DNA of 64,000 nt from positions 1-64,000 of the forward strand of contig NZ_JAVIFW010000033.1 of assembly GCF_031157275.1 (NCBI RefSeq). Reading direction: 5' to 3'. Origin of the DNA: Streptomyces sp. LHD-70 (GTDB lineage: Bacteria > Actinomycetota > Actinomycetes > Streptomycetales > Streptomycetaceae). The position numbers and the translations under genes are program-made. Positions 1-64,000 of the stretch are shown piece after piece; the stretch's first letter is position 1, and each line of letters opens with the position of its first letter. The notes below the pieces were generated by a model. That model searched no databases and was not told the origin of the DNA. It was given only the letters and a program-made list of their open reading frames with translations.

Positions 1-286
1 GACGGCGGAGGGGGAGGCGGGCGGGCCGGGCGGTGTGCCGGAGGGTGTGGCGGTCATGGTGGAGCGGCCTCTTCTCTTCAGTGGCGTGGGGACAGCGCCG
101 GCTGAACCAGCCTGCTCGGCAACGCAGTTGGTCGATGAGACATTCCAGGACGGCCTCACGTCGCGCGGTCTCGTCGAGCTTCACGCACTCGTCACGCGAG
201 GCGGCCTGGTCAAAGAGGCCGCCTCGGCGCCGTACGAGACCTTTCAGCATGTTCCGGTGGCGGGCCCACGCCTGACCGATCACCAC
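1..286 (-). CDS. Hypothetical protein, partial (runs off the left edge)
   Basis: An open minus-strand frame runs from a GTG near 286 to the window edge without a stop. Codon third positions are mostly G or C, about what a Streptomyces gene shows, and the composition is protein-like, with a Cys- and Arg-containing stretch ending in a basic tail. I do not recognise the family. It starts 14 bases after the glycosyltransferase stop, on the same strand, so it could be the next gene of that transcription unit. No good ribosome site precedes the GTG, and a start inside the preceding gene is possible. A weaker plus-strand frame (33-275) overlaps it and looks like a shadow. Confidence 0.35.
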   Translation of the reverse strand, partial: MVIGQAWARHRNMLKGLVRRRGGLFDQAASRDECVKLDETARREAVLECLIDQLRCRAGWFSRRCPHATEEKRPLHHDRHTLRHTARPARLPLRR

Positions 287-299
287 GTCGGCAACGGCG

Positions 300-1523
300 T
301 CAGCGCGCCAGCCGGTCGAGCGTGGCGAGTACCGGCGCGATGCCGTCCTCTGCGGCCAGACGGTCGGCCAGTGCACGGGCGCGCATGCGGTGGGTGCTGT
401 CCGTCGTCGCCCGGCGCAGGGCCTCGGCCAGGGCAGGAGAGGTGAGGCGGCGCAGCGGCACCACTCCGGGTGCCGTACCCAACGCGGTCAGCCGGGACGC
501 CCAGAAGGCGGCGTCGAACTGGACCGGCACAGGCACCGTGGGCACTCCGGCCCGCAGTCCGGCACCCGTCGTGCCCGCCCCCGCATGGTGGACGACGGCC
601 GCCATCCGCGGGAAGAGCAGGGAGTGCGGCACCTCGTCGACCGTCAGGATGTCCTCGCTCTCGGCATGCAGACCAGCCCAGCCCCGCTGGATCACACCGC
701 GCATTCCCGCCGCGCGCACTGCGGAGACGATCTCGCGGCTCACCCGCTCGGGGTCGGGGACGGTGGCGCTCCCCAAGCCGACGAAGACCGGGCTTGGCCC
801 GGCGGCGAGGAAGTCCTCCACTGTCCGGGGAAGTTGTCCGGTGTCGTGCGGCCACCAGTACCCGGCCACATCGAGCCCGGCGGGCCAGTCCCGGGGGCGG
901 GGGACGACGAGTTCGCTGTAGCCGTGCAGCACCGGCCGTGCCCGACGGCCTCGGGACCGGCCCGCCGCCGGGAGCCCGTGCCGCCGCAACGACCGGACGG
1001 AGCCGGCGAACACCAGCTCCACCGAGGCCATGACGGCGAGTCCGCTCAGCCGGTTGCCCACCGCGCCGAGGGGCCGCGTCCCCAGTATCGGGGCGGGGAA
1101 CTCCCCGGTCGGGTGGAGGGGTTGCAGGTGCAGCCCCACGGAGGGCACGGACAAGGCGTCGGCGATGGCGTCCCCGAGGGGCCCCAGCGCACCGCCGACG
1201 AGCAGGACGTCACCCTTCCGCGACACCTCCACCAGGGCCGCCGTCAGCTCGTCGGCCGCTTGCCGGGCCATGGACACCAGCCGCACCAGCTTGCCCGCAC
1301 CCGTCCTCGCGTCATGCAGCCTCCGGCCCCGCTCGGAGTGCAACTCGGCACGGGGATCCACCGGCAGCGGATGAAAGCGCACCCCCGATCCGGCCACCAG
1401 CGGCTCGAACACCGCATGCGCGGCCAACGTCACCTCGTGCCCGGCCCGTACGAGACCGGCTCCCAGACCTGTGTACGGCGCGACGTCACCCCGCGACCCC
1501 GCTGTCATCATCACGATTCGCAC
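300..1523 (-). CDS. Glycosyltransferase, GT1/GT28 macrolide-type
   Basis: A GT-B fold glycosyltransferase of about 407 residues that should move a sugar from an NDP-sugar to a small lipophilic acceptor. The N-terminus carries the family hallmark RIVMMTAGSRGDVAPYTGLG, followed by an acceptor-domain segment beginning AGHEVTLAAH. The C-terminal donor domain has VFVGLGSATVP and the diphosphate-binding HHAGAGTTGAGLRAGVP. The GTG at 1523 is chosen because the conserved N-terminal strand starts there. Upstream in-frame codons to 1667 are not conserved in character. It is divergent from a SAM methyltransferase with about 146 bp between them, so the pair could tailor the same acceptor or be unrelated. 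No biosynthetic core enzyme is nearby, so a detoxifying role (antibiotic or sterol glycosylation) is as likely as biosynthesis. Confidence 0.85.
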   Translation of the reverse strand: MRIVMMTAGSRGDVAPYTGLGAGLVRAGHEVTLAAHAVFEPLVAGSGVRFHPLPVDPRAELHSERGRRLHDARTGAGKLVRLVSMARQAADELTAALVEVSRKGDVLLVGGALGPLGDAIADALSVPSVGLHLQPLHPTGEFPAPILGTRPLGAVGNRLSGLAVMASVELVFAGSVRSLRRHGLPAAGRSRGRRARPVLHGYSELVVPRPRDWPAGLDVAGYWWPHDTGQLPRTVEDFLAAGPSPVFVGLGSATVPDPERVSREIVSAVRAAGMRGVIQRGWAGLHAESEDILTVDEVPHSLLFPRMAAVVHHAGAGTTGAGLRAGVPTVPVPVQFDAAFWASRLTALGTAPGVVPLRRLTSPALAEALRRATTDSTHRMRARALADRLAAEDGIAPVLATLDRLAR

Positions 1524-1669
1524 GCCGCAAGTGTGGCCCACCTGAACGCGACGCCACAGAAGGCCTGCCGCGTTCCGTGAACGGGCGCCACCGGACGTAC
1601 ATGACCCGATCGAGCCGTCCCGGCAGGACGGGAGCATGACACGCCGGTGGCGCAGGAAAGACAGCAACC

Positions 1670-2536
1670 ATGGAAGACAACCGGGAACAGACCGATGTCG
1701 ATGCGAACGAGACCCGCCGCTACTACGACAACGCGGACGTCGACGCCTTCTACGACTCCGTATGGGGCGGCGAAGACATTCACATCGGCATCTACGCCGA
1801 CCGGAACGAGGACATCGCCACAGCCTCCCGACGCACCATCAGCCACACGGCCGACAAGGCCGCGGACCTCCTCGGCCCCCACAGCAAGGTCGTGGATCTC
1901 GGCTCCGGATACGGCGGTTCAGCGCGCGCCCTGGCCACCCGCTTCGGCTGCCATATCGCGGCGCTGGACCTGAGCGAACACCACAACCGACGCCATCGCC
2001 GCACCAACGTCCAGTGCGGCCTGGACACCCTCATCGACGTCACCACCGGCACGCTGGACGAACTGCCCTATCCAGCACAGCACTTCGACGTCGCCTGGTC
2101 CCTGGAGGTCCTCTGCCACGCTCCCGACCGCACCCGCGCCCTCAGCGAGGCGATGCGCGTTCTGCGTCCGGGCGGAGCACTGCTCTTCTCCGACATCATG
2201 GCCGCCGAGAACGCCCCTGCCGACGCCCTGCAACCGGCCATCCGACGCCTGGGTATCCCGGCCCTGGCCACCCCCTCCTTCTACCGCGAACAGCTGTCGG
2301 CACTCGGCTTCACCCGCACGGAGTTCGAGGACCGCAGCGAGGACGTCACCACGCACTACGCGCGCCTGGAGGAGGAAGTGCGACGACGTGCGGCGGAACT
2401 GAGCGACCTCATCAGCCCCGCCTACCTCCAGGGCCTGCTGGCCAACCTGCCCCTGTGGAAGGACCTCACCCACCAAGGCCTGGTGCGCTGGGGCCTGTTC
2501 CACACACGCAAGCCCCAGCAGCATTCCGGGACGTGA
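1670..2536 (+). CDS. SAM-dependent methyltransferase, sarcosine/dimethylglycine N-methyltransferase type
   Basis: A 288-residue class I methyltransferase. The SAM-binding motif VVDLGSGYGGSARALA is near residue 69, the acidic motif AALDLSEHHN follows, and a post-motif VLRPGGALLFSDIM is near 165. The N-terminal segment VWGGEDIHIGIY is typical of the group containing sarcosine/dimethylglycine methyltransferase, which makes glycine betaine; related enzymes methylate other small amines or natural products. The start has AGGAAAG about 11 bases upstream. No glycine/sarcosine methyltransferase partner is present, so osmolyte synthesis is not demonstrated. It is divergent from the glycosyltransferase. 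Confidence 0.75.
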   Translation: MEDNREQTDVDANETRRYYDNADVDAFYDSVWGGEDIHIGIYADRNEDIATASRRTISHTADKAADLLGPHSKVVDLGSGYGGSARALATRFGCHIAALDLSEHHNRRHRRTNVQCGLDTLIDVTTGTLDELPYPAQHFDVAWSLEVLCHAPDRTRALSEAMRVLRPGGALLFSDIMAAENAPADALQPAIRRLGIPALATPSFYREQLSALGFTRTEFEDRSEDVTTHYARLEEEVRRRAAELSDLISPAYLQGLLANLPLWKDLTHQGLVRWGLFHTRKPQQHSGT

Positions 2537-2561
2537 GGCGATTCGCCCGCACGCCCATGGC

Positions 2562-3110
2562 TCACCGGGGCGCGTCCTCCGGCAGCAGATGGGCGAGCAG
2601 CAGCTTGATGAGGAGTACGGGGGTGAACCACGCCAGTTCGGATGGCACCGTGACCAGGGCCCCCACGGCAGTGATCGCGAGCACGGTCACGGCGAAGGCC
2701 ACCGGGCGGCGAGCTGCGGCGGGCACGGCGGTGACGACGACGGCTCCCACCAGCGCCAGAACGTAGATGGTCGCCGCCGTGGCCCAGCCGAAGCCGGGGA
2801 CGGCGAGTGCCAGCAGGAACGGCTGGATATGGACGGCGACGAAGCCGAGGTGGTGCCGTGCGGAACGCCCCGGTCGGTGGAAGTGGCGCTTGGCCGTGGA
2901 CGTGGCGTTGACCGCTGCGCCGCCGAACAGGTCGAACGCGACCACGGCCACGACCACCACGGCGATCGTCGGCATGGAGGCGGCGGCGACCACGGCGGTT
3001 GTCAGGGCGCAGCCCGCCACCGCGGTGGCGTAGCCGACCGTCCGCTCCATGGCGCTCGCGCCCGGTCCGATCAGCTGCCGGTCGGCCCAGCGGGCCAGTG
3101 CGGAGATCAT
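2562..3110 (-). CDS. Small multi-pass membrane protein, unknown function
   Basis: A 182-residue protein with about five hydrophobic segments and a short basic loop (STAKRHFHRPGRSARHH) between the second and third. Its ATG overlaps the stop of the upstream TetR gene (ATGA at 3107-3110), so the two are translationally coupled. Being coupled to a TetR regulator suggests it is the regulated product, for example a small efflux or stress membrane protein, but no transporter motif is visible and I assign no function. A much longer upstream in-frame extension overlaps the regulator and is rejected because its composition is Arg/Gly/Pro-rich frame-shadow. Confidence 0.7.
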   Translation of the reverse strand: MISALARWADRQLIGPGASAMERTVGYATAVAGCALTTAVVAAASMPTIAVVVVAVVAFDLFGGAAVNATSTAKRHFHRPGRSARHHLGFVAVHIQPFLLALAVPGFGWATAATIYVLALVGAVVVTAVPAAARRPVAFAVTVLAITAVGALVTVPSELAWFTPVLLIKLLLAHLLPEDAPR

Positions 3111-3712
3111 GCCGCCTCCTTGGGGCGCAGCCCCTCGAGGCACATCTCGGTGAGCGGGGCGGCCAGTTCGGCCAGCGGCACCCGTGGATCGAGCAGCCAT
3201 TGCAGCAGGCACCCCTCGATGGCTCCGACGATCACGGCCGCGTGCCGCTCGCCGACTCCGGCGCGAACCGTCCCTTCGGCGGCGGCTTCCCGCAGCAGGG
3301 CGGTGATGGCCGCGCGGTGGGCCCGGTAGACACCTGCCATGTCGATGGGGCACGTCGTGCCGTCGCGGCTGACCGCCCAGACGTCGAGCACGATCCGGGC
3401 CCGGTCCGGTTCTCCGGCGAGCAGTTCGACCACCGCGTCCACCAGGGCGGCCAGCCGGTCGAGTGCCGGACCGCTGCCCTCGGCCGCCTGCCGCAGGACG
3501 GCGGCGGACCTGTCCGCGTACGCCTCGAAGGCGGCGCCGAGGAGTTCCTCCCTGCTGCCGAACTCCAGGTAGACGCTGCCCTTTCCGATCCCTGCCTCGG
3601 TGGCGACATCCTCGATCCTGGCCGCTGCGAACCCCTTGCGGGCGAAGACCCGCACGGCGGCGTCGAGCACCTTCTGGCGCCGGGCGGCCCTGTCCACTTG
3701 CTTCGGTGACAT
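3107..3712 (-). CDS. TetR/AcrR family transcriptional regulator
   Basis: About 201 residues. The helix-turn-helix lies in the first 50 (RRQKVLDAAVRVFARKGF, then IEDVATEAGIGKGSVYLEFG), the classic TetR N-terminus, followed by an all-helical ligand domain. The start is placed at the ATG at 3712, which has GGAGGGG 9 bases upstream. An in-frame ATG at 3754 lies inside the operator palindrome and is less likely. It is cotranscribed with the overlapping membrane protein downstream. The long palindrome immediately upstream implies autorepression. The inducer is unknown. Confidence 0.88.
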   Translation of the reverse strand: MSPKQVDRAARRQKVLDAAVRVFARKGFAAARIEDVATEAGIGKGSVYLEFGSREELLGAAFEAYADRSAAVLRQAAEGSGPALDRLAALVDAVVELLAGEPDRARIVLDVWAVSRDGTTCPIDMAGVYRAHRAAITALLREAAAEGTVRAGVGERHAAVIVGAIEGCLLQWLLDPRVPLAELAAPLTEMCLEGLRPKEAA

Positions 3713-3722
3713 CGCGGCGTTC

Positions 3723-3766
3723 CCCTCCTCTATTATGGCTGACTGGTCAGTCATGATAGAGGAGGG
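3723..3766. promoter_or_regulatory. Long palindrome, probable TetR operator
   Basis: A 44-nt near-perfect palindrome centred between 3744 and 3745, with core TGACTGGTCA and flanks that pair out to CCCTCC/GGAGGG. There are only two non-Watson-Crick positions, both of wobble type. One end supplies the ribosome site of the TetR gene, so a bound repressor would cover both promoter and translation start. TetR proteins bind such dyads, and autoregulation is the simplest reading. Confidence 0.7.
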
Positions 3767-3825
3767 CCCTTGGGCGAGGGCCTGCGTCCAAGGGGGAGTC
3801 CCTGGTGGAGTTCAGGGACCGCGGA

Positions 3826-4392
3826 TCAGGCGGGCGTGAGTTCCTTACGGATGAGCGTGCTGAACTCGGTCGCTGACACTTCGCGTTGGACGTCCACGCA
3901 GGGGGCGGGACCGTTCACCGAGGGGAGTTGGAGAGCCTTGGCCGCGGCGGCCGGGTGGTCCTCTCGTGCCAGGCCGAGCGTGACGTGGGGCCAGAAGCCG
4001 TCTTCGGCGATGTCCAGGCGCTGCGTGATCTCTTCCTGGAGAGTGGCGAGTTCCTTGTTGTGTTCGACGCCCAGGCGGACCTGCTCGTCCTTCTGGATGA
4101 CGGCGTCGTCGTAGCGGTAGGCCGGTTCCTTCTGCCGGGCCCAGCTCCCGTGCCGTACCTCGCCGGTGAGGCGGATGTACGGAGCGGGCCAGGTCCCTCG
4201 GCCGATCAGATCGCGTACGTCGGCGAGCTTCTGCTCGTCGGCGCCGTGGAGGAATCCCAGCGTGATGTGGATGTGCTCGGGATGCTGCGGAGCGACGCGG
4301 TCGCGGCACTCTTGTTGTAGGTCGACGAGGGCATTCACCAGCGCACTGGGGATCCTCAGGGAGATGAAGGCATTGACTCTCTGATCGCTCAT
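3826..4392 (-). CDS. 2H phosphoesterase / 2'-5' RNA ligase-like protein
   Basis: 188 residues with two HxT motifs, HITL at 42-45 and HVTL at 137-140, the signature pair of the 2H phosphoesterase (LigT/ThpR) superfamily. These enzymes act on 2',3'-cyclic phosphates or 2'-5' linkages in RNA or nucleotides. The length is normal for the family. The ATG at 4392 has AAAGGACG about 8 bases upstream. It follows the DUF2236 gene after a 51-base gap on the same strand and is probably cotranscribed. The substrate cannot be inferred from sequence. Confidence 0.8.
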   Translation of the reverse strand: MSDQRVNAFISLRIPSALVNALVDLQQECRDRVAPQHPEHIHITLGFLHGADEQKLADVRDLIGRGTWPAPYIRLTGEVRHGSWARQKEPAYRYDDAVIQKDEQVRLGVEHNKELATLQEEITQRLDIAEDGFWPHVTLGLAREDHPAAAAKALQLPSVNGPAPCVDVQREVSATEFSTLIRKELTPA

Positions 4393-4443
4393 GGCGGACG
4401 TCCTTTCCGTAGGGGTGTCGTGCGTGCCCAGCCGGGGGAGGGG

Positions 4444-5598
4444 TCAGCGGTTGTCGCCGAGTTCCTGGTGCATCTGGGGCTGGTCGTCCTGGTCGTGGGT
4501 CAGGGCGTAGTGCTCGACGTCGTTGAACGCCTTCGAGGCGACGCCGAGAATCTCCTTGTACGGGTTGACGCCGGTGGCCTTCTGCGCGCCGCCGCCCAGC
4601 AGGCCGCCGCCGACTCCGCTGACCAGACTGTGGCCTGCCGCAAGGGGCTTGGCTGCCAGGTCCAGGACGCTCTTGGGCAGGCCGGCCATGTCGGCGTACT
4701 TGTCGGTCAGGGCGGTGCGGACCATGGCGATGAACGCGTCGTGGGAGGGGCCGGGGAGGAACTTCTTGTAGAACTCGAGGGCCTGCCGTGTCATGAAGAC
4801 GCCGTCGTCGGTCTTCTTCCACTCGTCGTCGCGGACCGAGCTCCACATCCGGTCGACCAGTTCGGCGTCCTTGGGCACGAGCCACTTCTCGGGGGTTCCG
4901 AGGTAGTGGTTGACGTAGTGCCAGGCGCACATGAACCCGTGAGCGTCATCCTTGGAGACCTCCAGGCCCAAATTCCGCATCGCCTGGAGGATCTGGACGC
5001 TGAACACGCAGATGGCGCCGGTGGTGTACTTCTGTGAGACCGGCTCGCCCCACTTGGCGTAGTCCCACTCGCCGCTCTTCTTGTGCAGCTGCCGGACGGA
5101 GGCGTGGACCAGGCGCACCTTGGTGACGTTCGCCTTGAGGGAACCGTCCGTCAGGGCGCCCTTGTTGCCCATGTCGACGAACAGGCGGGAGGACTGCGAC
5201 AGCCGCCGCCCCGGCCCTTCCACGCCGCCCAGGCGTCCGGTCGAGCGCAGTGTGAACGCGCCGGTCGGGGCGAGGTAGGTGCCGATGAGCCCGGCAGTGC
5301 CCTGGAGCATGGACGCTTCCCCGTGGTGGTGGGCGAAGAAGCCCTCCGCGGCGCGGACGTCCTCATCGCTCCAGCCCGGAGGCTCGGCCTCGGCCTCCTT
5401 CAGGAACGTCGCGAGCCGCGGCGGCAGTTGGGACAGGTCCATGTCCGGCTTGAGCGTGCCGATGGTACGGAACAGGGCGTTGACCCCGTCGATCTCCCGG
5501 TTGTCGATCAGGTCGGACACGAGTTCGTCCGCCGTCGGGTCACCGGCCTGGTTGGCCGCCTCGATCTCGGCGGCGAAGTTGGCGGCTGTCAGAGTCAC
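4444..5598 (-). CDS. DUF2236 (MpaB / latex-clearing-protein-like) oxygenase family protein
   Basis: About 384 residues. The segment VRLVHASVRQLHKKSGEWDY followed by WGEPVSQ, and the later Trp/His-rich CAWHYVNHYLG, match the DUF2236 fold shared by fungal MpaB and the heme rubber oxygenase Lcp. Members of that fold bind heme, but most bacterial DUF2236 proteins have no proven activity. There is no signal peptide at the chosen start, so a cytoplasmic location is likely. The GTG at 5598 has AAAGGAG 7 bases upstream, and the longer in-frame upstream part is Pro-rich and probably non-coding. It is likely cotranscribed with the downstream 2H phosphoesterase. Confidence 0.72.
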   Translation of the reverse strand: MTLTAANFAAEIEAANQAGDPTADELVSDLIDNREIDGVNALFRTIGTLKPDMDLSQLPPRLATFLKEAEAEPPGWSDEDVRAAEGFFAHHHGEASMLQGTAGLIGTYLAPTGAFTLRSTGRLGGVEGPGRRLSQSSRLFVDMGNKGALTDGSLKANVTKVRLVHASVRQLHKKSGEWDYAKWGEPVSQKYTTGAICVFSVQILQAMRNLGLEVSKDDAHGFMCAWHYVNHYLGTPEKWLVPKDAELVDRMWSSVRDDEWKKTDDGVFMTRQALEFYKKFLPGPSHDAFIAMVRTALTDKYADMAGLPKSVLDLAAKPLAAGHSLVSGVGGGLLGGGAQKATGVNPYKEILGVASKAFNDVEHYALTHDQDDQPQMHQELGDNR

Positions 5599-5911
5599 AG
5601 TCGCGCTCCTTTCGGTAGGTGGGTACGCGTAGTGCTGCGGCCCTGGCGGCAGCACAGGTGGTCCAGGGGGTGTCGTCCCGCGGCCGGCAGCGGCGAAGCG
5701 CATACGCCTATGCCGGGGGCACGATCAAGATCACCGTGAGTGATCCTTCCGCGCCGGACGCGGACCCGCGATCCTCCATTCAGGGGGCGCGGGAGTGAGA
5801 GGGCGCACTCGCAGCCGGTCTCAGGCGCACGGCCTGAGACCGAGGAACAGGAGCGAACTGCCCAGGGGTCAACACCGTTGATCCGTCGGCCAGTTGGGGC
5901 GCGGCGGCCGA

Positions 5912-5978
5912 CTATTCGGTGTTGCTGAGTACTGGTAGTCAGCGGTACGGTGTACCAGTACTCAGCAACACCGAATAG
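5912..5978. promoter_or_regulatory. Perfect 26-bp inverted repeat, probable PadR operator
   Basis: The left arm (5912-5937) and right arm (5953-5978) are exact reverse complements over 26 bases with a 15-base centre. Each arm contains TGCTGAGTACTGGTA. The element lies 20 bases before the PadR start codon and covers the predicted promoter, so it is better explained as an operator than as a terminator. Confidence 0.75.
5922..5951 (+). promoter_or_regulatory. Predicted promoter of the PadR operon
   Basis: TTGCTG (5922-5927) and TACGGT (5946-5951) are separated by 18 bases. The -35 box lies in the left arm of the inverted repeat and the -10 in its centre, so a regulator bound to both arms would block it. 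Confidence 0.5.
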
Positions 5979-5997
5979 CTCAGGGGGGAGGTGTCAC

Positions 5998-6327
5998 ATG
6001 GCCAAGCTGCTGACGGAGATGCTCAAAGGCACGCTGGAGGGCATCATCCTCGCGTCCCTGTCCGGCCGGCCCGCCTACGGCTACGAGATCACGGCACGGC
6101 TGCGGGAGCAGGGTTTCTCCCAGATCGCCGAAGGAACCATCTACGCGCTGCTCCTGAGGATGGAGAAGCGCGGCCTCGTCGACGTGGAGAAGGTCCCCTC
6201 CGAGAAGGGGCCGCCGCGCAAGGTGCACTCCCTCAACGCTCAAGGACGGGAGTACCTCGAAGAGTTCTGGAGGACCTGGAGCTTCCTCACGGAACGACTG
6301 GACCAGCTCCGCGAAGGGGGCGAGTAA
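5998..6327 (+). CDS. PadR family transcriptional regulator
   Basis: 109 residues comprising a PadR winged helix: MLKGTLEGIILASLSGRPAY at the N-terminus, then GYEITARLREQGFSQIAEGTIYALLLRMEKRGLV with the wing SEKGPPRKVHSL. The short C-terminal helix is typical of the small PadR-s2 class. The ATG at 5998 follows GGGGGAGG by about 6 bases. The stop is followed at once by a DUF1048 gene, a standard pairing in actinobacteria and firmicutes. The perfect inverted repeat over its promoter suggests autorepression. Confidence 0.9.
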   Translation: MAKLLTEMLKGTLEGIILASLSGRPAYGYEITARLREQGFSQIAEGTIYALLLRMEKRGLVDVEKVPSEKGPPRKVHSLNAQGREYLEEFWRTWSFLTERLDQLREGGE

Positions 6328-6329
6328 CC

Positions 6330-6719
6330 ATGTCCGATGTCGAGAAGAGCGGCTTCCGCAGGAAGGTGATCGGGCCCAAGAAGCGCTGGAGGGCGTACAA
6401 AGCGCGCGTCAAGGAGCTTCCCGGGGACCACCGCACCGCGGTCGAATCGATCGAGCGGTACCTGATGCACTTCGTGCCGACCGACGGCGACAGCAGTGCG
6501 GCGATGTTCGACGACCTCGCCGACCTCTTCGAGCAAGCCGCGGCGGACGGAACGCCGATCCGCGAAGTCGTCGGAGAGGACCCGGTCGAGTTCGTCGACG
6601 CATTCGCCCAGAACTACTCCGAGGGTGGCTACGTCCCCGCCCGCGCCCGGAAGCAGCTGACCGACGACATCGAGCGCGCAGCCGACAACGAGGCCGAAGC
6701 GGAAGACCCCACGGCCTGA
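6330..6719 (+). CDS. DUF1048 family protein
   Basis: 129 residues, starting two bases after the PadR stop and so in the same transcript. The sequence is acidic and helical (MHFVPTDGDSSAAMFDDLADLFEQAAADG, then PVEFVDAFAQNYSEG), as in DUF1048 proteins that commonly sit beside PadR genes. It has no membrane segment and no catalytic motif. The function is unknown; a co-regulator or anti-regulator of PadR is conceivable. Confidence 0.8.
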   Translation: MSDVEKSGFRRKVIGPKKRWRAYKARVKELPGDHRTAVESIERYLMHFVPTDGDSSAAMFDDLADLFEQAAADGTPIREVVGEDPVEFVDAFAQNYSEGGYVPARARKQLTDDIERAADNEAEAEDPTA

Positions 6720-6869
6720 CCACCCCTCAGCACCTCCCTCCCCGGGACCGAGCACCACATTCATCGCCCGTATGCACCACGCGGCCGCGGAGCCATGCCC
6801 CGCGGGCCGTCTCTCGCCGCATGCCTGCGGCACCGTCGAGAACGACCAACGCGTGCAAGGAGATTCGTG

Positions 6870-8105
6870 ATGGGAAACAGCAACAACGGCCTGTCCGAAG
6901 CAGGGCTGCGCCGGCTGCGCGAGGTACTGGAGGCGCATGTGGAGTCCGGGAAGATCCCCGGACTCGTCGCCCTGGTCGGCCGGGGCGAGGAGACCCATGT
7001 CGAAGCGATCGGGACGATGCGTCATGACGGCGAGCCGCCGATGCGCCGGGACACCATCTTCCGGATGGCCTCGACGACCAAGCCCGTCGCGGTCTCCGCG
7101 ACCATGGTCCTGCTGGACGAGTGCCGACTGCGACTTGACGACCCGATAGATCCGTGGCTGCCGGAACTGGCCGACCGGCAGGTACTCAAGCGGCCCGACA
7201 GCCCGCTGGACGACACCGTCCCGGCGCGGCGCCCGATCACCGTACGGGACCTGCTCACCTCCACCTGCGGGCTCGGCCTCGATACGACGGCGATGGGCTC
7301 CCCGATGATGAGCGCGTACTTCGAGCAGAAGGTCTACGGCGAGAACGGCTGGCTGCTGCCGGCGGTGGAGCCGGATGAGTGGATGAGCCGCCTGGGCACG
7401 CTTCCGCTGATGTACCAGCCCGGAGAGCGGTGGCTGTACAACGTCAGCGACGACATCCTCGGTGTCCTTGTGGCCAGGGTCACCGGCCGGCCGTTCGAGG
7501 CGTTCCTCCGGGAGCGCATCTTCGAACCGCTGGGGATGAAGGACACCGGGTTCCACGTACCGGCCGACAAGATTCACCGGCTGCCGCCCCTGTACGCCCC
7601 CGATCCGCAGACCGGAGAATTCACCGTGGGGGACGAGGCCGAAGGGGGACACCACAGCGAGCCTCCGGCGTTCCCGTCCAGCGGCGGCGGACTCGATTCG
7701 ACCGTCGACGACTACCACGCCTACTTCCGGATGCTGCTCAACCACGGGATGCACGGCACCGAGCGGATCCTGTCCCGGCCGGCCGTCGAGCTGATGACCA
7801 CCAACCGCCTCACGCCCGAGCAGTTGGCCGCCCGAGAAGCCTGGGGCCGCAGCGTCGTCCATGTGTCACACGGCACGGGGCAGCACGGTGGCTGGGGCTT
7901 CGGGATGGCGGTGCGCACCTACCGAGGCGACTACGCGCCCGTCGGCCAGTTCGGCTGGGACGGCGGAGCCGGCACCACCACCTACGCCGACCCGCAGAAC
8001 GGGCTCGTCGGCATCCTGCTCACCCAGACCGGGATGTCCACCCCCGACTCGGCGCGGGCCATGCACGACTTCTGGACCACTCTCTACCAGGCGATCGACG
8101 ACTGA
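6870..8105 (+). CDS. Serine hydrolase, beta-lactamase class C / EstB family
   Basis: 411 residues. The nucleophile motif SxxK is S68-TT-K71, the second motif is Y190-N in RWLYNVSDD, and a Gly-rich WDGGAG near the C-terminus takes the place of the KTG motif. These mark the Beta-lactamase (PF00144) family, which includes DD-peptidases, esterases such as EstB and class C enzymes. No signal peptide is visible, which favours an esterase or amidase over a secreted beta-lactamase. The ATG at 6870 has AAGGAG 8 bases upstream. It stands alone between the PadR operon and a terminator hairpin. Confidence 0.85.
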   Translation: MGNSNNGLSEAGLRRLREVLEAHVESGKIPGLVALVGRGEETHVEAIGTMRHDGEPPMRRDTIFRMASTTKPVAVSATMVLLDECRLRLDDPIDPWLPELADRQVLKRPDSPLDDTVPARRPITVRDLLTSTCGLGLDTTAMGSPMMSAYFEQKVYGENGWLLPAVEPDEWMSRLGTLPLMYQPGERWLYNVSDDILGVLVARVTGRPFEAFLRERIFEPLGMKDTGFHVPADKIHRLPPLYAPDPQTGEFTVGDEAEGGHHSEPPAFPSSGGGLDSTVDDYHAYFRMLLNHGMHGTERILSRPAVELMTTNRLTPEQLAAREAWGRSVVHVSHGTGQHGGWGFGMAVRTYRGDYAPVGQFGWDGGAGTTTYADPQNGLVGILLTQTGMSTPDSARAMHDFWTTLYQAIDD

Positions 8106-8113
8106 CCGGCCTA

Positions 8114-8151
8114 CCTGGTCGAGGTCGGTCCGGCAGAAGACCTCGACCAGG
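8114..8151. terminator. Bidirectional terminator hairpin
   Basis: Perfect 13-bp stem (CCTGGTCGAGGTC with its complement) and a 12-base loop, between two convergent genes whose stops are 9 and 23 bases away. It probably ends both transcripts. Confidence 0.7.
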
Positions 8152-8173
8152 CTCCCCTCTGCCCGCGCAGCGG

Positions 8174-9814
8174 TCAGTCGACGGTGACGACGACGGACGG
8201 CCAGCCACTGGCCCCGTCGGGGACGGTGCCGGTGCGCTTCTCGGTCTGCACGTCGCCGCCGCGTTCGGTGGCGCGGGCGGTCAGGGTGTGGCTGCCGGGC
8301 GTCGCTTTCCAGGCGAAGGACCACTGGCGCCAGGTGTCGATGTTCGCTTCGGCGGCGAGTTCGGCGTCCTGCCAGGGGCCGTCGTCGACGCGTACCTGCA
8401 CTCGGTCGATGCCACGGTGCTGGGCCCAGGCCACCCCGGCCACCATCACCGTGCCGCGCTTCAGCCGGACCAGGGGTTGGGGCGTGTCGATGCGGCTCTG
8501 CGTCTTGATCGGCGCCTTCTCGGCCCAGTCCCGCTTTACCCAGTACGCGTCGTAGTCGGCGAAGGTGGTGAGCTCGATGTCCTCGATCCATTTGCATGCC
8601 GATACGTAGCCGTAGAGGCCGGGGACGAGCATCCGGACCGGGAAGCCGTGCGTGAACGGCAGCGGCTGTCCGTTCATCCCCACGACGAGCATCGCGTCCC
8701 GGCCGTCCATGACGGTCTCTACGGGCGTGCCGAGTGTCATGCCGTCCACGGAACGTGAGACGAGCTGATCGGCGGGACCGCCCTTGGACGGCGGGCGTAC
8801 GCCGGCTTCGGAGAGAACGTCGGCCAGTCGCACGCCGAGCCACCGCGCATTGCCGACGTAGGGGCCGCCGACCTCATTGGACACGCAGGTCAGGGTGATG
8901 TCGCGCTCGATCAGTTCGCGCTGCAGAAGGTCGTCGAAGGTGAGGGTGACCGGGCGGGAGACGCCCTTCCCGTGGATGCGCAGGCGCCAGGTGTCGGCGT
9001 TGACCTTCGGTACCACCAGAGCGGTGTCGACACGGTAGAAGGCCTTGTTCGACGTCGTGAACGCACTGATGCCCGGAGTTGCGAGCTGCGTGCCGGCGGG
9101 CAGCGCAGGCGCCGGGGACGCGGGAGCGGGCAGTCGCACCGCCTTCCGGGAGGCGATCGCCGCCTGGGACACATTGCCGGTGAGATGGCGGCCGAGCGCC
9201 CCGATACCGACGGACGCAGCGGCGGCCCCGACAGCGGCCATCACGAACCCGCGCCGGTCCCACCCGGCGCCGTGGTCCGGCCCCGAGCCCTGGTCCGGCC
9301 CGGCGTCTTGGTCCGCCCCGGCCGCCTGGTCGGACCCCGTATCCGCGCGGCCGGGGCGTGCGGACACGGTCAGCCGTCCGATGAGGAAGTAGAGCAAAGC
9401 CGCGCCCACCACCGCACCCGCCACGGAGGGCAGCGCATCGGCGAACCCCGACGCATCGGGTCGCGTCACGGCGGCGGCCCCACCGATCACACCGAAGAGC
9501 AGCACACCCGCCGCACCGGCCCGCCGGAACCGCAACGCCAGGACACCCAGTACGAGAGCCAGCACCGCCAAAGTGGCGACGATCCCCAGCTGGAGAACCG
9601 CCTTGTCGTTCTCGCCGAAATGGCGGATCGCCCAGTCCTTGACGGGAGTTGGGGTCCGGTCGATGGCAGCCCCGCCGACGGCCGTGATCGGCCCGGCCTC
9701 GGGACGGACTGCGGCGGACACCAACTGCGCGACAGCGAGGGCCGCGAATCCCGCGAGCAGACCACTCAACGCGCCGAGCGGCAGCCGGACCCAGAGTTTC
9801 GGTGTTGTCGTCAC
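8174..9814 (-). CDS. Membrane-anchored molybdopterin-dependent sulfite oxidase-family enzyme
   Basis: About 546 residues. The N-terminal 150 residues contain roughly four hydrophobic segments. A linker carries an acidic repeat of (D)Q(A/G)xG units, and a tract ending RRGFVMAAVGAAAASVG resembles a Tat-type signal. The oxidoreductase molybdopterin domain follows, with the Mo-ligand cysteine in TLTCVSNEVGG near residue 309, and a C-terminal Mo-cofactor dimerisation domain. The family oxidises sulfite or reduces S/N-oxides. It could be a sulfite dehydrogenase, which would suit the sulfite-releasing island elsewhere in the window, but that link is inference. The GTG at 9814 is the best start; upstream in-frame sequence consists of translated tandem repeats. 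It is divergent from a fasciclin gene. Confidence 0.85.
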   Translation of the reverse strand: MTTTPKLWVRLPLGALSGLLAGFAALAVAQLVSAAVRPEAGPITAVGGAAIDRTPTPVKDWAIRHFGENDKAVLQLGIVATLAVLALVLGVLALRFRRAGAAGVLLFGVIGGAAAVTRPDASGFADALPSVAGAVVGAALLYFLIGRLTVSARPGRADTGSDQAAGADQDAGPDQGSGPDHGAGWDRRGFVMAAVGAAAASVGIGALGRHLTGNVSQAAIASRKAVRLPAPASPAPALPAGTQLATPGISAFTTSNKAFYRVDTALVVPKVNADTWRLRIHGKGVSRPVTLTFDDLLQRELIERDITLTCVSNEVGGPYVGNARWLGVRLADVLSEAGVRPPSKGGPADQLVSRSVDGMTLGTPVETVMDGRDAMLVVGMNGQPLPFTHGFPVRMLVPGLYGYVSACKWIEDIELTTFADYDAYWVKRDWAEKAPIKTQSRIDTPQPLVRLKRGTVMVAGVAWAQHRGIDRVQVRVDDGPWQDAELAAEANIDTWRQWSFAWKATPGSHTLTARATERGGDVQTEKRTGTVPDGASGWPSVVVTVD

Positions 9815-9945
9815 GGCTCGATTCGAACCCGGTGCACACGATCCGCGCCTGCCGACGGGCCAGGGCCCACCCTCATGCCACGCGCGCGCCCACTCGCCTG
9901 ACGTATCCGCAGGGGCGAGGGACAACGGGCCCGGCGCTGGGGGAA

Positions 9946-10023
9946 GGTGCTCTCGCTCAAGGTGTTTTCGCTGGCCGCAACGGTGTTTTCGCTGGTCGCG
10001 ACGGTGTTTTCGCTGGTCGCGAC
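9946..10023. repeat. Tandem 21-bp repeat upstream of the fasciclin gene
   Basis: Three abutting 21-base units at 9961, 9982 and 10003. The last two are identical and the first differs at two positions. The unit begins GGTGTTTTCGCTGG. A shortened degenerate copy precedes them (GGTGCTCTCGCTCAA, 9946-9960). The array lies in the 395-base divergent intergenic region between the oxidoreductase and fasciclin genes, where both promoters should be. Two turns of DNA per unit would place repeated binding sites on one face of the helix. Confidence 0.8.
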
Positions 10024-10209
10024 GCTCCACATGCGTGGCACACCCCGCCTGGTTAGGCTGTGGGAGCGAGCCTGGATCACGGTTGGCGCAGTGCCTGCTG
10101 CGGGGGACGCCGAAATCCGGGCGCGGCGCGAGGCCCGTCGGCCCGCGTCCCACTTCCCCGGGGCCTGACGATTACGTCGGCCCAACCCCACTCCCGGGAG
10201 GAACCTCCC

Positions 10210-10776
10210 ATGAGCACCCTTGGCCTTTCCCGGGCGTCGGTGGCTGCCGCCGCTGCCCTCGCACTCTCCCTGAGCCTCGCCGGTCCAGCGGCCGGCGCCG
10301 CCAACGAACCGTACGGGCCCGCATGTTCGTCCCTGCCGACGGAAGGCGAAGGCAGCGCCACGGGCATGGCCGACGACCCCGTCGCGACAGCCGCGTCGAA
10401 CAACCCGGAACTGTCCACTCTCGTAACCGCCGTCAAGAAGGCCGGTCTTGTGGACACCCTCAACAACGCCAAGAACATCACGGTGTTCGCGCCGACCAAC
10501 GATGCGTTCGCGAAGGTCCCCAAGGCGGACCTGGACAAACTGCTCGCCGACAAGGAGCAGTTGACGAAGGTGCTGACCTACCACGTCGTGGGCGAGAAGA
10601 TCACCCCGGACAAGCTGGCGGACGGCTCGTTCAAGACCCTGGAGGGCGGCACCCTCACCACCTCGGGTTCGGACATGAAGTACAAGGTGAACGACTCGGC
10701 GAACATCGTGTGCGGTGACGTGGCGACAGCAAACGCGACGGTGAACCTGATCGACACCGTACTGATGCCGAAGTAG
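10210..10776 (+). CDS. Secreted fasciclin (FAS1) domain protein
   Basis: 188 residues: an Ala-rich signal peptide (about 1-32), then one FAS1 domain with the conserved segments LSTLVTAVKKAGLVDTLNN, NITVFAPTNDAFAKVP and VLTYHVVGEKI. FAS1 domains mediate cell-surface or matrix adhesion. GGGAGG sits 8 bases before the ATG. It is divergent from the sulfite-oxidase-type enzyme, a pairing I believe recurs in Streptomyces, though I cannot verify that here. It is followed by a tandem repeat array and a strong terminator. Confidence 0.9.
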   Translation: MSTLGLSRASVAAAAALALSLSLAGPAAGAANEPYGPACSSLPTEGEGSATGMADDPVATAASNNPELSTLVTAVKKAGLVDTLNNAKNITVFAPTNDAFAKVPKADLDKLLADKEQLTKVLTYHVVGEKITPDKLADGSFKTLEGGTLTTSGSDMKYKVNDSANIVCGDVATANATVNLIDTVLMPK

Positions 10777-10782
10777 AGCCGA

Positions 10783-10847
10783 ATCGGCCTGTTGGATCGG
10801 CCTGTTGGATCGGCCTGGTGGGACGACCTGTTGGATCGACCTGTTGG
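10783..10847. repeat. Five tandem 13-bp repeats after the fasciclin gene
   Basis: Five abutting 13-base units with consensus ATCGGCCTGTTGG (at 10783, 10796, 10809, 10822 and 10835), with one or two changes in the third, fourth and fifth copies. The array starts seven bases after the TAG stop and ends shortly before the terminator, so it is probably transcribed as part of the 3' untranslated region. Confidence 0.85.
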
Positions 10848-10881
10848 GAAGACAACTGGCCACCTCCGGTTGCCTGTTCAG

Positions 10882-10929
10882 GCGCGGCGGAGCCCCGAAG
10901 GCTTGGATGCCTTCGGGGCTCCGCCGCGC
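10882..10929 (+). terminator. Strong terminator hairpin
   Basis: Perfect 21-bp GC-rich stem (left arm begins GCGCGGCGGAGCCCC) with a 6-base loop TTGGAT, without a U tract, the usual form in Streptomyces. It ends the fasciclin transcript. Confidence 0.8.
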
Positions 10930-11024
10930 TGCAGTGGGCTCTCAGGACGGCGACGTCCGGGACCTTGACGCGGAGTGGTCTGAACCACTTACCGTGTCGG
11001 CCTCGATCCCACGTGGAGGTTCCC

Positions 11025-13049
11025 ATGCCGAGAACCCGCAGGACGGCCTGTCTGGTCACCGGACTGGCTGTCGCCGGGCTGCTCGCCCCCGCCGCGCCGT
11101 CGGTGGCCGAGACGAAGCACGACCCCCCGATCCCTGCCCTCACCCCGCAGCCCCAGAAGCTGGACGCCAACGGGCGCGCCCTCGAAGTACCCCGAACCGT
11201 CCGTCTGGCGCTCGGTGACGACGTGGACGAGCCCACGCGTGAGCTCGTCACCGGCACGCTGAGGGAGGCGGGAGCCAAGAGGATCGAAGAAGTCGACCTC
11301 GCCGAAGCCGAAGCCGAAGCCGAAGCCGAAACCGCAGCCGCAGCAGATTCTGAAGCTGCATCGGATTCCGAAGCCCGCAGCCTCACCGTCATCGTCGGCT
11401 CCACCCGTGACAACAACGTTGTCAGCGCCCTCGAGGACGCCGGTGGCCAGGACCCGGGGGAGCACGCCGAGGGCTACGCGTTGGCGACGTCCGCCAAGTC
11501 CGGCACCGCCGTTCTCGCCGGCGTCGACGCGGACGGCACGTACTACGCGGCCCAGACCCTCAAGCAACTGACGCGGGACCGCTCCATCGCCGGTGTCTCC
11601 GTCACCGACCATCCGACGATGGCCCTGCGCGGCGGGATCGAGGGCTTCTACGGCTCGCCCTGGACGCACGAAGAGCGCATGGACCAACTCGCGTTCTACG
11701 GCGACGTCAAGATGAACACGTACATCTACGCGCCGAAGGACGACCCCTACCACCGCGAGAAGTGGCGCGAGCCATACCCGGCGGACAAGCTGGCCGAACT
11801 CGGCGAGCTCGTCCGGCAGGCCACGGACCACCACGTCCGCTTCACGTTCGCCGTCTCGCCGGGCGAGTCGATCTGCTTCAGCGACGCAGCCGACCTGAAG
11901 GCCCTCGAGGCCAAGCTGCGTTCGATGTACGACCTGGGCGTGCGCAGCTTCTCCGTACCCCTCGACGACATCCAGTACGGCGAGTGGAACTGCGACGCCG
12001 ACCAGGCGAAGTACGGCGATCCCGGCCAAGAGGGCGCGGGCAAGGCGCAGGTCGAACTCCTCAACAGCGTCCAGGAGTTCCTCGCCGGCCTGGACGGCAC
12101 GAAGCCGCTCCAGATGGTGCCCACCGAGTACTGGGACGCCAAGGACACGGCCTACAAGACGCAGATCCGGGAGAACCTCGACCCCGACGTCGAGATCATG
12201 TGGACCGGCCCGGACGTCGTACCGTTCGAGATCACCCGCGACGCGGCCGCCGCCGCCGAGAAGGTCTGGGGACGCAAGGTCTTCCTCTGGGACAACTACC
12301 CGGTCAACGACTTCGGCCAGAGCGCGGGACGGCTCCACCTGGCGCCCTACGACAAGCGCGAGGCCGGGCTCGAGCAGGAGCTGTCCGGCATCGTCCTCAA
12401 CCCGATGAACCAGGCCGCCGCTTCGAAGGTGGCCCTGTACGGCGGCGCCGACTTCAGCTGGAACACCGCCGACTACGACGCCCGGCGCGCCTGGCGGGCG
12501 TCCGCCTCGTATCTCGCCGACGGCTCGCCCGACACGGTGAAGGCGCTCCTTGCCTTCTTCGACACCCAGCACTACGGCTCGACGTTCACCGACCCGCCCA
12601 AGCCCTGGCAGCCGCAGGCGCCCGAACTCGACCGCAGGCTGGCCGAGTTCAAGACCGCGTGGGCCGACAGCGACGGTGACGGCGACGGCGACGGCGACGG
12701 CGACCGCAGCAAGGCCCTGCGCGAACTGCGGGACTACGCCGACCTGCTGGCCGGTGCCCCGGAGCAGATCCGCAGCGGGGTGTCCGACGCGGGCTTCGTC
12801 GCGGACAGCGAACCCTGGCTGAAGTCACTCGACCTCTGGGGCGACGCCCTCCTTGCCACCCTCGACGGCCTCGAGGCCCGGGCGGAAGGCGACGACGCAC
12901 AGGCCGAGAAGCACTTCGCGTCCTCCGCGAAACTCGCCGAGAAGGCCGCAGCCGTCATGCCCGACGAGGGTGAGACCCGCCCGGAGGGCCCGATCAAGGT
13001 CGCGGACGGCGTCCTGGACACCTTCCTGACGGACGCGCCCAAGCTCTAA
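11025..13049 (+). CDS. Secreted GH84 beta-N-acetylglucosaminidase
   Basis: 674 residues. Signal peptide about 1-30, an N-terminal GH84/GH20-type b domain (PQPQKLDANG, then residues to about 190), and a catalytic barrel beginning with the GH84 hallmark RGGIEGFYGSPWTHEER near 202. The adjacent catalytic aspartates are in FSVPLDDIQYG (about 313-314), as in bacterial NagJ and human O-GlcNAcase. The enzyme should remove terminal GlcNAc from glycoproteins or glycans outside the cell. Two low-complexity tracts, (EA)n near 90 and (DG)n near 550, come from hexanucleotide repeats and look like slippage-prone linkers. The ATG has GGAGG 8 bases upstream. A GH20 hexosaminidase gene follows. Confidence 0.9.
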   Translation: MPRTRRTACLVTGLAVAGLLAPAAPSVAETKHDPPIPALTPQPQKLDANGRALEVPRTVRLALGDDVDEPTRELVTGTLREAGAKRIEEVDLAEAEAEAEAETAAAADSEAASDSEARSLTVIVGSTRDNNVVSALEDAGGQDPGEHAEGYALATSAKSGTAVLAGVDADGTYYAAQTLKQLTRDRSIAGVSVTDHPTMALRGGIEGFYGSPWTHEERMDQLAFYGDVKMNTYIYAPKDDPYHREKWREPYPADKLAELGELVRQATDHHVRFTFAVSPGESICFSDAADLKALEAKLRSMYDLGVRSFSVPLDDIQYGEWNCDADQAKYGDPGQEGAGKAQVELLNSVQEFLAGLDGTKPLQMVPTEYWDAKDTAYKTQIRENLDPDVEIMWTGPDVVPFEITRDAAAAAEKVWGRKVFLWDNYPVNDFGQSAGRLHLAPYDKREAGLEQELSGIVLNPMNQAAASKVALYGGADFSWNTADYDARRAWRASASYLADGSPDTVKALLAFFDTQHYGSTFTDPPKPWQPQAPELDRRLAEFKTAWADSDGDGDGDGDGDRSKALRELRDYADLLAGAPEQIRSGVSDAGFVADSEPWLKSLDLWGDALLATLDGLEARAEGDDAQAEKHFASSAKLAEKAAAVMPDEGETRPEGPIKVADGVLDTFLTDAPKL

Positions 13050-13105
13050 GGGCCAAGCTCTAGGGGCCAAGCTCTAGGGGCCAAGCTCCAGGGCCCAGGC
13101 TCCAG
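13050..13105. repeat. Tandem 14-bp repeat starting at the GH84 stop codon
   Basis: Four abutting 14-base units with consensus GGGCCAAGCTCTAG (at 13050, 13064, 13078 and 13092). The first two are identical, the third has one change and the last is degenerate. The end of the coding region itself (CCAAGCTCTAA, 13039-13049) is a partial copy, so the repeat appears to be an amplification of the gene's own last codons. Confidence 0.85.
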
Positions 13106-13110
13106 GTCCA

Positions 13111-13148
13111 CGCGCGGCGGGCTGCGCTGAGATGCGGCCCGCCGCGCG
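13111..13148 (+). terminator. Terminator hairpin
   Basis: Perfect 12-bp stem (CGCGCGGCGGGC with its complement) and a 14-base loop just after the tandem repeats. It probably ends the GH84 transcript. Confidence 0.6.
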
Positions 13149-13300
13149 GATCACGGCAACACATCCGATGGCTCCGATGAATGTGTGGAGGCGATAGGTG
13201 CGAAGGTCCAAATGTGCAACCGACAGCGCGCGAAAGTCCAAGCTTTCAGCGCGACCGCTGCATTGACGCCCCTTCCGTACCGCTTGAATCATCGGACCTC

Positions 13301-15208
13301 ATGGCAGATGCTCGCTCCCTCTTCAAGCCCGGACCACGGTTGCGCCGCCGTCGCCTCGCAGCCGTCGCCACCGCCCTGCTCCTCGCCGCACCCCTCCCGG
13401 CGGCACAGGCCGCACCGTCGACACCGGAACCACCACCCCGCACCATCCCCGCCCTCTCCAACTGGACACCGGGCAAGGAGAGTTACCGGTACGAGGACGG
13501 GACCCGTCTGGTCGCCCGCAGCGCCCCGGCCCGGCGCGTCGCCACCACGCTCGCCGAAGATCTCGGCGCCGCGGGCAAGGGCACCCCACCCGTCGTCGAC
13601 GGCGCCGCGCGCCCCGGCGACATCGTGATCGGCGTCGACTCCACACGCACCCGCCTCGGCGCCGAAGGCTACGAACTCCACTCAGGCACCCGCCTGACGA
13701 TCACCGGGGCCGACGAGACCGGAGCCTTCTACGGCACTCGCACCCTCCTCCAACTGCTCACCCAGGGGAACCAGGTCCCGGCCGGGCGGACCATCGACGT
13801 ACCCCGGTACAAGGAGCGCGGCGTCGGCGTCTGCGCCTGCTACATCCACATCACCACGGACTGGCTGGAGAACCTCGTCCGCGAGATGGCCTTCCGCAAG
13901 CAGAACCAGCTCCTGCTCGAGCTGAAGGTGAAGAGCGACCAGCACCCGGAGGCCAACTCCTGGGGCTACTACACCAGGTCCGAGCTGCGCCGCCTCGTAG
14001 CCCTCGGCGAGAAGTACCACGTCACCATCGTTCCGGAGATCAACTCCCCGGGCCACATGGACCCCTGGCTGGAGAACCGGCCCGACCTGCAACTCGCCGA
14101 CTCCGACGGCAAGTTGCAGCCCTCACGGCTCGACATCACCCAGGACGCGTCCTTCGACTACTACACGAGCCTGATCGACGAGTACGCGGAGGTGTTCCCC
14201 ACCACGTCCTGGCACATGGGCGCCGACGAGTACATGCTCGGCTCCGACTTCGCCAAGTACCCGCAGATCCTCGCGTACGCGAAGAAGAAGTACGGCGAGA
14301 ACGCCACCCCGCAGGACGCCTTCATCGACTTCGTCAACCGCGTCCACGCCTACACGGCGAAGAAGGGCAAGCGCCTGCGCATCTGGAACGACGGCCTGAC
14401 CGGCGCCAACACCGTACCCGTGGCGGCCGGGACGACCGTCGAGCACTGGCTCGACGTCCCGACCAAACCCAGCGAACTCCGCGCCCAGGGCCACCCGTTG
14501 ATGAACGCCGCGTACTCCCTCTATCTCGTCCGCGGCGGCTTCCACACCAACACCCGGAAGCTGTACGACGAGCAGTGGGACCCGCGCTCCTTCGAGGGCG
14601 AGAAGCTGGCCTCGCGCGACGGGATCACCGGCGCGAAGATCAGCCTGTGGCCCGACAACGGGCGCGGCGAGACCGAGAACGAGGTCGCGTCCGCCATGGC
14701 AGCTCCGCTGAACCACATCGCCCAGGTGACCTGGGGTGACGCACACCCCGACCCGACCTACGCCGAGTTCACCGAGCGCGCCGGGACCATCGGCCACGCG
14801 CCCGGCGTACGGGACCTGACGCAGGTGCCGGTCACCGACGGAACGTACACACTGCGCGACACCAAGGGCGCCACGAAGCCCGCCGACTTCGAGATCCGGC
14901 GCACCGCCGACGGCTACGTCACGTTGAAGGCCACCGCGGGCGGTGGGTGCCTGGAGACCCGCAGCGGCAAGCTCACCCTCAACGTCCCACTGCAGCCGGG
15001 GACCGCCGTCACCGAGGAGACGTGCGACGCGAAGAACACCCTGCAGCGGTGGCGGTTGACGAAAACGGCCGCAGGCTATCGCCTCACCAACGCGATCACG
15101 CAGATGGCCGCGCATGTCACGGACGACGGACGGATCGTGCAGTACCCGGCCGATCAACAGGAGCCCGCTGTATGGACGTTGACCGCTCGGAAGACTGCCA
15201 AGTCCTGA
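13301..15208 (+). CDS. Secreted GH20 beta-N-acetylhexosaminidase with C-terminal beta-trefoil-like domain
   Basis: 635 residues. Basic N-terminus and signal peptide (about 1-39), a GH20b domain (to about 165), then the GH20 barrel with the catalytic Asp-Glu pair in WHMGADEYM (about 306-307), the active-site segment PEINSPGHMDPW, and WNDG and ISLWPDN. The last 120 residues (GGGCLETRSGKLTL, LQRWRL) look like a ricin-type lectin or RICIN-like fold. It hydrolyses terminal GlcNAc or GalNAc from glycans or chitin oligomers. The ATG at 13301 is selected because the signal peptide starts there; the ribosome site is weak. It follows the GH84 gene and its terminator, so it probably has its own promoter. 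Confidence 0.9.
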   Translation: MADARSLFKPGPRLRRRRLAAVATALLLAAPLPAAQAAPSTPEPPPRTIPALSNWTPGKESYRYEDGTRLVARSAPARRVATTLAEDLGAAGKGTPPVVDGAARPGDIVIGVDSTRTRLGAEGYELHSGTRLTITGADETGAFYGTRTLLQLLTQGNQVPAGRTIDVPRYKERGVGVCACYIHITTDWLENLVREMAFRKQNQLLLELKVKSDQHPEANSWGYYTRSELRRLVALGEKYHVTIVPEINSPGHMDPWLENRPDLQLADSDGKLQPSRLDITQDASFDYYTSLIDEYAEVFPTTSWHMGADEYMLGSDFAKYPQILAYAKKKYGENATPQDAFIDFVNRVHAYTAKKGKRLRIWNDGLTGANTVPVAAGTTVEHWLDVPTKPSELRAQGHPLMNAAYSLYLVRGGFHTNTRKLYDEQWDPRSFEGEKLASRDGITGAKISLWPDNGRGETENEVASAMAAPLNHIAQVTWGDAHPDPTYAEFTERAGTIGHAPGVRDLTQVPVTDGTYTLRDTKGATKPADFEIRRTADGYVTLKATAGGGCLETRSGKLTLNVPLQPGTAVTEETCDAKNTLQRWRLTKTAAGYRLTNAITQMAAHVTDDGRIVQYPADQQEPAVWTLTARKTAKS

Positions 15209-15246
15209 AGGCCGGGCGTACGGCCGCCAGTTGCGGGGGTCGTCAG

Positions 15247-15280
15247 GCGGTGACCACGGCGAGCGTGACCTGGTCACCGC
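15247..15280. terminator. Possible bidirectional terminator
   Basis: Perfect 10-bp stem (GCGGTGACCA with its complement) with a 14-base loop, between the convergent GH20 and sigma-factor genes. Confidence 0.45.
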
Positions 15281-15322
15281 AAGGCCGCAGCATTCCGGTG
15301 CGCGGCATTCCGATGGCTCCGG

Positions 15323-16261
15323 TCACCACGCGTCGATGACCGGAGTCTCGGGTCCGTGCCGCCGCCAGGCCGCACCGAGCCGCGCGAGCCGGTCAGCGGC
15401 GGCGATGCCCTGCAGGCCCGCGACCTTGCCGTCACTGACGTCGAACACCACGGCGCCCACGACCCGCTCGTCGACCACCGCGATGACCGCCGGGGACCCG
15501 TTGACCCACGCGATATGCAACGCGGGCGAGCCACCGGCGAGCCGCCGCTTCGCCGGCGTGGCCCTGAACCCGGCCCGCACAAAGGAGGCGACCCGCTCAC
15601 GCGTCGTGTACCGCAGCAGCCGCTTGGCCCGCCCGGCGCCGTCCGACACCGCCGTCACATCGTCGGTGAGCAGCGCCACCAGCCGCTCGGTGCGCCCCGA
15701 CACGGCGGCGGAGAGGAACTCCTCGACCACCCGGCGCGCGGACGCGGGGTCGGCCTCGCCGCCACGGCGACGCTCGGCGGCCACCCGGCTCCGGGCCCGG
15801 TGCACATGCTGCTGGCTCCCGGACTCGCTGATGTCGAGGATCCCGGCGATCTCGGCATGGCTGTACGAGAAGGCCTCACGCAGGACGTAGACAGCCCGCT
15901 CGACGGGCGAGAGCCGCTCCAGGAGCAGCAGTACGGCCAAGGACACCGACTCACGCTGCACGAAAGTGTCGGCGGGGCCGAGCATCGGATCACCATCGAG
16001 CAGCGGCTCGGGCAGCCAGGCACCCGCCACCCGCTCGTGGCGCGCCTGCGCAGAGCGCAGCCGGTCGAGGCAGAGACGGGTGACGACCTTGGTCAGCCAC
16101 GCCTCCGGCACCTCGACCCGTTCGCGGTCCGCGGCCTGCCAGCGCAGGAACGTGTCCTGCACGGCGTCCTCCGCGTCGGCGGCCGAGCCGAGCAGACGGT
16201 AGGCGAGCGAGGCGAGCCGGCCCCGGCTCGCCTCGAACCGATCGATGTCCGCACTGTCCAT
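15323..16261 (-). CDS. ECF RNA polymerase sigma factor with SnoaL-like C-terminal domain (SigJ type)
   Basis: About 312 residues. Sigma region 2 (LASLAYRLLGSAADAEDAVQDTFLRW), region 4 (LSPVERAVYVLREAFSYSHAEIAGIL) and a C-terminal SnoaL-like extension of about 110 residues (VVEEFLSAAVSGRTERLVALL). This architecture is that of ECF41-related factors. The extension ends with GIAAADRLARL where ECF41 proteins have NPDKL, so it is a divergent member. Its start lies 11 bases inside the end of the upstream flavoprotein gene's transcript region, so the two are probably cotranscribed. No clear ribosome site is visible, and an in-frame ATG at 16291 is an alternative start. No anti-sigma gene is present; in this class the C-terminal domain does that job. 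Confidence 0.85.
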   Translation of the reverse strand: MDSADIDRFEASRGRLASLAYRLLGSAADAEDAVQDTFLRWQAADRERVEVPEAWLTKVVTRLCLDRLRSAQARHERVAGAWLPEPLLDGDPMLGPADTFVQRESVSLAVLLLLERLSPVERAVYVLREAFSYSHAEIAGILDISESGSQQHVHRARSRVAAERRRGGEADPASARRVVEEFLSAAVSGRTERLVALLTDDVTAVSDGAGRAKRLLRYTTRERVASFVRAGFRATPAKRRLAGGSPALHIAWVNGSPAVIAVVDERVVGAVVFDVSDGKVAGLQGIAAADRLARLGAAWRRHGPETPVIDAW

Positions 16262-16271
16262 GCGCAGCAGC

Positions 16272-17474
16272 CTAGGCGGCGACCCGCACACCGGACCCGT
16301 CGGCCACGGTCCCGGTGGTCAGGCGGCGCTTGCGCTTCGGCATGCCGAAGGTCGGGTGGGCGATGCCGAATCCGGCCCCGCTGAGCACGCCCGCCTTGAG
16401 CTGCGCGGCGGCCCGGCCGCCCAGGTACCAGGACTTCGACCGGACGTCCCCGTCCACCATCTGGAAGATCGCGTCCCGCCGCCCGAGGCTGATGTGGTTG
16501 CCGAAGTACTTCAGCCCGACCGTCGGGACCGCCCCGCCCGTCAGTCGCGCGATGATCGCGGCGGTCGCCTGCATGTTGGTGAGTCCGGCCGAGGCGCAGG
16601 ACATCGGCAGCGGCCGGCCGTTCTCGCCGATCGCGTACGCGGAGTCACCCGCGGCGTAGACGTCCGGGTGCGAGACCGAGCGCATGGTGCGGTCGACGAC
16701 GATCTGGCCGCTCTCCGCGACCTCCAGGCCACTGGAGGCGGCGATGGGGTGCACGGCGAACCCGGCCGACCACACGGTCACGTCGGCCGGGATGGACGGC
16801 CCGGCGGCACTGTCGGCGATCGCCCGGCCCGGCTCGACGGCTGCGACACCGGTGTACTCGTGGACGGTGACGCCGAGCCGGTCGAAGGCCCGGCGCAGAT
16901 GGCGGCGGGCCTTCGGGGAGAGCCAGGCACCCAGCTCCCCCCGGGCGGCGAGCGCGACCGACAGATCGGGCCGGGACTCGGCGAGCTCGGTGGCCGTCTC
17001 GATCCCGGTCAGCCCCTCACCGACCACCAGCACGGTGCCGCCCGCGCCCAGCTGCCCCAGGCGCTCGCGCAGCCGCAGCGCCGAGGACCGGCTGGTCACA
17101 TCGAAGGCGTACTCGACCACGCCGGGGACGCCGTGATGCGCGACGGAGCTGCCGAGCGCGTAGAGAAGCGTGTCGTACGCGACCTCGGCGTCGCCGTCCT
17201 CACCGGTCACGGAGACGGTCCTGCGCTCGGGGTCGACGCCGGTGACACGCGCCAGACGCAGCCGCACCCCGGTGCCCGCGAACACGTCGGCGAGCTTGCG
17301 GACCGTGAGTTCCTGGCCGCTCGCGAGCTGATGGAGCCGCATCCGCTCCACGAAGTCGGGCACGGCGTTGACGACGGTGATCTCGGTGTCGGCGGGGGAG
17401 AGCCGGCGGGCCAGGTTTCCGGCGGCGAAGGCCCCGGCGTATCCGGCGCCGAGAACGACGATGCGGTGCTTCAT
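16272..17474 (-). CDS. FAD-dependent NAD(P)H oxidoreductase, type II NADH dehydrogenase-like
   Basis: 400 residues. The FAD-binding GxGxxG is at the very N-terminus (IVVLGAGYAGAFAA), and the NAD-binding motif is VLVVGEGLTGIETATEL near 155. The conserved FAD-contacting C-terminal motif is VYAAGDSAYA, and the MSCASAGLTNMQATA helix matches NDH-2-like proteins. It probably oxidises NAD(P)H and passes electrons to quinone at the membrane. The ATG at 17474 has AGGAG 9 bases upstream. The downstream ECF sigma gene suggests redox-stress-controlled expression; oxidoreductases are standard neighbours of ECF41 factors. Confidence 0.87.
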   Translation of the reverse strand: MKHRIVVLGAGYAGAFAAGNLARRLSPADTEITVVNAVPDFVERMRLHQLASGQELTVRKLADVFAGTGVRLRLARVTGVDPERRTVSVTGEDGDAEVAYDTLLYALGSSVAHHGVPGVVEYAFDVTSRSSALRLRERLGQLGAGGTVLVVGEGLTGIETATELAESRPDLSVALAARGELGAWLSPKARRHLRRAFDRLGVTVHEYTGVAAVEPGRAIADSAAGPSIPADVTVWSAGFAVHPIAASSGLEVAESGQIVVDRTMRSVSHPDVYAAGDSAYAIGENGRPLPMSCASAGLTNMQATAAIIARLTGGAVPTVGLKYFGNHISLGRRDAIFQMVDGDVRSKSWYLGGRAAAQLKAGVLSGAGFGIAHPTFGMPKRKRRLTTGTVADGSGVRVAA

Positions 17475-17696
17475 GGCGTTGCTCCTGTCTCGTTCGCGTG
17501 CCACTTGAACGAGATAGCCCCTCGATTGCTGACAGCAGCCGCATGTGACCTGGATCACTCTCCGGTCGCGCCATCCTGAGGGGAGGGGGCCGCCGCGGTC
17601 CACCCCCGGTAGGTCATGCACCCGGTGGTTTCTCAGGGTCCGGTCCGCCCACGGTCCGATGCCGCGGGAGTCGCTTCCAGGCGAGATTGGCGGGCA

Positions 17697-18341
17697 TGCG
17701 AACCCATACAGCGATGACCGCCGCGGCGGCGCTTGCACTGTGCCTGGCCATCGGGGCAGGGACGGCTTGCTCGCCCGCCACGGCATCCGACGCCCCACCC
17801 ACTACGGCTGGGCCGGCATCCGCACGGACGCGGGCAGGGCCGCTCCGGTCGAGGGCCGCCGCGCCCGACCGGTCGTGCTGTACTCGCCGGGCCTGCAGAT
17901 CTCCCGGACGCTCGGCACGTCGACGCCGATGGAACTGGCAAGCCGCGGCTACATCGTGGTCACCCTTGACCCCACCTACGAGGCCCCAGCCGTGGAGTTC
18001 CCGGCATGCTCATGGGAAAGGCGAACCAGACACACCTGAACAACCCGTCCTGGCAGTCGTTCTGGGGCCAATCGACCGACTGGAAACGTGACTTGAGCCT
18101 GAAGCGCGGCAGCCACTTCAGCTACACGGACGCGCAGTCGTTCGTGCCCGCTCTGGACGAGCACCTGGACATCCCGGCAGAGCTCCGCGAGCAGTACGTC
18201 GGAACGGTGGACCCCGAGCGCAGCACGGCCGCCCAACGGGCCTACATCGCCGCGTTCTTCGACCAACACCTGCGCGGCCGTCCGCAACACCTGCTGGACG
18301 GTCCGTCCGCGTCCTTCCCGGAGATCAGCTTCGTACGATGA
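17697..18341 (+). pseudogene. Decayed secreted alpha/beta hydrolase (PAF-acetylhydrolase/chlorophyllase type)
   Basis: Pieces of one hydrolase occur in three frames. The lipoprotein-like N-terminus (MTAAAALALCLAIGAGTACS) is at 17697. A second frame gives RPVVLYSPGLQISRTLGTST, then ELASRGYIVVTLDPTYEAPA, up to about 18005. A third frame from 18006 gives LMGKANQTHLNNPSWQSFWG to the C-terminus. Intact relatives carry a GHSxGG nucleophile segment of roughly 110-130 residues between the second and third pieces, and that whole part is missing here. Frame breaks plus loss of the catalytic serine make this a pseudogene. Confidence 0.8.
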
Positions 18342-18422
18342 GCACGGCGACGGCACCCGAGACGACGCGGCCGCAGGCAAGCCTCAATGGGCCTCAACGA
18401 GCCTCGTCACTGGGCTGTGTGG

Positions 18423-19001
18423 TCAGGCGGTCAGTTCGGTCTGTGCCGATGCCGCGGCGATGGGGGCGTGGCGGATGTACCACTCGGTTTTGAACAGCCG
18501 CTCCTCCGGGACGGCCGAGTGCGGATGTGTGGCCAGGTAGAGGGCACGTGGCTGCCAGGGGCCACCGGCATCTGGGTAGAGCTGGGCAAGCCCGGCCGCT
18601 TGAGCGGCCAGCATGGTCACCCGGTGGGTGTGCACATGATCCGGGTGGCCGGGCAGGCCGCCGTAGGCGTCGTGGGTGACCATGATCTCCGGGCGGAATT
18701 CACGGATGTGCCTCACCAACCGCCGTACCGCCTCGTCGAGCGGTGCCTCGCAGAACCGTATGCGGCCCGGGGCAGACCACGGTACGCGCGCATCGGCGTA
18801 GCCGAGCATCCGCGGTTCGCCGGCGCCGAGGATGCCCAGCGCATCGGCCAACTCGGCAGCCCGCGGGGTGTCCGCCGCCCAAGTCGCCGTGACGACCCCG
18901 GTACGTGCGCCCGCAGCCGCGTGCCGGGCCAGCACTCCGCCTGCCGACAAGGACTCGTCATCCGGGTGAGCGAAGACCGCGAGCAGGCTCGGCACGGACA
19001 T
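18423..19001 (-). CDS. PIG-L / LmbE family deacetylase
   Basis: 192 residues. The zinc motif AHPDDES lies at about residues 9-15, and the second zinc-ligand region is HDAYGGLPGHPDHVHTHR. The family removes N-acetyl groups from GlcNAc-type substrates (mycothiol or teicoplanin-type pathways). The ATG at 19001 has GGAAGG about 10 bases upstream. It is shorter than MshB or Mca (about 290), and the last 20 residues (APIAAASAQTELTA) do not look family-like, so the C-terminus may be truncated or frameshifted. It is not MshB itself on length. No glycan pathway neighbours are seen. Confidence 0.8.
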   Translation of the reverse strand: MSVPSLLAVFAHPDDESLSAGGVLARHAAAGARTGVVTATWAADTPRAAELADALGILGAGEPRMLGYADARVPWSAPGRIRFCEAPLDEAVRRLVRHIREFRPEIMVTHDAYGGLPGHPDHVHTHRVTMLAAQAAGLAQLYPDAGGPWQPRALYLATHPHSAVPEERLFKTEWYIRHAPIAAASAQTELTA

Positions 19002-19128
19002 GGACGGACCACCTTCCAGCGCGAAGGGAGCCTGATGGTATGTCACCCACGGCGGCGCACTGCCGGCCCGGCGTGCATGGCCTTCTCGAGAGGAGGAGTG
19101 AAGCGCTGCCCGGACTTCTGCCGTGCGA

Positions 19129-19497
19129 TCACTGTTCCTCCTCCATGCGGATGGCGCGTCGCAGTTCCTCAGCCGCTGTGTGGTCCGTGCCCTCGCGCTG
19201 TTCCAGGATGGCCGCGGCGATAGCGTCCAATTTGCGCTGGACGGCGTGCGCGTCACGCCGTTCCGTGTTCTTCAGCAGGGTGAGCAACAGCAGGTTGGTG
19301 GCCGTCATGACGTCTCCCGCGAAGATCAGCCAGGGCAGTGGCAGGTGGACGAAATGCACGACGGCCATGCCGAGGACCATGAGTACGCACAGGACGTAGA
19401 ACAGCGGCGAGCTGGTGACGTTTGACGCCCGTTCGGAGAAGGCGGCGAACCGGTCGCGCCCGGCACCGCCTCGCTCGACGGGATGCTCAGTGGTCAT
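19129..19497 (-). CDS. Low-affinity iron permease family membrane protein
   Basis: 122 residues. An N-terminal amphipathic region (RFAAFSERASNVTSSP), two transmembrane helices (FYVLCVLMVLGMAVVHF and the segment around AGDVMTATNLLLLTLL), then the conserved KNTERRDAHAVQRKLDAIAAA helix, which is the signature of the Iron_permease family (PF04120, yeast Fet4-like). Iron transport is not proven for the short bacterial members. The ATG at 19497 has AGGATG upstream. It stands alone between the deacetylase and a GntR gene. Confidence 0.75.
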   Translation of the reverse strand: MTTEHPVERGGAGRDRFAAFSERASNVTSSPLFYVLCVLMVLGMAVVHFVHLPLPWLIFAGDVMTATNLLLLTLLKNTERRDAHAVQRKLDAIAAAILEQREGTDHTAAEELRRAIRMEEEQ

Positions 19498-19592
19498 GCT
19501 GCCATCCTGCACAGGGAAGCTGAGAACGGCGGCCGGCACCCAGAAGGAACGGCACGCCCAACGCGCTCCGGGCAACGCCGGGAGAAGAACCC

Positions 19593-20327
19593 TCAATCCG
19601 TGTTCATCAGGCCGACGAACATGGTGCGGTGGAGTACTTCGACGTGTCGGCGGGCCACTTCACCGGCCTCTGCCGCGTCCTTGCGGCGCAGGGCGTCGAG
19701 GAGCCTGCGGTGCTCCGTGTTGGATGCTCGCAGTGCTTCCAGCGGGTAGGGCAGGTAGTAGCGGTAGAGCTCGCGCAGGACGGCGCCGTAGGGCGTGGTG
19801 AGCGAGGGGATGCCGGTCGCCTCGGCCAGCCGCAGGTGGAAGCGTTCGTCGCAGCCGTGGAACTCCGCCCAGCTCGGCACCCGGTCCATCTCCTCGACCA
19901 GGTCCTGCAGTTGGGACAGGTTGTCCTGCGAGACGTGGCCCGAGGCGAGGTGCGCGATGCCGCATTCCAGGACGAGCCGGTGGTCGATCAGAGCGTGGAC
20001 GGCAGGGCTGTCGGAGCGGTACGCCTCCGCCGCGGCGACCGCGCCGCGCGTCGGGTTCTCGGCGACGTGAGTGCCGCCGTTGCGGCCCCGGCGGCGTTCG
20101 AGCACGCCGTCGGCGACCAGGGAGACCAGGGCCCGGCGAACGGTGATCTCCCCGACCTCGAGCCCGGCAGCGATGTCCGCCGTGCTGGGCAGCCGGTCTC
20201 CCGGGGCGAGCAGTCCCAGGTCCACGGCCAGGGCGATCCGGGCGCGTACGGCCTCCAGCGCGGAGAGCCTGCTCACGCCGTTCAGAGTGGCGAAGGGGAG
20301 CGTGCCGGTGTCGTCGGTGCGGGCCAT
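19593..20327 (-). CDS. GntR-family regulator, FadR/FCD type
   Basis: 244 residues. A winged helix at about 20-85 (LLAPGDRLPSTADIAAGLEVGEITVRRALVSLVADGVLERRRGRNGG) is followed by an all-helical FCD ligand domain (HRLVLECGIAHLASGHVSQDNL, CDERFHLRLAEATG). Start at the ATG at 20327; an upstream in-frame start at 20375 is possible. It is divergent from a nitrilase and amino-acid/polyamine permease pair about 107 bases away and probably controls them. The FCD domain usually binds a carboxylic acid through a metal. Confidence 0.88.
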   Translation of the reverse strand: MARTDDTGTLPFATLNGVSRLSALEAVRARIALAVDLGLLAPGDRLPSTADIAAGLEVGEITVRRALVSLVADGVLERRRGRNGGTHVAENPTRGAVAAAEAYRSDSPAVHALIDHRLVLECGIAHLASGHVSQDNLSQLQDLVEEMDRVPSWAEFHGCDERFHLRLAEATGIPSLTTPYGAVLRELYRYYLPYPLEALRASNTEHRRLLDALRRKDAAEAGEVARRHVEVLHRTMFVGLMNTD

Positions 20328-20398
20328 GGCGATCACCCTAACGGGGCTGACTCGGAAGGCGGCGGGATGGCTCATGGAGCCCGACGCTCAGGGAACCC

Positions 20399-20420
20399 TT
20401 GTTTAACTGCTCATTATGAT
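20399..20420 (+). promoter_or_regulatory. Candidate FadR-type operator and -10 element before the nitrilase gene
   Basis: TTGTTTAACTG (20399-20409) resembles the FCD-regulator half-site pattern TNGTNNNACNA. TATGAT (20415-20420) is a good -10 box 14 bases before the ATG, so the mRNA would have a very short or absent leader. The stretch is AT-rich compared with its surroundings. No matching -35 was identified. Confidence 0.4.
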
Positions 20421-20434
20421 CTAATTTCTTGCTC

Positions 20435-21316
20435 ATGTCCCGAGCCCTTCCACTTGCCCTCGCGCAGCTTCCTCCCCGCCCAGCAGAAGCCCAGTTCAGC
20501 GGCTTTGCCACCGAGGTGGAGGAGATCCATTCACGCTTTCCGCAGACCCGCATGGCGGTCTTCCCCGAGCTGCACCTCTGCGGCGTGGAGGGCCTCGGCC
20601 CCGAGGCGCACGAGCAGCTCCGCGAGATCGCCGAGCCGCTGGACGGCCCCCGCGTCAAGGCGCTGGCGGAGCTCGCCGGAGACCTTGGCCTGTGGCTGCT
20701 TCCGGGCACGGTGTGCGAGCGGGGCCCCGAGGGGCAGCTGTACAACACCGCCGTCGTCCTGTCCCCCGAGGGCCGCCTGGCCGCCTCGTACCGCAAGGTG
20801 TTCCCCTGGCGTCCCAGCGAGCCCTACGACCCCGGGGACCGGTTCGTGGTCTTCGACATCCCGGGCACGGGGCGGGTCGGACTCTCGATCTGCTACGACG
20901 CCTGGTTCCCCGAGGTCGCCCGCCACCTCGCCTGGATGGGCGCCGAGGTCATCGTCAACCCCGTGATGACGACGACCTCCGACCGGGCCCAGGAAACCGT
21001 CCTGGCCCGCGCCAACGCCATCGCCAACCAGGTGCATGTGGTCAGCGTCAACACCGCCGGCCCCGTGGGCCGCGGCCACAGCATCGTCGTCGACCCCGAG
21101 GGCCGAGTGCGGGCGGAGGCACCGGGCGAGGGCAGCACCGTCCTGACCGACGTGATCGACCTGGACGACGTCACCCGCGTCCGGACGTACGGCACCGCAG
21201 GCGTGACCCGCATGTGGGATCAGTTCACCGACGACGACGCACCCATCGAGCTACCGCTCTACGGCGGCCGCATCGACCCGCGGACCTGGCGTCCGCACGG
21301 CCATCCGCGTACCTGA
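20435..21316 (+). CDS. Carbon-nitrogen hydrolase (nitrilase superfamily)
   Basis: 293 residues with the full Glu-Lys-Cys catalytic set: E45 in AVFPELHLCG, K121 in SYRKVFPW and C153 in SICYDAWFPE. These hydrolyse nitriles, amides or carbamoyl compounds in the cytoplasm. The WFPE after the cysteine resembles aliphatic amidase, formamidase and beta-ureidopropionase branches rather than true nitrilases. The ATG at 20435 has no ribosome site and probably gives a near-leaderless mRNA; an in-frame TTG at 20429 is the alternative. The permease gene follows after 48 bases, suggesting uptake and hydrolysis of an amide under the FadR-type regulator. Confidence 0.85.
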   Translation: MSRALPLALAQLPPRPAEAQFSGFATEVEEIHSRFPQTRMAVFPELHLCGVEGLGPEAHEQLREIAEPLDGPRVKALAELAGDLGLWLLPGTVCERGPEGQLYNTAVVLSPEGRLAASYRKVFPWRPSEPYDPGDRFVVFDIPGTGRVGLSICYDAWFPEVARHLAWMGAEVIVNPVMTTTSDRAQETVLARANAIANQVHVVSVNTAGPVGRGHSIVVDPEGRVRAEAPGEGSTVLTDVIDLDDVTRVRTYGTAGVTRMWDQFTDDDAPIELPLYGGRIDPRTWRPHGHPRT

Positions 21317-21364
21317 GCCCCGCCCCCGCCCCCACCCCCGCCCTCCGAGCTCCCGGAGCACTCC

Positions 21365-22738
21365 ATGTCCCACGGCAACGACGCCGCGCCCGCACTCGCC
21401 CGCACCCTCGGGCTCAGATCCGTTGTCCTGTTCGGTCTCGCCTACATGACGCCGATGATCGTCCTCGGCACCTTCGGCGTGGTCGCCACCACGACCGGCG
21501 GCGCCGTGCCGACCGCCTACCTGCTGGCGCTGATCGCCATGCTGTTCACCGCGCAGAGCTACGGACGCATGGCCGCCGCCCATCCGGTCGCCGGCTCCTC
21601 CTACACGTACGTACGCAAGGCCCTCGACTCCCGCCTCGGCTTCCTCGTCGGCTGGGTCACCCTGCTCGACTACTTCTTCCTGCCGATGGTCATCTGGCTC
21701 ATCGGCGGCGCCTACCTCCAGGCGCAGTTCCCCGGCGTCCCGTTCTGGGTCTGGATCGTCGGATTCATAGCCGTCACCACGGCGCTGAACGTGCGGGGCA
21801 TCAAGACCGCGGAACGGGTCAACGACCTGTTGATGATCTTCCAGGTCCTTGTCATCGCCCTGTTCGTCGCCCTGTCCCTGCGGCACGTCTTCGACCTCGG
21901 CGGCGCGGGCGCCCTCGCGAGCACCGCACCGTTCGGCAACGGCGCCACCACACTGGCGGGCATCTCGGCCGGGGCCGCCATCGCCGCGTACTCCTTCCTC
22001 GGTTTCGACGCCGTCACCACCCTCACGGAAGAGACGGTCGACCCGAAGCGCACGATGCCGCGCGCGATCCTCCTGATCGCCCTCATCGGCGGCGCGATCT
22101 TCGTCACGGTCGCCTACGCCACCCAACTCGCCCACCCCGGCGACCACTTCGACGACGCGGGCTCGGCCGCCTTCGAGATCGCCGGAACGATCGGGGGCGA
22201 CCTGTTCTCGTCGGTCTTCCTCGCCGGACTGGTCGTGGCCCAGTTCGCCTCCGGCATCGCCGCTCAGGCCAGCGCGTCCCGCCTGCTGTTCGCCATGGGG
22301 CGCGACGGCTCCCTGCCCCGCAGGTTCTTCGCCCGCGTCCACCCCCGCTACCGCACGCCCGCGCTCAACGTCCTGCTGACCGGCGCCATCGGGCTCGTCG
22401 CGCTGGGCCTGGACGTCGCCACGTCGACCTCGTTCATCAACTTCGGCGCCTTCGTGGCCTTCACGTTCGTCAACGTCGCGGTCATCGCCACGTACCTCCG
22501 CATGCGTCGCGAAGGCGACCGGCCGAACCCGCTGACGTACCTCGTCGCGCCCTCGATCGGCGCGGCCGTGGACCTCTACCTGCTGTACAACCTCGACGGC
22601 ACCGCCCTCACCCTCGGCGCCGTCTGGCTGACCCTCGGGCTCGCCTACCTCGCCTACCTCACCCGCATGTTCCGCAACGCGCCGCCTGGTATGGCGTTCC
22701 ATACGGCAGAGAACGGCCAGGCCACCGCGTCCGTGTAG
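21365..22738 (+). CDS. APC-family amino acid/polyamine permease
   Basis: 457 residues with about 12 hydrophobic segments. The APC consensus is visible in LGLRSVVLFGLAYMTPMIVLGTFG (TM1) and GRMAAAHPVAGSSYTYVRKAL after TM2, and FLGFDAVTTLTEETVDPKRTMPRAI is the conserved TM6-7 loop. It resembles the PuuP-like (putrescine or amine) branch. It lies directly downstream of the nitrilase gene, likely in one operon, so its substrate may be the nitrilase substrate. Confidence 0.87.
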   Translation: MSHGNDAAPALARTLGLRSVVLFGLAYMTPMIVLGTFGVVATTTGGAVPTAYLLALIAMLFTAQSYGRMAAAHPVAGSSYTYVRKALDSRLGFLVGWVTLLDYFFLPMVIWLIGGAYLQAQFPGVPFWVWIVGFIAVTTALNVRGIKTAERVNDLLMIFQVLVIALFVALSLRHVFDLGGAGALASTAPFGNGATTLAGISAGAAIAAYSFLGFDAVTTLTEETVDPKRTMPRAILLIALIGGAIFVTVAYATQLAHPGDHFDDAGSAAFEIAGTIGGDLFSSVFLAGLVVAQFASGIAAQASASRLLFAMGRDGSLPRRFFARVHPRYRTPALNVLLTGAIGLVALGLDVATSTSFINFGAFVAFTFVNVAVIATYLRMRREGDRPNPLTYLVAPSIGAAVDLYLLYNLDGTALTLGAVWLTLGLAYLAYLTRMFRNAPPGMAFHTAENGQATASV

Positions 22739-23083
22739 CTGTCAGGTGCCTGCGGGGCGGCGGCGATGGCGAGAGCACGCAGGGGCGGAAGTCCCCTCAC
22801 TCCGGCTCCTGCGCACGGAAGCTGGACTGCGTGAGGACTGTGAGCCCGCCCATATGACCTCACGCACATGCTATCGGCGGTAGTAGAGGCCCGCCGGAGG
22901 CCGTGCGGGCGTTGAGGCATCGGAGACCGCAGGGGCTGGGACCCGCTGCGTACCGGGGTAGTACGTCACACCTTTGCGCCCTTCCCTCGTGGGCGCTAAC
23001 CCTGGCTGTCGTTCCGGGACAACCGGAGCAATCGGGCAGATCGCCCGGTCACCGCATGACGTACGCATTGGAGCTTGATCCTC
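22739..23083. other. Intergenic, 345 bases
   Basis: No coding frame of convincing composition. A short inverted repeat CGGGC/GCCCG lies about 45 bases before the next start. I looked for a c-di-AMP (ydaO-type) riboswitch because cell-wall hydrolase genes in Streptomyces often have one, but found none of its conserved core. Confidence 0.5.
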
Positions 23084-23599
23084 ATGGCCAGCACGCAGAC
23101 GAAGACCCGCGCCGGCCGCACTGCGCGATTCCGCAAGATCTCTGTCGCCGGAATAGCCACCGCAGGAACCGCGGCCGCCGCCCTCACGCTGATTCCTTCG
23201 CCCGCTCAGGCCGCCGAGCCGACGGCATCCACCGTTCCGGCGTCGAAGTCCGCCGCCGTGGCGGCCGAGAAGAGCTACCCCGACAATCTCGACGGCTGGA
23301 TCCGCGAGTCCCTCGACATCATGAAGGCCAAGGGCATCCCGGGCAGCTACGAGGGGCTGCACCGCAACATCATGCGCGAGTCCGCTGGTGACCCCGACGC
23401 GCAGAACGGCTGGGACATCAACGCCCAGAACGGCACCCCGTCCAAGGGGCTGCTCCAGGTGATCCAGCCGACGTTCGACACCTACCACGTCGCCGGAACG
23501 CCGAACGACCTGACCGACCCCGTGGCCAACATCACCGCGGCCGCCAACTACGCAGCCGACAGGTACGGTTCGATCGACAACGTCGACTCCGCGTACTGA
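23084..23599 (+). CDS. Secreted transglycosylase SLT-domain protein
   Basis: 171 residues. Basic N-terminus plus an Ala-rich signal peptide (about 1-44), a short linker, then a soluble lytic transglycosylase-like domain with the catalytic glutamate E99 in NIMRESAGDP, QNGTPSKGLLQVIQPTFDTYH, and NITAAANYAADRYGSIDNV. It should cleave peptidoglycan outside the cell. The ATG at 23084 has GGAG 15 bases upstream, a rather long spacing. It is monocistronic as far as can be seen. Confidence 0.88.
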   Translation: MASTQTKTRAGRTARFRKISVAGIATAGTAAAALTLIPSPAQAAEPTASTVPASKSAAVAAEKSYPDNLDGWIRESLDIMKAKGIPGSYEGLHRNIMRESAGDPDAQNGWDINAQNGTPSKGLLQVIQPTFDTYHVAGTPNDLTDPVANITAAANYAADRYGSIDNVDSAY

Positions 23600-24037
23600 G
23601 CCACCGGGTCGAGAAACGGGGCGCGCCGACCGGACCTGCGGCGCCGGTGGTAACGCGGAATCCGACGGGGGTTCGTCTGCCCGGCTGGGCGCGAACTCGG
23701 TCCCGCCGACGTCGACTTGGACAGGCGCGAACGTGTGGGCCGCCGAAGATGCGTACTCCGCATGTGGTCAGTACATCGCCACCTACGAAGCGGGCGTACG
23801 CCCCTGCAAGCTGTCGCACGTCTGCTGAACATCGAGCGGTTGAAACGACGGCCCTACCGGCTTACGCAGAGCCTCTTGGCCGCAAGCCGGTTCATACCCT
23901 TCCCCGGGTGCGTCGGTCCACGCCGGTGACGGTGATGCCGACTGCAATCCGATCTGCGACTGCCCGCGGCCGCACCACGTCTGTAGACGCGCCCGGTCTA
24001 CGCCGTGCGTCCGCCGCCATGCGACTCAGGCATGCAG
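23600..24037. other. Intergenic with a coding-like remnant (about 23728-23828)
   Basis: A start-less plus-strand frame ends at a TGA at 23826-23828 and reads ANVWAAEDAYSACGQYIA then TYEAGVRPCKLSHVC. It has good codon bias and three cysteines but no plausible start or ribosome site. It may be the end of a lost small gene. The rest of the region shows no feature I can support. Confidence 0.3.
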
Positions 24038-24070
24038 AAGGGTCCGGGAGCTCCGAGCTCCCGGACCCTT
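24038..24070 (-). terminator. Terminator hairpin
   Basis: Perfect 15-bp stem (AAGGGTCCGGGAGCT with its complement) and a 3-base loop, 16 bases after the stop of the minus-strand secreted-peptide gene. Confidence 0.8.
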
Positions 24071-24086
24071 CGAACTGTCTCGGGGG

Positions 24087-24329
24087 CTAGAGCGGCAGCC
24101 CGCCGCCGAGCAGCGCGTCGGTGGGCAGTCCGCCCTTGGTGAGCGCATCGACCGGGACCCCGCCCACGGCCAGGCCGTCCGTGGTCAGCGCGCCACTGAC
24201 CGGACCGGTCGGCAGATCGCCCTTCGTGATGGGGCCCGTCGAGGCCTCGCCGGCGCTGGCGGTACCGGCGGCGCCGACGAGGGCAGCGGCGGCTACGACT
24301 GCAGTGGCGAGTGTGGCGCGGATGCGCAT
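24087..24329 (-). CDS. Small secreted protein, unknown
   Basis: 80 residues: a clean signal peptide (RATLATAVVAAAALVGAAGTASA) and a mature part of about 53 residues rich in Gly, Leu, Pro and Thr with a loose repeat (TKGDLPTGPVSGALTTDGL, then TKGGLPTDALLGGGLPL). It has no cysteines and lacks the chaplin or rodlin pattern. The ATG has AAGGAG 8 bases upstream and the gene ends at a strong terminator, so it is a genuine gene. The function is unknown. Confidence 0.8.
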   Translation of the reverse strand: MRIRATLATAVVAAAALVGAAGTASAGEASTGPITKGDLPTGPVSGALTTDGLAVGGVPVDALTKGGLPTDALLGGGLPL

Positions 24330-24577
24330 GGCTTCTCCTTGATCGGTGACCTGTCATAGGACGTAACGACGCCGTGATCGAGGGGAAACTCTTCAGAGCA
24401 GTTCGGCACGCTCGGCCTCGGCCTGGTGCCCGTCGTGCGGGCGACGGTGGCGGCCGTGAGGACCGGTCAGCCCGTCAGGCTGACGCGGGCGGGAAGGCCA
24501 GGGTCTGTTCGGAGGAGCCGTCCACGTTGATGGCGTGTCCGACAGGGGAACGTCCAGCCGATACATAAGTTCGGCGC

Positions 24578-26443
24578 ATGTCAGACATTTCGAATGGTCC
24601 GGTGGCTCCTCCTCCGCCCGCCATCCGCACCACGTCCACCTCCGCCTCCGCGTCCAACTCCACCTCCAACTCCACCTCCAACTCCACCTCCCGCCCCGGC
24701 TCGCGGCTCAAGCGGACTCTCTTCGGCTACGGTGCGGCCGCTGTGGGGCTCGTCCTGTGCGTGCCCGCCGCCTCCGCAACCGCCGCCGGGTCCGAACGGG
24801 CCGCTCCGGGCGAGGAAGTACCCGTCCAACTGCTCGCGTTGAACGACCTGCACGGCAATCTGGACCCCGTCGAGGGCCCGGCCGGGCGCGTACAGCGTGG
24901 CGATGGGGCCGGAGTCCAGGCAGGTGGGCTGCCGCAACTGGCCACGCTGATGGACACGGTCCGCGATGGCCGACCGAACTCCCTCGTCGTGGGGGCCGGG
25001 GACATGATCGGTGGCAGCCCGCTGGTGTCCGCGTACTACCACGACGAACCGACCGTGCACGCCCTGGAGCAACTCGGGCTCGACGTCAGCTCCGTCGGCA
25101 ACCATGAGTTCGACGAAGGACCTGAAGAACTGAAGCGCATGGACGGCGGAGGCTGTCACCCCACCGACGGCTGCGCGCCCGGGGGCGCCTACGACGGTGC
25201 GGACTTCCCGTATCTCGCCGCCAACGTGACCCGCAAGGGCAGCACCGATCCGCTGTTGCGGCCGTACACGGTCAATACCCTGCCCGGCGGGCAGAAGATC
25301 GGGTTCATCGGCCTGGTCACCAGGACCGCACCCGAGGCGATCAACGCCTCCTCGGTCCGCGACGTGGAGTTCCACGACGAGCGCGCCGTCATCCAGCGCT
25401 ATTCGAAGGAGCTGAAGCAGCAGGGGGTCGAGGCCCAGGTCCTGCTGATCCACGAGGGCGAGACCACCAACGGAGTGGCCGGACGCGGCTGCGACACCGA
25501 CGGGCCCGGCGCCCGGCTGCGCGGCCGGATCAAGGACATCGCCGAGCAGACGCCCAGCGCGGTGGACCTCATCGTCAGCGGCCACTCGCACGACTCGTAC
25601 GAGTGCACCGTCACCGACCCCGCCGGGCGGCCCCGGATGGTGACGCAGGCCGATTCCTTCGGCCGCTCGTTCACCGATCTGCGCTTCAGCCTGGACGGCG
25701 AGGGCGAGGTCATCCGCGAGTCGGTGCGCGCGACCAATCACGTCGTGCCCGTCACCACCCCGAAGCAGCCCGCGATGACCGAGCTCGTCGAGACCTGGCG
25801 CGACCGCTCAGCGGCTGCCGCCAACCGAATCGTCGGGCACATCTCCGCCGACATCCCGGGCCGCGGTTCCACGAAGGAGGAGAAGCCTCTCGGCAGTCTG
25901 ATCGCCGACGCGCAGACGGAGGCCACCCGAGGACACGGCGCCGACCTGGCCCTCCTCAACCCCGGTGGCCTGCGCGCCGACCTCGTGCACAAGGGCGACG
26001 GAGCCGTCACCTACGCCGACGCCTACCGCACCCAGCCGTTCGGGACCCGCATGTGGACGATGACGCTCACCGGTGAGCAGCTGATCGACGTCCTGCAGGA
26101 ACAGTTCAGCGGCGCCAACGCCCAGGCCCCGCGCTTCCTGCAGCTGTCGTCGGCACTCAGCTACTCCGTGGACATGTCCCGCACCGGCGCCGACCGGCTC
26201 CTGGTCGACACGGTCGAGGTGAAGGGCAAGCGCGTACAGCCCACCGACTCCTACCGCGTGACCGCGAACGAGTTCCTCGCCGACGGCGGCAACGGCTTCA
26301 CGACCTTCACGAAGGGCACGGACCGCGAAGGCGGCGACATCACGGACCTGGACGCACTGGTCGACTACCTCGGCCACCACTCCACCGCCGACGCACCCCT
26401 TGCACCGCCGGCTCCCGGACGGATCACTTTCACAGGCAGGTAG
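24578..26443 (+). CDS. Secreted bifunctional metallophosphatase/5'-nucleotidase (UshA/YfkN-like)
   Basis: 621 residues. A Pro/Ser/Thr/Asn-rich lead (a (NSTS)n tract from repeats CTCCAACTCCAC at about 24650-24690) is followed by a hydrophobic signal segment (about 48-70). The metallophosphoesterase domain has LLALNDLHGNLDP, SVGNHEFDEG and DLIVSGHSHDSYEC, and the 5'-nucleotidase C-terminal domain has LALLNPGGLRADL and TANEFLADGGNGF. It dephosphorylates extracellular nucleotides or 2',3'-cyclic nucleotides for phosphate or purine salvage. The long polar lead before the signal segment is unusual, and a start closer to LKRTLFG cannot be excluded. Confidence 0.9.
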   Translation: MSDISNGPVAPPPPAIRTTSTSASASNSTSNSTSNSTSRPGSRLKRTLFGYGAAAVGLVLCVPAASATAAGSERAAPGEEVPVQLLALNDLHGNLDPVEGPAGRVQRGDGAGVQAGGLPQLATLMDTVRDGRPNSLVVGAGDMIGGSPLVSAYYHDEPTVHALEQLGLDVSSVGNHEFDEGPEELKRMDGGGCHPTDGCAPGGAYDGADFPYLAANVTRKGSTDPLLRPYTVNTLPGGQKIGFIGLVTRTAPEAINASSVRDVEFHDERAVIQRYSKELKQQGVEAQVLLIHEGETTNGVAGRGCDTDGPGARLRGRIKDIAEQTPSAVDLIVSGHSHDSYECTVTDPAGRPRMVTQADSFGRSFTDLRFSLDGEGEVIRESVRATNHVVPVTTPKQPAMTELVETWRDRSAAAANRIVGHISADIPGRGSTKEEKPLGSLIADAQTEATRGHGADLALLNPGGLRADLVHKGDGAVTYADAYRTQPFGTRMWTMTLTGEQLIDVLQEQFSGANAQAPRFLQLSSALSYSVDMSRTGADRLLVDTVEVKGKRVQPTDSYRVTANEFLADGGNGFTTFTKGTDREGGDITDLDALVDYLGHHSTADAPLAPPAPGRITFTGR

Positions 26444-26497
26444 ACGGCCGGCCGTACGCACCGGCTTCGGCTACGACCGTGCGCCTGCAACTGCGCG

Positions 26498-26529
26498 CCG
26501 GGGCCCGCCCTTGAGGGGGCGGGCCCCGG
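26498..26529. terminator. Bidirectional terminator
   Basis: Perfect 13-bp stem (CCGGGGCCCGCCC with its complement) with a 6-base loop, between the convergent nucleotidase and lectin genes. Confidence 0.75.
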
Positions 26530-26555
26530 TGCGCTGTCGTGGCAGGAGGGCAGTC

Positions 26556-27098
26556 CTAGTGGTGCGTCACCCACCGCTCCGAACGGCTCTTGTCGCAGTG
26601 CCAGATCTCGGTGGGCGTGCCCGGAGTGGTGCGGTGGCTCCGGGTGTTGAGGCACAGACTGGAGTTCGCGTTGTACAACGTGCCGTCGTCCCGGTACTCC
26701 CACTGCATGGCTTCGTCGCCGGTGCACTTCCAGATCTCGGTACGGGCACCTTCGTGCGTGCTGTTGTTCTCCACGCTGAGGCACATCGCGGTGGCCGTGT
26801 TGTAGACGGTGCCGTCCTCGCGGATGACCCATTGCTGGGAAGCCTTGCTGTCGCACTCCCAGATCTCCGTGGGCGTGCCCGGCGAGTCACCGCCGCCCTT
26901 GACATTCAGGCACAGCCCCGAGTGCGGGTTGAGCAGGTGCGCAGGGGAGGGGGCCTCCGAGGCCGTGGACGTGGCCGAACCCGCGGCCAGCGAGAACGTC
27001 GCCGCCAGGACGGCCAGCAGCGCGACGGTAGCGCCCCGGCGTGGCGCGGACCTGTCCTGGGCGAATGCGTGGCGGGTCGTGGCGAGACGACGTCGCAT
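26556..27098 (-). CDS. Secreted ricin-B-type lectin (beta-trefoil) protein
   Basis: 180 residues. Basic N-terminus and signal peptide (about 1-48), then a beta-trefoil with three repeats, each ending in a (Q/E)xW-type motif (ASQQWVI, AMQWEY, SERWVT) and beginning with LCLNVK, MCLSVE or LCLNTR. The (Q/E)IW(E/K/H)C box recurs three times. No catalytic domain is attached, so it is a free carbohydrate-binding protein or possibly an inhibitor or adhesin. The ATG at 27098 has GGAG 10 bases upstream. Confidence 0.87.
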   Translation of the reverse strand: MRRRLATTRHAFAQDRSAPRRGATVALLAVLAATFSLAAGSATSTASEAPSPAHLLNPHSGLCLNVKGGGDSPGTPTEIWECDSKASQQWVIREDGTVYNTATAMCLSVENNSTHEGARTEIWKCTGDEAMQWEYRDDGTLYNANSSLCLNTRSHRTTPGTPTEIWHCDKSRSERWVTHH

Positions 27099-27543
27099 GG
27101 GGTGCTCCGTTCTGGTCGGTGACGAGTGGTACCGGCGTAACGGCCGGGCGGTACGGATGAGGTGACGGCACATCAGGGGGATTGACTTGCCGCTGCCTTC
27201 TGCCGGTGGACGCCCGGCCGTTGCGGGGCCGACTTCGGCTCGTGAACCGGGTCACAAGCCGGATCGTGCATCGGGTCGGCCAGTGGGGAACCCACCGGCG
27301 CGTGATCCGACGCCATATTTATGCATGCCACGAACCGCTCAACGCCCGGAAACCGCCGACGTCACGCGACTGGCCGAGAGGGGTAACGGTTCTGCTCGAC
27401 CAGGTCGTCGGCGGCGAAACGATCATGCGGGTACACGTGGCCGCGCCCCGTGACTCCGTGGTCCGCGATGGGGAGGGGCGCACTGGAACGACGATCTGCC
27501 CAGGGCCCGCGCGAAGGGGCAGCGCGAAGCGCAACCCCCTCCG

Positions 27544-27789
27544 CTACCAACGGAGTTGGGTGCGCCGAGCGACCCTGGTGGCAGGTCCATCGGCGTTCCT
27601 CGCGACCCTGTCCGCGGCCGCCCACGCCGACGGGACCGACCGCAACTCGCACCATGCGTCATCCGGGGTCTCGTCAGCACGGGACAAGTCGACGGCTCGC
27701 TCGAAGATGTCCTCGAGCGTCCGTCGCAGAGTCACGCCGTCAGCGACCGACGTCTCCTTCCTCCTCGCAGAGAATTCAGGAGCATGCAT
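27544..27789 (-). CDS. Hypothetical 81-residue frame in a decayed region
   Basis: The frame has coding-like composition in its C-terminal two thirds (VTLRRTLEDIFERAVDLSRA, DETPDDAWCELRSVPSAW). The ATG at 27789 lies in an AT-rich spot (ATATATGCATGC), and a purine-rich AGGAGGAAGGAG occurs inside the frame, 18 bases before an in-frame GTG. I do not recognise it. It may be a remnant, since neighbouring frames are broken and a truncated insertion sequence lies 300 bases away. Confidence 0.3.
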   Translation of the reverse strand: MHAPEFSARRKETSVADGVTLRRTLEDIFERAVDLSRADETPDDAWCELRSVPSAWAAADRVARNADGPATRVARRTQLRW

Positions 27790-27889
27790 ATATATGCCGA
27801 ACTCTGGTGGGGACAGCCCTGTGAGGTTGGAGGGTGCCACTCCGGGGGGGAGGAGGAGGTGGTCAGGCCCCAACCGGGCGGGCGGCGGC

Positions 27890-28034
27890 GATTCTGACCG
27901 TCCTGCCGCAGCGTCAGTTCGGCGACCGGGTCCCGGCCGGTGGCGAGCAGAGCGTGCGCGCGGGCGGCCGCGTCGGTGGTCAGTTGGTCCAGCGCGAACG
28001 GGTCGGGGCCGCCCGGCGCCGCCGGGTACGTCAC
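27890..28034 (-). pseudogene. N-terminal remnant of an unknown gene
   Basis: A GTG at 28034 is preceded by AAGGA at good spacing and opens a frame reading PFALDQLTTDAAARAHALLA and TGRDPVAELTLRQDG. After about 47 residues the composition becomes frame-shadow (Pro/Ser/Arg). This looks like the 5' end of a gene whose remainder was lost or frameshifted. The family is not recognised. Confidence 0.35.
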
Positions 28035-28125
28035 CGCCTGTCCTTGCCGAACCGCTCAGTCGCCTCAAGGATCGCGTCCTGCATCGCGGGACTTGCCCGT
28101 ACGGCCCGAGTCGTCGATCACCCTC

Positions 28126-28425
28126 AGGAGTGGTGTGCGGCCTGCTGGAGCGGTCTTGCAGGCCCGGGTCTCCCTCCGCCCGCCACCGGCGCATCCACTT
28201 GTGGGCAGTTGCCCGTGAGATCCCCATCTCGGCGGCCACATGAGCAACCGTACGGCCGGAACAGACCCGCTCGGCAAGGAGCCGTCTCCCGAAGACGGTC
28301 AGCCGGGCATTACGGTGGGACACGAAGACCTCCGTGCGGTGCAGTCCTAGACAGCTCCACCGCACCGGAGGTCTTCGCCATGATCAAGACCCACGAGTGT
28401 CAACAACGCTCGTGCTCAATACACC
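28126..28425 (-). mobile_element. Truncated IS481-family element (transposase N-terminus plus one end)
   Basis: From a GTG at 28323 the minus strand encodes HRNARLTVFGRRLLAERV, then TVAHVAAEMGISRATAHKWM and GLQDRSSRPHTTP, the helix-turn-helix N-terminus of IS481 transposases. The frame leaves the family at about 28126, so the catalytic DDE part is absent. Outward of the start, TGTCAACAACGCTCGTGCTC (28398-28417) looks like the terminal inverted repeat region of such an element. The other end is missing, so it is an immobile fragment. Confidence 0.75.
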
Positions 28426-28473
28426 TAGTGCGCGCAATCACGTGTGCCACGGCCGGAGAGAAAGGTGACCGAT

Positions 28474-29094
28474 ATGCCGGAGACGGCCGGGGCTCTGGAC
28501 CCTGCGGAGGAACTCGCCGCGTGGCTGATGGAGTTCAGCGATCTGGGATTCTGCCTGACCCTGACCAGGGACCGGATAACCGAGGATGTGATCCGGGCCT
28601 ACGGGATCGACCCGGCACAGGCCAGACTGCTGCCCCTGGACGACTTCCTGGAGGTCGACCCCGGCGGCACCGGCGCCGACGAGGGCACGGTCATCAGGTT
28701 CGGGCACAGCGGCGTCACCGCCTTCTCACTCGAATACATCGGCACGACGGGCGGCCAGAACCCGGTGCTCGCCCACCTGTGCTCCCACACCGAGACCATC
28801 GCGCTCACAGCAACCGCTGACGGCATGACCTCCGTCAAACATGCCCGCGACGGCGTCCCGCTCAGCAGCTTCGAGCCGGACGCCCCCCAGGAAACCCGGA
28901 GCGGCCCGGGACCGCACACCTTCGCGGAACTCCTGCAGCGCGTCATCGCCGAGCGAGCTACAGACGACGAGGCCGACCGGAGAACAGACCTACAGGACGC
29001 CTTGCGCCTGGTGCACGACCAGTACGGCGACCTCCCCGACCCAGCCACGCTCAGCGGGCCCTTGCTCACGGCCTATCTACCGGACGCCCCGTAG
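28474..29094 (+). CDS. DUF6461-like hypothetical protein
   Basis: 206 residues, acidic, with no signal or membrane segment. The N-terminus (AAWLMEFSDLGFCLTLTRDRITEDVIRAYG) followed by a central beta-rich segment (VIRFGHSGVTAFSLEYIGTTGG) resembles actinobacterial DUF6461 proteins, which have no known activity. The ATG at 28474 has AAAGGTGA 5 bases upstream. It sits between the IS481 fragment and an intergenic gap, and may have been carried in with the mobile DNA. Confidence 0.6.
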   Translation: MPETAGALDPAEELAAWLMEFSDLGFCLTLTRDRITEDVIRAYGIDPAQARLLPLDDFLEVDPGGTGADEGTVIRFGHSGVTAFSLEYIGTTGGQNPVLAHLCSHTETIALTATADGMTSVKHARDGVPLSSFEPDAPQETRSGPGPHTFAELLQRVIAERATDDEADRRTDLQDALRLVHDQYGDLPDPATLSGPLLTAYLPDAP

Positions 29095-29695
29095 CCACGC
29101 GAGTCGGGGCACCGGCTCTTGCTTTGGAGGCTCGGGACGGAACGCGCATCGTCGACGTGATCCTGTCGGCCGCGTTCGGGGGAACTGCCCGGTGCATCCA
29201 TCGCAGGGTCTCGCGCCCGCACGAGCGCCGTCCTCCGCGCCGACATCGTCGGCGGTGTCGGGCACTTGGACGGAGTGCACGAGCAGGCAGGCCGCGTCGT
29301 AGCCAACTGGCGCTCGGGCCGCCAGGAGCCGCGCAGCGAACCGCGCGGCGTCAGCCGTACGTCGCGCCGCCGGGCTCGGGGGAGACGAACCGGATGCACA
29401 GGGGTAGAGGTGGGGACGTTCCGGAATTCCAGCGAGCTGAGGAACACTCGCTCCTCCAGGCGCTGTTGCTCCGGCCGGAAGCCTCCGGGATCGGCTTTGC
29501 GCCGGTGCCCAGGCGCGTCGTGCCGCGGGTGCTCTCCAGGTGGATCCTGCGGTCGGCATGCCAGCCGTGGGTGTCGTTCCAGGAGCAGGGGCCGGCTGTG
29601 CTGTCGTCCGGAAGCCCGCAAAGTGGTGAACCGCGGGCGCCGTTCTGTCGTACACCCCCCGTGGTAAGCCGATGACAGCGGAGCGGAAGTGGGTC
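29095..29695. other. Intergenic, about 600 bases, no convincing gene
   Basis: Long overlapping frames exist on both strands, but all have biased Arg/Pro/Ser composition. One minus-strand stretch (AARLLAARAPVGYDAACLLV) is more protein-like and could be a remnant. No terminator or promoter is identified with confidence. Confidence 0.4.
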
Positions 29696-30205
29696 ATGAC
29701 GGCGGATGAACAGCTGCTGCGCGCGCTCTACGACGAGCATGCGGGCGTCCTGCACGCCTTCGTGCTGCGCTATGTGTCCGACCGACAGCGCGCGGAGGAC
29801 GTGGTGCAGGAGACGCTGCTGCGGGCCTGGCGGAATCTGGACGCCATCGACCCGAACCAGGGCAATCCGCGCTCCTATCTGTTCTCGGTCGCGCGCAACG
29901 TCCTGACCGACCAGTGGCGCGCCGAGCAGCGCAGGCCGCGCCTGGTCCAGAACGACGAGGCGATTCAGTCCGCGGCGGCCGCCGACGACCTGGAGCGGAT
30001 GCTCGACGGCTGGCTGGTGACCGAGGCGCTGGCCCGGCTCTCGCCCGAGCACCGTGCGACGATCGTCGAGCTGTACTACGGGGGACGCAGCATCGCCGAG
30101 GCCGCCGCGAAGCTCGGGATTCCCGCCGGGACCGTGAAGTCCCGCGCGTACTACGCCGTCCGGTCGCTGCGGACGGTGCTGGAGGAAATGGGAGTGGTGC
30201 GGTGA
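29696..30205 (+). CDS. ECF RNA polymerase sigma factor (SigK/SigL-like)
   Basis: 169 residues. Region 2 is LYDEHAGVLHAFVLRYVSDRQRAEDVVQETLLRAWRN and region 4 is LSPEHRATIVELYYGGRSIAEAAAKLGIPAGTVKSRAYYAVRSL. It has no C-terminal extension. The ATG at 29696 has GGAAGTGG about 6 bases upstream; an in-frame ATG at 29672 is an alternative. The stop overlaps the GTG of an anti-sigma gene (GTGA), so the two are translationally coupled. The targets may include the secreted proteins that follow. Confidence 0.9.
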   Translation: MTADEQLLRALYDEHAGVLHAFVLRYVSDRQRAEDVVQETLLRAWRNLDAIDPNQGNPRSYLFSVARNVLTDQWRAEQRRPRLVQNDEAIQSAAAADDLERMLDGWLVTEALARLSPEHRATIVELYYGGRSIAEAAAKLGIPAGTVKSRAYYAVRSLRTVLEEMGVVR

Positions 30206-30897
30206 AGGAGCAGAGCCGGCGGCAGCACGAGGAGCTGCGCACGCTGCTCGGGGCCTATGTGCTCGGCGGCCTGGGCGCGGGGGACCGGGAGCGCCTCGAA
30301 TCCCATCTGGCGCGGTGCGACTCCTGCCGGGAGGAGCTGTCCGCGTACGCCGTCCTGCCCGGCCTGCTCCATCAGGCGGGGCCACCGCCGGGGGACGTTC
30401 CGCCGCCGGAGTCCACGTGGGAGGGGCTGGTCGCCACGGCCCGCGCCGAGCGGTCCGACGGCCGTCGCGGCCGCTGGGGCCGGCGACCGCGCCTGGCCTT
30501 GGCGGCCGCGGCGGCGGCAGCGGGCCTGGTCATCGGCGGCGGGACTGTCGGCGTCGTCGGCCTCAACGGCGACCACCGCGCCGCGCCCGCCGGGCCGGGA
30601 CCGGACGGCGAGCCGCTGACCGCCCTCGCGGGCAGCCCCGCGAGCGGTCACGGGAGCCTGGAGGCCCGGGCCTGGGGCACCGAAGTCGCCCTGCACGTCG
30701 AGGACTTGCCGGCCGGCGAGCACTTCGTCGCCTGGGTGGTCGACCGGGAGGGGCGCCGGGAGCAGGCCGCCGTCTGGACGTCCACGCCGAACGGCAGCGC
30801 CCGGCTGCGCGGCGCCTCCTCGATCCCGCGCGACCGGGTCGCGACCCTGCGCGTGGCTACCCGCGACGGCAAGCCCTTGCTGGAGATGCGGCCCTGA
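30202..30897 (+). CDS. Zinc-binding anti-sigma factor
   Basis: 231 residues. The ZAS motif H35-xxx-C39-xx-C42 in ESHLARCDSCREEL lies in the cytoplasmic N-terminal domain, with one transmembrane helix at about 95-117 and an extracytoplasmic RskA-like beta domain (ALHVEDLPAGEHFVAWVVD). It should hold the preceding sigma factor at the membrane until an external signal arrives. The GTG start at 30202 overlaps the sigma stop. Confidence 0.9.
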   Translation: MKEQSRRQHEELRTLLGAYVLGGLGAGDRERLESHLARCDSCREELSAYAVLPGLLHQAGPPPGDVPPPESTWEGLVATARAERSDGRRGRWGRRPRLALAAAAAAAGLVIGGGTVGVVGLNGDHRAAPAGPGPDGEPLTALAGSPASGHGSLEARAWGTEVALHVEDLPAGEHFVAWVVDREGRREQAAVWTSTPNGSARLRGASSIPRDRVATLRVATRDGKPLLEMRP

Positions 30898-31324
30898 ACG
30901 TCGGCCCGAAGTGGGGACGGGCCGTGCTTGGTTGGCGTGCGCATCCGCGTGCGCGTGCGCATGCGGATAACGGGTGCGGGTGCGGCGTGCGGGCGGTCCG
31001 TGGCCTGGACTTGAGTCCGTGGGCTGGCGCGGGGCGCGGGGCGCGGGGTTCGGGTGGGCCCCGGCCTGGACTCGGAATCCCCATGGTGCGCACCCGCCTC
31101 ACGGAGCCCTGACGACCGGCGCCCGGGTCGTGAACCGGGACGACCCGTGCCTCGACCCCGGAGCCCGGACGGCTCTCGCCTCAACCCCGGGATCTGCATG
31201 CCGCCCCCTCGGTTCAGATCTCGGAATCCGGAACGAAGCGGCTCGAATCCACTCCCTCCTCCGGTGAACCGGACGGCGGCTCCCGGCGTACACGCCCCGG
31301 AACCGGTCATCGGAGGAGGTCGAA
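30898..31324. other. Intergenic, 427 bases, low-complexity GCG-rich
   Basis: Contains a purine/pyrimidine-alternating stretch built from TGCGCATCCGCGTGCGCG-like steps at about 30938-30970, which could adopt unusual helix forms. No gene is supported. The promoter of the propeller gene should lie in its right half. Confidence 0.4.
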
Positions 31325-32842
31325 GTGGGAACGAGAAAGTTCCGCAGGAACGTGGTCGCGGCATCCGCGGCTGCGGCGGTCGTGGCCGCGGGAGGGGTCG
31401 GGGTGGCGTCGGTGGACCGCGGCGGTGCGACGGCGCCGCGGTCGCCCGACACGGCCCCGGCGGCAGGACGGACGAACGCCCCGGTCCAGGCGCCGGCGCT
31501 GCCGGGCGCCCAGGCGATTTCCTCGTCCGACCGGGTCTATACGGCGGACCAGACCTCCAACACCGTCACCGTCATCGACCCCTCGAAGGACCGTGTCCTG
31601 GGCACCCTCGCCCTGGGCTCGCAACGGCTCGACGGCGTCCTGGGCGCGCAGTACCTGAAGGAGGTCGGCGTCCACGGGCTCGGCTTCTCCCGCGACGGAC
31701 GCCACCTCGGCGTGGTCAGCGTCACCACCAACTCGGCGGTCGTCATCGACACGGCGACCAACGAGATCGTGTCCAAGACGTACGTCGGACGGGCCGCCCA
31801 CGAGGGCTTCTTCAGCGCGGACGGCAGCGAGTTCTGGGTCGCCGAGCGCGGGCAGGACACCGTATCCGTGGTCGACGTGCGGCACGGCGGCGTCAAGAAG
31901 CGGATCCGTACCGGGCAGGGCCCGAGCAAGGTGCTGTTCAGCCCGGACGGCAAGCGGGCCTACGTCAACCACATCGGGACCGCCGAGGTCACCGTCGTGG
32001 ACACCGCGCAGAAGAAGGTCGTACAGCGCATCCGCGGCATCGCCGACGTGTTCTCCCCGGACGCCGCGCTCTCCCCGGACGGACGGGAGTTGTGGGTCGG
32101 CCAGAAGAAGGCCGGCAAGGTGACCGTCGTCGACGTGCGCGCCGGACGCGTCCTGACGGTGCTCGACACCGGGCCGGAGACCAACCACATCAACTTCGTC
32201 ACCACGGCCGACACCGCCTACGCGTACGTGACCGTCGGCGGCCGGGACGAGACGCTGGTCTACGAACGCCGCGGCGCGCACCCCGAACGGGTGGACCGCA
32301 TCCGCAACTCCGGCTCCACACCCCACGGCATCTGGCCCAGCCCGGACAACAGCAAGGTCTACGTGGCGCTTGAGCGCGGCGACGGGGTGGACGTCATCGA
32401 CACCCGCACCCGCCGCGTGACCAAGTCCCTCGACGTCGGCCAGGATCCGCAGGCCCTGGTGTACGTGGCGCGGTCGGCGCCCGCCGCGAACTCCGGACTC
32501 GGACGCCAGGGCCTGTCCGCGGCCACCCGCGACGTCCCGGTCGACGCACCGGGGGACGCCGATGTCGAAGTGACCGCACGCCCCGTCGACGGACTCGACC
32601 AACTCCAGCTCTCCGCAAGGAAACTTGAGCCCTCGACCGCGTACACCCTCTACGCCCGCCGAGCGGGGGAGCGCGTCCCGCTGGTCGACTTCACCACCGA
32701 CGCCAAGGGCGCCGCACCCCAGGTGCTGGTCTTCGCCCGCTTCACCGGCGTGTACGACGACCGTCTGGCCGTCGCGCGCGCCACCGGAACGTCCGCCAAC
32801 GCGGGCCACGGGCACCACGGGGCGCACCCGCACGACGACTGA
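31325..32842 (+). CDS. Secreted YVTN-type beta-propeller protein
   Basis: 505 residues. Signal peptide or anchor (VVAASAAAAVVAAGGVGVAS), then at least six beta-propeller blades with YVTN/YncE-type repeats: VTVIDPSKDRVLGTLALG, VVIDTATNEIVSKTYVG, VSVVDVRHGGVKKRIRTG, VTVVDTAQKKVVQRIRG, VTVVDVRAGRVLTVLDTG and VDVIDTRTRRVTKSLDVG. A C-terminal domain of about 110 residues ends in a His-rich tail (GHGHHGAHPHDD) that may bind metal. The GTG has GGAGGAGG 6 bases upstream. It lies downstream of the sigma/anti-sigma pair and next to a second secreted protein gene. Confidence 0.87.
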   Translation: MGTRKFRRNVVAASAAAAVVAAGGVGVASVDRGGATAPRSPDTAPAAGRTNAPVQAPALPGAQAISSSDRVYTADQTSNTVTVIDPSKDRVLGTLALGSQRLDGVLGAQYLKEVGVHGLGFSRDGRHLGVVSVTTNSAVVIDTATNEIVSKTYVGRAAHEGFFSADGSEFWVAERGQDTVSVVDVRHGGVKKRIRTGQGPSKVLFSPDGKRAYVNHIGTAEVTVVDTAQKKVVQRIRGIADVFSPDAALSPDGRELWVGQKKAGKVTVVDVRAGRVLTVLDTGPETNHINFVTTADTAYAYVTVGGRDETLVYERRGAHPERVDRIRNSGSTPHGIWPSPDNSKVYVALERGDGVDVIDTRTRRVTKSLDVGQDPQALVYVARSAPAANSGLGRQGLSAATRDVPVDAPGDADVEVTARPVDGLDQLQLSARKLEPSTAYTLYARRAGERVPLVDFTTDAKGAAPQVLVFARFTGVYDDRLAVARATGTSANAGHGHHGAHPHDD

Positions 32843-32933
32843 TGGCGCCCCGCCCGGAACACCCCCTCAGCCGCATCACCCAGCACATCCCGTACCGCAG
32901 ACCCCGTACCCCATCAGCACACGAGGAGTAGAC

Positions 32934-33656
32934 ATGCGTAACAAGCTGTCCAAGCGCACCCTGTTCACCGCCGCCGCCACTGCCGGGGTGATCGCCGCGG
33001 CCACCGCGGTCGCGTCCGCCGTGGCCGCCCCCGAGTCCGGCTCCGAGTCCGGCTCCGTTGCCCGGCCGAAGGACGACCGGCCCGTCGAGGTCGAGGTGTT
33101 CGCCCCCGCCGGCGGCGACGTCGCCGGAGCCGAGGGCAAGGGCTGGTTCGTGGACCTGGAGGTCTCCTACCCCGGCGGCCCGGACGGGCTGCGCCGGGCC
33201 GGGTTCAGCGGCGCGCAGCTCACCGGCCCGGCCGGGCACAACAACGTGCCGCCCCTGCCCGGCACGTTCTCCCCCGGGCAGGACGACCGTCTTCCCGGCC
33301 TGGTCGTCCTCGGTTCCACGACGATCGACGACCCGGACCGCAAGTTCGCCGGCCCCGGCACCAACCTGGCCGACCTGTTCAACGTGACGGGCATCAGCGA
33401 CCGGACCGCCGACGCGACCAGGCTGTGGGACACCTGGATCGTCGGCGACTCCATCATGGGCAAGGACGTCGACACCGTCCTGACCGTCGCCGTGGTCGAC
33501 GACCTCGACCACAACGGGGTGTACGACGACGCCCCCGACGTCGTGAAGGACCTGAACGGTGACGGGCGCGTCGACGGAAAGGACCTCAAGGCCCTGGGCG
33601 TTGCCTCGGACGTCGAGAAGGTCCACTTCCGTCTGAACGGCGCGCCCGCCGCCTGA
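32934..33656 (+). CDS. Secreted protein with EF-hand/dockerin-like calcium site
   Basis: 240 residues. Signal peptide (about 1-33), then a Ser/Gly linker and a globular domain I do not recognise (WFVDLEVSYPGGPDG, GTFSPGQDDRLPGLVVLG, LWDTWIVGDSIMGKDVDT). Near the C-terminus is a Ca-binding loop DLNGDGRVDGKDL (206-218), preceded by a second acidic loop DDLDHNGVYDDAPD. A good ribosome site (GAGGAG) lies 6 bases upstream. It follows the propeller gene after 91 bases, so the two may be cotranscribed and their products may work together at the cell surface. Confidence 0.8.
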   Translation: MRNKLSKRTLFTAAATAGVIAAATAVASAVAAPESGSESGSVARPKDDRPVEVEVFAPAGGDVAGAEGKGWFVDLEVSYPGGPDGLRRAGFSGAQLTGPAGHNNVPPLPGTFSPGQDDRLPGLVVLGSTTIDDPDRKFAGPGTNLADLFNVTGISDRTADATRLWDTWIVGDSIMGKDVDTVLTVAVVDDLDHNGVYDDAPDVVKDLNGDGRVDGKDLKALGVASDVEKVHFRLNGAPAA

Positions 33657-33672
33657 CCCCGCACGAGCACGA

Positions 33673-33717
33673 GGCCGACCGGCCCCCACCGATGCACAGG
33701 GTGGGGGCCGGTCGGCC
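33673..33717. terminator. Bidirectional terminator
   Basis: Perfect 18-bp GC-rich stem (left arm begins GGCCGACCGGCCCCC) with a 9-base loop, between the convergent EF-hand protein and YeiH-type exporter genes. Confidence 0.8.
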
Positions 33718-33736
33718 GTTCATCCGCGGGGTTCGG

Positions 33737-34891
33737 TCACAGGGTTCCGGTCAGGTACTGGAGGACGAGGCTGGTGACGGAGACGACGATCCACAGGCAG
33801 GCGCCGAGGACGAGCGGCCGCGGGCCGGTGCGGCGCAGTCCGGCGAGGTCGGTGGAGAGCCCCGTGGCGGCGAGCGCGACGGTGATGAGGAAGACCGAGA
33901 GCTCGCTGAGTGCGGGCTGGGCGGCCGCCGGGATGAGGCCGAGGCTGTTGGCCGCGGTCATCAGCAGGAAGCCGACCAGGAACACCGGCACCAGCTTGAC
34001 CACCCGGAGCCGGGGACCGGCCGCGGTGTCCGACGCGGCCCGGTCGCGGCGCCGCACCAGCCAGGCAAGCCCCAGACAGATGGGGATGATCATGAGGGTG
34101 CGGGTGAGTTTGACGACGACCGCGTGGTTCGAAGCGATCGGACCGTACGTGGCGGCCGCCGCGACCACGGAGGACGTGTCGTTGACCGCCGTGCCCGCGA
34201 AGAGGCCGAAGCTCTGCTGGCTCATCCCGAGCAGGTGGCCGATCAAGGGGAAGGTGAGCACGGCCGCGACGTTGAACAGGAAGATGGTGGAGACCGCGTA
34301 GGCCACATCGACGCCGGCCGCGCGGATCACCGGGGCGGTGGCCGCGATCGCCGACGCGCCGCAGACGCCGGTGCCCACGCCGATCAGCGTACGCAGGTCC
34401 CTGACGACGCCGAGCCAGCGGCCGATGCCGTACGCGCAGGCCAGACAGATCACCAACGAGCCGATCATCACCGGCAGCGAGCTGACGCCCACCTGGACCA
34501 TCTGCGTCAGAGACAGCTGGGAGCCCAGTACGACGACCGATATCTGCAGGACCCGCTTGGCGCCGAACGCGATGCCGGGACGCCAGCGTGGGCCCGGCTT
34601 CAGCAGGGCGGCGATCAGCACGCCGAGAACGATCCCGGCCACCGGGCCGCCGACTAGCGGGAACACCTTGCCGATCGCCGTGGCCGCCACGGCGATGGCC
34701 AGGGCGAGGGCGAGACCCGGTACGAGAGCGGCCGCTCCCGCTGAGCTCGTGGTCGTGATGCTGCTCGTGCTGGTGCCCGTGGTGGTGCTCGTGGACGGGC
34801 GGGGCGGCTCGGGGTGGTGCCCGGAGGGCGGGGCCGCCGACGCGGACTCGGCCTTCGACGGGGTGACCTGACGGTCCAGATCTTCGCTCAT
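33737..34891 (-). CDS. YeiH-type putative sulfate/sulfite exporter (UPF0324)
   Basis: 384 residues. A Ser/Thr-rich N-terminal tail of about 45 residues is followed by about ten membrane segments. Family landmarks are LVGGPVAGIVLGVLIAALLKPG, GIAFGAKRVLQISVVVLGSQLS, GVGTGVCGASAIAATAPVIRA and FGLFAGTAVNDTSSVVAAAA. UPF0324/YeiH proteins are annotated as putative sulfate exporters, and a sulfite role fits the neighbouring Xsc pathway. The start at 34891 has GAGG close upstream. It is divergent from a LysR gene, the same arrangement as yeiH/yeiE in enterobacteria. Confidence 0.85.
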   Translation of the reverse strand: MSEDLDRQVTPSKAESASAAPPSGHHPEPPRPSTSTTTGTSTSSITTTSSAGAAALVPGLALALAIAVAATAIGKVFPLVGGPVAGIVLGVLIAALLKPGPRWRPGIAFGAKRVLQISVVVLGSQLSLTQMVQVGVSSLPVMIGSLVICLACAYGIGRWLGVVRDLRTLIGVGTGVCGASAIAATAPVIRAAGVDVAYAVSTIFLFNVAAVLTFPLIGHLLGMSQQSFGLFAGTAVNDTSSVVAAAATYGPIASNHAVVVKLTRTLMIIPICLGLAWLVRRRDRAASDTAAGPRLRVVKLVPVFLVGFLLMTAANSLGLIPAAAQPALSELSVFLITVALAATGLSTDLAGLRRTGPRPLVLGACLWIVVSVTSLVLQYLTGTL

Positions 34892-34999
34892 GGCCTCGAC
34901 TCTGGGACGCTCCGTAGCGCGGTTGTAGCCCCGAGTTAGTGAGGAGGTCATAGCCAACCGATATGACTCCGGACCGGATCCGGCCCATACCCTGGAGCC

Positions 35000-35908
35000 A
35001 TGAGCCAGTTGCCTGATCTGGAGTCCCTGCGGCTGCTCGTCCTGGTCGGAGATGCGGGAAGCCTGAGCAGTGCGGCAGCGCAGCTCGGACTGGCGCAACC
35101 GTCGGCGAGCAAGCGGCTGTCCATGCTGGAGCGCAAGCTGGGCCTGGTCCTGGTGGACCGGACGCGGCGGGGGTCGCAACTCACCGACGCGGGCCGGGCG
35201 GTGGCCGGCTGGGCCCAGCGGGTCCAGCAGGAGATGGAGGGGCTGCTGACCGGCGCGGAGGCGCTCCGGACGAAGCGGGACGCCGAGCTGCGGGTGGCAG
35301 CCAGCATGACCGTGGCCGAGTGCCTGGTCCCGGGCTGGATCGGCGAACTGCGCCGGACAAGGCCGGAGCTGTACATCGGCCTCCAGGTGACCAACAGCGA
35401 GCACGTCCCCGAGCTGCTGCGCAGCGGGGCGGCGGACCTCGGGTTCGTCGAGTCACCGCTGGCACCGACAGGGCTGACCGCCTGTCAGGTCGCCTGCGAC
35501 CGGCTGCTCGTGGTGGTCCCGCCGGGGCACCCCTGGACGCGGCGCCGCCGCCCGCTGGGCATCGCCGAGCTCGCCGCCGCACCGCTGGTGCTGCGCGAAC
35601 GCGGATCGGGCACCAGGGAAACGCTGGACCAGGCGCTGCGCAAGGCCGGTGTGGGCGAGCCGCTGCCGCTCCTCGAGCTGGGCTCGGCGACCGCGGTACG
35701 CAACGCCGTGATCGCCGGCACCGGCCCGGCGGTGATCAGCGAACTCGCCGTACGCGCCGACCTCGCCGACGGCCGGCTGCTGCCGGTGGAGGTCGAGGGC
35801 ATCGAATTGCGCCGCGTCCTGCGCGCGGTCTGGGCCACGGGGCGCACCCTCGTGGGGCCCGCCGCGGAACTCCTCGCCGTGACGAGACGCCGCGGCAAGA
35901 AAGGGTGA
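35000..35908 (+). CDS. LysR-family regulator (YeiE/CysB-like context)
   Basis: 302 residues. The LysR helix-turn-helix is at 5-65 (LESLRLLVLVGDAGSLSSAA, AQPSASKRLSMLERKLGLVLVDR), with a substrate-binding-like C-terminal domain (AECLVPGWIGELRRTRPELY, then DLGFVESPLAP). It is divergent from the YeiH-type exporter across 108 bases, so it probably activates that gene. The ligand could be sulfite or a sulfur metabolite by analogy with YeiE; that is inference. Confidence 0.87.
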   Translation: MSQLPDLESLRLLVLVGDAGSLSSAAAQLGLAQPSASKRLSMLERKLGLVLVDRTRRGSQLTDAGRAVAGWAQRVQQEMEGLLTGAEALRTKRDAELRVAASMTVAECLVPGWIGELRRTRPELYIGLQVTNSEHVPELLRSGAADLGFVESPLAPTGLTACQVACDRLLVVVPPGHPWTRRRRPLGIAELAAAPLVLRERGSGTRETLDQALRKAGVGEPLPLLELGSATAVRNAVIAGTGPAVISELAVRADLADGRLLPVEVEGIELRRVLRAVWATGRTLVGPAAELLAVTRRRGKKG

Positions 35909-35980
35909 CCGGGGGAGTGGTGAGGGGGGCGGGGCCCGGCCCGTCACGTGGCGCCGGCGCCGCCCCGCAGCCCGCACGAC

Positions 35981-36013
35981 TGCGGCGTGCTCCTCGTACG
36001 GGAGCACGCCGCA
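35981..36013. terminator. Bidirectional terminator
   Basis: Perfect 13-bp stem (TGCGGCGTGCTCC with its complement) and a 7-base loop between the convergent LysR and HAD-hydrolase genes. Confidence 0.75.
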
Positions 36014-36063
36014 ATTGTTCGCTCGTGACGCGGTCCCCGCGCGGGACCCCGGGAGCGTGCTGT

Positions 36064-36765
36064 TCAGCGTTCCCGGAGCAGGCCGGGGAGCTGTGCCACG
36101 GAGTCGAGGACGTGGTGCGCGCCCGCCGTTCGCAGGTCGTCCTTGTCGTGGGCTCCGGTCAGCACACCGACGACGAGACCCGCGCCCGCGCGCAGGCCCG
36201 CCTCCATGTCGTAGGGGGTGTCTCCGACCACGGCGGTCTGCCGCACCGACGGGGCCTCGGTGCGCAGCAGTGCGGTCAGGACCATGTCCGGGTACGGGCG
36301 GCCGCGCCCGGCGTCGGCCGGGGAGAGGACCGCGTCGGCCAGGTCCTGCCAGCCGAGGGCGGAGAGCAGACCGTCCCGGGTGCGGGGGGAGAAGCCGGTG
36401 TTCAGTACGACGGCGACGCCCGCCGAGCGGAGTTCCTCAACGGCCCCTCGGGCGCCGGGAATCGGCGCGCAGCGGCCACCGGTGACCAGCTCGGCGTACG
36501 CCTGCTCGAAGGCCAGGTTGGCCTCCTCGGCGGCCCGGTCATCGCCGAACAGGTGGCGGAACACCGCGATCTTGGACTCGCCCATGGTGGCGCGGACGTG
36601 CTCCGTCATGCGGGCCCAACGCTCCGAGCGCTCGGCCACCCCCGCCCGGCGCAGGGCGTGGGCGAAGGCCTCCTCGACGGCCCCGGCGTCGGTGACGGTG
36701 GTACCGGCGAGGTCGAGGACGGCGAGGCGGATGTCGTCCGGGGCAGGCGTACGGGTCAGCGGCAT
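36064..36765 (-). CDS. Phosphonatase-like HAD hydrolase
   Basis: 233 residues. HAD motif I is LAVLDLAGTTVTDAG (nucleophile Asp, with the AGTT of phosphonoacetaldehyde hydrolases). A helical cap domain follows, then motif II NTGFSP and motif III/IV VVGDTPYDMEAGLRAG. The phosphonatase-like subfamily (TIGR03351 type) lacks proof of C-P cleavage. Its start overlaps the end of pta by 10 bases, so the two are translationally coupled. Working beside Xsc and Pta it may deal with a phosphonate analogue of the sulfonate, or with phosphate turnover. Confidence 0.85.
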   Translation of the reverse strand: MPLTRTPAPDDIRLAVLDLAGTTVTDAGAVEEAFAHALRRAGVAERSERWARMTEHVRATMGESKIAVFRHLFGDDRAAEEANLAFEQAYAELVTGGRCAPIPGARGAVEELRSAGVAVVLNTGFSPRTRDGLLSALGWQDLADAVLSPADAGRGRPYPDMVLTALLRTEAPSVRQTAVVGDTPYDMEAGLRAGAGLVVGVLTGAHDKDDLRTAGAHHVLDSVAQLPGLLRER

Positions 36766-38012
36766 GGGGTGGACTCCTCCTGATGCGACGAGACGGGTGC
36801 GCTGGGGTCAACCGGAGTTGCTGGACAGGTCGGATGGGTCGAAGCGGCCGAAGGGGGCGAAGGGAGGGACGCGGCCGAAGGGGCAGAAGGGGCAGAAGCG
36901 CCAGAAGCGGCCGAAGCGGCCGAGGGGGCCGGGTCGGCCGCAGGAGCCGCCCGTTCCACCGCCTGCAACCCGCCCACCAGCGCGATCGCCGCGATGTCCG
37001 AGCCCGAGCAGCCCCGGGACAGGTCGTGCAGCGGCGCCGCCAGGCCCTGCAGCAGGGGGCCGATGGCCGCGGCGCCACCGGCCCACTGGGCGATCTTGTA
37101 GCCGATGTTGCCGGCCTCCAGGCTCGGGAAGACGAAGGTGTTGGCGCTGCCCGCGACCGGTGAGGCGGGTGCCTTGGACCGGCCGATGGCGGGGACCGCC
37201 GCCGCGTCGTACTGCAGATCGCCGTCGACGGCCAGGTCGGGCGCGGCGGCACGGACCAGTCGTACGGCCTCGCGTACCCGCTCGACGCGTGGATGCGAGG
37301 CGCTGCCGCGGGTGCTGAACGACAGGAAGGCGACCCGCGGGTCCTCCCCCGCCAGCGCGCGGTAGGTGGCGCCGGTGGCCTGGGCGATGTCGGCGAGTTG
37401 TGCCGGGTCCGGGTCGACGACCACGGCGCAGTCCCCGTAGGCGAGGGTGCGGCCGTCCGGACGGACCATCAGAAAGCTGCTGGAGAGGGTGCGGATGCCG
37501 GACGCCAGGCCCACGACGTACAGCCCGGCCCGCAGCACGTCCGCGGTGGGGCGGGTGCTGCCCGCGACGCAGGCCTGCACGTCGCCGAGGCGCAGCGCCG
37601 TGGCGGCGAGGTACAGCGGGTCGGCGGCCAGTTCGCGGCGTTCGCCGGCCGAGAGTCGGCGGCGGGCGTCCAGGGCGGCGCCGAGGGTGTCCGCATAGCG
37701 GGGGTCGGCTGCCATCCGGGCGGGGTCGAGGATGTCGAACACGTCGGGGTCGTCCGGTAGTTGCAGCCCGATGTCGGCGGCGAGCGCCTGCACGCGGGCG
37801 GGGTCGCCGACCAGGACCGGGGTGACGGCGCCCTGGGCGGCGAGGCGGGCGGCGGCCCACAGGGCCCGCGAATCGGTCCCGTCGGCGAGCGCGACGCGCG
37901 GCCGGCGGTCGCACCGGCGCAGCCGTGCGGCCCACGATTCGACCAGGTGGTGTACGGCGGGCCCGGCCTGTCCTGCGGGCGGCCGCGCCGGGGCGAGCGG
38001 ATCAACGAGCAT
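36756..38012 (-). CDS. pta: Phosphate acetyltransferase
   Basis: About 418 residues of the PTA/PTB family: PRVALADGTDSRALWAAARL at the start, DVQACVAGSTRPTADVLRAGL, SSFLMVRPDG, FVFPSLEAGNIGYKIAQWAGG and GPLLQGLAAPLHDLSRGCS. It converts acetyl phosphate plus CoA to acetyl-CoA and phosphate, the step after Xsc. About 60 extra C-terminal residues are an Ala/Ser/Pro low-complexity tail encoded by a GGCCGAAGC-like repeat, unlike ordinary Pta. The ATG at 38012 has GGAG 13 bases upstream. It lies 264 bases downstream of xsc with a strong hairpin between. Confidence 0.88.
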   Translation of the reverse strand: MLVDPLAPARPPAGQAGPAVHHLVESWAARLRRCDRRPRVALADGTDSRALWAAARLAAQGAVTPVLVGDPARVQALAADIGLQLPDDPDVFDILDPARMAADPRYADTLGAALDARRRLSAGERRELAADPLYLAATALRLGDVQACVAGSTRPTADVLRAGLYVVGLASGIRTLSSSFLMVRPDGRTLAYGDCAVVVDPDPAQLADIAQATGATYRALAGEDPRVAFLSFSTRGSASHPRVERVREAVRLVRAAAPDLAVDGDLQYDAAAVPAIGRSKAPASPVAGSANTFVFPSLEAGNIGYKIAQWAGGAAAIGPLLQGLAAPLHDLSRGCSGSDIAAIALVGGLQAVERAAPAADPAPSAASAASGASAPSAPSAASLPSPPSAASTHPTCPATPVDPSAPVSSHQEESTPCR

Positions 38013-38088
38013 GGTTCGGGGCTCCGTTGGGAGGGAGGACGGCGGAGGGTTACGCGTTCTCGCGCTGGGACACCGCGCCGACCGGCGT

Positions 38089-38118
38089 GGCCGGACCAGG
38101 TCCGTGCCTGGTCCGGCC
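38089..38118 (-). terminator. Hairpin between xsc and pta (terminator or attenuator)
   Basis: Perfect 12-bp stem GGCCGGACCAGG with its complement and a 6-base loop, in the 264-base gap between xsc and pta. It could end the xsc transcript, or partially attenuate and so reduce pta expression relative to xsc. Confidence 0.6.
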
Positions 38119-38276
38119 GGTCCGGCGCCGCATGCCCGAGGAGGGAACGCACACGGCGCCGGGGCACGCCCGCGGTACGGGACCCGCCGCACAGAGCAGG
38201 GCAGCCGGGTGGGCGGGTTGTGCTGCGGGCGGCCGATCGGGATGCCGGGGCCGCCGGCTGTCGTGCCGTCGACCGG

Positions 38277-40085
38277 TCAGACGTAGTCCTGGTACTTCTC
38301 CAGGAACCGGACCGGCTTGGACAGCGCGTCGCGGCGGAACGGGTCGCCCAGCTCGCGGGTGCACATGATCTCGATGACCGTGGTCCGGCCCTCGTTCATC
38401 TGGGCGTCGACGGCCTGGCGCAGCGCCGGGCCGACGTCGTCCAGCTTCTCCACGACGATGCCGTCGGCGCCCATGGCCTGGGCGATCCCGGCGAAGCTCT
38501 CGCTCTCCAACTCGCCCGCAACGAAGCGGCGGTTGTAGAAGTCGACCTGGTTCTTCTTCTCCGCGCCCCACTGCCGGTTGTGGAAGACCACGGCGGTGAC
38601 GGGGATGTCGTGGCGTACGGCGGTCATGATCTCGCCCATGCTCATGCCCCAGGCCCCGTCACCCGCGTACGCGATGGCCGGGCGGTCCATGGCCGCGGCC
38701 TTCGCGCCGATGATGGTCGGCAGCGCGTAGCCGCAGTTGCCGAAGCTCATCGGCGCGAAGAAGGAGCGGGGCTCCTCGAAGCGCAGGTAGCTGTTGGCCA
38801 CGGAGTTGATGTTGCCGATGTCGGTGGAGACCATGACGCGCGGCGGCATGGCCTTCTCCAGCTCGCGCAGCACCTCGCGCGGGTGCAGCCAGTCGCCCTC
38901 CTCCCGCTCCTGCTCCGCGATCATGTCGAGGCTGAACGGGTCGGTCTCGTGGGTCCAGGCGGTGAGCTCCTGCTCCCACGCGTCCTTCTCCGCCTGGATC
39001 TTGGTGGCGCGCTCCGCGCGGGTGGTGTCGCAGGCGAGGGCCTTCTCGGTCAGCCGCTCGGTGAGGGCCGAGGCCGCGGCCTTGGCGTCGCCGCAGATGC
39101 CGACGGTGATCTTCTTGACCAGGCCGAGCATCTTGTGGTCGGCGTCTATCTGGATGATCTTCGCGTTCTTGGGCCAGTAGTCCATGCCGTGCTGCGGCAG
39201 CGTGCCGAACGGGCCGAGGCGAGAGCCCAGGGCGATGACCACGTCGGCCTGGGAGATCAGCTTCATCGCGGCCTTGGAGCCCTGGTAGCCGAGCGGTCCG
39301 CACCACTGCGGGTGGCTCGCCGGGAACGAGTCGTTGTGCAGATAGCTGTTGACCACGGGGGCGCCGAGGCGTTCGGCGAGCGCCTTGCACTCCTCCACGG
39401 CGTCGGCCATGACCACACCGCCGCCGGAGATGATCACCGGGAACTCGGCGGTGGCGAGCAGCTCGGCCGCGTCGTTCAGGCTCTGCTCGCCGCCGGGGCC
39501 GCGGTCGAGGCGGCTTGGCTGCGGGATCTCGGCCTCGATCTCGCCGTAGAAGTGGTCGCGCGGGATGTTGAGCTGCGTGGGGCCGATCTCGGACATGGCC
39601 CGGTCGAAGGCGCGGCCGGTGTACTCGGCCATCCGCTTCGGGTTGTTGACGTGCGCCTGGTACTTGGTGAACTCCTGGAACATCGGCAGCTGGTTGGCCT
39701 CCTGGAAGCCGCCCAGGCCGGTGCCCATGGTGCCCGCCTCCGGGGTCACGATGACCACCGGGCTGTGCGCCCAGTACGCGGCGGCGATCGCGGTGACGCA
39801 GTTGCTGATGCCGGGGCCGTTCTGGCCGATCACGACGCCGTGCCGGCCGCTCACGCGGGCGTAGCCGTCGGCCATGTGGCCGGCGCCCTGCTCGTGGACC
39901 ACCGGGATCAGGCGGATGCCGGCCGGGGCGAAGATGTCCATGGCGTCCATGAACGCCGAGCCCATGATGCCGAACATGTCGGTGACCCCATTGGCCACCA
40001 GAGTCTCGACGAAGGCCTCCGAGGGGGTCATCTTCTGGACGCCGGTGACGACGGCACGGCTGGCGTCCGTCTGCTTCTCACTCAT
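38277..40085 (-). CDS. xsc: Sulfoacetaldehyde acetyltransferase
   Basis: 602 residues, the usual Xsc length. The ThDP glutamate lies in PVVHEQGAGHMADGYARVSG, followed by the Xsc-typical NGPGISNCVTAIAAAYWAHSPVV and GTGLGGFQEANQLPMFQEFTKYQ. The ThDP-Mg motif is YAGDGAWGMSMGEI...HN. Xsc cleaves sulfoacetaldehyde with phosphate to give acetyl phosphate and sulfite in the cytoplasm, the key desulfonation step of taurine and isethionate breakdown. AAGGAG lies 7 bases before the ATG. It is divergent from an IclR gene, with palindromes between, and pta follows. Confidence 0.95.
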   Translation of the reverse strand: MSEKQTDASRAVVTGVQKMTPSEAFVETLVANGVTDMFGIMGSAFMDAMDIFAPAGIRLIPVVHEQGAGHMADGYARVSGRHGVVIGQNGPGISNCVTAIAAAYWAHSPVVIVTPEAGTMGTGLGGFQEANQLPMFQEFTKYQAHVNNPKRMAEYTGRAFDRAMSEIGPTQLNIPRDHFYGEIEAEIPQPSRLDRGPGGEQSLNDAAELLATAEFPVIISGGGVVMADAVEECKALAERLGAPVVNSYLHNDSFPASHPQWCGPLGYQGSKAAMKLISQADVVIALGSRLGPFGTLPQHGMDYWPKNAKIIQIDADHKMLGLVKKITVGICGDAKAAASALTERLTEKALACDTTRAERATKIQAEKDAWEQELTAWTHETDPFSLDMIAEQEREEGDWLHPREVLRELEKAMPPRVMVSTDIGNINSVANSYLRFEEPRSFFAPMSFGNCGYALPTIIGAKAAAMDRPAIAYAGDGAWGMSMGEIMTAVRHDIPVTAVVFHNRQWGAEKKNQVDFYNRRFVAGELESESFAGIAQAMGADGIVVEKLDDVGPALRQAVDAQMNEGRTTVIEIMCTRELGDPFRRDALSKPVRFLEKYQDYV

Positions 40086-40136
40086 GGTTCCACTCCTTCG
40101 ACAGGCTCATCAGATGAAGAAATCGGTACGTGGCGT

Positions 40137-40232
40137 TCCTGAAATCAGGATCTGGCTGGACTGTAGGGTGCTTCACCGGGGTCGTCAACGAAACATTCGG
40201 GAAAACGAGATCTGCTAGCCTAAATTCCGGAA
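40137..40232. promoter_or_regulatory. Divergent xsc / iclR control region with two palindromes
   Basis: Two short dyads lie between the divergent starts: TCCTGAAATCAGGA (40137-40150, perfect 14 bp with the AA centre unpaired), and TTCCGGAA (40225-40232), the latter followed by CCTGAATC. Both share a TTCC(T/G)GAA core. TAGCCT at 40216-40221 is a reasonable -10 for the IclR gene. The dyads are probable IclR binding sites, one for each direction. Confidence 0.55.
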
Positions 40233-40267
40233 CCTGAATCGTTGTGATCCCTACAAGTGGGGGAGTC

Positions 40268-41065
40268 GTGGACCTGACTCGCGAGCCCGATCCGACCGCG
40301 CTGAACGGCGATACGCCGACGATGCGCCTGTTCTCGCTGCTCGAACTGATCGCGGCCAAGGACCAGTTGGTCTCGCTGCAGGGCCTGGTCGAGGAGACCG
40401 GCATGCCCAAGCCGACGCTGCACCGCATGCTCCAGCAGCTGGAGGCCGCCGGGCTCCTCATCCGCCAGGCGGACGGCCGCCACTACGGCACCGGCGCGCG
40501 GCTGCGCCGCCTCGCCGAGAACCTGCTCCTGAACGCCACCCACCACGGCGCCCGGCACGCCGTACTGCGCAACCTCGTCGAGGAGTTGGGGGAGAGCTGC
40601 AACATCACCACGCTCTCGGGCAACGAGGTGGTCTACCTCGACCGCGTCGAGACCCCGGAGCCGCTGCGCTTCTACCTGCGGCCGGGCTCGCGCGTCCCCG
40701 TCCACTGCTCCGCCAGCGGCAAGATGATCCTGTCCCAGATGAGCCCGGCCCAGCGCCGCAAACTCCTGGCCCACGCCCCGCTCAAGCAGTACACGCCCAC
40801 GACGGTGACCGAACTCGACGCGCTGGAGGAGGAGTTCAAGCGCGTCCGGCGCAACGGCTACGCCCTCGACGACGAGGAGTTCCTGCCCGGCCTGGTCTGT
40901 GTGGCCGTACTCGTGCCCGGACGCGCCAACCTGTGCGTCGCCGTCCAGGCCCCCGTCATGCGACTCACCCCCGACAAGGCGCTGCAGCTCCTCCCCGCCC
41001 TGCAGCGCGCCGCCGAGGCGATCGCCCGCGTGGAGTCCGAGGGCACCCCCGCCGCCGACCTGTGA
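40268..41065 (+). CDS. IclR-family transcriptional regulator
   Basis: About 265 residues. The winged helix is at 15-75 (TMRLFSLLELIAAKDQLVSL, EETGMPKPTLHRMLQQLEAAGLL), and the IclR effector domain has CNITTLSGNEVVYLDRVETP, VPVHCSASGKMIL and GYALDDEEFLPGLVCVAVLV. It is divergent from xsc, so it probably represses or activates xsc-pta in response to sulfoacetaldehyde or a related acid. It is also co-directional with the CobS/CobT-like genes. The GTG at 40268 has GGGGGAG directly upstream. Its last codons and stop form the first copy of a 46-bp triplication. Confidence 0.88.
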   Translation: MDLTREPDPTALNGDTPTMRLFSLLELIAAKDQLVSLQGLVEETGMPKPTLHRMLQQLEAAGLLIRQADGRHYGTGARLRRLAENLLLNATHHGARHAVLRNLVEELGESCNITTLSGNEVVYLDRVETPEPLRFYLRPGSRVPVHCSASGKMILSQMSPAQRRKLLAHAPLKQYTPTTVTELDALEEEFKRVRRNGYALDDEEFLPGLVCVAVLVPGRANLCVAVQAPVMRLTPDKALQLLPALQRAAEAIARVESEGTPAADL

Positions 41066-41188
41066 CCACAGCCGTGACCGCACCTGTGGCCACCCCGCCG
41101 CCGACCTGTGACCACAGCCGTGACCGCACCTGTGGCCACCCCGCCGCCGACCTGTGACCACAGCCGTGACCGCACCTGTGGCCACCCC
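41051..41188. repeat. Three perfect tandem copies of a 46-bp unit at the iclR stop codon
   Basis: Units at 41051-41096, 41097-41142 and 41143-41188 are identical and abut with no spacer. The first copy contains the last four codons (Ala-Ala-Asp-Leu) and TGA of the IclR gene, so the array is an amplification of the gene end into the gap before the CobS-like gene. Each unit holds an inverted pair CCACAG...CTGTGG, so the transcript would carry three identical stem-loops. The array ends 30 bases before the next ATG. Confidence 0.95.
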
Positions 41189-41217
41189 GTGACCTCACCC
41201 GACCCGAAGGGCCGCAC

Positions 41218-42225
41218 ATGGCACACCCGGTGACCCACCCGACCACCCCCGACCGGCCGGACCTGCGGCTCGCCGTCAAGGACGTCTTCGGCATCGACTC
41301 GCCGCTGGTCGTCCCCGCCTTCAGTGAGCGCACCGAGCACGTCCCCGAGACCGACGACGCCTACCGGTTCAACCCCGATGTGACCCTGGCCCTGCTCGCC
41401 GGGTTCCTGCGCGACCGGCGGGTGCTGGTGCAGGGCCTGCACGGCACCGGCAAGTCCACCCACGTCGAGCAGATCGCCGCCCGGCTCAACTGGCCCTGCG
41501 TACGCGTCAACCTGGACGGTCACCTCGGGCGCCCCGACCTGATCGGCAAGGACGCGGTGGTCCTGCGGGACGGCCGTCAGGTGACCGAGTTCCAGGAGGG
41601 CATCGTGCCCTGGGCGCTGCAACGGCCCGTGGCGCTGATCCTGGACGAGTACGACGCAGGCCGCCCCGACGTCATGTTCGTCATCCAGCGGATCCTGGAG
41701 CGCGACGGCAAGTTGACGCTCATGGACCAGAACAAGGTCATCAGCCCCCACCCGTACTTCCGGCTCTTCGCCACCGCCAACACGGTCGGGCTCGGCAACC
41801 TCAACGGCCTCTACCACGGGGCGCAGCGCCTCAACCACGCACAGATCGACCGCTGGAACATCGTCACCTCGCTCGACTACCTGCCGCCGGAGGAGGAGGC
41901 GGCGATCGTGCGGGCGCGCGTCCCGTCGCTGGCCGATGAGCGGGGCGCGGAGCTGATCGCCTCGATGGTCGCGGTCGCCGCCCTGACCCGCACGGGCTTC
42001 CACGCCGGTGACGTGTCGACGCTGATGTCGCCCCGTACGGTCATCACCTGGGCGGAGAACCTGGAGATCTTCGGCGACCTCGAACTCGCGTTCCGCGTGT
42101 CCTTCCTCAACAGGTGCGACGAGGCCGAACGCGCCGTGGTCGCCGAGTACTTCCAGCGCTGCTTCGACCGTGAGCTCGACGTGTCGTACGCACTCACCGC
42201 CGAGTCGGCCCAGGGTGCGTCGTGA
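41218..42225 (+). CDS. CobS-like AAA+ ATPase
   Basis: 335 residues, closely resembling the CobS subunit of aerobic cobaltochelatase along its whole length. An N-terminal FGIDSPLVVPAFSERTEHVPE, YRFNPDVTLALLAGFLRDRR, Walker A GLHGTGKST (73-81), CVRVNLDGHLGRPDLIGKDA, Walker B ALILDEYD (139-146) and RLFATANTVGLGNLNGLYHG with sensor features. CobS/CobT drives metal insertion by CobN in cobalamin synthesis, but no cobN or cob gene is seen here. It is embedded between the taurine regulators instead, and its stop overlaps the CobT-like start. It is likely a MoxR/CobS-type remodelling ATPase acting on a local client. The ribosome site is weak. Confidence 0.85.
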   Translation: MAHPVTHPTTPDRPDLRLAVKDVFGIDSPLVVPAFSERTEHVPETDDAYRFNPDVTLALLAGFLRDRRVLVQGLHGTGKSTHVEQIAARLNWPCVRVNLDGHLGRPDLIGKDAVVLRDGRQVTEFQEGIVPWALQRPVALILDEYDAGRPDVMFVIQRILERDGKLTLMDQNKVISPHPYFRLFATANTVGLGNLNGLYHGAQRLNHAQIDRWNIVTSLDYLPPEEEAAIVRARVPSLADERGAELIASMVAVAALTRTGFHAGDVSTLMSPRTVITWAENLEIFGDLELAFRVSFLNRCDEAERAVVAEYFQRCFDRELDVSYALTAESAQGAS

Positions 42226-43967
42226 CCGACGCCCACACCGGCGCCCCCGCCGACCCCCGCCACCGGCAACGCGTCGAAGAGCTCTGCGCCGCAGCCGTAC
42301 GAGCCCTCAGCGCCGACCCCGACCTGCGGTTCCGCGGGCCCCGACTGCACCGCGGACGGCGCCCGCTGCCACTGCACGCCCCGCATCTGCACCCCACCCC
42401 CGAGGACGACTTCGGCTCGTTCCGGGGCGCGGCCGACGGCATGGCCCTGCGCCTTACACGGTCGGACGCCGGGCTGCATCGCCGGGAGCGCCCTGCCGAA
42501 CCGGTGGAACGGCTGGTCTTCGAGATGCTTGAGCAGTTCCGCGTCGAGGCGCTGGCCCCGGCGGCGATGCCCGGCATCGCCCGCAACCTGCGCCACCGCC
42601 ATGAGCAGTGGTCGCTCGCCTTCCACCGCTCGGGCCTCACCGAGACGGCACGCGGGCTGCTGCTCTACACGGTCGCGCAGGTATGCCGCTCCCGGATCAC
42701 CGCGCAACCCGTCGTCGCGGAGACCGAGGACCTGATCGAGGACACGCGCGCCGCCCTCGCCACTGCGATCGGGCACGACCTCGCCGGGCTGCGGCGGCAC
42801 CGGGACGACCAGGCCGCGTTCGCCGACCACGCCCTGTCCCTCGCCCGGACCGTGGCCGCGCTGCTCACGCCCGCCGAAGGCGAGGGCGGTGCCGGAGACG
42901 AGGACGCGCGCGCGGACGACGACCCCGACGACCGGTCCCACGACCGGTCCCGCTTCACCCTCCTGACGGACTTCGGCGACGACGAGCAGCTCGGCACCGC
43001 CTCCCGGGGCCGAAGCCGCGTACTGGAGGACGCCACTGACGGGTACCGCGTCTTCACCACCGCCTACGACCGGCAGCACCCCGCGGGCCGGCTGGTCCGG
43101 CCGGAGCTGCTCAGGGAGTACCGGGAAGGGCTCGACCGGCGCATCGCCGCGCAGGGCGTGAACGTCGGCCGGCTCGCCCGCGAGCTGACGGCGCTGCTCG
43201 CCGACCCCGTACGCGACGGCTGGGACAGCGGCCAGGAGGAGGGCCAGGTCGACGGGCGCCTCCTGGCCCGGCTGATCAGCTCGCCGAGCGAGCGCCGCCT
43301 CTTCCGGACCGAACGCATCGCACCCGTTCCCGACGCCCTCGTGACGTTCCTCATCGACTGCTCGGGCTCCATGAAGGAGCACGGCGAGCCGGTGGCCATG
43401 CTGGTCGATATCTTCGCCCGAGCGCTCGAACAGGCCGGCGCGAGCTGCGAGATCCTCGGCTACACCACCGGCGCCTGGAACGGCGGCCGGGCCCGCCGCG
43501 CCTGGCTGCGCGCCGGGCGCCCCGCACACCCCGGCCGCCTCAACGAGCAGTGCCACCTGGTGTTCAAGGACGCGGAAACACCGTGGCGCAGGGCCCGCCG
43601 GGACATCGCCGCGCTGCTCAAGGTCGACCTGTACCGCGAGGGCGTGGACGGCGAGGCGGTGGCCTGGGCCGCGCGGCGCGCACAGGCCCGGCCGGAGCGG
43701 CGGCGGCTCCTTGTCGTCCTGTCCGACGGCAGCCCCATGGACACCGCCACCCATCTGGTCAACGACCGCCACTACCTGGACCACCACCTCAAGGACGTGG
43801 TCGCGGGCCTTGAACGGTCCGGCGAGGTCGAGGTCCACGGCCTCGGCGTGGGGCTCGACCTGAGCCCCTACTACAGCAACTGCCACGCCCTCGACCCGTC
43901 CCGGACCACCGGCAGGGAGATGATCCGGGAGACGGTCACGCTGCTCGCGCGCCACCCCCGCCGGTAG
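42222..43967 (+). CDS. CobT-like protein with C-terminal von Willebrand A domain
   Basis: 581 residues. An N-terminal helical region (RGPRLHRGRRPLPLHAPHLH, then PVERLVFEMLEQFRVEALAP, the CobT-typical RxE segment), a short acidic middle (DEDARADDDPDDRSHDRSR), and a VWA domain starting at FLIDCSGSMKEHGEP (MIDAS DxSxS near 378-382) with LVVLSDGSPMDTAT and a C-terminal RTTGREMIRET. The acidic linker is shorter than in canonical CobT. The GTG overlaps the CobS-like stop (GTGA), so the two are coupled and should form one complex. See the findings for why a non-cobalamin role is suspected. Confidence 0.85.
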   Translation: MTDAHTGAPADPRHRQRVEELCAAAVRALSADPDLRFRGPRLHRGRRPLPLHAPHLHPTPEDDFGSFRGAADGMALRLTRSDAGLHRRERPAEPVERLVFEMLEQFRVEALAPAAMPGIARNLRHRHEQWSLAFHRSGLTETARGLLLYTVAQVCRSRITAQPVVAETEDLIEDTRAALATAIGHDLAGLRRHRDDQAAFADHALSLARTVAALLTPAEGEGGAGDEDARADDDPDDRSHDRSRFTLLTDFGDDEQLGTASRGRSRVLEDATDGYRVFTTAYDRQHPAGRLVRPELLREYREGLDRRIAAQGVNVGRLARELTALLADPVRDGWDSGQEEGQVDGRLLARLISSPSERRLFRTERIAPVPDALVTFLIDCSGSMKEHGEPVAMLVDIFARALEQAGASCEILGYTTGAWNGGRARRAWLRAGRPAHPGRLNEQCHLVFKDAETPWRRARRDIAALLKVDLYREGVDGEAVAWAARRAQARPERRRLLVVLSDGSPMDTATHLVNDRHYLDHHLKDVVAGLERSGEVEVHGLGVGLDLSPYYSNCHALDPSRTTGREMIRETVTLLARHPRR

Positions 43968-43980
43968 GACTCGTCTTCCC

Positions 43981-45441
43981 CTACGCGACCATCGCCCCGT
44001 CGACCAGTTCCCCCAGGATGCGGATGCCCGGGTCGATCACGGAGAGCGGGGGTGCCGCGAAGCCGATGCGGAAGTGGTTCAGGGGCGGGTTCTCCGACAG
44101 GAAGTAGATGTCGCCGCGCTCGATGAGCACCCCGCGCTCCTGCGCCAGGTCCACGAGTCGGCGGCAGTCCAGCTCCGGCGGCCCCGACATCCACAGGCTC
44201 ACCCCGCCCGGGGGCGGCGTCGTGTGCCACGGCAGATAGGTGTTGACCGCCCGGCTCGCCGCCTCCCACTTGTGCATCAGCTGGCCCCGGTACCTGCGCA
44301 CCGCCCGGTGGTACTCCCCGGACTCGATGAGCAGGGCCAGGGCGCGCTGGATGTGCCCGGACGGGTGCCGCACGGAGTAGCGGCGCAGGTCGCGCAGCTC
44401 CCGGACGAGCTCCCGCGAGCCCACGAGGTACCCGATGCGCAGCCCCGGTGCGAGGAACTTCGAGAACGTGCCCAGATAGACGACCTGTTCGGTCTCGTCC
44501 AAGCCCTTCAGCGCGGGCGTCGGGCTGCCCTGGTAGCGGAACTCGCTGTCGTAGTCGTCCTCCACGATCACCGTCCCGCTCTCCCGGACGAGGGACAGCA
44601 GCTCCCGTCGGCGACCGATGCTCAACGTCGCGTTCGTCGGATGCTGGTGACTGGGCGTCACATGCAGCAGGTCCACGCCCGCCAGGCTCTTCGCCGGCAT
44701 CAGCCCCGCCTCGTTCGCCCTGATCGGCAGCAGCGAGGCCCCCGCCCGTACGAAGATGTGCCGGGCGTCCAGATAGCCGGGATCCTCCACCGCCACCACG
44801 GATCCCCGGCCGAGCAGCGCCCGGCTCAGCAGGTCGAGCCCCTGCTGCGAGCCGACGGTGATCAGCACCTCCTCCGGCGACGCCTCCACCCCGCGGGCCG
44901 GCAGCAGGTGGTGGCAGACCATCTCGACCAGGAGCGGGTCGTCGGCCGCGATGCCGTCCTGCAGGCTGTACTGGACGTGCGGCTGGTACAGCGCCTTGTT
45001 GAGCGCCCGCGACCAGTCCCGCGCCGGGAACGCCCGCAGGTCGACCTGACCTGCGAGGAACGGGTACGGATAGCGGGCCCAGTCGGGCCGCTTCTCGATA
45101 TGCGGCAGGGTGTCCTCGGGGTGCCCGCGCAGCCGCGCGGCCCAGTCGAAGCGCTGGGTCGCGGGCCGTTCCTCGGCGGTGCAGTACGCGCGTATCTCGC
45201 GGTTGACGAAGATCCCCTGGCGGACCCGGCTCTCGACGAAACCCTCGGCCACCAGCTCCTGGTAGGCGGCGTTGACGGTGTTCCGGGAGAGGCCCAACTC
45301 GCGCGCCAGCTCGCGGGACGAGGGGAGCCGACGGCTGGAGTCGATCGTCCCCACGGCGATGCCGTGCTCGATGGCCTTGCGGATCTGCCGGTACAGCGGC
45401 TCGCTCGACTCCCGGTCGACCTCGATCAACGTGCGTGGCAT
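43981..45441 (-). CDS. MocR-family (GntR-HTH plus aminotransferase) regulator, TauR-like
   Basis: 486 residues. The GntR winged helix is at about 1-75 (PLYRQIRKAIEHGIAVGTID, LPSSRELARELGLSRNTVNA), then a class I aminotransferase-fold domain with the PLP lysine in YLGTFSKFLAPGLRIGYLVG. MocR proteins sense amino compounds through PLP, and TauR of alphaproteobacteria activates taurine genes this way. It is divergent from ald-tpa across a 311-base region with repeated GGACC(G/A)GTT boxes. The ATG at 45441 has AGGAGG 6 bases upstream. It ends 13 bases from the convergent CobT-like gene. Confidence 0.87.
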   Translation of the reverse strand: MPRTLIEVDRESSEPLYRQIRKAIEHGIAVGTIDSSRRLPSSRELARELGLSRNTVNAAYQELVAEGFVESRVRQGIFVNREIRAYCTAEERPATQRFDWAARLRGHPEDTLPHIEKRPDWARYPYPFLAGQVDLRAFPARDWSRALNKALYQPHVQYSLQDGIAADDPLLVEMVCHHLLPARGVEASPEEVLITVGSQQGLDLLSRALLGRGSVVAVEDPGYLDARHIFVRAGASLLPIRANEAGLMPAKSLAGVDLLHVTPSHQHPTNATLSIGRRRELLSLVRESGTVIVEDDYDSEFRYQGSPTPALKGLDETEQVVYLGTFSKFLAPGLRIGYLVGSRELVRELRDLRRYSVRHPSGHIQRALALLIESGEYHRAVRRYRGQLMHKWEAASRAVNTYLPWHTTPPPGGVSLWMSGPPELDCRRLVDLAQERGVLIERGDIYFLSENPPLNHFRIGFAAPPLSVIDPGIRILGELVDGAMVA

Positions 45442-45641
45442 GGCATGCCTCCTGAGCTCTCGCGGCCTGTGCCGGACGGGATGTGCGCGCGACCGGGTCC
45501 GCCCCCTGGGCGCACCACCGGTGACCTCACCGGCCGTACAGGACGGGTGACCCAGCCGGTCGCGCAACCGGCCGTAAAACCGGTCGTATACGGGACGTAA
45601 ACGGTCGCCTACGCGGCGATTTCCTCCTGGACCCATCAAAG

Positions 45642-45680
45642 GGACCGGTTCTGGTGCTTCTCGCCGGACCAGTTGGCTCT
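45642..45680. promoter_or_regulatory. Direct-repeat operator upstream of ald
   Basis: GGACCGGTTCTGGTG (45642-45656) and GGACCAGTTGGCTCT (45666-45680) start 24 bases apart, two helical turns plus a little, as expected for a dimeric MocR regulator. A near-identical box occurs before the downstream permease gene (48614). Confidence 0.6.
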
Positions 45681-45752
45681 GCAATCTAGCGCCATCGGCG
45701 GCTCCAGACGAGAGTCCGACGCCAACCCCCTCATCCCAGATGGGAGTTCTTC

Positions 45753-46868
45753 GTGAAGATCGGAATTCCGCGCGAGGTCAAGAACCACGAGTACCGCGTG
45801 GCCATCACCCCCTCCGGCGTCCACGAGCTGGTCCAGGCCGGCCACACGGTGTACATCGAGCAGGGCGCCGGGGCCGGTTCGGTCATCGCGGACGCGCACT
45901 ACCAGGCCGCCGGCGCCACCGTCCTGAGGACGGCCGACGAGGTCTGGGCCGAGGGCGACCTGCTGCTCAAGGTGAAGGAGCCCGTCGCGGAGGAGTACCA
46001 CCGCATGCGCCCCGGCCAAGTGCTCTTCACCTACCTGCACTTGGCGGCCTCCCGGGAGTGCACCCAGGCGATGCTCGCGGCCGGGGTCACCGGTGTCGCG
46101 TACGAGACGGTGCAGCCCGCCGACGGCACGCTGCCGCTGCTGTTCCCGATGTCCGAGGTCGCCGGCCGGCTCGCCCCGCAGGTGGGCGCGTACCACCTGA
46201 TGCGGGCGGCCGGCGGGCGCGGCGTCCTGATGGGCGGCGTCTCCGGCACGCACCCCGCGAAGACCGTCGTCATCGGCGCCGGGGTGTCGGGGATGAACGC
46301 GGTGGCCGTCGCGACCGGCATGTGGTCCGACGTGGTGCTGCTCGACAAGAACATCGACAAGCTGCGCGCCGCCGACCGCATGTACCAGGGGAGCATTGCG
46401 ACCGTCGCCTCCAACGGCTACGAGCTGGAGCAGGCCGTGCTCGAAGCCGACCTGGTCATCGGCGCGGTCCTCGTGCCCGGTGCGAAGGCGCCGAAGCTGA
46501 TCAGCAACGAACTCGTCTCCCGCATGAAGCCGGGCTCGGTGCTCGTCGACATCGCGGTCGACCAGGGCGGCTGCTTCGAGGACTCCCGGCCGACGACCCA
46601 CGCGGACCCGGTCTACGACGTCCACGACTCGGTCTTCTACTGCGTCGCGAACATGCCGGGCGCCGTGCCGAACACCTCCACGTACGCCCTCACCAACGTC
46701 ACCCTGCCGTACGTCCTCGCCATCGCGAACAACGGGCTTGCCGCGGCCGCGCGGGCGGACGCAGCGGTCAAGCGCGGCATCAACGTGGTGGGCGGCCAGG
46801 TCACCTACCGGCCTGTTGCGGAGGCGCACGACCTCAAGCACGTCGAGGTCGACGAGGCCCTCGTCTAG
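45753..46868 (+). CDS. ald: Alanine dehydrogenase
   Basis: 371 residues, standard length. The N-terminal MKIGIPREVKNHEYRVAITP, catalytic Lys in LLKVKEPVAEEY and His in TYLHLAASRE, NAD-binding fold HPAKTVVIGAGVSGMNAVAVA, and C-terminal VHDSVFYCVANMPGAVPNTS and TLPYVLAIANNG. It interconverts alanine and pyruvate with NAD and ammonia. With the following aminotransferase it would regenerate pyruvate, the amino acceptor, from alanine and release the taurine nitrogen as ammonium. The GTG has GGGAG 8 bases upstream. It is divergent from the MocR gene. Confidence 0.95.
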   Translation: MKIGIPREVKNHEYRVAITPSGVHELVQAGHTVYIEQGAGAGSVIADAHYQAAGATVLRTADEVWAEGDLLLKVKEPVAEEYHRMRPGQVLFTYLHLAASRECTQAMLAAGVTGVAYETVQPADGTLPLLFPMSEVAGRLAPQVGAYHLMRAAGGRGVLMGGVSGTHPAKTVVIGAGVSGMNAVAVATGMWSDVVLLDKNIDKLRAADRMYQGSIATVASNGYELEQAVLEADLVIGAVLVPGAKAPKLISNELVSRMKPGSVLVDIAVDQGGCFEDSRPTTHADPVYDVHDSVFYCVANMPGAVPNTSTYALTNVTLPYVLAIANNGLAAAARADAAVKRGINVVGGQVTYRPVAEAHDLKHVEVDEALV

Positions 46869-46964
46869 GCGTACCGCGACCTCTCCGGAAGACCTCTCCG
46901 GAGGCCCGCAACACCGCATCCAACACCCGCCCGGCCGTCCGCCGGGCCAGGAGGGGAGACCCAC

Positions 46965-48341
46965 GTGACCACCGATTCCGGCCTCCGCGCCAAGGCGCGG
47001 CGCCACCTCGGTCCGCACTTCACCCGCAAGGACGTCTGGCAGGACGCCGAGCTGCCCGTCTTCGTGCGCAGCGAGGGCTGCCACCTGTACGACGACCGGG
47101 GCCGGCGGTTCCTCGACGGTCTGGCGGGCCTGTTCTGTGTGAACATCGGCCATGGCCGCAGCGACATCGTGGCCGCCGCGAGCAAGCAGATGGAGACCCT
47201 GCCGTACTCCACCAACTGGGGCGCCGCCCACCCGCCGTCCATCGAAGCGGCCAGTCTCATAGCCGAGCTGGCGCCCGGTGACCTCGGGGTGACGTTCTTC
47301 GTCAACTCCGGCTCGGAGGCCGTCGAGACGGCCATCAAGTTCGCCCGCCAGTACCACAAGAGCCAGGGCAACCCCGAGCGCACCAAGATCATCAGCCGGG
47401 AGATGGCCTACCACGGCGTCACCCTCGGCGCCCTGTCGGTGACCGGCCTCCCGAAGATCCGCGACCCGTTCCTCCCGCTGCTGCCGGGCATCCGCCACGT
47501 CCCCAACACCTTCGGCCACACCGGCGACTGCGGCCCCGCCGCCGAGCTCGACTGCGTACGCGCGATCGAGCAGGCCATCATCGAAGAAGGCCCCGAGACC
47601 GTCGCCGCGGTCTTCGCCGAGCCGGTGCAGAACGGCCGCGGCGCACTGGTCCCGCCGGACGGGTACTGGCGGGAGCTGCGCAAGATCTGCGACAAGTACG
47701 GCGTCCTGCTCGTCGCGGACGAGGTCATCTGCTCCTTCGGACGCCTCGGCCACTGGTTCGGCAGCGGCTACTTCGGCGTGGTGCCCGACATGGTCACCTT
47801 CGCCAAGGGCGCCACCTCGGGATACGCCCCGCTCGGCGGCATGATCGCCCGGGAGCAGCTGGTCCAGGAGCTCTTCGACTCCCCCAAGGGCGGCACGTTC
47901 ACCCACGGCGCGACCTGGGGCGGCCACCCGGTCTCCACCGCCGTCGCCGTCGCCAACATCAAGGCCATGCGCGACGAGGACGTCCTGGGCAACGTCTGCA
48001 CCCTCGGGCCCGAACTCCGCGCGGGGCTCGAGGAGATCAAGAACCGCCACCGCGTCGTCAAGGACGTCCGCGGCTTGGGCTTCTTCTACGCGATCGAGCT
48101 CATGGCCGACCGTGAGACGGACCGGGAACTCTCGGCGGAGCAGTCGGCCAAGATCCTGCGCGAGGTGCTCCCGGCGGCGTTCAAGAAGACCGGGGTCATC
48201 CTGCGCCCGGACGACCGCGGCGCCACGATGATCATGGTCTCGCCGCCGCTCGTCGCCGATCGCGCCGTGCTCGACGAACTGCTCGCCGGTATCGACGTGA
48301 TGGTCGGCGACGTGCAGCGCAGCGTCAGCGTCAGCGGCTGA
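46965..48341 (+). CDS. tpa: Class III aminotransferase, probable taurine-pyruvate aminotransferase
   Basis: 458 residues. Fold-type I class III aminotransferase: FLDGLAGLFCVNIGHGR, FFVNSGSEAVETAIKFARQY, EMAYHGVTLGALSVTGLPKIR, VFAEPVQNGRGALVPPDGYW, VLLVADEVICSFGRLGHWFG, and the PLP lysine in TFAKGATSGYAPLGG. The family covers omega-amino acid, beta-alanine, putrescine and taurine substrates, so sequence alone is not decisive. The taurine call rests on the partnership with ald, a TauR-like regulator and xsc. The GTG has GGGGAG 9 bases upstream. It follows ald after 96 bases, likely in one operon. Confidence 0.82.
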   Translation: MTTDSGLRAKARRHLGPHFTRKDVWQDAELPVFVRSEGCHLYDDRGRRFLDGLAGLFCVNIGHGRSDIVAAASKQMETLPYSTNWGAAHPPSIEAASLIAELAPGDLGVTFFVNSGSEAVETAIKFARQYHKSQGNPERTKIISREMAYHGVTLGALSVTGLPKIRDPFLPLLPGIRHVPNTFGHTGDCGPAAELDCVRAIEQAIIEEGPETVAAVFAEPVQNGRGALVPPDGYWRELRKICDKYGVLLVADEVICSFGRLGHWFGSGYFGVVPDMVTFAKGATSGYAPLGGMIAREQLVQELFDSPKGGTFTHGATWGGHPVSTAVAVANIKAMRDEDVLGNVCTLGPELRAGLEEIKNRHRVVKDVRGLGFFYAIELMADRETDRELSAEQSAKILREVLPAAFKKTGVILRPDDRGATMIMVSPPLVADRAVLDELLAGIDVMVGDVQRSVSVSG

Positions 48342-48768
48342 GGCGCAAGGGTGGGCGGGTCCGGTCCGAGAGGGGCCGGGCCCGTCGCAGGGCGCCGCCG
48401 TGCCCGATTCGCGCCGTTGGGCTGCCGGGGCGTACCGCCTTCGAGTCGTGCCATTCTCCCGGCGTGGGGCCGCCGTGGGGCCGCCGTGGGGCCGTCGGAA
48501 ATTCCGCCCCACCCTTTTTTCGTGCATTACCCAACTTTCTCGATGTCCGTCGCGCACCCCTCGCGCACGGGCGATCGGTATTTCCATGAAATCCCGAACT
48601 GGCACCCCTAGTAGGTCCAGTTCTGGCGCTTTCCCTGGAATACGGGGAGCGGCCATTATCCCGGCACTGCTTAATTCCGCGGCGGCCACCCGCGCATTCC
48701 GGCCGAGGTGGTGCGGCAGCGCCGCGATTCCTGAACGAAATGGGTTACCTGTGGGAGAGAACAAACTC
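48342..48768 (+). promoter_or_regulatory. Leader of the permease gene, with a MocR-type operator at 48595-48631
   Basis: GGTCCAGTTCTGGCGCTT (48614-48631) matches the ald box GGACCGGTTCTGGTGCTT (45642-45659) at 15 of 18 positions. A related half-site lies nearby in the opposite orientation (CGAACTGGCACC, 48595-48606). Elsewhere the region is less GC-rich than genes around it and includes a repeated GGGGCCGCCGT stretch (about 48470-48495). No gene is supported here. An independent, co-regulated promoter for the permease is likely. Confidence 0.55.
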
Positions 48769-50256
48769 GTGGACGGCGACAAGCCCGAGCAGGGCGAGAC
48801 AGCCGGACTGCGCAGCGAGCTCAAACAGAGGCATATGACGCTCATAGCCCTCGGCGGGGTGATCGGAGCCGGCCTCTTCGTCGGCAGCGGCGTCGTCATC
48901 CAGGAGACCGGTCCGGCAGCGATCATCTCGTTCGTCCTGGCCGGCGGCCTCGTCATCCTGGTGATGCGGATGCTCGGCGAGATGGCGGTCGCCCGCCCCT
49001 CCGCGGGCTCCTTCTACGAGTACGCGCGGCTCGCCCTCGGCCCCTGGGGCGGCTTCACCATCGGCTGGCTGTACTGGTACTTCTGGGTCAACGTGGTCGC
49101 GCTCGAAGCGGTGGCCGGCGCCACTCAGATCCATGCCTGGCTTCCGGGGGTGCCGTTGTGGGTGATCAGTCTCGGCCTGATGTTGTTGCTCACCGGGGTG
49201 AACATGTTCTCGGTGAAGTCGTTCGGTGAGTTCGAGTACTGGTTCTCGTCCATCAAGGTCGCCGCGATCAGCGTGTTCCTCATTCTGGGTCTGGTCTTCG
49301 TCGTCGGCCTGTGGCCCGGAGCGCACGCGGACGTGGGGAACCTGACGGCACATCAGGGATTCGCTCCGCACGGTATCGGCCCGGTGCTCACCGCGGTTAT
49401 CCCGGCGGTCGGCTTCTTCACCGGCGCGGAGATCGCGGCGCTGGCCGCGGCCGAGTCCAAGGAGCCGGGGCGGAACGTGGCCAGGGCCACCCGCTCGGTC
49501 GTCCTGCGCGTGCTGCTCTTCTACGTCGGCTCGATCTTCCTCGTCGTCGCCATCGTGCCGTGGAACGACGGCAGCATCACCGACGGGCCGTACATCTCCG
49601 CCCTCCAGCACATCGGGATCCCGTACGCCGGAACCCTGATGCGCATCCTCGTCCTCGTCGCCGTGCTGTCCTCCCTCAACGCCGGCCTCTATAGCGCCTC
49701 GCGCATCGTCTTCGCCCTCACCCGGCACCGCGACGCGCCGAGCGGGCTGACGAAGCTCAGCCGACGCGGTGTGCCGCAGCGCGCGATCCTGCTCGCCACC
49801 GTGCTCGGCTACGTCTCCGTGGTCTTCGCCTACGTGTCGCCCGAGACGGTGTTCTCCTTCATCGTCCACTCGTACGGAGCGGTGGCGCTGTTCGTCTACC
49901 TCCTGGTCGCGTTGTCCCAACTGCGCCTGCGCCGCCGCCTGGAGCGTGAGGACCCGGGGGCGCTGACCCTGAAGATGTGGGGCTATCCCTATCTGAGCTG
50001 GTTTACGGTCGCCGCCATGACCCTGGTGATCCTCACCATGGCGGTGCTGCCCTCGACCCGCCTCGACTTCGGCACCAGCCTCCTGACGCTCCTCACGGTG
50101 CTCGGCGCGTACGGCGTGATCCGCCTGCGTCGCCGAGCCGAGGACGGGCCCGCCCCGACACCGCCGTCCGACGGACCGCGGCCCGCCCCGCTACCGGGAC
50201 CGACCGGCCCCACCGCCGACTCCCAGCGGCCACGGGTCCCGGCCAAGGAGCAGTGA
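48769..50256 (+). CDS. Amino acid permease, APC/AAT family
   Basis: About 495 residues with 12 hydrophobic segments. Starts SELKQRHMTLIALGGVIGAGLFVGSG, the typical AAT/GABA-permease TM1, followed by VMRMLGEMAVARPSAGSFYEYARLALG, FEYWFSSIKVAAISVFLILG, FFTGAEIAALAAAESKEPGR and a hydrophilic C-terminal tail rich in Pro. The GTG at 48769 is preceded by GGGAGAG; an in-frame GTG at 48751 is an alternative. It lies downstream of tpa behind a shared operator motif, so it is the best candidate importer of taurine or a related amino compound in this island. No TauABC transporter is present in the window. Confidence 0.85.
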   Translation: MDGDKPEQGETAGLRSELKQRHMTLIALGGVIGAGLFVGSGVVIQETGPAAIISFVLAGGLVILVMRMLGEMAVARPSAGSFYEYARLALGPWGGFTIGWLYWYFWVNVVALEAVAGATQIHAWLPGVPLWVISLGLMLLLTGVNMFSVKSFGEFEYWFSSIKVAAISVFLILGLVFVVGLWPGAHADVGNLTAHQGFAPHGIGPVLTAVIPAVGFFTGAEIAALAAAESKEPGRNVARATRSVVLRVLLFYVGSIFLVVAIVPWNDGSITDGPYISALQHIGIPYAGTLMRILVLVAVLSSLNAGLYSASRIVFALTRHRDAPSGLTKLSRRGVPQRAILLATVLGYVSVVFAYVSPETVFSFIVHSYGAVALFVYLLVALSQLRLRRRLEREDPGALTLKMWGYPYLSWFTVAAMTLVILTMAVLPSTRLDFGTSLLTLLTVLGAYGVIRLRRRAEDGPAPTPPSDGPRPAPLPGPTGPTADSQRPRVPAKEQ

Positions 50257-50377
50257 GGGAGCCGCCGCGCGTGTCCGTGGCCGGGCCGTCGCAGATTCCT
50301 TCTGTGGCGGCCCCTCGGGCCACGCGGCGCCCGCGCGCCACGGTCGGCCTCGGGCGGCCGGCCGCCGGATACGCACG

Positions 50378-50560
50378 TCAGGCCGCGAGAAACTCCTCGC
50401 GCCGCGCCAGGTCCCCCGCGGTCCCGACGGCCCTCCACAGGCGGCCGATCAGCTCGCACTCTTGCGGGGGAAGTGTGGGCCACGCCCCCCACAGATCGAG
50501 GCGGCGCGCAGCGAGCCGGCCTGCAGCACGGTGCCGCGGGGAGGGAGGAATCGCCAGCGC
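50378..50560 (-). pseudogene. Possible gene remnant
   Basis: A minus-strand frame ending at a TGA at 50378-50380 reads RRLDLWGAWPTLPPQECELI then GRLWRAVGTAGDLARREEFL with strong codon bias. It runs upstream to a stop near 50565 without any plausible start codon. It is probably the 3' end of a lost gene. The family is not recognised. Confidence 0.3.
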
Positions 50561-50595
50561 CCCTCAGCTCCGAAGGCGCCCGCAGGGGCCTGGAC

Positions 50596-51040
50596 GCGGA
50601 CGACGGCTGCAACACCCGTGTTCCGAAGGGCTCATCGCGGAGTCCCGGACTCCGGCCGGGGTCGAGGGCAAGTGCAAGGTCCTCAGGGGTAGTTGGTTCT
50701 CGTACGACGATGGAGTAACCGTCAATGAATCTTCAGGCCTTGGACATCGACCACATGGTGCCGCTCTGAGAGCCGGGAGTCCAAGGAGCCCCGCAGTGGA
50801 CCCCCAAGCGCCGGGAGGCCCACGCGAACGACCTGGACGCCGAGGCTTCTCTCGTGGCCGTGACCGCGCGAACGAACCGTCAGAAAGCTGACCAGGAACC
50901 GGCGCAGTGGATGCCCCCGCACCCGAATACCCATTGCTGCTACATCGCCGAGTGGACCGCCATGAATCTCCGCTGGTGCCTGAGCGCGGACCAGGGCCGA
51001 AGCCAAGGGCTGCGAGACCACCGTCGTCCACTGCACCTCG
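50596..51040 (+). pseudogene. Decayed secreted HNH nuclease (DUF1524/GmrSD C-terminal-like)
   Basis: Fragments of one HNH protein occur in shifted frames: CNTRV at about 50610, CKVLRGSWFSYDDGVTVNES ending near 50736, LDIDHMVPL (the HNH core, 50740-50766) followed by a stop, then TPKRREAHANDLDAEASLVA, VTARTNRQKADQEPAQWMPP and CYIAEWTAMNLRWCLSADQ to about 51000. The order and spacing match actinobacterial secreted HNH proteins, but at least two frame breaks and no signal peptide make it a pseudogene. Confidence 0.75.
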
Positions 51041-51508
51041 GCTCCATAACCGACCCGGTGCGCCACCAGGGGCCGACGGGGCAAGCGTGGTGAGGCCAAT
51101 TCAAGACCCGTGCAGGAGTGCTGCGTTCACCCGTTTCGGGTCGCGATGGCCCGGCGAACCGGGGCCACTCCGCCGGTCCTCGCGACAGGCGATGGCACCG
51201 GTCGAGTGAAGCGAACGTCCGAGTTCTCCGGTGAGGATTCGAGGGCGTCGCCGCCACCACCACAGGTCGGGACTGGGAAGCCTGCGTTGGTGTATTCGTC
51301 GATGTCGTCGCCGTAGCCGCGCTCGTCTGCCCCCTGTCCGAGGTCGACCTGGTTCCCCTGGCCAATCCCCGTGCTCGTACACCGCCGGACGCCTCCGCGC
51401 CTGTGTGCGCCGAGGCAGCGCGCGCGAGTTGCAGGACTGGTTCCACCATGACCTTCCCGACGGTGGAGACTCCGGCAGCCCGTATCACTGCCGGTGTCAC
51501 CCTCGAGG
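51041..51508. other. Non-coding decay zone
   Basis: No gene of convincing composition on either strand; overlapping frames are Arg/Pro/Ser-rich. It lies between the HNH pseudogene and the ECF41 locus. Confidence 0.45.
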
Positions 51509-51967
51509 TCAGTTGCCGACGGGGTACCGGCTGGTGATCGCGACGCGGTTGAAGGCGTTCATCACAGTTGCCAGCCAGGCGGTTGCCGAGATCTGGCCTT
51601 CGGTGAGTACGACCGCGGCGGCGCTGTAGTCCTCGTCGCTGACATGTCCGTCCGGTACGTGTGTGATTGCCTCGGTCAGGCGGAGGGCAGCGCGGTCGGT
51701 CTCGGAGAAGTAGCCGGTCTCTTCCCATGCGGGCAGGACGGCGATCCGGTCGGGGTTCTCGCCCTTCTTGAGGGCGTCGCGGGTGTGCATGCGCAGGCAG
51801 AACGCGCAGCCGTTGATCTGGGAGGTACGGATCTTCAGCAGCTCGACCAGGAGCGGGTCAAGACCCGCTGTGGCCACGGCCTTTTCCGCCTCCGCCGACA
51901 GGGCGATGAGTGCCTTGTAGGCGGCCGGGTGCTGCTTGCCGATGTTGACGCGCTGGGGGTCGGTCAT
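51509..51967 (-). CDS. Carboxymuconolactone decarboxylase family (AhpD-like) protein
   Basis: 152 residues, all-helical, with the redox CxxC plus His in INGCAFCLRMHTRDAL, preceded by LVELLKIRTSQ, the standard CMD/AhpD signature. It probably acts as an alkylhydroperoxidase-like thiol peroxidase or reductase. It is the last gene of the ECF41 locus, after the cupin gene. CMD proteins are the C of the conserved COE (carboxymuconolactone decarboxylase, oxidoreductase, epimerase) partners of ECF41 sigma factors. Confidence 0.9.
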   Translation of the reverse strand: MTDPQRVNIGKQHPAAYKALIALSAEAEKAVATAGLDPLLVELLKIRTSQINGCAFCLRMHTRDALKKGENPDRIAVLPAWEETGYFSETDRAALRLTEAITHVPDGHVSDEDYSAAAVVLTEGQISATAWLATVMNAFNRVAITSRYPVGN

Positions 51968-52087
51968 GGTTCCTTCGATTCGTTCGTGTGGCCTGCGCTG
52001 CGCCCTTCGGGCGCCTTTTGGTGGCCGCGGTGGTTGCGACAGGGTCAGAGTTCGTGCGGAGCGTTGCCGCCCGCCGTGTGCCCCGGG

Positions 52088-52530
52088 CTACGACCTCGGG
52101 TCGTCGACCTTGAGTTCGTCTCCGGTGTCGGAGACGAAGACGACCAGGAGCTTGGCCGGCTCGGTCCGGCTGGTGTTCTCCGTGAGCACGTGGTGGGCGC
52201 CCGGCTGCTCGACCCAGTTCTCGCCCTGTCGTCGAGCCTGCTGCGCACGGTGCCTTCCAGGACGTACGCGTGGACGAAGGCCTGGCCGTGCCGGTGCGGT
52301 GTCGCGCGCGCGTCGGGCGGGAAGTCGACGACCGCCGAGGTGAACGTCTTACCCTTCACCTTCGGAAGGGCCTGCTGGAGCAGGGGCTTGAAGGTTTCGG
52401 CGGGGTGCTCCGATGCCATGGCCGAGGCAGGAGCCTGGGCGTGGGCGGCTGGGGTCGAGGTGGTGCAGGCCGTGGCCGCAGCCAGCGTGGCGACGGCCAG
52501 CAGGGCGCCGGCGATCCGCATTCCCATCAC
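52088..52530 (-). pseudogene. Cupin-domain lipoprotein, interrupted by a single frameshift
   Basis: From a GTG at 52530 (AGGAG 7 bases upstream) the frame gives a lipoprotein-type signal (IAGALLAVATLAAATACTTS) and a cupin first half with metal-ligand histidines in PHRHGQAFVHAYVLEGTVRS. At about 52227-52232 the frame is lost, and the family sequence resumes one frame over as GENWVEQPGAHHVLTENTSR then EPAKLLVVFVSDTGDELKVD, ending at TAG 52088. One inserted base would restore a normal protein of about 147 residues. This is either a recent mutation or an assembly error. It lies between the oxidoreductase and CMD genes. Confidence 0.8.
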
Positions 52531-52545
52531 GATGGGGCTCCTGGT

Positions 52546-53466
52546 TCAGTCTTCGGTGACACGGATGATCGTCTTGCCTGGGATGCGCGCACCTGGAGTG
52601 AATGCGGTGGGTGCCTCGGCGAGCGGACGCACGGCGCCAACGGTCGGCGTGAGCCGGCCGTCCCTTACCCGCGTGGCGAGGTCGGCGAGCCGGGCGCGGT
52701 CGGGTTCGACGACGAAGAAGACCGCCCGCCCCTCCTTGGGCTGGACCGTGGGCGGCATGGCGATCGTGACGAGCGTGCCGCCGGCCCGGACCAGGGCGGC
52801 CGAGCGGTCGAGGATGTCGCCGCCGATCACGTCGAACACGACGTCGGCCTCGCCGGCGTCCTCCAGCTTCTCGGCCTCCAGGTCGATGAAGGTGTCGACG
52901 CCGAGTGCGAGTGCCCTGTCCCGGTCGGAGGCGCGGCCGGTGCCGATGACGCGGGCGCCGGCCTCGCGGGCGAGCTGGACCGCGATCGAGCCGACGCCGC
53001 CCGCAGCGCCGTGGATCAGGACGGTCTGGCCGCTGGTGAGGCGGCCGTGGTGGAACAGGCCCTGCCAAGCGGTCAGCCCGGAGACCGGCAGCGCGGCGGC
53101 TACGGTGTGGTCGATGTCCGCCGGCAGCGGGGCGAGGTTGCGGGCTTCCACCGCGGTGTACTCCGCGAGCGTGCCGTTGCGGGTCCAGTCGGCCAGGCCG
53201 AACACCCGCTGGCCGACGCTCAGGCCGGTAGTGCCGTATCCCAGCTCCACGACGACACCCGACAGCTCGTGCCCGGGCACGCTCGGCGTCCGAACACGGC
53301 CGGCGCGATCGGTCCAGGTGCCCGGCCAGTCCAGCTCTCCAGTGGTGAAGCCCGCGGCGTGCACCCGCACGACGACGTCGTTCTCGGCCGCATGGGGGTA
53401 GGGCATGTCCGTCAGGGACATCCCGGCAACACCGGCATCACGGTCTCGCACAGTGATGGCTTGCAT
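52546..53466 (-). CDS. NADP-dependent oxidoreductase, quinone oxidoreductase-like MDR family
   Basis: 306 residues of the medium-chain dehydrogenase/reductase family without structural zinc. It has the N-terminal VRVHAAGFTTGELDWPGTW, PSVPGHELSGVVVELGYG, the nucleotide-binding VLIHGAAGGVGSIAVQLARE, and a C-terminal NADP-type segment ending AFTPGARIPGKTIIRVTED. It is the oxidoreductase of the ECF41 COE set and the first gene after the matching ECF41 promoter. It is likely to reduce quinones or electrophilic carbonyls. Confidence 0.9.
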   Translation of the reverse strand: MQAITVRDRDAGVAGMSLTDMPYPHAAENDVVVRVHAAGFTTGELDWPGTWTDRAGRVRTPSVPGHELSGVVVELGYGTTGLSVGQRVFGLADWTRNGTLAEYTAVEARNLAPLPADIDHTVAAALPVSGLTAWQGLFHHGRLTSGQTVLIHGAAGGVGSIAVQLAREAGARVIGTGRASDRDRALALGVDTFIDLEAEKLEDAGEADVVFDVIGGDILDRSAALVRAGGTLVTIAMPPTVQPKEGRAVFFVVEPDRARLADLATRVRDGRLTPTVGAVRPLAEAPTAFTPGARIPGKTIIRVTED

Positions 53467-53639
53467 ACAGGTGGTCCTTACCTCGGAGGGGCGACTCGAG
53501 CACGCAGCCCTTCACGCGCAGGGCTCATGGCGGCCCTCCGTCGAGAAGACGCAGCAGGTGGATGTATGCCGTTCCGCACGATCGATCTCACCTGCTCGCA
53601 CGTGTTCCTTCGTCGCCCGTTCTGCTTTCTCATCAGGGA

Positions 53640-53666
53640 GACGAGGTAGCCCCTCCGGGTGTGACA
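53640..53666 (-). promoter_or_regulatory. ECF41-type promoter for the oxidoreductase-cupin-CMD operon
   Basis: On the minus strand TGTCACA (53666-53660) is followed after exactly 16 bases by CGTC (53643-53640), the published ECF41 consensus TGTCACA-N16-CGTC. It starts one base beyond the sigma gene's stop, about 174 bases before the oxidoreductase start, giving a long leader. Confidence 0.85.
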
Positions 53667-53667
53667 C

Positions 53668-54558
53668 TCACAGGCGCACGAGTTTGTCCGGGTTGATGAC
53701 CCTGCGGTACGCGGTGATCAGACCGTCCGTGATCTGGACGGTGTCGACGGAGTAGACCCGGCCTTCGCGGTAGAACACCAAGGCGAGCTCGCCGCCGACC
53801 TCGGCGAAGCCGATGCGGTCCGGATGCCACTGGCGCCCCACCCGCACCATGACCTCGGCGACACGCTCACCGCCGTGGATGAGCTTGCGCGCCGCGGAGA
53901 CCTTGCCGCCGCCGTCGGTGACATAGACGGCGTCCGGGTGCAGGAGCCTGACCAGGCCGGCCAGGTCCCCGGCCTCGTAGGCGGCGCGGAAAACCTTGAG
54001 GACGCGTTCGCGCTCCGCCTTCGACGCCCGGGGCATGGACTGCTTCGCCTTGGCCACCCGCCGTCGCGCCCTGGAGGCAAGCTGCCGGGCGCCCGGCACG
54101 GAGACGTCCAGTACGTCGGCGATCCGGCCGAACTCAAGACCGAAGACATCGTGCAGGACGAAAGCCACCCGCTCCGGCGGGGACAGCTCCTCCATGATCA
54201 GGAGCATCGCCGAACTGACGGACTCATCGACGAGGACCGCCTGCGATGCGTCCGGCCCGGTCAGCAGTGGTTCCGGAAGCCACGGCCCGACATAGGTCTC
54301 CCGACGGACCCTGGCACTCCTGAGGATGTCGTACGACCGCCGCGCAGCCACCGTCACCAGCCAGGCCCGCAGATCATCGACGCGCTGCAGATCCGCTCCG
54401 GCCGCCCGCAGCCACACATCCTGGGCCACGTCCTCGGCATCGGCCACACTCCCCAGCAGCCGGTAGGCCACCCCGAAAACCGCGGGCCGGTACCGCTCCC
54501 ATCCGGCTCCGAGCGAGTCCTCCTGCTCAGACCGTTCTGGTCCGTGCCCGTCACCCAT
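53668..54558 (-). CDS. ECF41 RNA polymerase sigma factor (SigJ-like) with regulatory C-terminal domain
   Basis: 296 residues. Region 2 VFGVAYRLLGSVADAEDVAQDVWLR, region 4 LSPPERVAFVLHDVFGLEFGRIADVLDVSVPGARQLASRARRRV, then a SnoaL-like domain with both ECF41 marks: the DGGGK motif (YVTDGGGKVSAARK) and the terminal NPDKL (RRVINPDKLVRL). In ECF41 factors these elements tune the sigma activity in place of an anti-sigma protein. The operon downstream carries a matching promoter, so the regulon is local. The start at 54558 is conventional; the ribosome site is not strong. Confidence 0.93.
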   Translation of the reverse strand: MGDGHGPERSEQEDSLGAGWERYRPAVFGVAYRLLGSVADAEDVAQDVWLRAAGADLQRVDDLRAWLVTVAARRSYDILRSARVRRETYVGPWLPEPLLTGPDASQAVLVDESVSSAMLLIMEELSPPERVAFVLHDVFGLEFGRIADVLDVSVPGARQLASRARRRVAKAKQSMPRASKAERERVLKVFRAAYEAGDLAGLVRLLHPDAVYVTDGGGKVSAARKLIHGGERVAEVMVRVGRQWHPDRIGFAEVGGELALVFYREGRVYSVDTVQITDGLITAYRRVINPDKLVRL

Positions 54559-55199
54559 GCAGATCGCAACCTCCTCCAGCTTGCGGATTCAGCGTAGCCA
54601 TCCGAACCCAGCTCTTCGTAGACAGGTTTGTCGCCGACCTGTGGGGGCTCGGCATCACCGCCCCATGAAGGGTGCTGTGACTGGTCGATGAGGCTTCGGA
54701 GCCAGTTCCTGTGACGCGCACGATGCAGCCGACGCGGCTGATGGCGCTGACCTCCACGACGAGTTCCTCAGACCGCTCCAACACCCCTTCTCTCACCAGC
54801 GCATGCCCAACTGGTTGAGGTCGGCTCGGATTTGGTCGGTGAGTTGGTCCGCGAACCTGCGTACGCCTGCGATCTACATGCCCAGGGCGACAGTGGCGGC
54901 GTTTCGGGGCGCCTTCCTGGTCGGCGCGGGGGCCTCGATCGCCCCGCCGACGCAACCGCGCGACCGCGACCGGATGGCAGCACCTTCGCCGACCTGGTCG
55001 AGGCCGTCCACAGAGCCCGGGCCATGGTGACGGCCGATGTGTCGAACCTCGTCGCCCGTTACCGCCTGCTCGTCGACTGCACCTCCGTGAGGGCTCGACG
55101 AGGCGGGTGGGCGGGATCAAAAGTAAAAAATTTTGCCTGGTTTGCCCGTATATGGAGATTGATAAGGGTAGAAAAGGACTTATCGAGGCGTGGGGCGAG
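54559..55199. other. Intergenic, about 640 bases, with coding-like fragments
   Basis: Two short plus-strand stretches have protein-like composition (VAAFRGAFLVGAGASIAPP at about 54895, and TFADLVEAVHRARAMVTADV at about 54983 in a different frame), but no complete gene can be built. They may be remnants. From 55110 onward the DNA becomes AT-rich (AAAAGTAAAAAATTTTG), leading into the urease promoter. Confidence 0.4.
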
Positions 55200-55228
55200 T
55201 TGCCACGGTGACGTCGGGAGGCTTATAA
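55200..55228 (+). promoter_or_regulatory. Predicted promoter of the first urease operon
   Basis: TTGCCA (55200-55205) and TTATAA (55223-55228) are separated by 17 bases, a good vegetative-type match, about 60 bases before the ureA start. Confidence 0.6.
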
Positions 55229-55239
55229 GGAGAGCGTGA

Positions 55240-55267
55240 GTGACGTAATTCCGGGAATTCCGGTGAC
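55240..55267 (+). promoter_or_regulatory. Repeated element downstream of the urease promoter
   Basis: GTGAC occurs at 55240-55244 and 55263-55267, and between them AATTCCGG is directly repeated (55247 and 55256). GTnAC half-sites about 22 bases apart are part of the actinobacterial GlnR nitrogen box, but the spacing here is 23 and the middle GAAAC is missing. It is a possible operator, not a clear GlnR site. Confidence 0.35.
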
Positions 55268-55288
55268 GACCTCCTGTGGAGGTTCCCC

Positions 55289-55591
55289 ATGTTTTTGACT
55301 CCGTCCGACACGGAAAAGCTGCTTTTGAATGTCGCCGGAATGGTGGCTCGTGACCGGCGAGCCCGCGGCGTGCGGCTGAATTACCCGGAGGCCGTCGCGC
55401 TGCTTGCGTGCTGGGCGATGGAACGGGCCCGCGAGGGCGCCCGCGTGAGTGACCTGATGGCCGAGGGGCGACAGGTTCTCACCCGCGCTGACGTGCTCGA
55501 AGGCATTCCGGAGATGCTCCATGACGTGCAGGTCGAGGCGACTTTCCCCGACGGCCGCAAGCTCGTCACGATCACCGCGCCGATCCCGTGA
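55289..55591 (+). CDS. ureA: Urease subunit gamma
   Basis: 100 residues, full length for UreA. It starts [20 protein letters not shown] and contains [40 protein letters not shown] and [19 protein letters not shown], all family landmarks. It is the smallest structural subunit of the nickel enzyme that splits urea to ammonia and carbamate. The ATG has GTGGAGG 6 bases upstream. It is the first gene of ureABCFGD, and its stop overlaps the ureB start. Confidence 0.96.
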
Positions 55592-55908
55592 TCCCCGGCG
55601 AGATCCGGACCGGATCCGGTGTACTGAAAATAAATGACACCCGCACTCAACGGCAGGTGACCGTCGTGAACGAGGGCGACCGCCCCATTCAGGTCGGTTC
55701 GCATCTTCATTTCCCCGACGCGAATCCAGCACTTTCCTTCGACCGCTCCCTGGCCGAAGGTTTCCGGCTCGATATTCCCTCCGGTACGTCTCTGCGTTTT
55801 GAACCCGGAGTCGGTGCCGAGGTCAGCCTCGTCGAGCTGGGCGGCCGTCGGGCGGTGCCCGGCATCGTCGTGCCCGGCACCCGGACCGCACGAACGGACA
55901 ACAGGTGA
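55588..55908 (+). CDS. ureB: Urease subunit beta
   Basis: 106 residues: [60 protein letters not shown] and [20 protein letters not shown], the typical UreB sequence. The GTG start overlaps the ureA stop by four bases (GTGA), and the stop is two bases before the ureC ATG, so the three structural subunits are tightly coupled. Confidence 0.96.
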
Positions 55909-55909
55909 C

Positions 55910-57613
55910 ATGGCACAACTGACCCGAGCCGGCTACGCGTCGCTCTACGGACCCACCACCGGCGACCGCGTCCGCCTCGCCGACACCGACCTCTGGATCG
56001 AGGTTGAGGAGGACCGCTGCTTCGGCGGGGACGAGGCCGTGTTCGGCGGCGGCAAGTCCATCCGTGAATCCATGGGCCAGGCCACCGCCTCGCGCGCCGA
56101 CGGCGCCCTCGACCTCGTCATCACCAATGCCGTCGTCCTCGACCACTGGGGCGTCGTCAAGACCGACGTCGGTATCCGGGCGGGCAGGATCGTGGCCCTC
56201 GGACGCTCCGGCAACCCCGACATCAGCGACGGCGTCCACCCCGACCTGGTGATCGGCCCCGGCACCGATGTGGTGTCCGGCGAGGGCCGCATCCTCACCG
56301 CCGGAGCCATCGACACCCACGTGCACTTCCTGATGCCCGAGACCCTGCACGAGGCCCTCGCCACCGGCACCACCACCGTCATCGGCGGCGGCACCGGCGC
56401 CACCGAGGGATCGAAGGCCACCACGGTCACCCCGGGCGCCTGGAACCTCGCGATGATGCACCGCTCCCTGGACCGCGTACCGCTCAACATCATGCTGTTC
56501 GCCAAGGGTTCGACCGTCGGCGAAGAAGCCCTGCGCGAAGCGGCGCTCGGCGGCGCCGGAGGCTACAAGGTCCACGAGGACTGGGGCGCCACCCCCGCCG
56601 CCATCGACGCCGCGCTGAAGGCGGCCGACACCTACGGCCTCCAGGTCGCCCTGCACGCCGACAGCCTCAACGAAGTCGGCTACGTCGAAGGAACCCTCGG
56701 CGCGATCGCCGGACGAGGCATCCACGTCTTCCACGCGGAAGGCGCCGGAGGCGGCCACGCGCCCGACATCATCGCCGTCGCCTCCCACCCCAACATCCTT
56801 CCGGCGTCCACCAATCCGACCCTCCCGCACACCGTCAACACCGTCGCCGAGCACCTCGACATGCTGATGGTGTGCCACCACCTCAACCCGCGCGTCCCCG
56901 AGGACCTCGCCTTCGCCGAGTCCCGCATCCGCGCCACCACCATCGCCGCCGAAGACGTCCTGCACGACATCGGCGCCCTGTCCATCACCTCCTCCGACGC
57001 CCAGGCCATGGGCCGCATCGGCGAGGTCATCTGCCGCACCTGGCAGGTCGCCCACACCATGAAGCAGCGCTTCGGCGACCCCGACAGCGCCCTGCCCGCC
57101 GACAACGAACGCGCCCGCCGCTACGTCGCCAAGTACACGATCTGCCCCGCCGTCGCCCACGGCATCGACCACCTCGTCGGCTCCGTCGAACCCGGCAAGC
57201 TCGCCGACCTGGTGCTGTGGGACCCCGCCTTCTTCGGCATCCGCCCCGCCGCCGTCATCAAGGGCGGCATGGTGGTCTACGCGCCCCTCGGCGACGCCAA
57301 CGCCGCCATCCCCACCACCCAGCCCGTCCTGCTCCGCCCCACCGCCGCGGCCGGCGCCGCCCCGCACCTCTCGGTCAGCTTCGTCGCCCCGGCGGCCCTG
57401 GAGCACGGCCTCGCCGAACACCTCGGCCTGGAACGGGAGTTGGTCGCCGTACGGCCCACCCGCCACCTCACCAAGGCCGACCTGCCGAACAACACGGCGC
57501 TCCCCGACATCGACGTCGACCCGGAGACCTTCGCCATCCGGATCGACGGAGAGCTCGTCGAGCCCGCCCCGGCCGCCGAACTGCCGCTCGCCCAGCGGTA
57601 CTCCCTGTTCTGA
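55910..57613 (+). CDS. ureC: Urease subunit alpha (catalytic)
   Basis: 567 residues, normal length. All active-site residues are visible: the HxH pair in AIDTHVHF, the lysine to be carbamylated in [11 protein letters not shown], His in [10 protein letters not shown] and in [15 protein letters not shown], the flap cysteine and His in [10 protein letters not shown], and the Asp in [10 protein letters not shown]. It hydrolyses urea at a dinuclear nickel centre. The start at 55910 aligns with the family N-terminus ([20 protein letters not shown]). ureF starts inside its stop codon. Confidence 0.97.
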
Positions 57614-58278
57614 TGCCGGGCCTGGCACCCCTCCTGCTCGGCGACGGCCGACTCCCGGTCGGCGCGTACACCTACAGCGCCGGACTCGAACCGGCCGTCG
57701 CGGCAGGGCTCACCCGCGACCGGATCCCCGCACTGCTGCGGGCCCGGCTGCGCACGGCGGCTGCCACGGAGGCGGCCGCAGCCGTCCTCGCACTGCGGGC
57801 AGCCGGACAGGACCCGGTGGACTACGGGCCCGTACAGCGGGCCCTCGCCGCCCGGACTCCCGCCGCGCCCCTGCGCGATGCATCGGCGGCACTCGGCCGC
57901 GGTGTGCACCGCCTCGCCCGCAGGCTGGCCCCGGAACACCCGGCGGTCACCGCCCTGTCCACGATCCGCCCCCGCCCACTGCGGCCGGTCACGCTCGGCG
58001 CCCTCGGAGCCGTCATGAACGCGTCCGAGGAGGACCTGGCAGACGCGGTCGTCTACGACGAAATGCAGACGATCACCTCGGCCGCGCTCAAGCTGCTGCC
58101 AGGCGACCCTCTCGACACCGTCGCATGGATCCTCGCCGCCGAGCCGGACGCCACGGCCGCCGTGCACGAGGCCCTCGCGGTACGGACCCCGGCCGAACTG
58201 CCCGCCCGTACACCCCTGCTCACCGAACAGTGGGCGCTTCAGCACGCACGACAAGAACGGAGACTCTTCCTTGCCTGA
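57613..58278 (+). CDS. ureF: Urease accessory protein UreF
   Basis: 221 residues, all-helical: [20 protein letters not shown] at the N-terminus, [20 protein letters not shown], and the C-terminal [14 protein letters not shown]. It bridges UreD and UreG in the nickel-insertion complex. The ATG overlaps the ureC stop (TGATG) and the end overlaps ureG by eight bases. Confidence 0.93.
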
Positions 58279-59005
58279 CCAGCAGCCCAGCCAGCAGATC
58301 GGCGACCACCACTCCCGGCCGACCGGCAGCCCGCGCGCCCTCCGGCTCGGGGTCGCGGGACCCGTCGGCACCGGCAAGAGCTCGATCCTCGCCACCCTCT
58401 GCCGTGAACTCGCCGGCGAACTCGCCCTGGCCGTCGTCACCAACGACATCTACACCGACGAGGACGCCCGCTTCCTGCGCTCGGCGGGCGTACTGCCCAC
58501 GGAGCGCATCCGGGCGGTGGAGACCGGCGCCTGCCCGCACACCGCGATCCGCGACGACGTCAGCGCCAACCTCGACGCCGTCGAAGACCTGGAGGACGAG
58601 TACGGGCCCCTCGACCTGGTGCTCGTCGAGAGCGGCGGCGACAACCTCACCGCCACCTTCAGCCCGGCACTCGCCGACGCCCAGCTGTTCTGCATCGACG
58701 TCGCGGGCGGCGGCGACGTGGCGCGCAAGGGCGGCCCCGGCATCACAGGCGCCGACCTCCTGATCGTCAACAAGACCGATCTGGCGCCGTACGTCGACGT
58801 CGACGTGGCCGCCATGGTCGCCGACGCCCAGAGCGCCCGCAACGGCCTGCCGGTCCTCGCGCTCTCCAAGAACGACCCGGGATCGATCGCCGAACTCGCC
58901 GACTGGGTACGGTCGGTGCTCGCCCGCCACCGCGACGGCACGCACATCCCCACCGACCCGGGACCGATGGCACCCCACCGTCACGCCCACAGCCACGACT
59001 CGTGA
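58271..59005 (+). CDS. ureG: Urease accessory GTPase UreG
   Basis: 244 residues. The P-loop is [13 protein letters not shown] (about 28-40), the metal-binding Cys-Pro-His is in [13 protein letters not shown], switch-like [17 protein letters not shown], and NKTD in [11 protein letters not shown]. It delivers nickel by GTP-driven dimerisation. A TTG start is proposed, with GGAG 8 bases upstream and an eight-base overlap with ureF. The C-terminus is extended and His-rich (HRHAHSHDS), which may act as a nickel store, since no ureE gene is present. Confidence 0.94.
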
Positions 59006-59748
59006 CCCGGCACACGACTGCCCACGCCGAGCCGGCCGACCCCACCGTCGTCACCGTGGAGCGAGCCGGCAACGGCCGCACACTCGTCCGCGAACTGCGC
59101 CCCGGCGCCTTCCTCGCCCCCCGCCCCCTGCTACCGGCCCCCGACCGCGTACGGATCGCCCTGGTCGGCACCCGGGCCGGGCTGCTCGCGGGCGACGATC
59201 TGGTCCTGCACATCTCGGTCGGCCCCGGAGCCCGCCTGGAGCTGGTCGAACCCTCCGGCCTGGTCGCCTACGACCACCGCGGCGGCACATCCCGGTGGCG
59301 GGCCCGCGTCGACATCGCCGAAGACGGTGAACTGCACTGGGACGCCCGGCCGTTCGTGGTCTGCGACGGCGCCCGGGTGGCACGCTCGATGGACGTCTCC
59401 CTGGCCGCCGGAGCGCGGATGCTGTGGCGGGACACGCTGGTCCTGGGCCGTTCCGGCGAGCGAGGCGGCAGCGTCCGCGCAACCACGTGTGCCGCCTACG
59501 ACGGGCACGACCTGCTGATCGAGGACCTGGACCTGACGGATCCGGAGGTGCGCGAACTCCCCGGCATCCTGGGGCCCCACCGCGTGATCGGCGCGGTCAC
59601 CGCCCTGGGCTTCCGCCCCCGGGGCCCGCACCACCCCTACCTCATGGAACTGGCAGGACCAGCGGCCCAGGTTCGGCTCCTGGATACGGTGGCACCTGAG
59701 ATCGACGCGGAACTGGCCGCGGTCTGGGACCACTGGCAGCACTCCTGA
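59002..59748 (+). CDS. ureD: Urease accessory protein UreD (UreH)
   Basis: 248 residues, beta-rich: [80 protein letters not shown], as in UreD. It is the scaffold that binds apo-urease and passes nickel from UreG. The GTG overlaps the ureG stop. It is the last gene of the first cluster and convergent with the ureD of the second. Confidence 0.92.
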
Positions 59749-59828
59749 CCCGCCACCTGTTCCCTTCACGCGGTTGACGGCCCGTCACGACAGGTGCCCC
59801 ACCGGGATGCCGGGCGAACCTGCTGCGG

Positions 59829-60647
59829 CTACCGAGCCACTGGCGAAGCCGTCTTCTCCAGCTCCGCCACTCCGTCGTCCAGGCGACGGCGAAGACCGAT
59901 CGCGTCATCGGCAAGCGCGGTGACCAGTACCGCGGGACCGGACAGCGGGAGGAGCGCCATGTCCGGGCGAGCAGCGACAGCGGGCAGGCCGTCGCGTCCG
60001 GTGCTCCACTGCGGATCGACCACGAGTACTGAGCCCAGCGCCCGGCGCCCACCGGTGACGGCCGGCCCCTGCCAGCCGGGGGTGTCGGGGCCGACCGCCA
60101 GTACCTGGTCGTACAGCGGCCGGTCTCCCTGGCAGACCCGGAGCCGCTGCCTGACGGTCCCGGGCTGCTCTCCGTGCCGGCCGAGCAGCAGTTCCTCGCG
60201 CAGCAGCAGCCGCGCGCCCGGCTCCAGTACGACCTCCGTGCTGATGTGGTGGTCGCAGCCGTGCGCGGCGATGACCGGCTCGGGCAGCCACACCAAGGTG
60301 GCGTTCCGGCCCACCCGTACCGTCATCCGGATCCGGGAGGGTTCGCCGTGCGGACCAGGCAGGGCCAGGGTCGCCGACACGTCCCGCAGCACGAGGGCGG
60401 CGCCGGTGCCGACATCGACGTGGAACCGCAGGTCGTCGCCCCCCAAAGGGCCGGCCGCGCCGGCCGCTCGGGAGATCCGGGCGGTCCCCGGGCCGGCCAG
60501 GCTCCAACGCCGCAGCGGCTCGGCGCCGGTCGCGATGGCGGGCCGCAGAAGCAGCGGGCCGTCCGACCGCAGCCGGGCGACCCGGCTGCGGCCCCGGCCG
60601 CCGGAACCCGCGGTGAGCGCCACCGCGAGCTCCGCGCGGGCCCGCAT
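59829..60647 (-). CDS. ureD: Urease accessory protein UreD, second cluster
   Basis: 272 residues: GPLLLRPAIATGAEPLRRWS, AGPLGGDDLRFHVDVGTGAA, TLVWLPEPVIAAHGCDHHIS, LLLREELLLGRHGEQPGTVR, the UreD fold. The ATG overlaps the ureG stop (ATGA at 60649-60645). It is the last gene of the second cluster and clearly diverged from the first UreD, so it is not a recent duplicate. A gap of 80 bases separates the two convergent clusters, with no strong terminator. Confidence 0.9.
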   Translation of the reverse strand: MRARAELAVALTAGSGGRGRSRVARLRSDGPLLLRPAIATGAEPLRRWSLAGPGTARISRAAGAAGPLGGDDLRFHVDVGTGAALVLRDVSATLALPGPHGEPSRIRMTVRVGRNATLVWLPEPVIAAHGCDHHISTEVVLEPGARLLLREELLLGRHGEQPGTVRQRLRVCQGDRPLYDQVLAVGPDTPGWQGPAVTGGRRALGSVLVVDPQWSTGRDGLPAVAARPDMALLPLSGPAVLVTALADDAIGLRRRLDDGVAELEKTASPVAR

Positions 60648-61369
60648 CAGCGGGCAGGCACGGAGAGGAGTTCCCGGATCCAAGCGGTGACGGCCGTCGC
60701 GCCCGGATCCTCCGTCAGGGAGGTGAACAGCACCGGCAGATCCCCGCGCTGCGCGTGGGCGTCGCGTTCCATCACCGTCAGATCGGCACCGACGTTCACC
60801 GCGAGGTCGGTCTTGTTGATGACGAGCAGGTCGGCCCGCCTGACCCCGGGGCCGCCCTTGCGCGGCACCTTGTCGCCGCCGGCGACGTCGACGACGAAGA
60901 CCTGCCGGTCGACCAGGCCGTTGCTGAACGTGGCGGTGAGGTTGTCCCCGCCGCTCTCCACCAGCACGAGGTCAAGCCGCGGCAGGCTTCCCTGGAGTTC
61001 CTCGATGGCTTCCAGGTTGGCCGAAATGTCATCCCGGATCGCGGTGTGCGGGCAGCAGCCGGTTTCCACGGCCCGGACCCGCTCGGCGGGCAGCACACCA
61101 TGGCGCAGCAGGAAGTCGGCGTCCTCGGTGGTGTAGATGTCGTTGGTCACGACCGCCAGCTCGTACTCGGCGCTCAACGCGCGGCACAGCGCGGCCACCA
61201 GAGCGGTCTTGCCAGAGCCGACAGGGCCGCCGATCCCGACCCGTAGGGGGGCCTGACCGGCCCGTCCCGGCGAGGGTGGCGTCGTATCCGAGGGGGATCG
61301 GGAACCGTCCGGCAGCCGCTCGGACCGCTTTTCCTCGTACGTGTCGGATCGTGCATGGTCAAGATGCAA
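60647..61369 (-). CDS. ureG: Urease accessory GTPase UreG, second cluster
   Basis: 240 residues from a TTG start ([20 protein letters not shown] at the N-terminus), with GGGAGG 8 bases upstream and an 11-base overlap with ureF. P-loop [15 protein letters not shown], metal-binding [13 protein letters not shown] with an extra cysteine before the [20 protein letters not shown] and [10 protein letters not shown]. Its N-terminus has only two histidines, fewer than many actinobacterial UreG proteins. It should serve the second urease. Confidence 0.92.
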
Positions 61370-62147
61370 AGAGACGCACCTCCCAGGTGGCGTGCAGTTC
61401 GGCGGAGACATCGAGCAACGGTGCACCCCAGGCGGGCAGATCCGCCGGGGCGTCGTGTGCCTGCGCGGCAGCGGCGGTGGCCACGGCGTCGAGCTGGTCG
61501 CCGAGCCGAGCGAGTACCGCGTAGACGGAATAGGGGTCGAGCCCGAGCAGCCGGACAGCGGCCGTCGCCGGGACCATGACCGAGTCGTGTACCGCAGCCC
61601 AGGCGACGGCCTGCGGTTCCAGACCGGCGACGGCCGCAACGGCACCCAGTGCGACCGGCTGGTGCGGGCCGCGCGGCGCGGCCGCGGCGAGCTCGTCGAG
61701 GGTGCTGTGCGGCCACACCCGCAGACCGCAGCGAAGCAGTTGACGGCCCAGCCGGCGGGACGCGGCGCGTAGGGCAGGGGACGGTGTCCGCGCCTCCAAC
61801 TCGTCATCGAGCACGCGCAGTACGGAGGCCGCAGACCCGCTCCCGGCCTGCGCCCCGCCACAGGAATGCACGGCCGCGCAACCGGCGGCGGCGAACGCCG
61901 CGGCGACGCGGCCCGCGGTCGCCACCCGGCCGCGCAGGAACGCTTCCATCCCGGTGACGTCCCGCATGCCCTCCAGGGCGACAACCGCCTCAAGCCCCCC
62001 GGAATGCGCGTGCGCCCCCGCGGGGAACCGCCCGTCGGCGAGCAGAAGCAGCGCGGCGAACGAATCCGCTGCCGCCCCTGGCGAAGGGCTGTCCAACCCG
62101 GTCGGCGCCGTTGCCGTCGATGCCCTCGTGGCTGTTGATGCTGTCAT
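61359..62147 (-). CDS. ureF: Urease accessory protein UreF, second cluster
   Basis: 262 residues with a Thr/Ala-rich N-terminal extension of about 28 residues: [20 protein letters not shown] (the UreF N-terminal motif), [40 protein letters not shown] and C-terminal [12 protein letters not shown]. The ATG follows the ureC stop directly. It is longer and more divergent than UreF of the first cluster. Confidence 0.9.
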
Positions 62148-63860
62148 CTAGAAGAGGAAGTAGCGCTGCGTCAGGGGCAGCTCGTAGGCGGGTTCGTGTT
62201 CGATCAGCTCGCCGTCGACGCGGACGCTGTAGGTGTCGGGGTCGACCTCGATTCGGGGCAGCGCGGTGTTCTCCGGCAGGTCCGCCTTGCCGCGGCCGCG
62301 TACGCTCCGGACCGCCACGAGCGGGCGGGTGACCCTCGTGAGCCGCTCGGACAGACCGTCCTCGAGCGCGGCCGGCGAGACGAACGCGACGCTCGTCGAC
62401 GTCGCCGACGGGCTCTTGGCGTTGAAGCCAAGCCGCGGTAGGACCGGATGCGGAGTGGGTACCGACGCGTTGGGGTCGCCGAGCGCAGCGCAGGCCGCCA
62501 TACCGCCCTTGAACACCATGGTCGGCCGCACCCCGAACAGGGCCGGCTGCCACAGCACCAGGTCGGCCATCTTGCCCGGTTCGACCGAGCCGACCTCGCC
62601 TTCCAAACCGTGGGCGACGGCCGGACAGATGGTGTACTTCGCGATGTAGCGGCGGGCACGGTGATTGTCGGCCCGTCCGTCGCCGGGCAGTGCCCCGCGC
62701 AGCTCCTTCATCCGGTGGGCGGTCTGCCAGGTCCGGGACACGACTTCGCCGATCCGGCCCATCGCCTGTGCGTCGGAGGACATGATCGACAGTGCGCCGA
62801 GGTCCTGCAGCACATCCTCGGCGGCGATGGTGCCCGCCCGGACCCGGCTCTCGGCGAAGGCCAGGTCGTTGGGGATCTGCGGGTTGAGATGGTGGGCCAC
62901 CATCACCATGTCCAGGTGTTCGGCGATGGTGTTGTGCGTGAACGGCCGCGTGGGGTTGGTGGAGGCGGGCAGTACGTACGGCTCCGCAGCGATCCGGATG
63001 ATGTCCGGAGCGTGGCCGCCGCCCGCGCCCTCGGTGTGGAAGGCGTGGAACGTACGGCCCCTGACCGCGGCGAGCAGATCCTCCACGAACCCGGCCTCGT
63101 TGAGGGTGTCGCTGTGGATCGCGACCTGCACACCCGCCGCGTCGGCGACGGTCAGGGCCGCGTCGACCGCCGCGGGCGTCGCGCCCCAGTCCTCGTGGAC
63201 CTTGAATCCCGCCGCCCCGCCCCGCAGTTGCTCCCACAGCGCGTCGTGGGAGACCGTGTTGCCGCGGGCCAGGAACAGCACGTTGACCGGCCAGGGCTCG
63301 AAGGACTCCAGCATCCGCTCCAGCCACCACGCGCCCGGTGTCGCCAGCGTCGCCAGCGATCCCTGGGTCGGGCCGGTGCCGCCGCCGACCACAGTCGTCG
63401 TGCCCGCGGCCAGTGCCTCTTCGAACATGTCCGGGCCGACGAAGTGCACATGGGTGTCGATGGTTCCCGCGGTCAGGATCATGCCGTTGCCCGCGGCGAC
63501 CTCCGTTGACGGGCCGATGACCAGGTCGGGGTGGACGTCGTCCGTGGTCTCCGGGTTGCCGGCCTTGCCCAGGGCCGTGATCCGGCCGTCGCGGATGCCC
63601 ACGTCGGCCTTCACCACACCCCAGTGGTCCAGAACGACGGCGCCGGTGATGACAAGGTCGGGGGTCCCCTCCGCCCGGGTGGCACGAGACTGGCCCATCG
63701 ACTCGCGGATGGACTTGCCGCCGCCGAAGACCGCTTCGTCACCACCGGCGCAGCGGTCCTCCTCGACCTCGATGAACAGATTGGTGTCCGCCAGGCGGAT
63801 CCGGTCCCCGGTCGTGGGGCCGAACGCCGCCGCGTACTCCCGGCGTTCGACGTCAGCCAT
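62148..63860 (-). CDS. ureC: Urease subunit alpha, second cluster; flap cysteine replaced by alanine
   Basis: 570 residues, full length. The HxH pair ([11 protein letters not shown]), carbamylated Lys ([11 protein letters not shown]), His in [10 protein letters not shown] and [15 protein letters not shown], and Asp in [10 protein letters not shown] are all intact. The mobile flap reads [10 protein letters not shown], with alanine where most ureases, including the first UreC here, have cysteine. The enzyme should still be active, because mutants of this cysteine in other ureases keep activity with altered pH dependence. It would be expected to be less sensitive to thiol-blocking inhibitors. 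The start overlaps the end of the upstream beta-subunit gene by eight bases. Confidence 0.95.
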
Positions 63861-64000
63861 CGAGCGGCCCTCCGCACTCTCCCCGCAGCCCGGCGACGAT
63901 GCGCTGCCCCGCGATCGGGATCAGCGTCACCTCCACCAGCGCGCCCGGCTCGAACCGCATCGACCCACCGGACAGCACAGCCAGCCGCCTGCCCCACGCC
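63853..64000 (-). CDS. ureB: Urease beta-subunit C-terminus, second cluster, partial
   Basis: The minus-strand frame entering from the right edge reads [20 protein letters not shown] then [20 protein letters not shown] and ends GGPLDG with a TGA at 63853-63855. This is the C-terminal part of UreB (compare the RFEPG of the first cluster). Whether it is a separate UreB or a fused gamma-beta subunit cannot be seen, since the gene continues outside the window. Confidence 0.85.

Follow-up and report, generated by a model that had tools for sequence, protein, structure and literature searches.

In this study, we analysed a window of 64,000 nucleotides from Streptomyces sp. LHD-70, and found two overlapping genes encoding a CobS-like MoxR-type AAA+ ATPase and a CobT-like VWA protein (Table 1). 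The initial annotation had placed such a pair here, flanked by the regulators of xsc and of ald-tpa. The open reading frames, their Pfam domains and the neighbouring genes confirm this description. The class III aminotransferase would be, judging from its context, the taurine:pyruvate aminotransferase (Tpa).

Table 1. Genes and other features around the CobS/CobT-like pair (coordinates of the window)
Feature	Coordinates	Strand	Evidence and remarks
YeiH-family protein	33737..35404	-	Pfam over cut-off; NCBIfam TIGR00698 below cut-off
Pta, phosphate acetyltransferase	36756..38192	-	Pfam PTA_PTB E 6.5e-92; NF007233 over cut-off; true start probably internal to the listed ORF
xsc, sulfoacetaldehyde acetyltransferase (Xsc), class A; proposed client	38277..40085	-	TIGR03457 1084.8 bits, cut-off 676.4
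Operator-like palindromic box GGTACGTGGCGTTCC (GGWAC-N5-GTWCC)	40125..40139	.	Between xsc and iclR
IclR-family regulator	40244..41065	+	Pfam IclR_C, HTH_IclR; upstream of cobS, same strand
CobS-like MoxR-type AAA+ ATPase	41218..42225	+	335 aa, ATG start; Pfam CobS_N, AAA_5
CobT-like VWA protein	42222..43967	+	581 aa, GTG start; Pfam CobT, CobT_C
MocR/PdxR-type regulator	43981..45684	-	NF052282 377 bits, cut-off 320; ORF start probably too long
Alanine dehydrogenase (ald)	45753..46868	+	Pfam AlaDh_PNT
Class III aminotransferase, putative tpa	46965..48341	+	Pfam Aminotran_3; NF005102 over cut-off
Amino-acid permease	48400..50256	+	Pfam AA_permease E 1.3e-115

The two reading frames overlap by 4 bases, and their GC content by codon position, with a GC3 of 0.95 for the CobS-like and 0.93 for the CobT-like gene, is that of genuine high-GC genes. 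Pfam matches over the cut-offs were obtained for the CobS-like protein (CobS_N, E 4e-13; AAA_5, E 2e-12) and for the CobT-like protein (CobT_C, E 1e-47; CobT, E 6e-29). Both scored below the cut-offs of the NCBIfam equivalogs, with 503.6 bits for TIGR01650 (CobS-like; cut-off 558.55) and 311.8 bits for TIGR01651 (CobT-like; cut-off 759.05). The Walker A, MIDAS and MSPRT motifs are retained, and Walker A reads GLHGTGKST at residues 73-81 of the CobS-like protein. A genome search identified this protein as the sole full-length CobS of the genome.

The CobT-like protein consists of a helical N-terminal domain, a short disordered linker (about residues 218-260) and a VWA domain. The latter carries a complete MIDAS of the form DxSxS-T-D (D379, S381, S383, T416 and D502), which is invariant in a 31-sequence alignment. 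The acidic linker had been described as short, and this applies to the xsc-linked proteins in general: the maximum number of acidic residues per 80 aa has a median of 19 (13-24) in 97 linked CobT versus 37 (35-42) in 15 canonical CobT. The MIDAS reads DCSGSM in linked CobT and DNSGSM in canonical CobT, a count that leans on our search patterns because the 80 loci, the best 80 of 297 relatives, were gathered with seeds taken solely from xsc-linked loci and with patterns that included FLIDCSGS. DCSGSM is also present in the 18 of the 97 CobT that were reached through CobS searches instead (L042-L049, L166, L167, L238-L240, L243-L247).

Occurrence of the pair with Xsc and CobN

We compared the occurrence of CobS and Xsc across genomes. 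Within the window's genus (392 genomes), the 4 genomes with CobS are also the 4 with Xsc, the window's own being one of them (Fisher p 1e-9), and in the Variovorax (G434) family CobS was present in 27/29 Xsc genomes and 0/221 others (p 3e-34); these p values treat genomes as independent, and the sampled genomes share phylogeny. In this family CobS always lies within about 3 kb of xsc. Leaving out the centre genome G434, which was picked for having the pair, CobS was present in 26/28 Xsc genomes. Among the class A xsc genomes sampled, the pair was found in 4/4, 27/29 and 7/7.

At the level of loci, xsc was present in 44 of the 45 pair loci having at least 9 kb on each side, and in 0/18 canonical CobS loci (11 kb each). 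In the full locus L118, the pair is found with xsc absent within 10 kb. Of the clients suggested earlier, Xsc alone is a constant partner, and nothing found here supports a YeiH exporter or a sulfite oxidase in that role. Clustering of the neighbours for a third constant gene revealed none beyond CobS, CobT, Xsc and, less strictly, the IclR gene, which is located within 3 kb of cobT in 33/45 full loci and anywhere in the locus in 41/45.

The pair is linked to one Xsc class only, class A. For class B Xsc (46-48% identity), the linked pair was found in 0/19 loci, and these genomes do have canonical CobS. Furthermore, the pair can be dispensable, because two genomes (G497 and G601) have a class A Xsc that falls inside the CobST-linked class and no CobS at E <= 1e-40. 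Residues changed in these two Xsc were considered as markers of a docking site, and this was dropped since two sequences are too few. The co-occurrence is partly due to co-transfer of neighbouring genes.

The absence of cobN from the window, noted before, was confirmed: the one CobN match in this genome lies on contig C11, a different contig from that of the window (C33). The cobalamin-gene check of the window, which is annotated in part, covered CobN and the ChlID-type chelatase. A ChlID-type partner of CobN (TIGR02442, above cut-off) is located within a cob operon of the same genome. Among 50 isolate genomes with the pair, CobN was found in 35 and missing in 15; most of these 15 are drafts, and G479 is a complete chromosome. 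In the Variovorax family, CobN was present in 12/27 genomes with the pair (missing in 15/27) versus 12/28 checked genomes without Xsc and CobS, the first 28 by list order of the 221 (Fisher p 1.0). The comparison of xsc with cobN that had been proposed therefore shows a pair that tracks xsc and is unrelated to CobN.

We also found that the box GGWAC-N5-GTWCC is located at most 300 bp upstream of xsc in 45/85 loci, and that a separate copy lies 23-56 bp upstream of cobS in seven loci with the pair away from xsc; the box was spotted by eye in these same loci, and the gene starts used for the distances were extrapolated from alignments. The seven cobS-side copies are mostly from related Burkholderiaceae. 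With two mismatches allowed, the box had 25 matches in the window against 17.8 expected, and 8/100 shuffles had as many; its enrichment there is not clear. Common to xsc and cobS, the operator-like box is a candidate for their shared control. A 46-base tandem repeat before cobS was another candidate operator; it was set aside because five related loci lack a 20-base stretch of its unit.

Relation to cobaltochelatase and other MoxR/VWA motors

Compared with CobS and CobT of CobNST, the pair belongs to the same two families end to end and has the same cobS-cobT gene order. Its CobS shares 60-66% identity with unlinked CobS from 19 genomes that carry both class B Xsc and CobN, and 61-64% with the CobS of named, mostly alphaproteobacterial replicons. 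However, the linked pair differs from CobNST in that it is tied to xsc, independent of CobN and on the other side of a branch in the CobS tree. Linked CobT is shorter (median 576 aa versus 632) with a short linker and the DCSGSM motif, and the window's pair is below both NCBIfam cut-offs.

In the CobS tree, canonical (18) and linked (61) sequences lie on opposite sides of one branch with SH-aLRT 99. The tree is a quick, unrooted one with SH-aLRT support only, from which 28/107 rows were dropped randomly, thinning the linked group, and every canonical CobS in it comes from a genome with class B Xsc. The phylogeny suggested earlier separates linked from canonical CobS, but, the tree being unrooted, the linked sequences may not form a clade (L238 and L239 are drawn beside the canonical side).

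The pair is also similar to NorQ/NorD, which likewise combine a MoxR AAA+ protein with a VWA protein carrying a MIDAS. An AlphaFold2 model of the CobT-like protein has a mean pLDDT of 82. Among the matches listed, its best structural match is the NorD VWA domain (Z 18.5, rmsd 5.5, 259 aligned), and Rea1-MIDAS gave Z 17.3; solved CobT chains, found by sequence, are absent among these structural matches. With regard to the finger, the additional hairpin of the NorD VWA, what the model shows is two long strands, 327-338 and 361-370. NorQ/NorD differ in belonging to another subfamily, with about 17% identity over the VWA, and the client proposed here is a soluble ThDP enzyme.

The Rubisco activase CbbQ/CbbO is, according to excerpts of PMC4660213, another MoxR AAA+ plus VWA pair that sustains an enzyme's activity. 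It differs in that CbbQ is a weak sequence match (E 4e-8) and its target is another enzyme with, if our reading is right, another type of inhibition. Passages of PMC4660213 and PMC9976466 describe the MIDAS as required for client action in CbbQO and NorQD. The ChlID-type partner of CobN is an AAA+ plus VWA motor as well, but it is one fused protein, encoded separately in this genome.

Proposed role and competing explanations

In the sampled bacterial genomes, the pair goes with Xsc and not with the synthesis of B12. This suggests that Xsc has a helper machine which has gone unrecognised. The initial annotation had raised, as one possibility, recruitment of a CobST-type pair to sulfonate metabolism as a MoxR-VWA-like machine. 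There is strong support for recruitment from co-occurrence, from synteny and from the shared operator-like box, and the tree fits it; that the pair works as a chaperone or in insertion is something we infer. With moderate confidence, we favour the view that the pair is a MoxR-AAA+/VWA machine dedicated to the sulfoacetaldehyde branch of sulfonate metabolism, related to the CobS/CobT motor of cobaltochelatase but distinct from it, and that it remodels Xsc. To judge from constancy alone, Xsc would be the client.

The pair most likely acts as an ATP-driven remodeller of Xsc that works like NorQD and CbbQO. The CobS-like ATPase would form a ring, and the CobT-like protein would bind Xsc via the MIDAS. 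ATP hydrolysis would then remodel Xsc, freeing it of dead or inhibitory ligands and allowing its cofactor (ThDP with Mg2+) to be loaded. The models for this are CbbQO acting on inhibited Rubisco, and NorQD, which serves to insert iron into nitric oxide reductase. Thiamine is destroyed by sulfite, which Xsc sets free beside its ThDP, and this may create the need for a remodeller. A more specific version, which we advance tentatively and consider unlikely as it stands, is a repair activase of a ThDP enzyme: it would open Xsc, eject the pieces of bound ThDP cleaved by the sulfite made at the active site, and reload the cofactor. If true, it would be the sulfonate-metabolism counterpart of Rubisco activase.

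It is possible, though we think it improbable, that the protein matured by the pair is not Xsc but some other member of the sulfoacetaldehyde regulon, such as Pta, a transporter or a metalloenzyme that handles sulfite. MoxR/VWA pairs are able to insert metals, as excerpts on NorQD describe, exporters or dehydrogenases are present in many loci, and such a client could be encoded elsewhere. However, feeder genes vary between the 44 long loci: Xsc is present in 43, and none of the other pathway genes tested is found in more than 17 (Pta 17, permease 15, SauS-like 12, FAD oxidoreductase 11, Tpa 8), and the next most constant gene is the IclR regulator mentioned above.

Quite unlikely, in our judgement, is a chelatase-like or small-molecule machine without CobN, formed by the pair (with Lin0512-family proteins where present) for sulfite or sulfoacetaldehyde detoxification or for cofactor synthesis. 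Two adjacent Lin0512-family genes directly follow cobT in 11/80 loci, and a CobW-type GTPase is found in 5/44 long loci, but each is absent from the majority of loci, that of the window among them, and no constant catalytic subunit was found among the loci. The Lin0512-family genes were rejected as the missing subunit on their count.

The pair and xsc are adjacent and were probably transferred together between phyla, as they would be if the pair merely travelled with xsc and had no role in sulfonate metabolism. We regard this as very unlikely, since neither order nor distance is constant (divergent upstream in 54, downstream in 10, other in 3; n=67), both are retained in two genomes where about 22 and 29 kb separate them, and the box also precedes cobS where the pair lies away from xsc. 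Hardly any weight is left for a cobaltochelatase motor serving the CobN encoded elsewhere: homology with CobS and CobT is clear, CobN exists in the genome and the pair contains its only full-length CobS, but CobN is often missing with the pair, cobN-positive genomes often lack the pair, and a cob operon here has its own ChlID-type partner. Thus, the xsc-linked CobS/CobT group should not count as evidence of B12 synthesis despite its cobaltochelatase annotation.

For the well-studied degradation of taurine and C2-sulfonates, the pair adds an apparently unrecognised part. Since it is kept in nearly all class A xsc genomes sampled, why Xsc would need an ATP-driven motor becomes a question open to direct test. 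Should Xsc be the client, the remodeller that we favour would be a MoxR/VWA machine acting on a thiamine-diphosphate enzyme, of which we have seen none described.

Among the literature matches listed, drawn mostly from outside the subscription journals, nothing ties Xsc to CobS, CobT, cobaltochelatase or MoxR. PMC5320631 gives thiG as a member of TauR regulons of Actinobacteria, which we count in favour of the Xsc remodeller. By their listed matches, a Ruegeria genome paper (PMC4334477) mentions sulfoacetaldehyde acetyltransferase once and CobS or a chelatase once, and a paper on methanogens (PMC3087415) has sulfoacetaldehyde alongside CobT and cobaltochelatase.

Association of the CobST-like pair with xsc

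The pair goes with xsc. A full-length CobS is encoded by 4 of the 392 genomes sampled from the window's genus, one of them the genome of the window itself, and Xsc was found in exactly these 4. The nearest named relatives, L050 and L051, identify this genus as Streptomyces. The family of G434, which is the genome carrying Variovorax beijingensis locus L054 and falls under Burkholderiaceae in GTDB, was sampled with 250 genomes. Xsc was present in 29 and CobS in 27, every one among those 29; CobS lay on the xsc contig, within about 3 kb, in 27/27. These counts support the recruitment to sulfonate metabolism suggested in the initial annotation. Because the counted genomes are related, p-values overstate independence, and co-travel of adjacent genes could add to the association.

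Sampling 398 genomes across the phylum gave 26 with Xsc, comprising 7 of class A (the window's type, 82-85% identity to its Xsc) and 19 of class B (46-48%). CobS was present in 26/26, the xsc-associated (linked) type with class A only. It adjoined xsc in five class A genomes; in G1049 and G976 the two share a contig and are separated by about 22 and 29 kb. The CobS of class B genomes was unlinked (60-66% identity), CobN was present in 19/19, and no CobS or CobT was found around 19 class B xsc loci (18/19 genomes; 20 kb each, one 5 kb). The pair is not always needed, because G497 and G601 retain class A Xsc without it. Both genomes lack any CobS, and their xsc loci (L163 and L164, respectively) each carry a nearby choline-dehydrogenase-like gene.

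To describe synteny, we used 80 loci from Betaproteobacteria, Gammaproteobacteria and Actinobacteria, the best 80 of 297 relatives in a CobT-alignment search. Xsc was found in 67/80, and in 44/45 of those that extend 9 kb or more in each direction, at a median distance of 1048 bases from the pair (largest 4945). In 12 of the 13 loci without Xsc, one or both contig ends lie no more than about 2.3 kb from cobT (in L111, one of these, the other end leaves 5.7 kb free). The thirteenth, L118, has TauE genes and no xsc within 10 kb; its aldehyde dehydrogenase and AMP-ligase genes we take to resemble the sulfoacetate genes sauS and sauT. Xsc was found in 0/18 canonical CobS loci of 11 kb. An IclR gene occurs in 41/45 full loci, and in 33 it lies no further than 3 kb from cobT. 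Across 44 long loci, we counted Xsc (43), Pta (17), permease (15), SauS-like (12), SauT-like (11), FAD oxidoreductase (11), Ald (9), choline-dehydrogenase-like (9) and Tpa (8) genes. Judged by context, the feeder route varies (taurine transamination, taurine dehydrogenase, sulfoacetate and perhaps isethionate), and Xsc and the pair are constant.

Several loci show further features. In L128 (Janthinobacterium LM6), the pair is flanked on either side by nearly identical class A xsc copies. Two adjacent, always paired Lin0512-family genes occur in 11/80 loci; PF09585 was confirmed for three of the proteins, and the sole solved relative found, 3c8l, is described as FtsZ-like with unknown function. 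CobW-type GTPase genes lie near the pair in L045, L112, L115, L119, L121 and L124, and section 14 of PMC5320631 lists COG523 in TauR regulons of Comamonadaceae.

Features of the window and of compared loci
Feature	Location	Strand	Remark
CobS-like AAA+ ATPase gene	window 41218-42225	+	sequence and domain families
CobT-like VWA protein gene	window 42222-43967	+	overlaps CobS-like gene
Palindrome GGWAC-N5-GTWCC	window 40125-40139		between xsc and iclR
46-base tandem repeat	window 41047-41189		perfect, 3.1 copies, between iclR and cobS
Urease alpha subunit	window 55799-57613	+	full-length
Urease alpha subunit	window 62148-63860	-	full-length
CobST-like pair and neighbours	L118 3639-8098
Split CobT	L044 10966-12689		Cupriavidus sp. 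EM10; spans two reading frames that overlap, perhaps through a frameshift
CobW-type GTPase gene	L045 12619-13587
Lin0512-family gene pairs	L081, L092, L095, L098, L101, L102, L116, L120, L122, L123, L127		just after cobT

Relation to canonical CobST and CobN

Neither protein of the pair reached the NCBIfam B12-enzyme cut-offs in a family profile search. One branch (SH-aLRT 99) divides the CobS tree into 61 linked and 18 canonical sequences. Whether the linked sequences count as a clade depends on rooting, the tree being unrooted. Nine CobS positions are fixed differently between the types. Linked CobT carries DCSGSM in 97/97, a count biased by selection as the search patterns included FLIDCSGS, versus DNSGSM in 15/15 canonical proteins (no CobT could be used from the remaining three of 18 canonical loci). 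The acidic density of its linker is about half the canonical value.

The pair does not serve CobN. The initial annotation had considered a CobN encoded elsewhere, and a single CobN match was found in the window's genome, outside the window's contig. In the same genome, a fused ChlID-type CobN partner, above the family cut-off, is encoded in a cob operon that also carries cobO- and cobB-like genes (named from sequence). Among 50 isolate genomes carrying the linked-type pair, CobN was present in 35 and absent from 15. In the G434-family sample, it occurred in 12/27 genomes with the pair versus 12/28 without (the first 28 by handle among 221; Fisher p 1.0). No second full-length CobS was found in the 63 contigs of this 8.5 Mb genome, the next-best match being an ATPase-like ORF of 453 aa (40% over 119 residues).

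Possible action on Xsc

Walker A and the full MIDAS are conserved in the pair. In a structure predicted for CobT by AlphaFold2 (mean pLDDT 82), a disordered linker joins a helical domain to a VWA domain. The solved structures that match this model best are the NorD VWA domain in NorQD and Rea1-MIDAS. Passages of PMC4660213 and PMC9976466 describe that the action of CbbQO and NorQD on their clients requires the MIDAS. The simplest reading is that the pair would be an ATP-driven remodeller with Xsc as its client. The cofactor of Xsc is ThDP, as also indicated by its protein family. Xsc produces sulfite (PMC5320631 section 14), and metabisulfite degrades thiamine, according to a passage of PMC11206890. 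Sulfite from Xsc may harm its thiamine cofactor, which could be why a remodeller would be needed. The thiazole gene thiG is placed in TauR regulons of Actinobacteria in the same part of PMC5320631, which would fit high thiamine demand.

The CobS-like, CobT-like and Xsc parts are all of known families. Neither the pair-Xsc association nor Xsc as a client was found among the literature matches listed, in a search incomplete for subscription journals. Section 14 of the 2016 TauR-regulon study (PMC5320631), on taurine genes of Actinobacteria, Comamonadaceae and Burkholderia, names no CobS or CobT.

Operator-like box and gene surroundings

The pair is preceded by an IclR regulator gene pointing away from xsc; beyond the other end of the pair lie genes for a MocR/PdxR-type regulator, alanine dehydrogenase (ald), a class III aminotransferase and a permease. 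The palindrome is the sole mismatch-free match to its longer pattern in the window. In 102 sequences (1.84 Mb), the box occurs 73 times: 45 copies lie no more than 300 bases ahead of xsc, 7 are upstream of cobS and 21 are elsewhere. It precedes xsc in 45/85 loci with a readable xsc start and is absent in 40/85. The seven cobS boxes, 23-56 bases upstream of cobS, belong to loci with the pair away from xsc (L042, L046, L114, L115, L119, L121, L124), mostly related Burkholderiaceae; six also have a box before xsc, and the xsc start of L114 is unreadable. An IclR protein would be the natural candidate for binding the box. Five related loci gave no match to a 20-base stretch of the tandem repeat unit. 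The two urease alpha genes of the window lie about 4.5 kb apart, with ureG between them.
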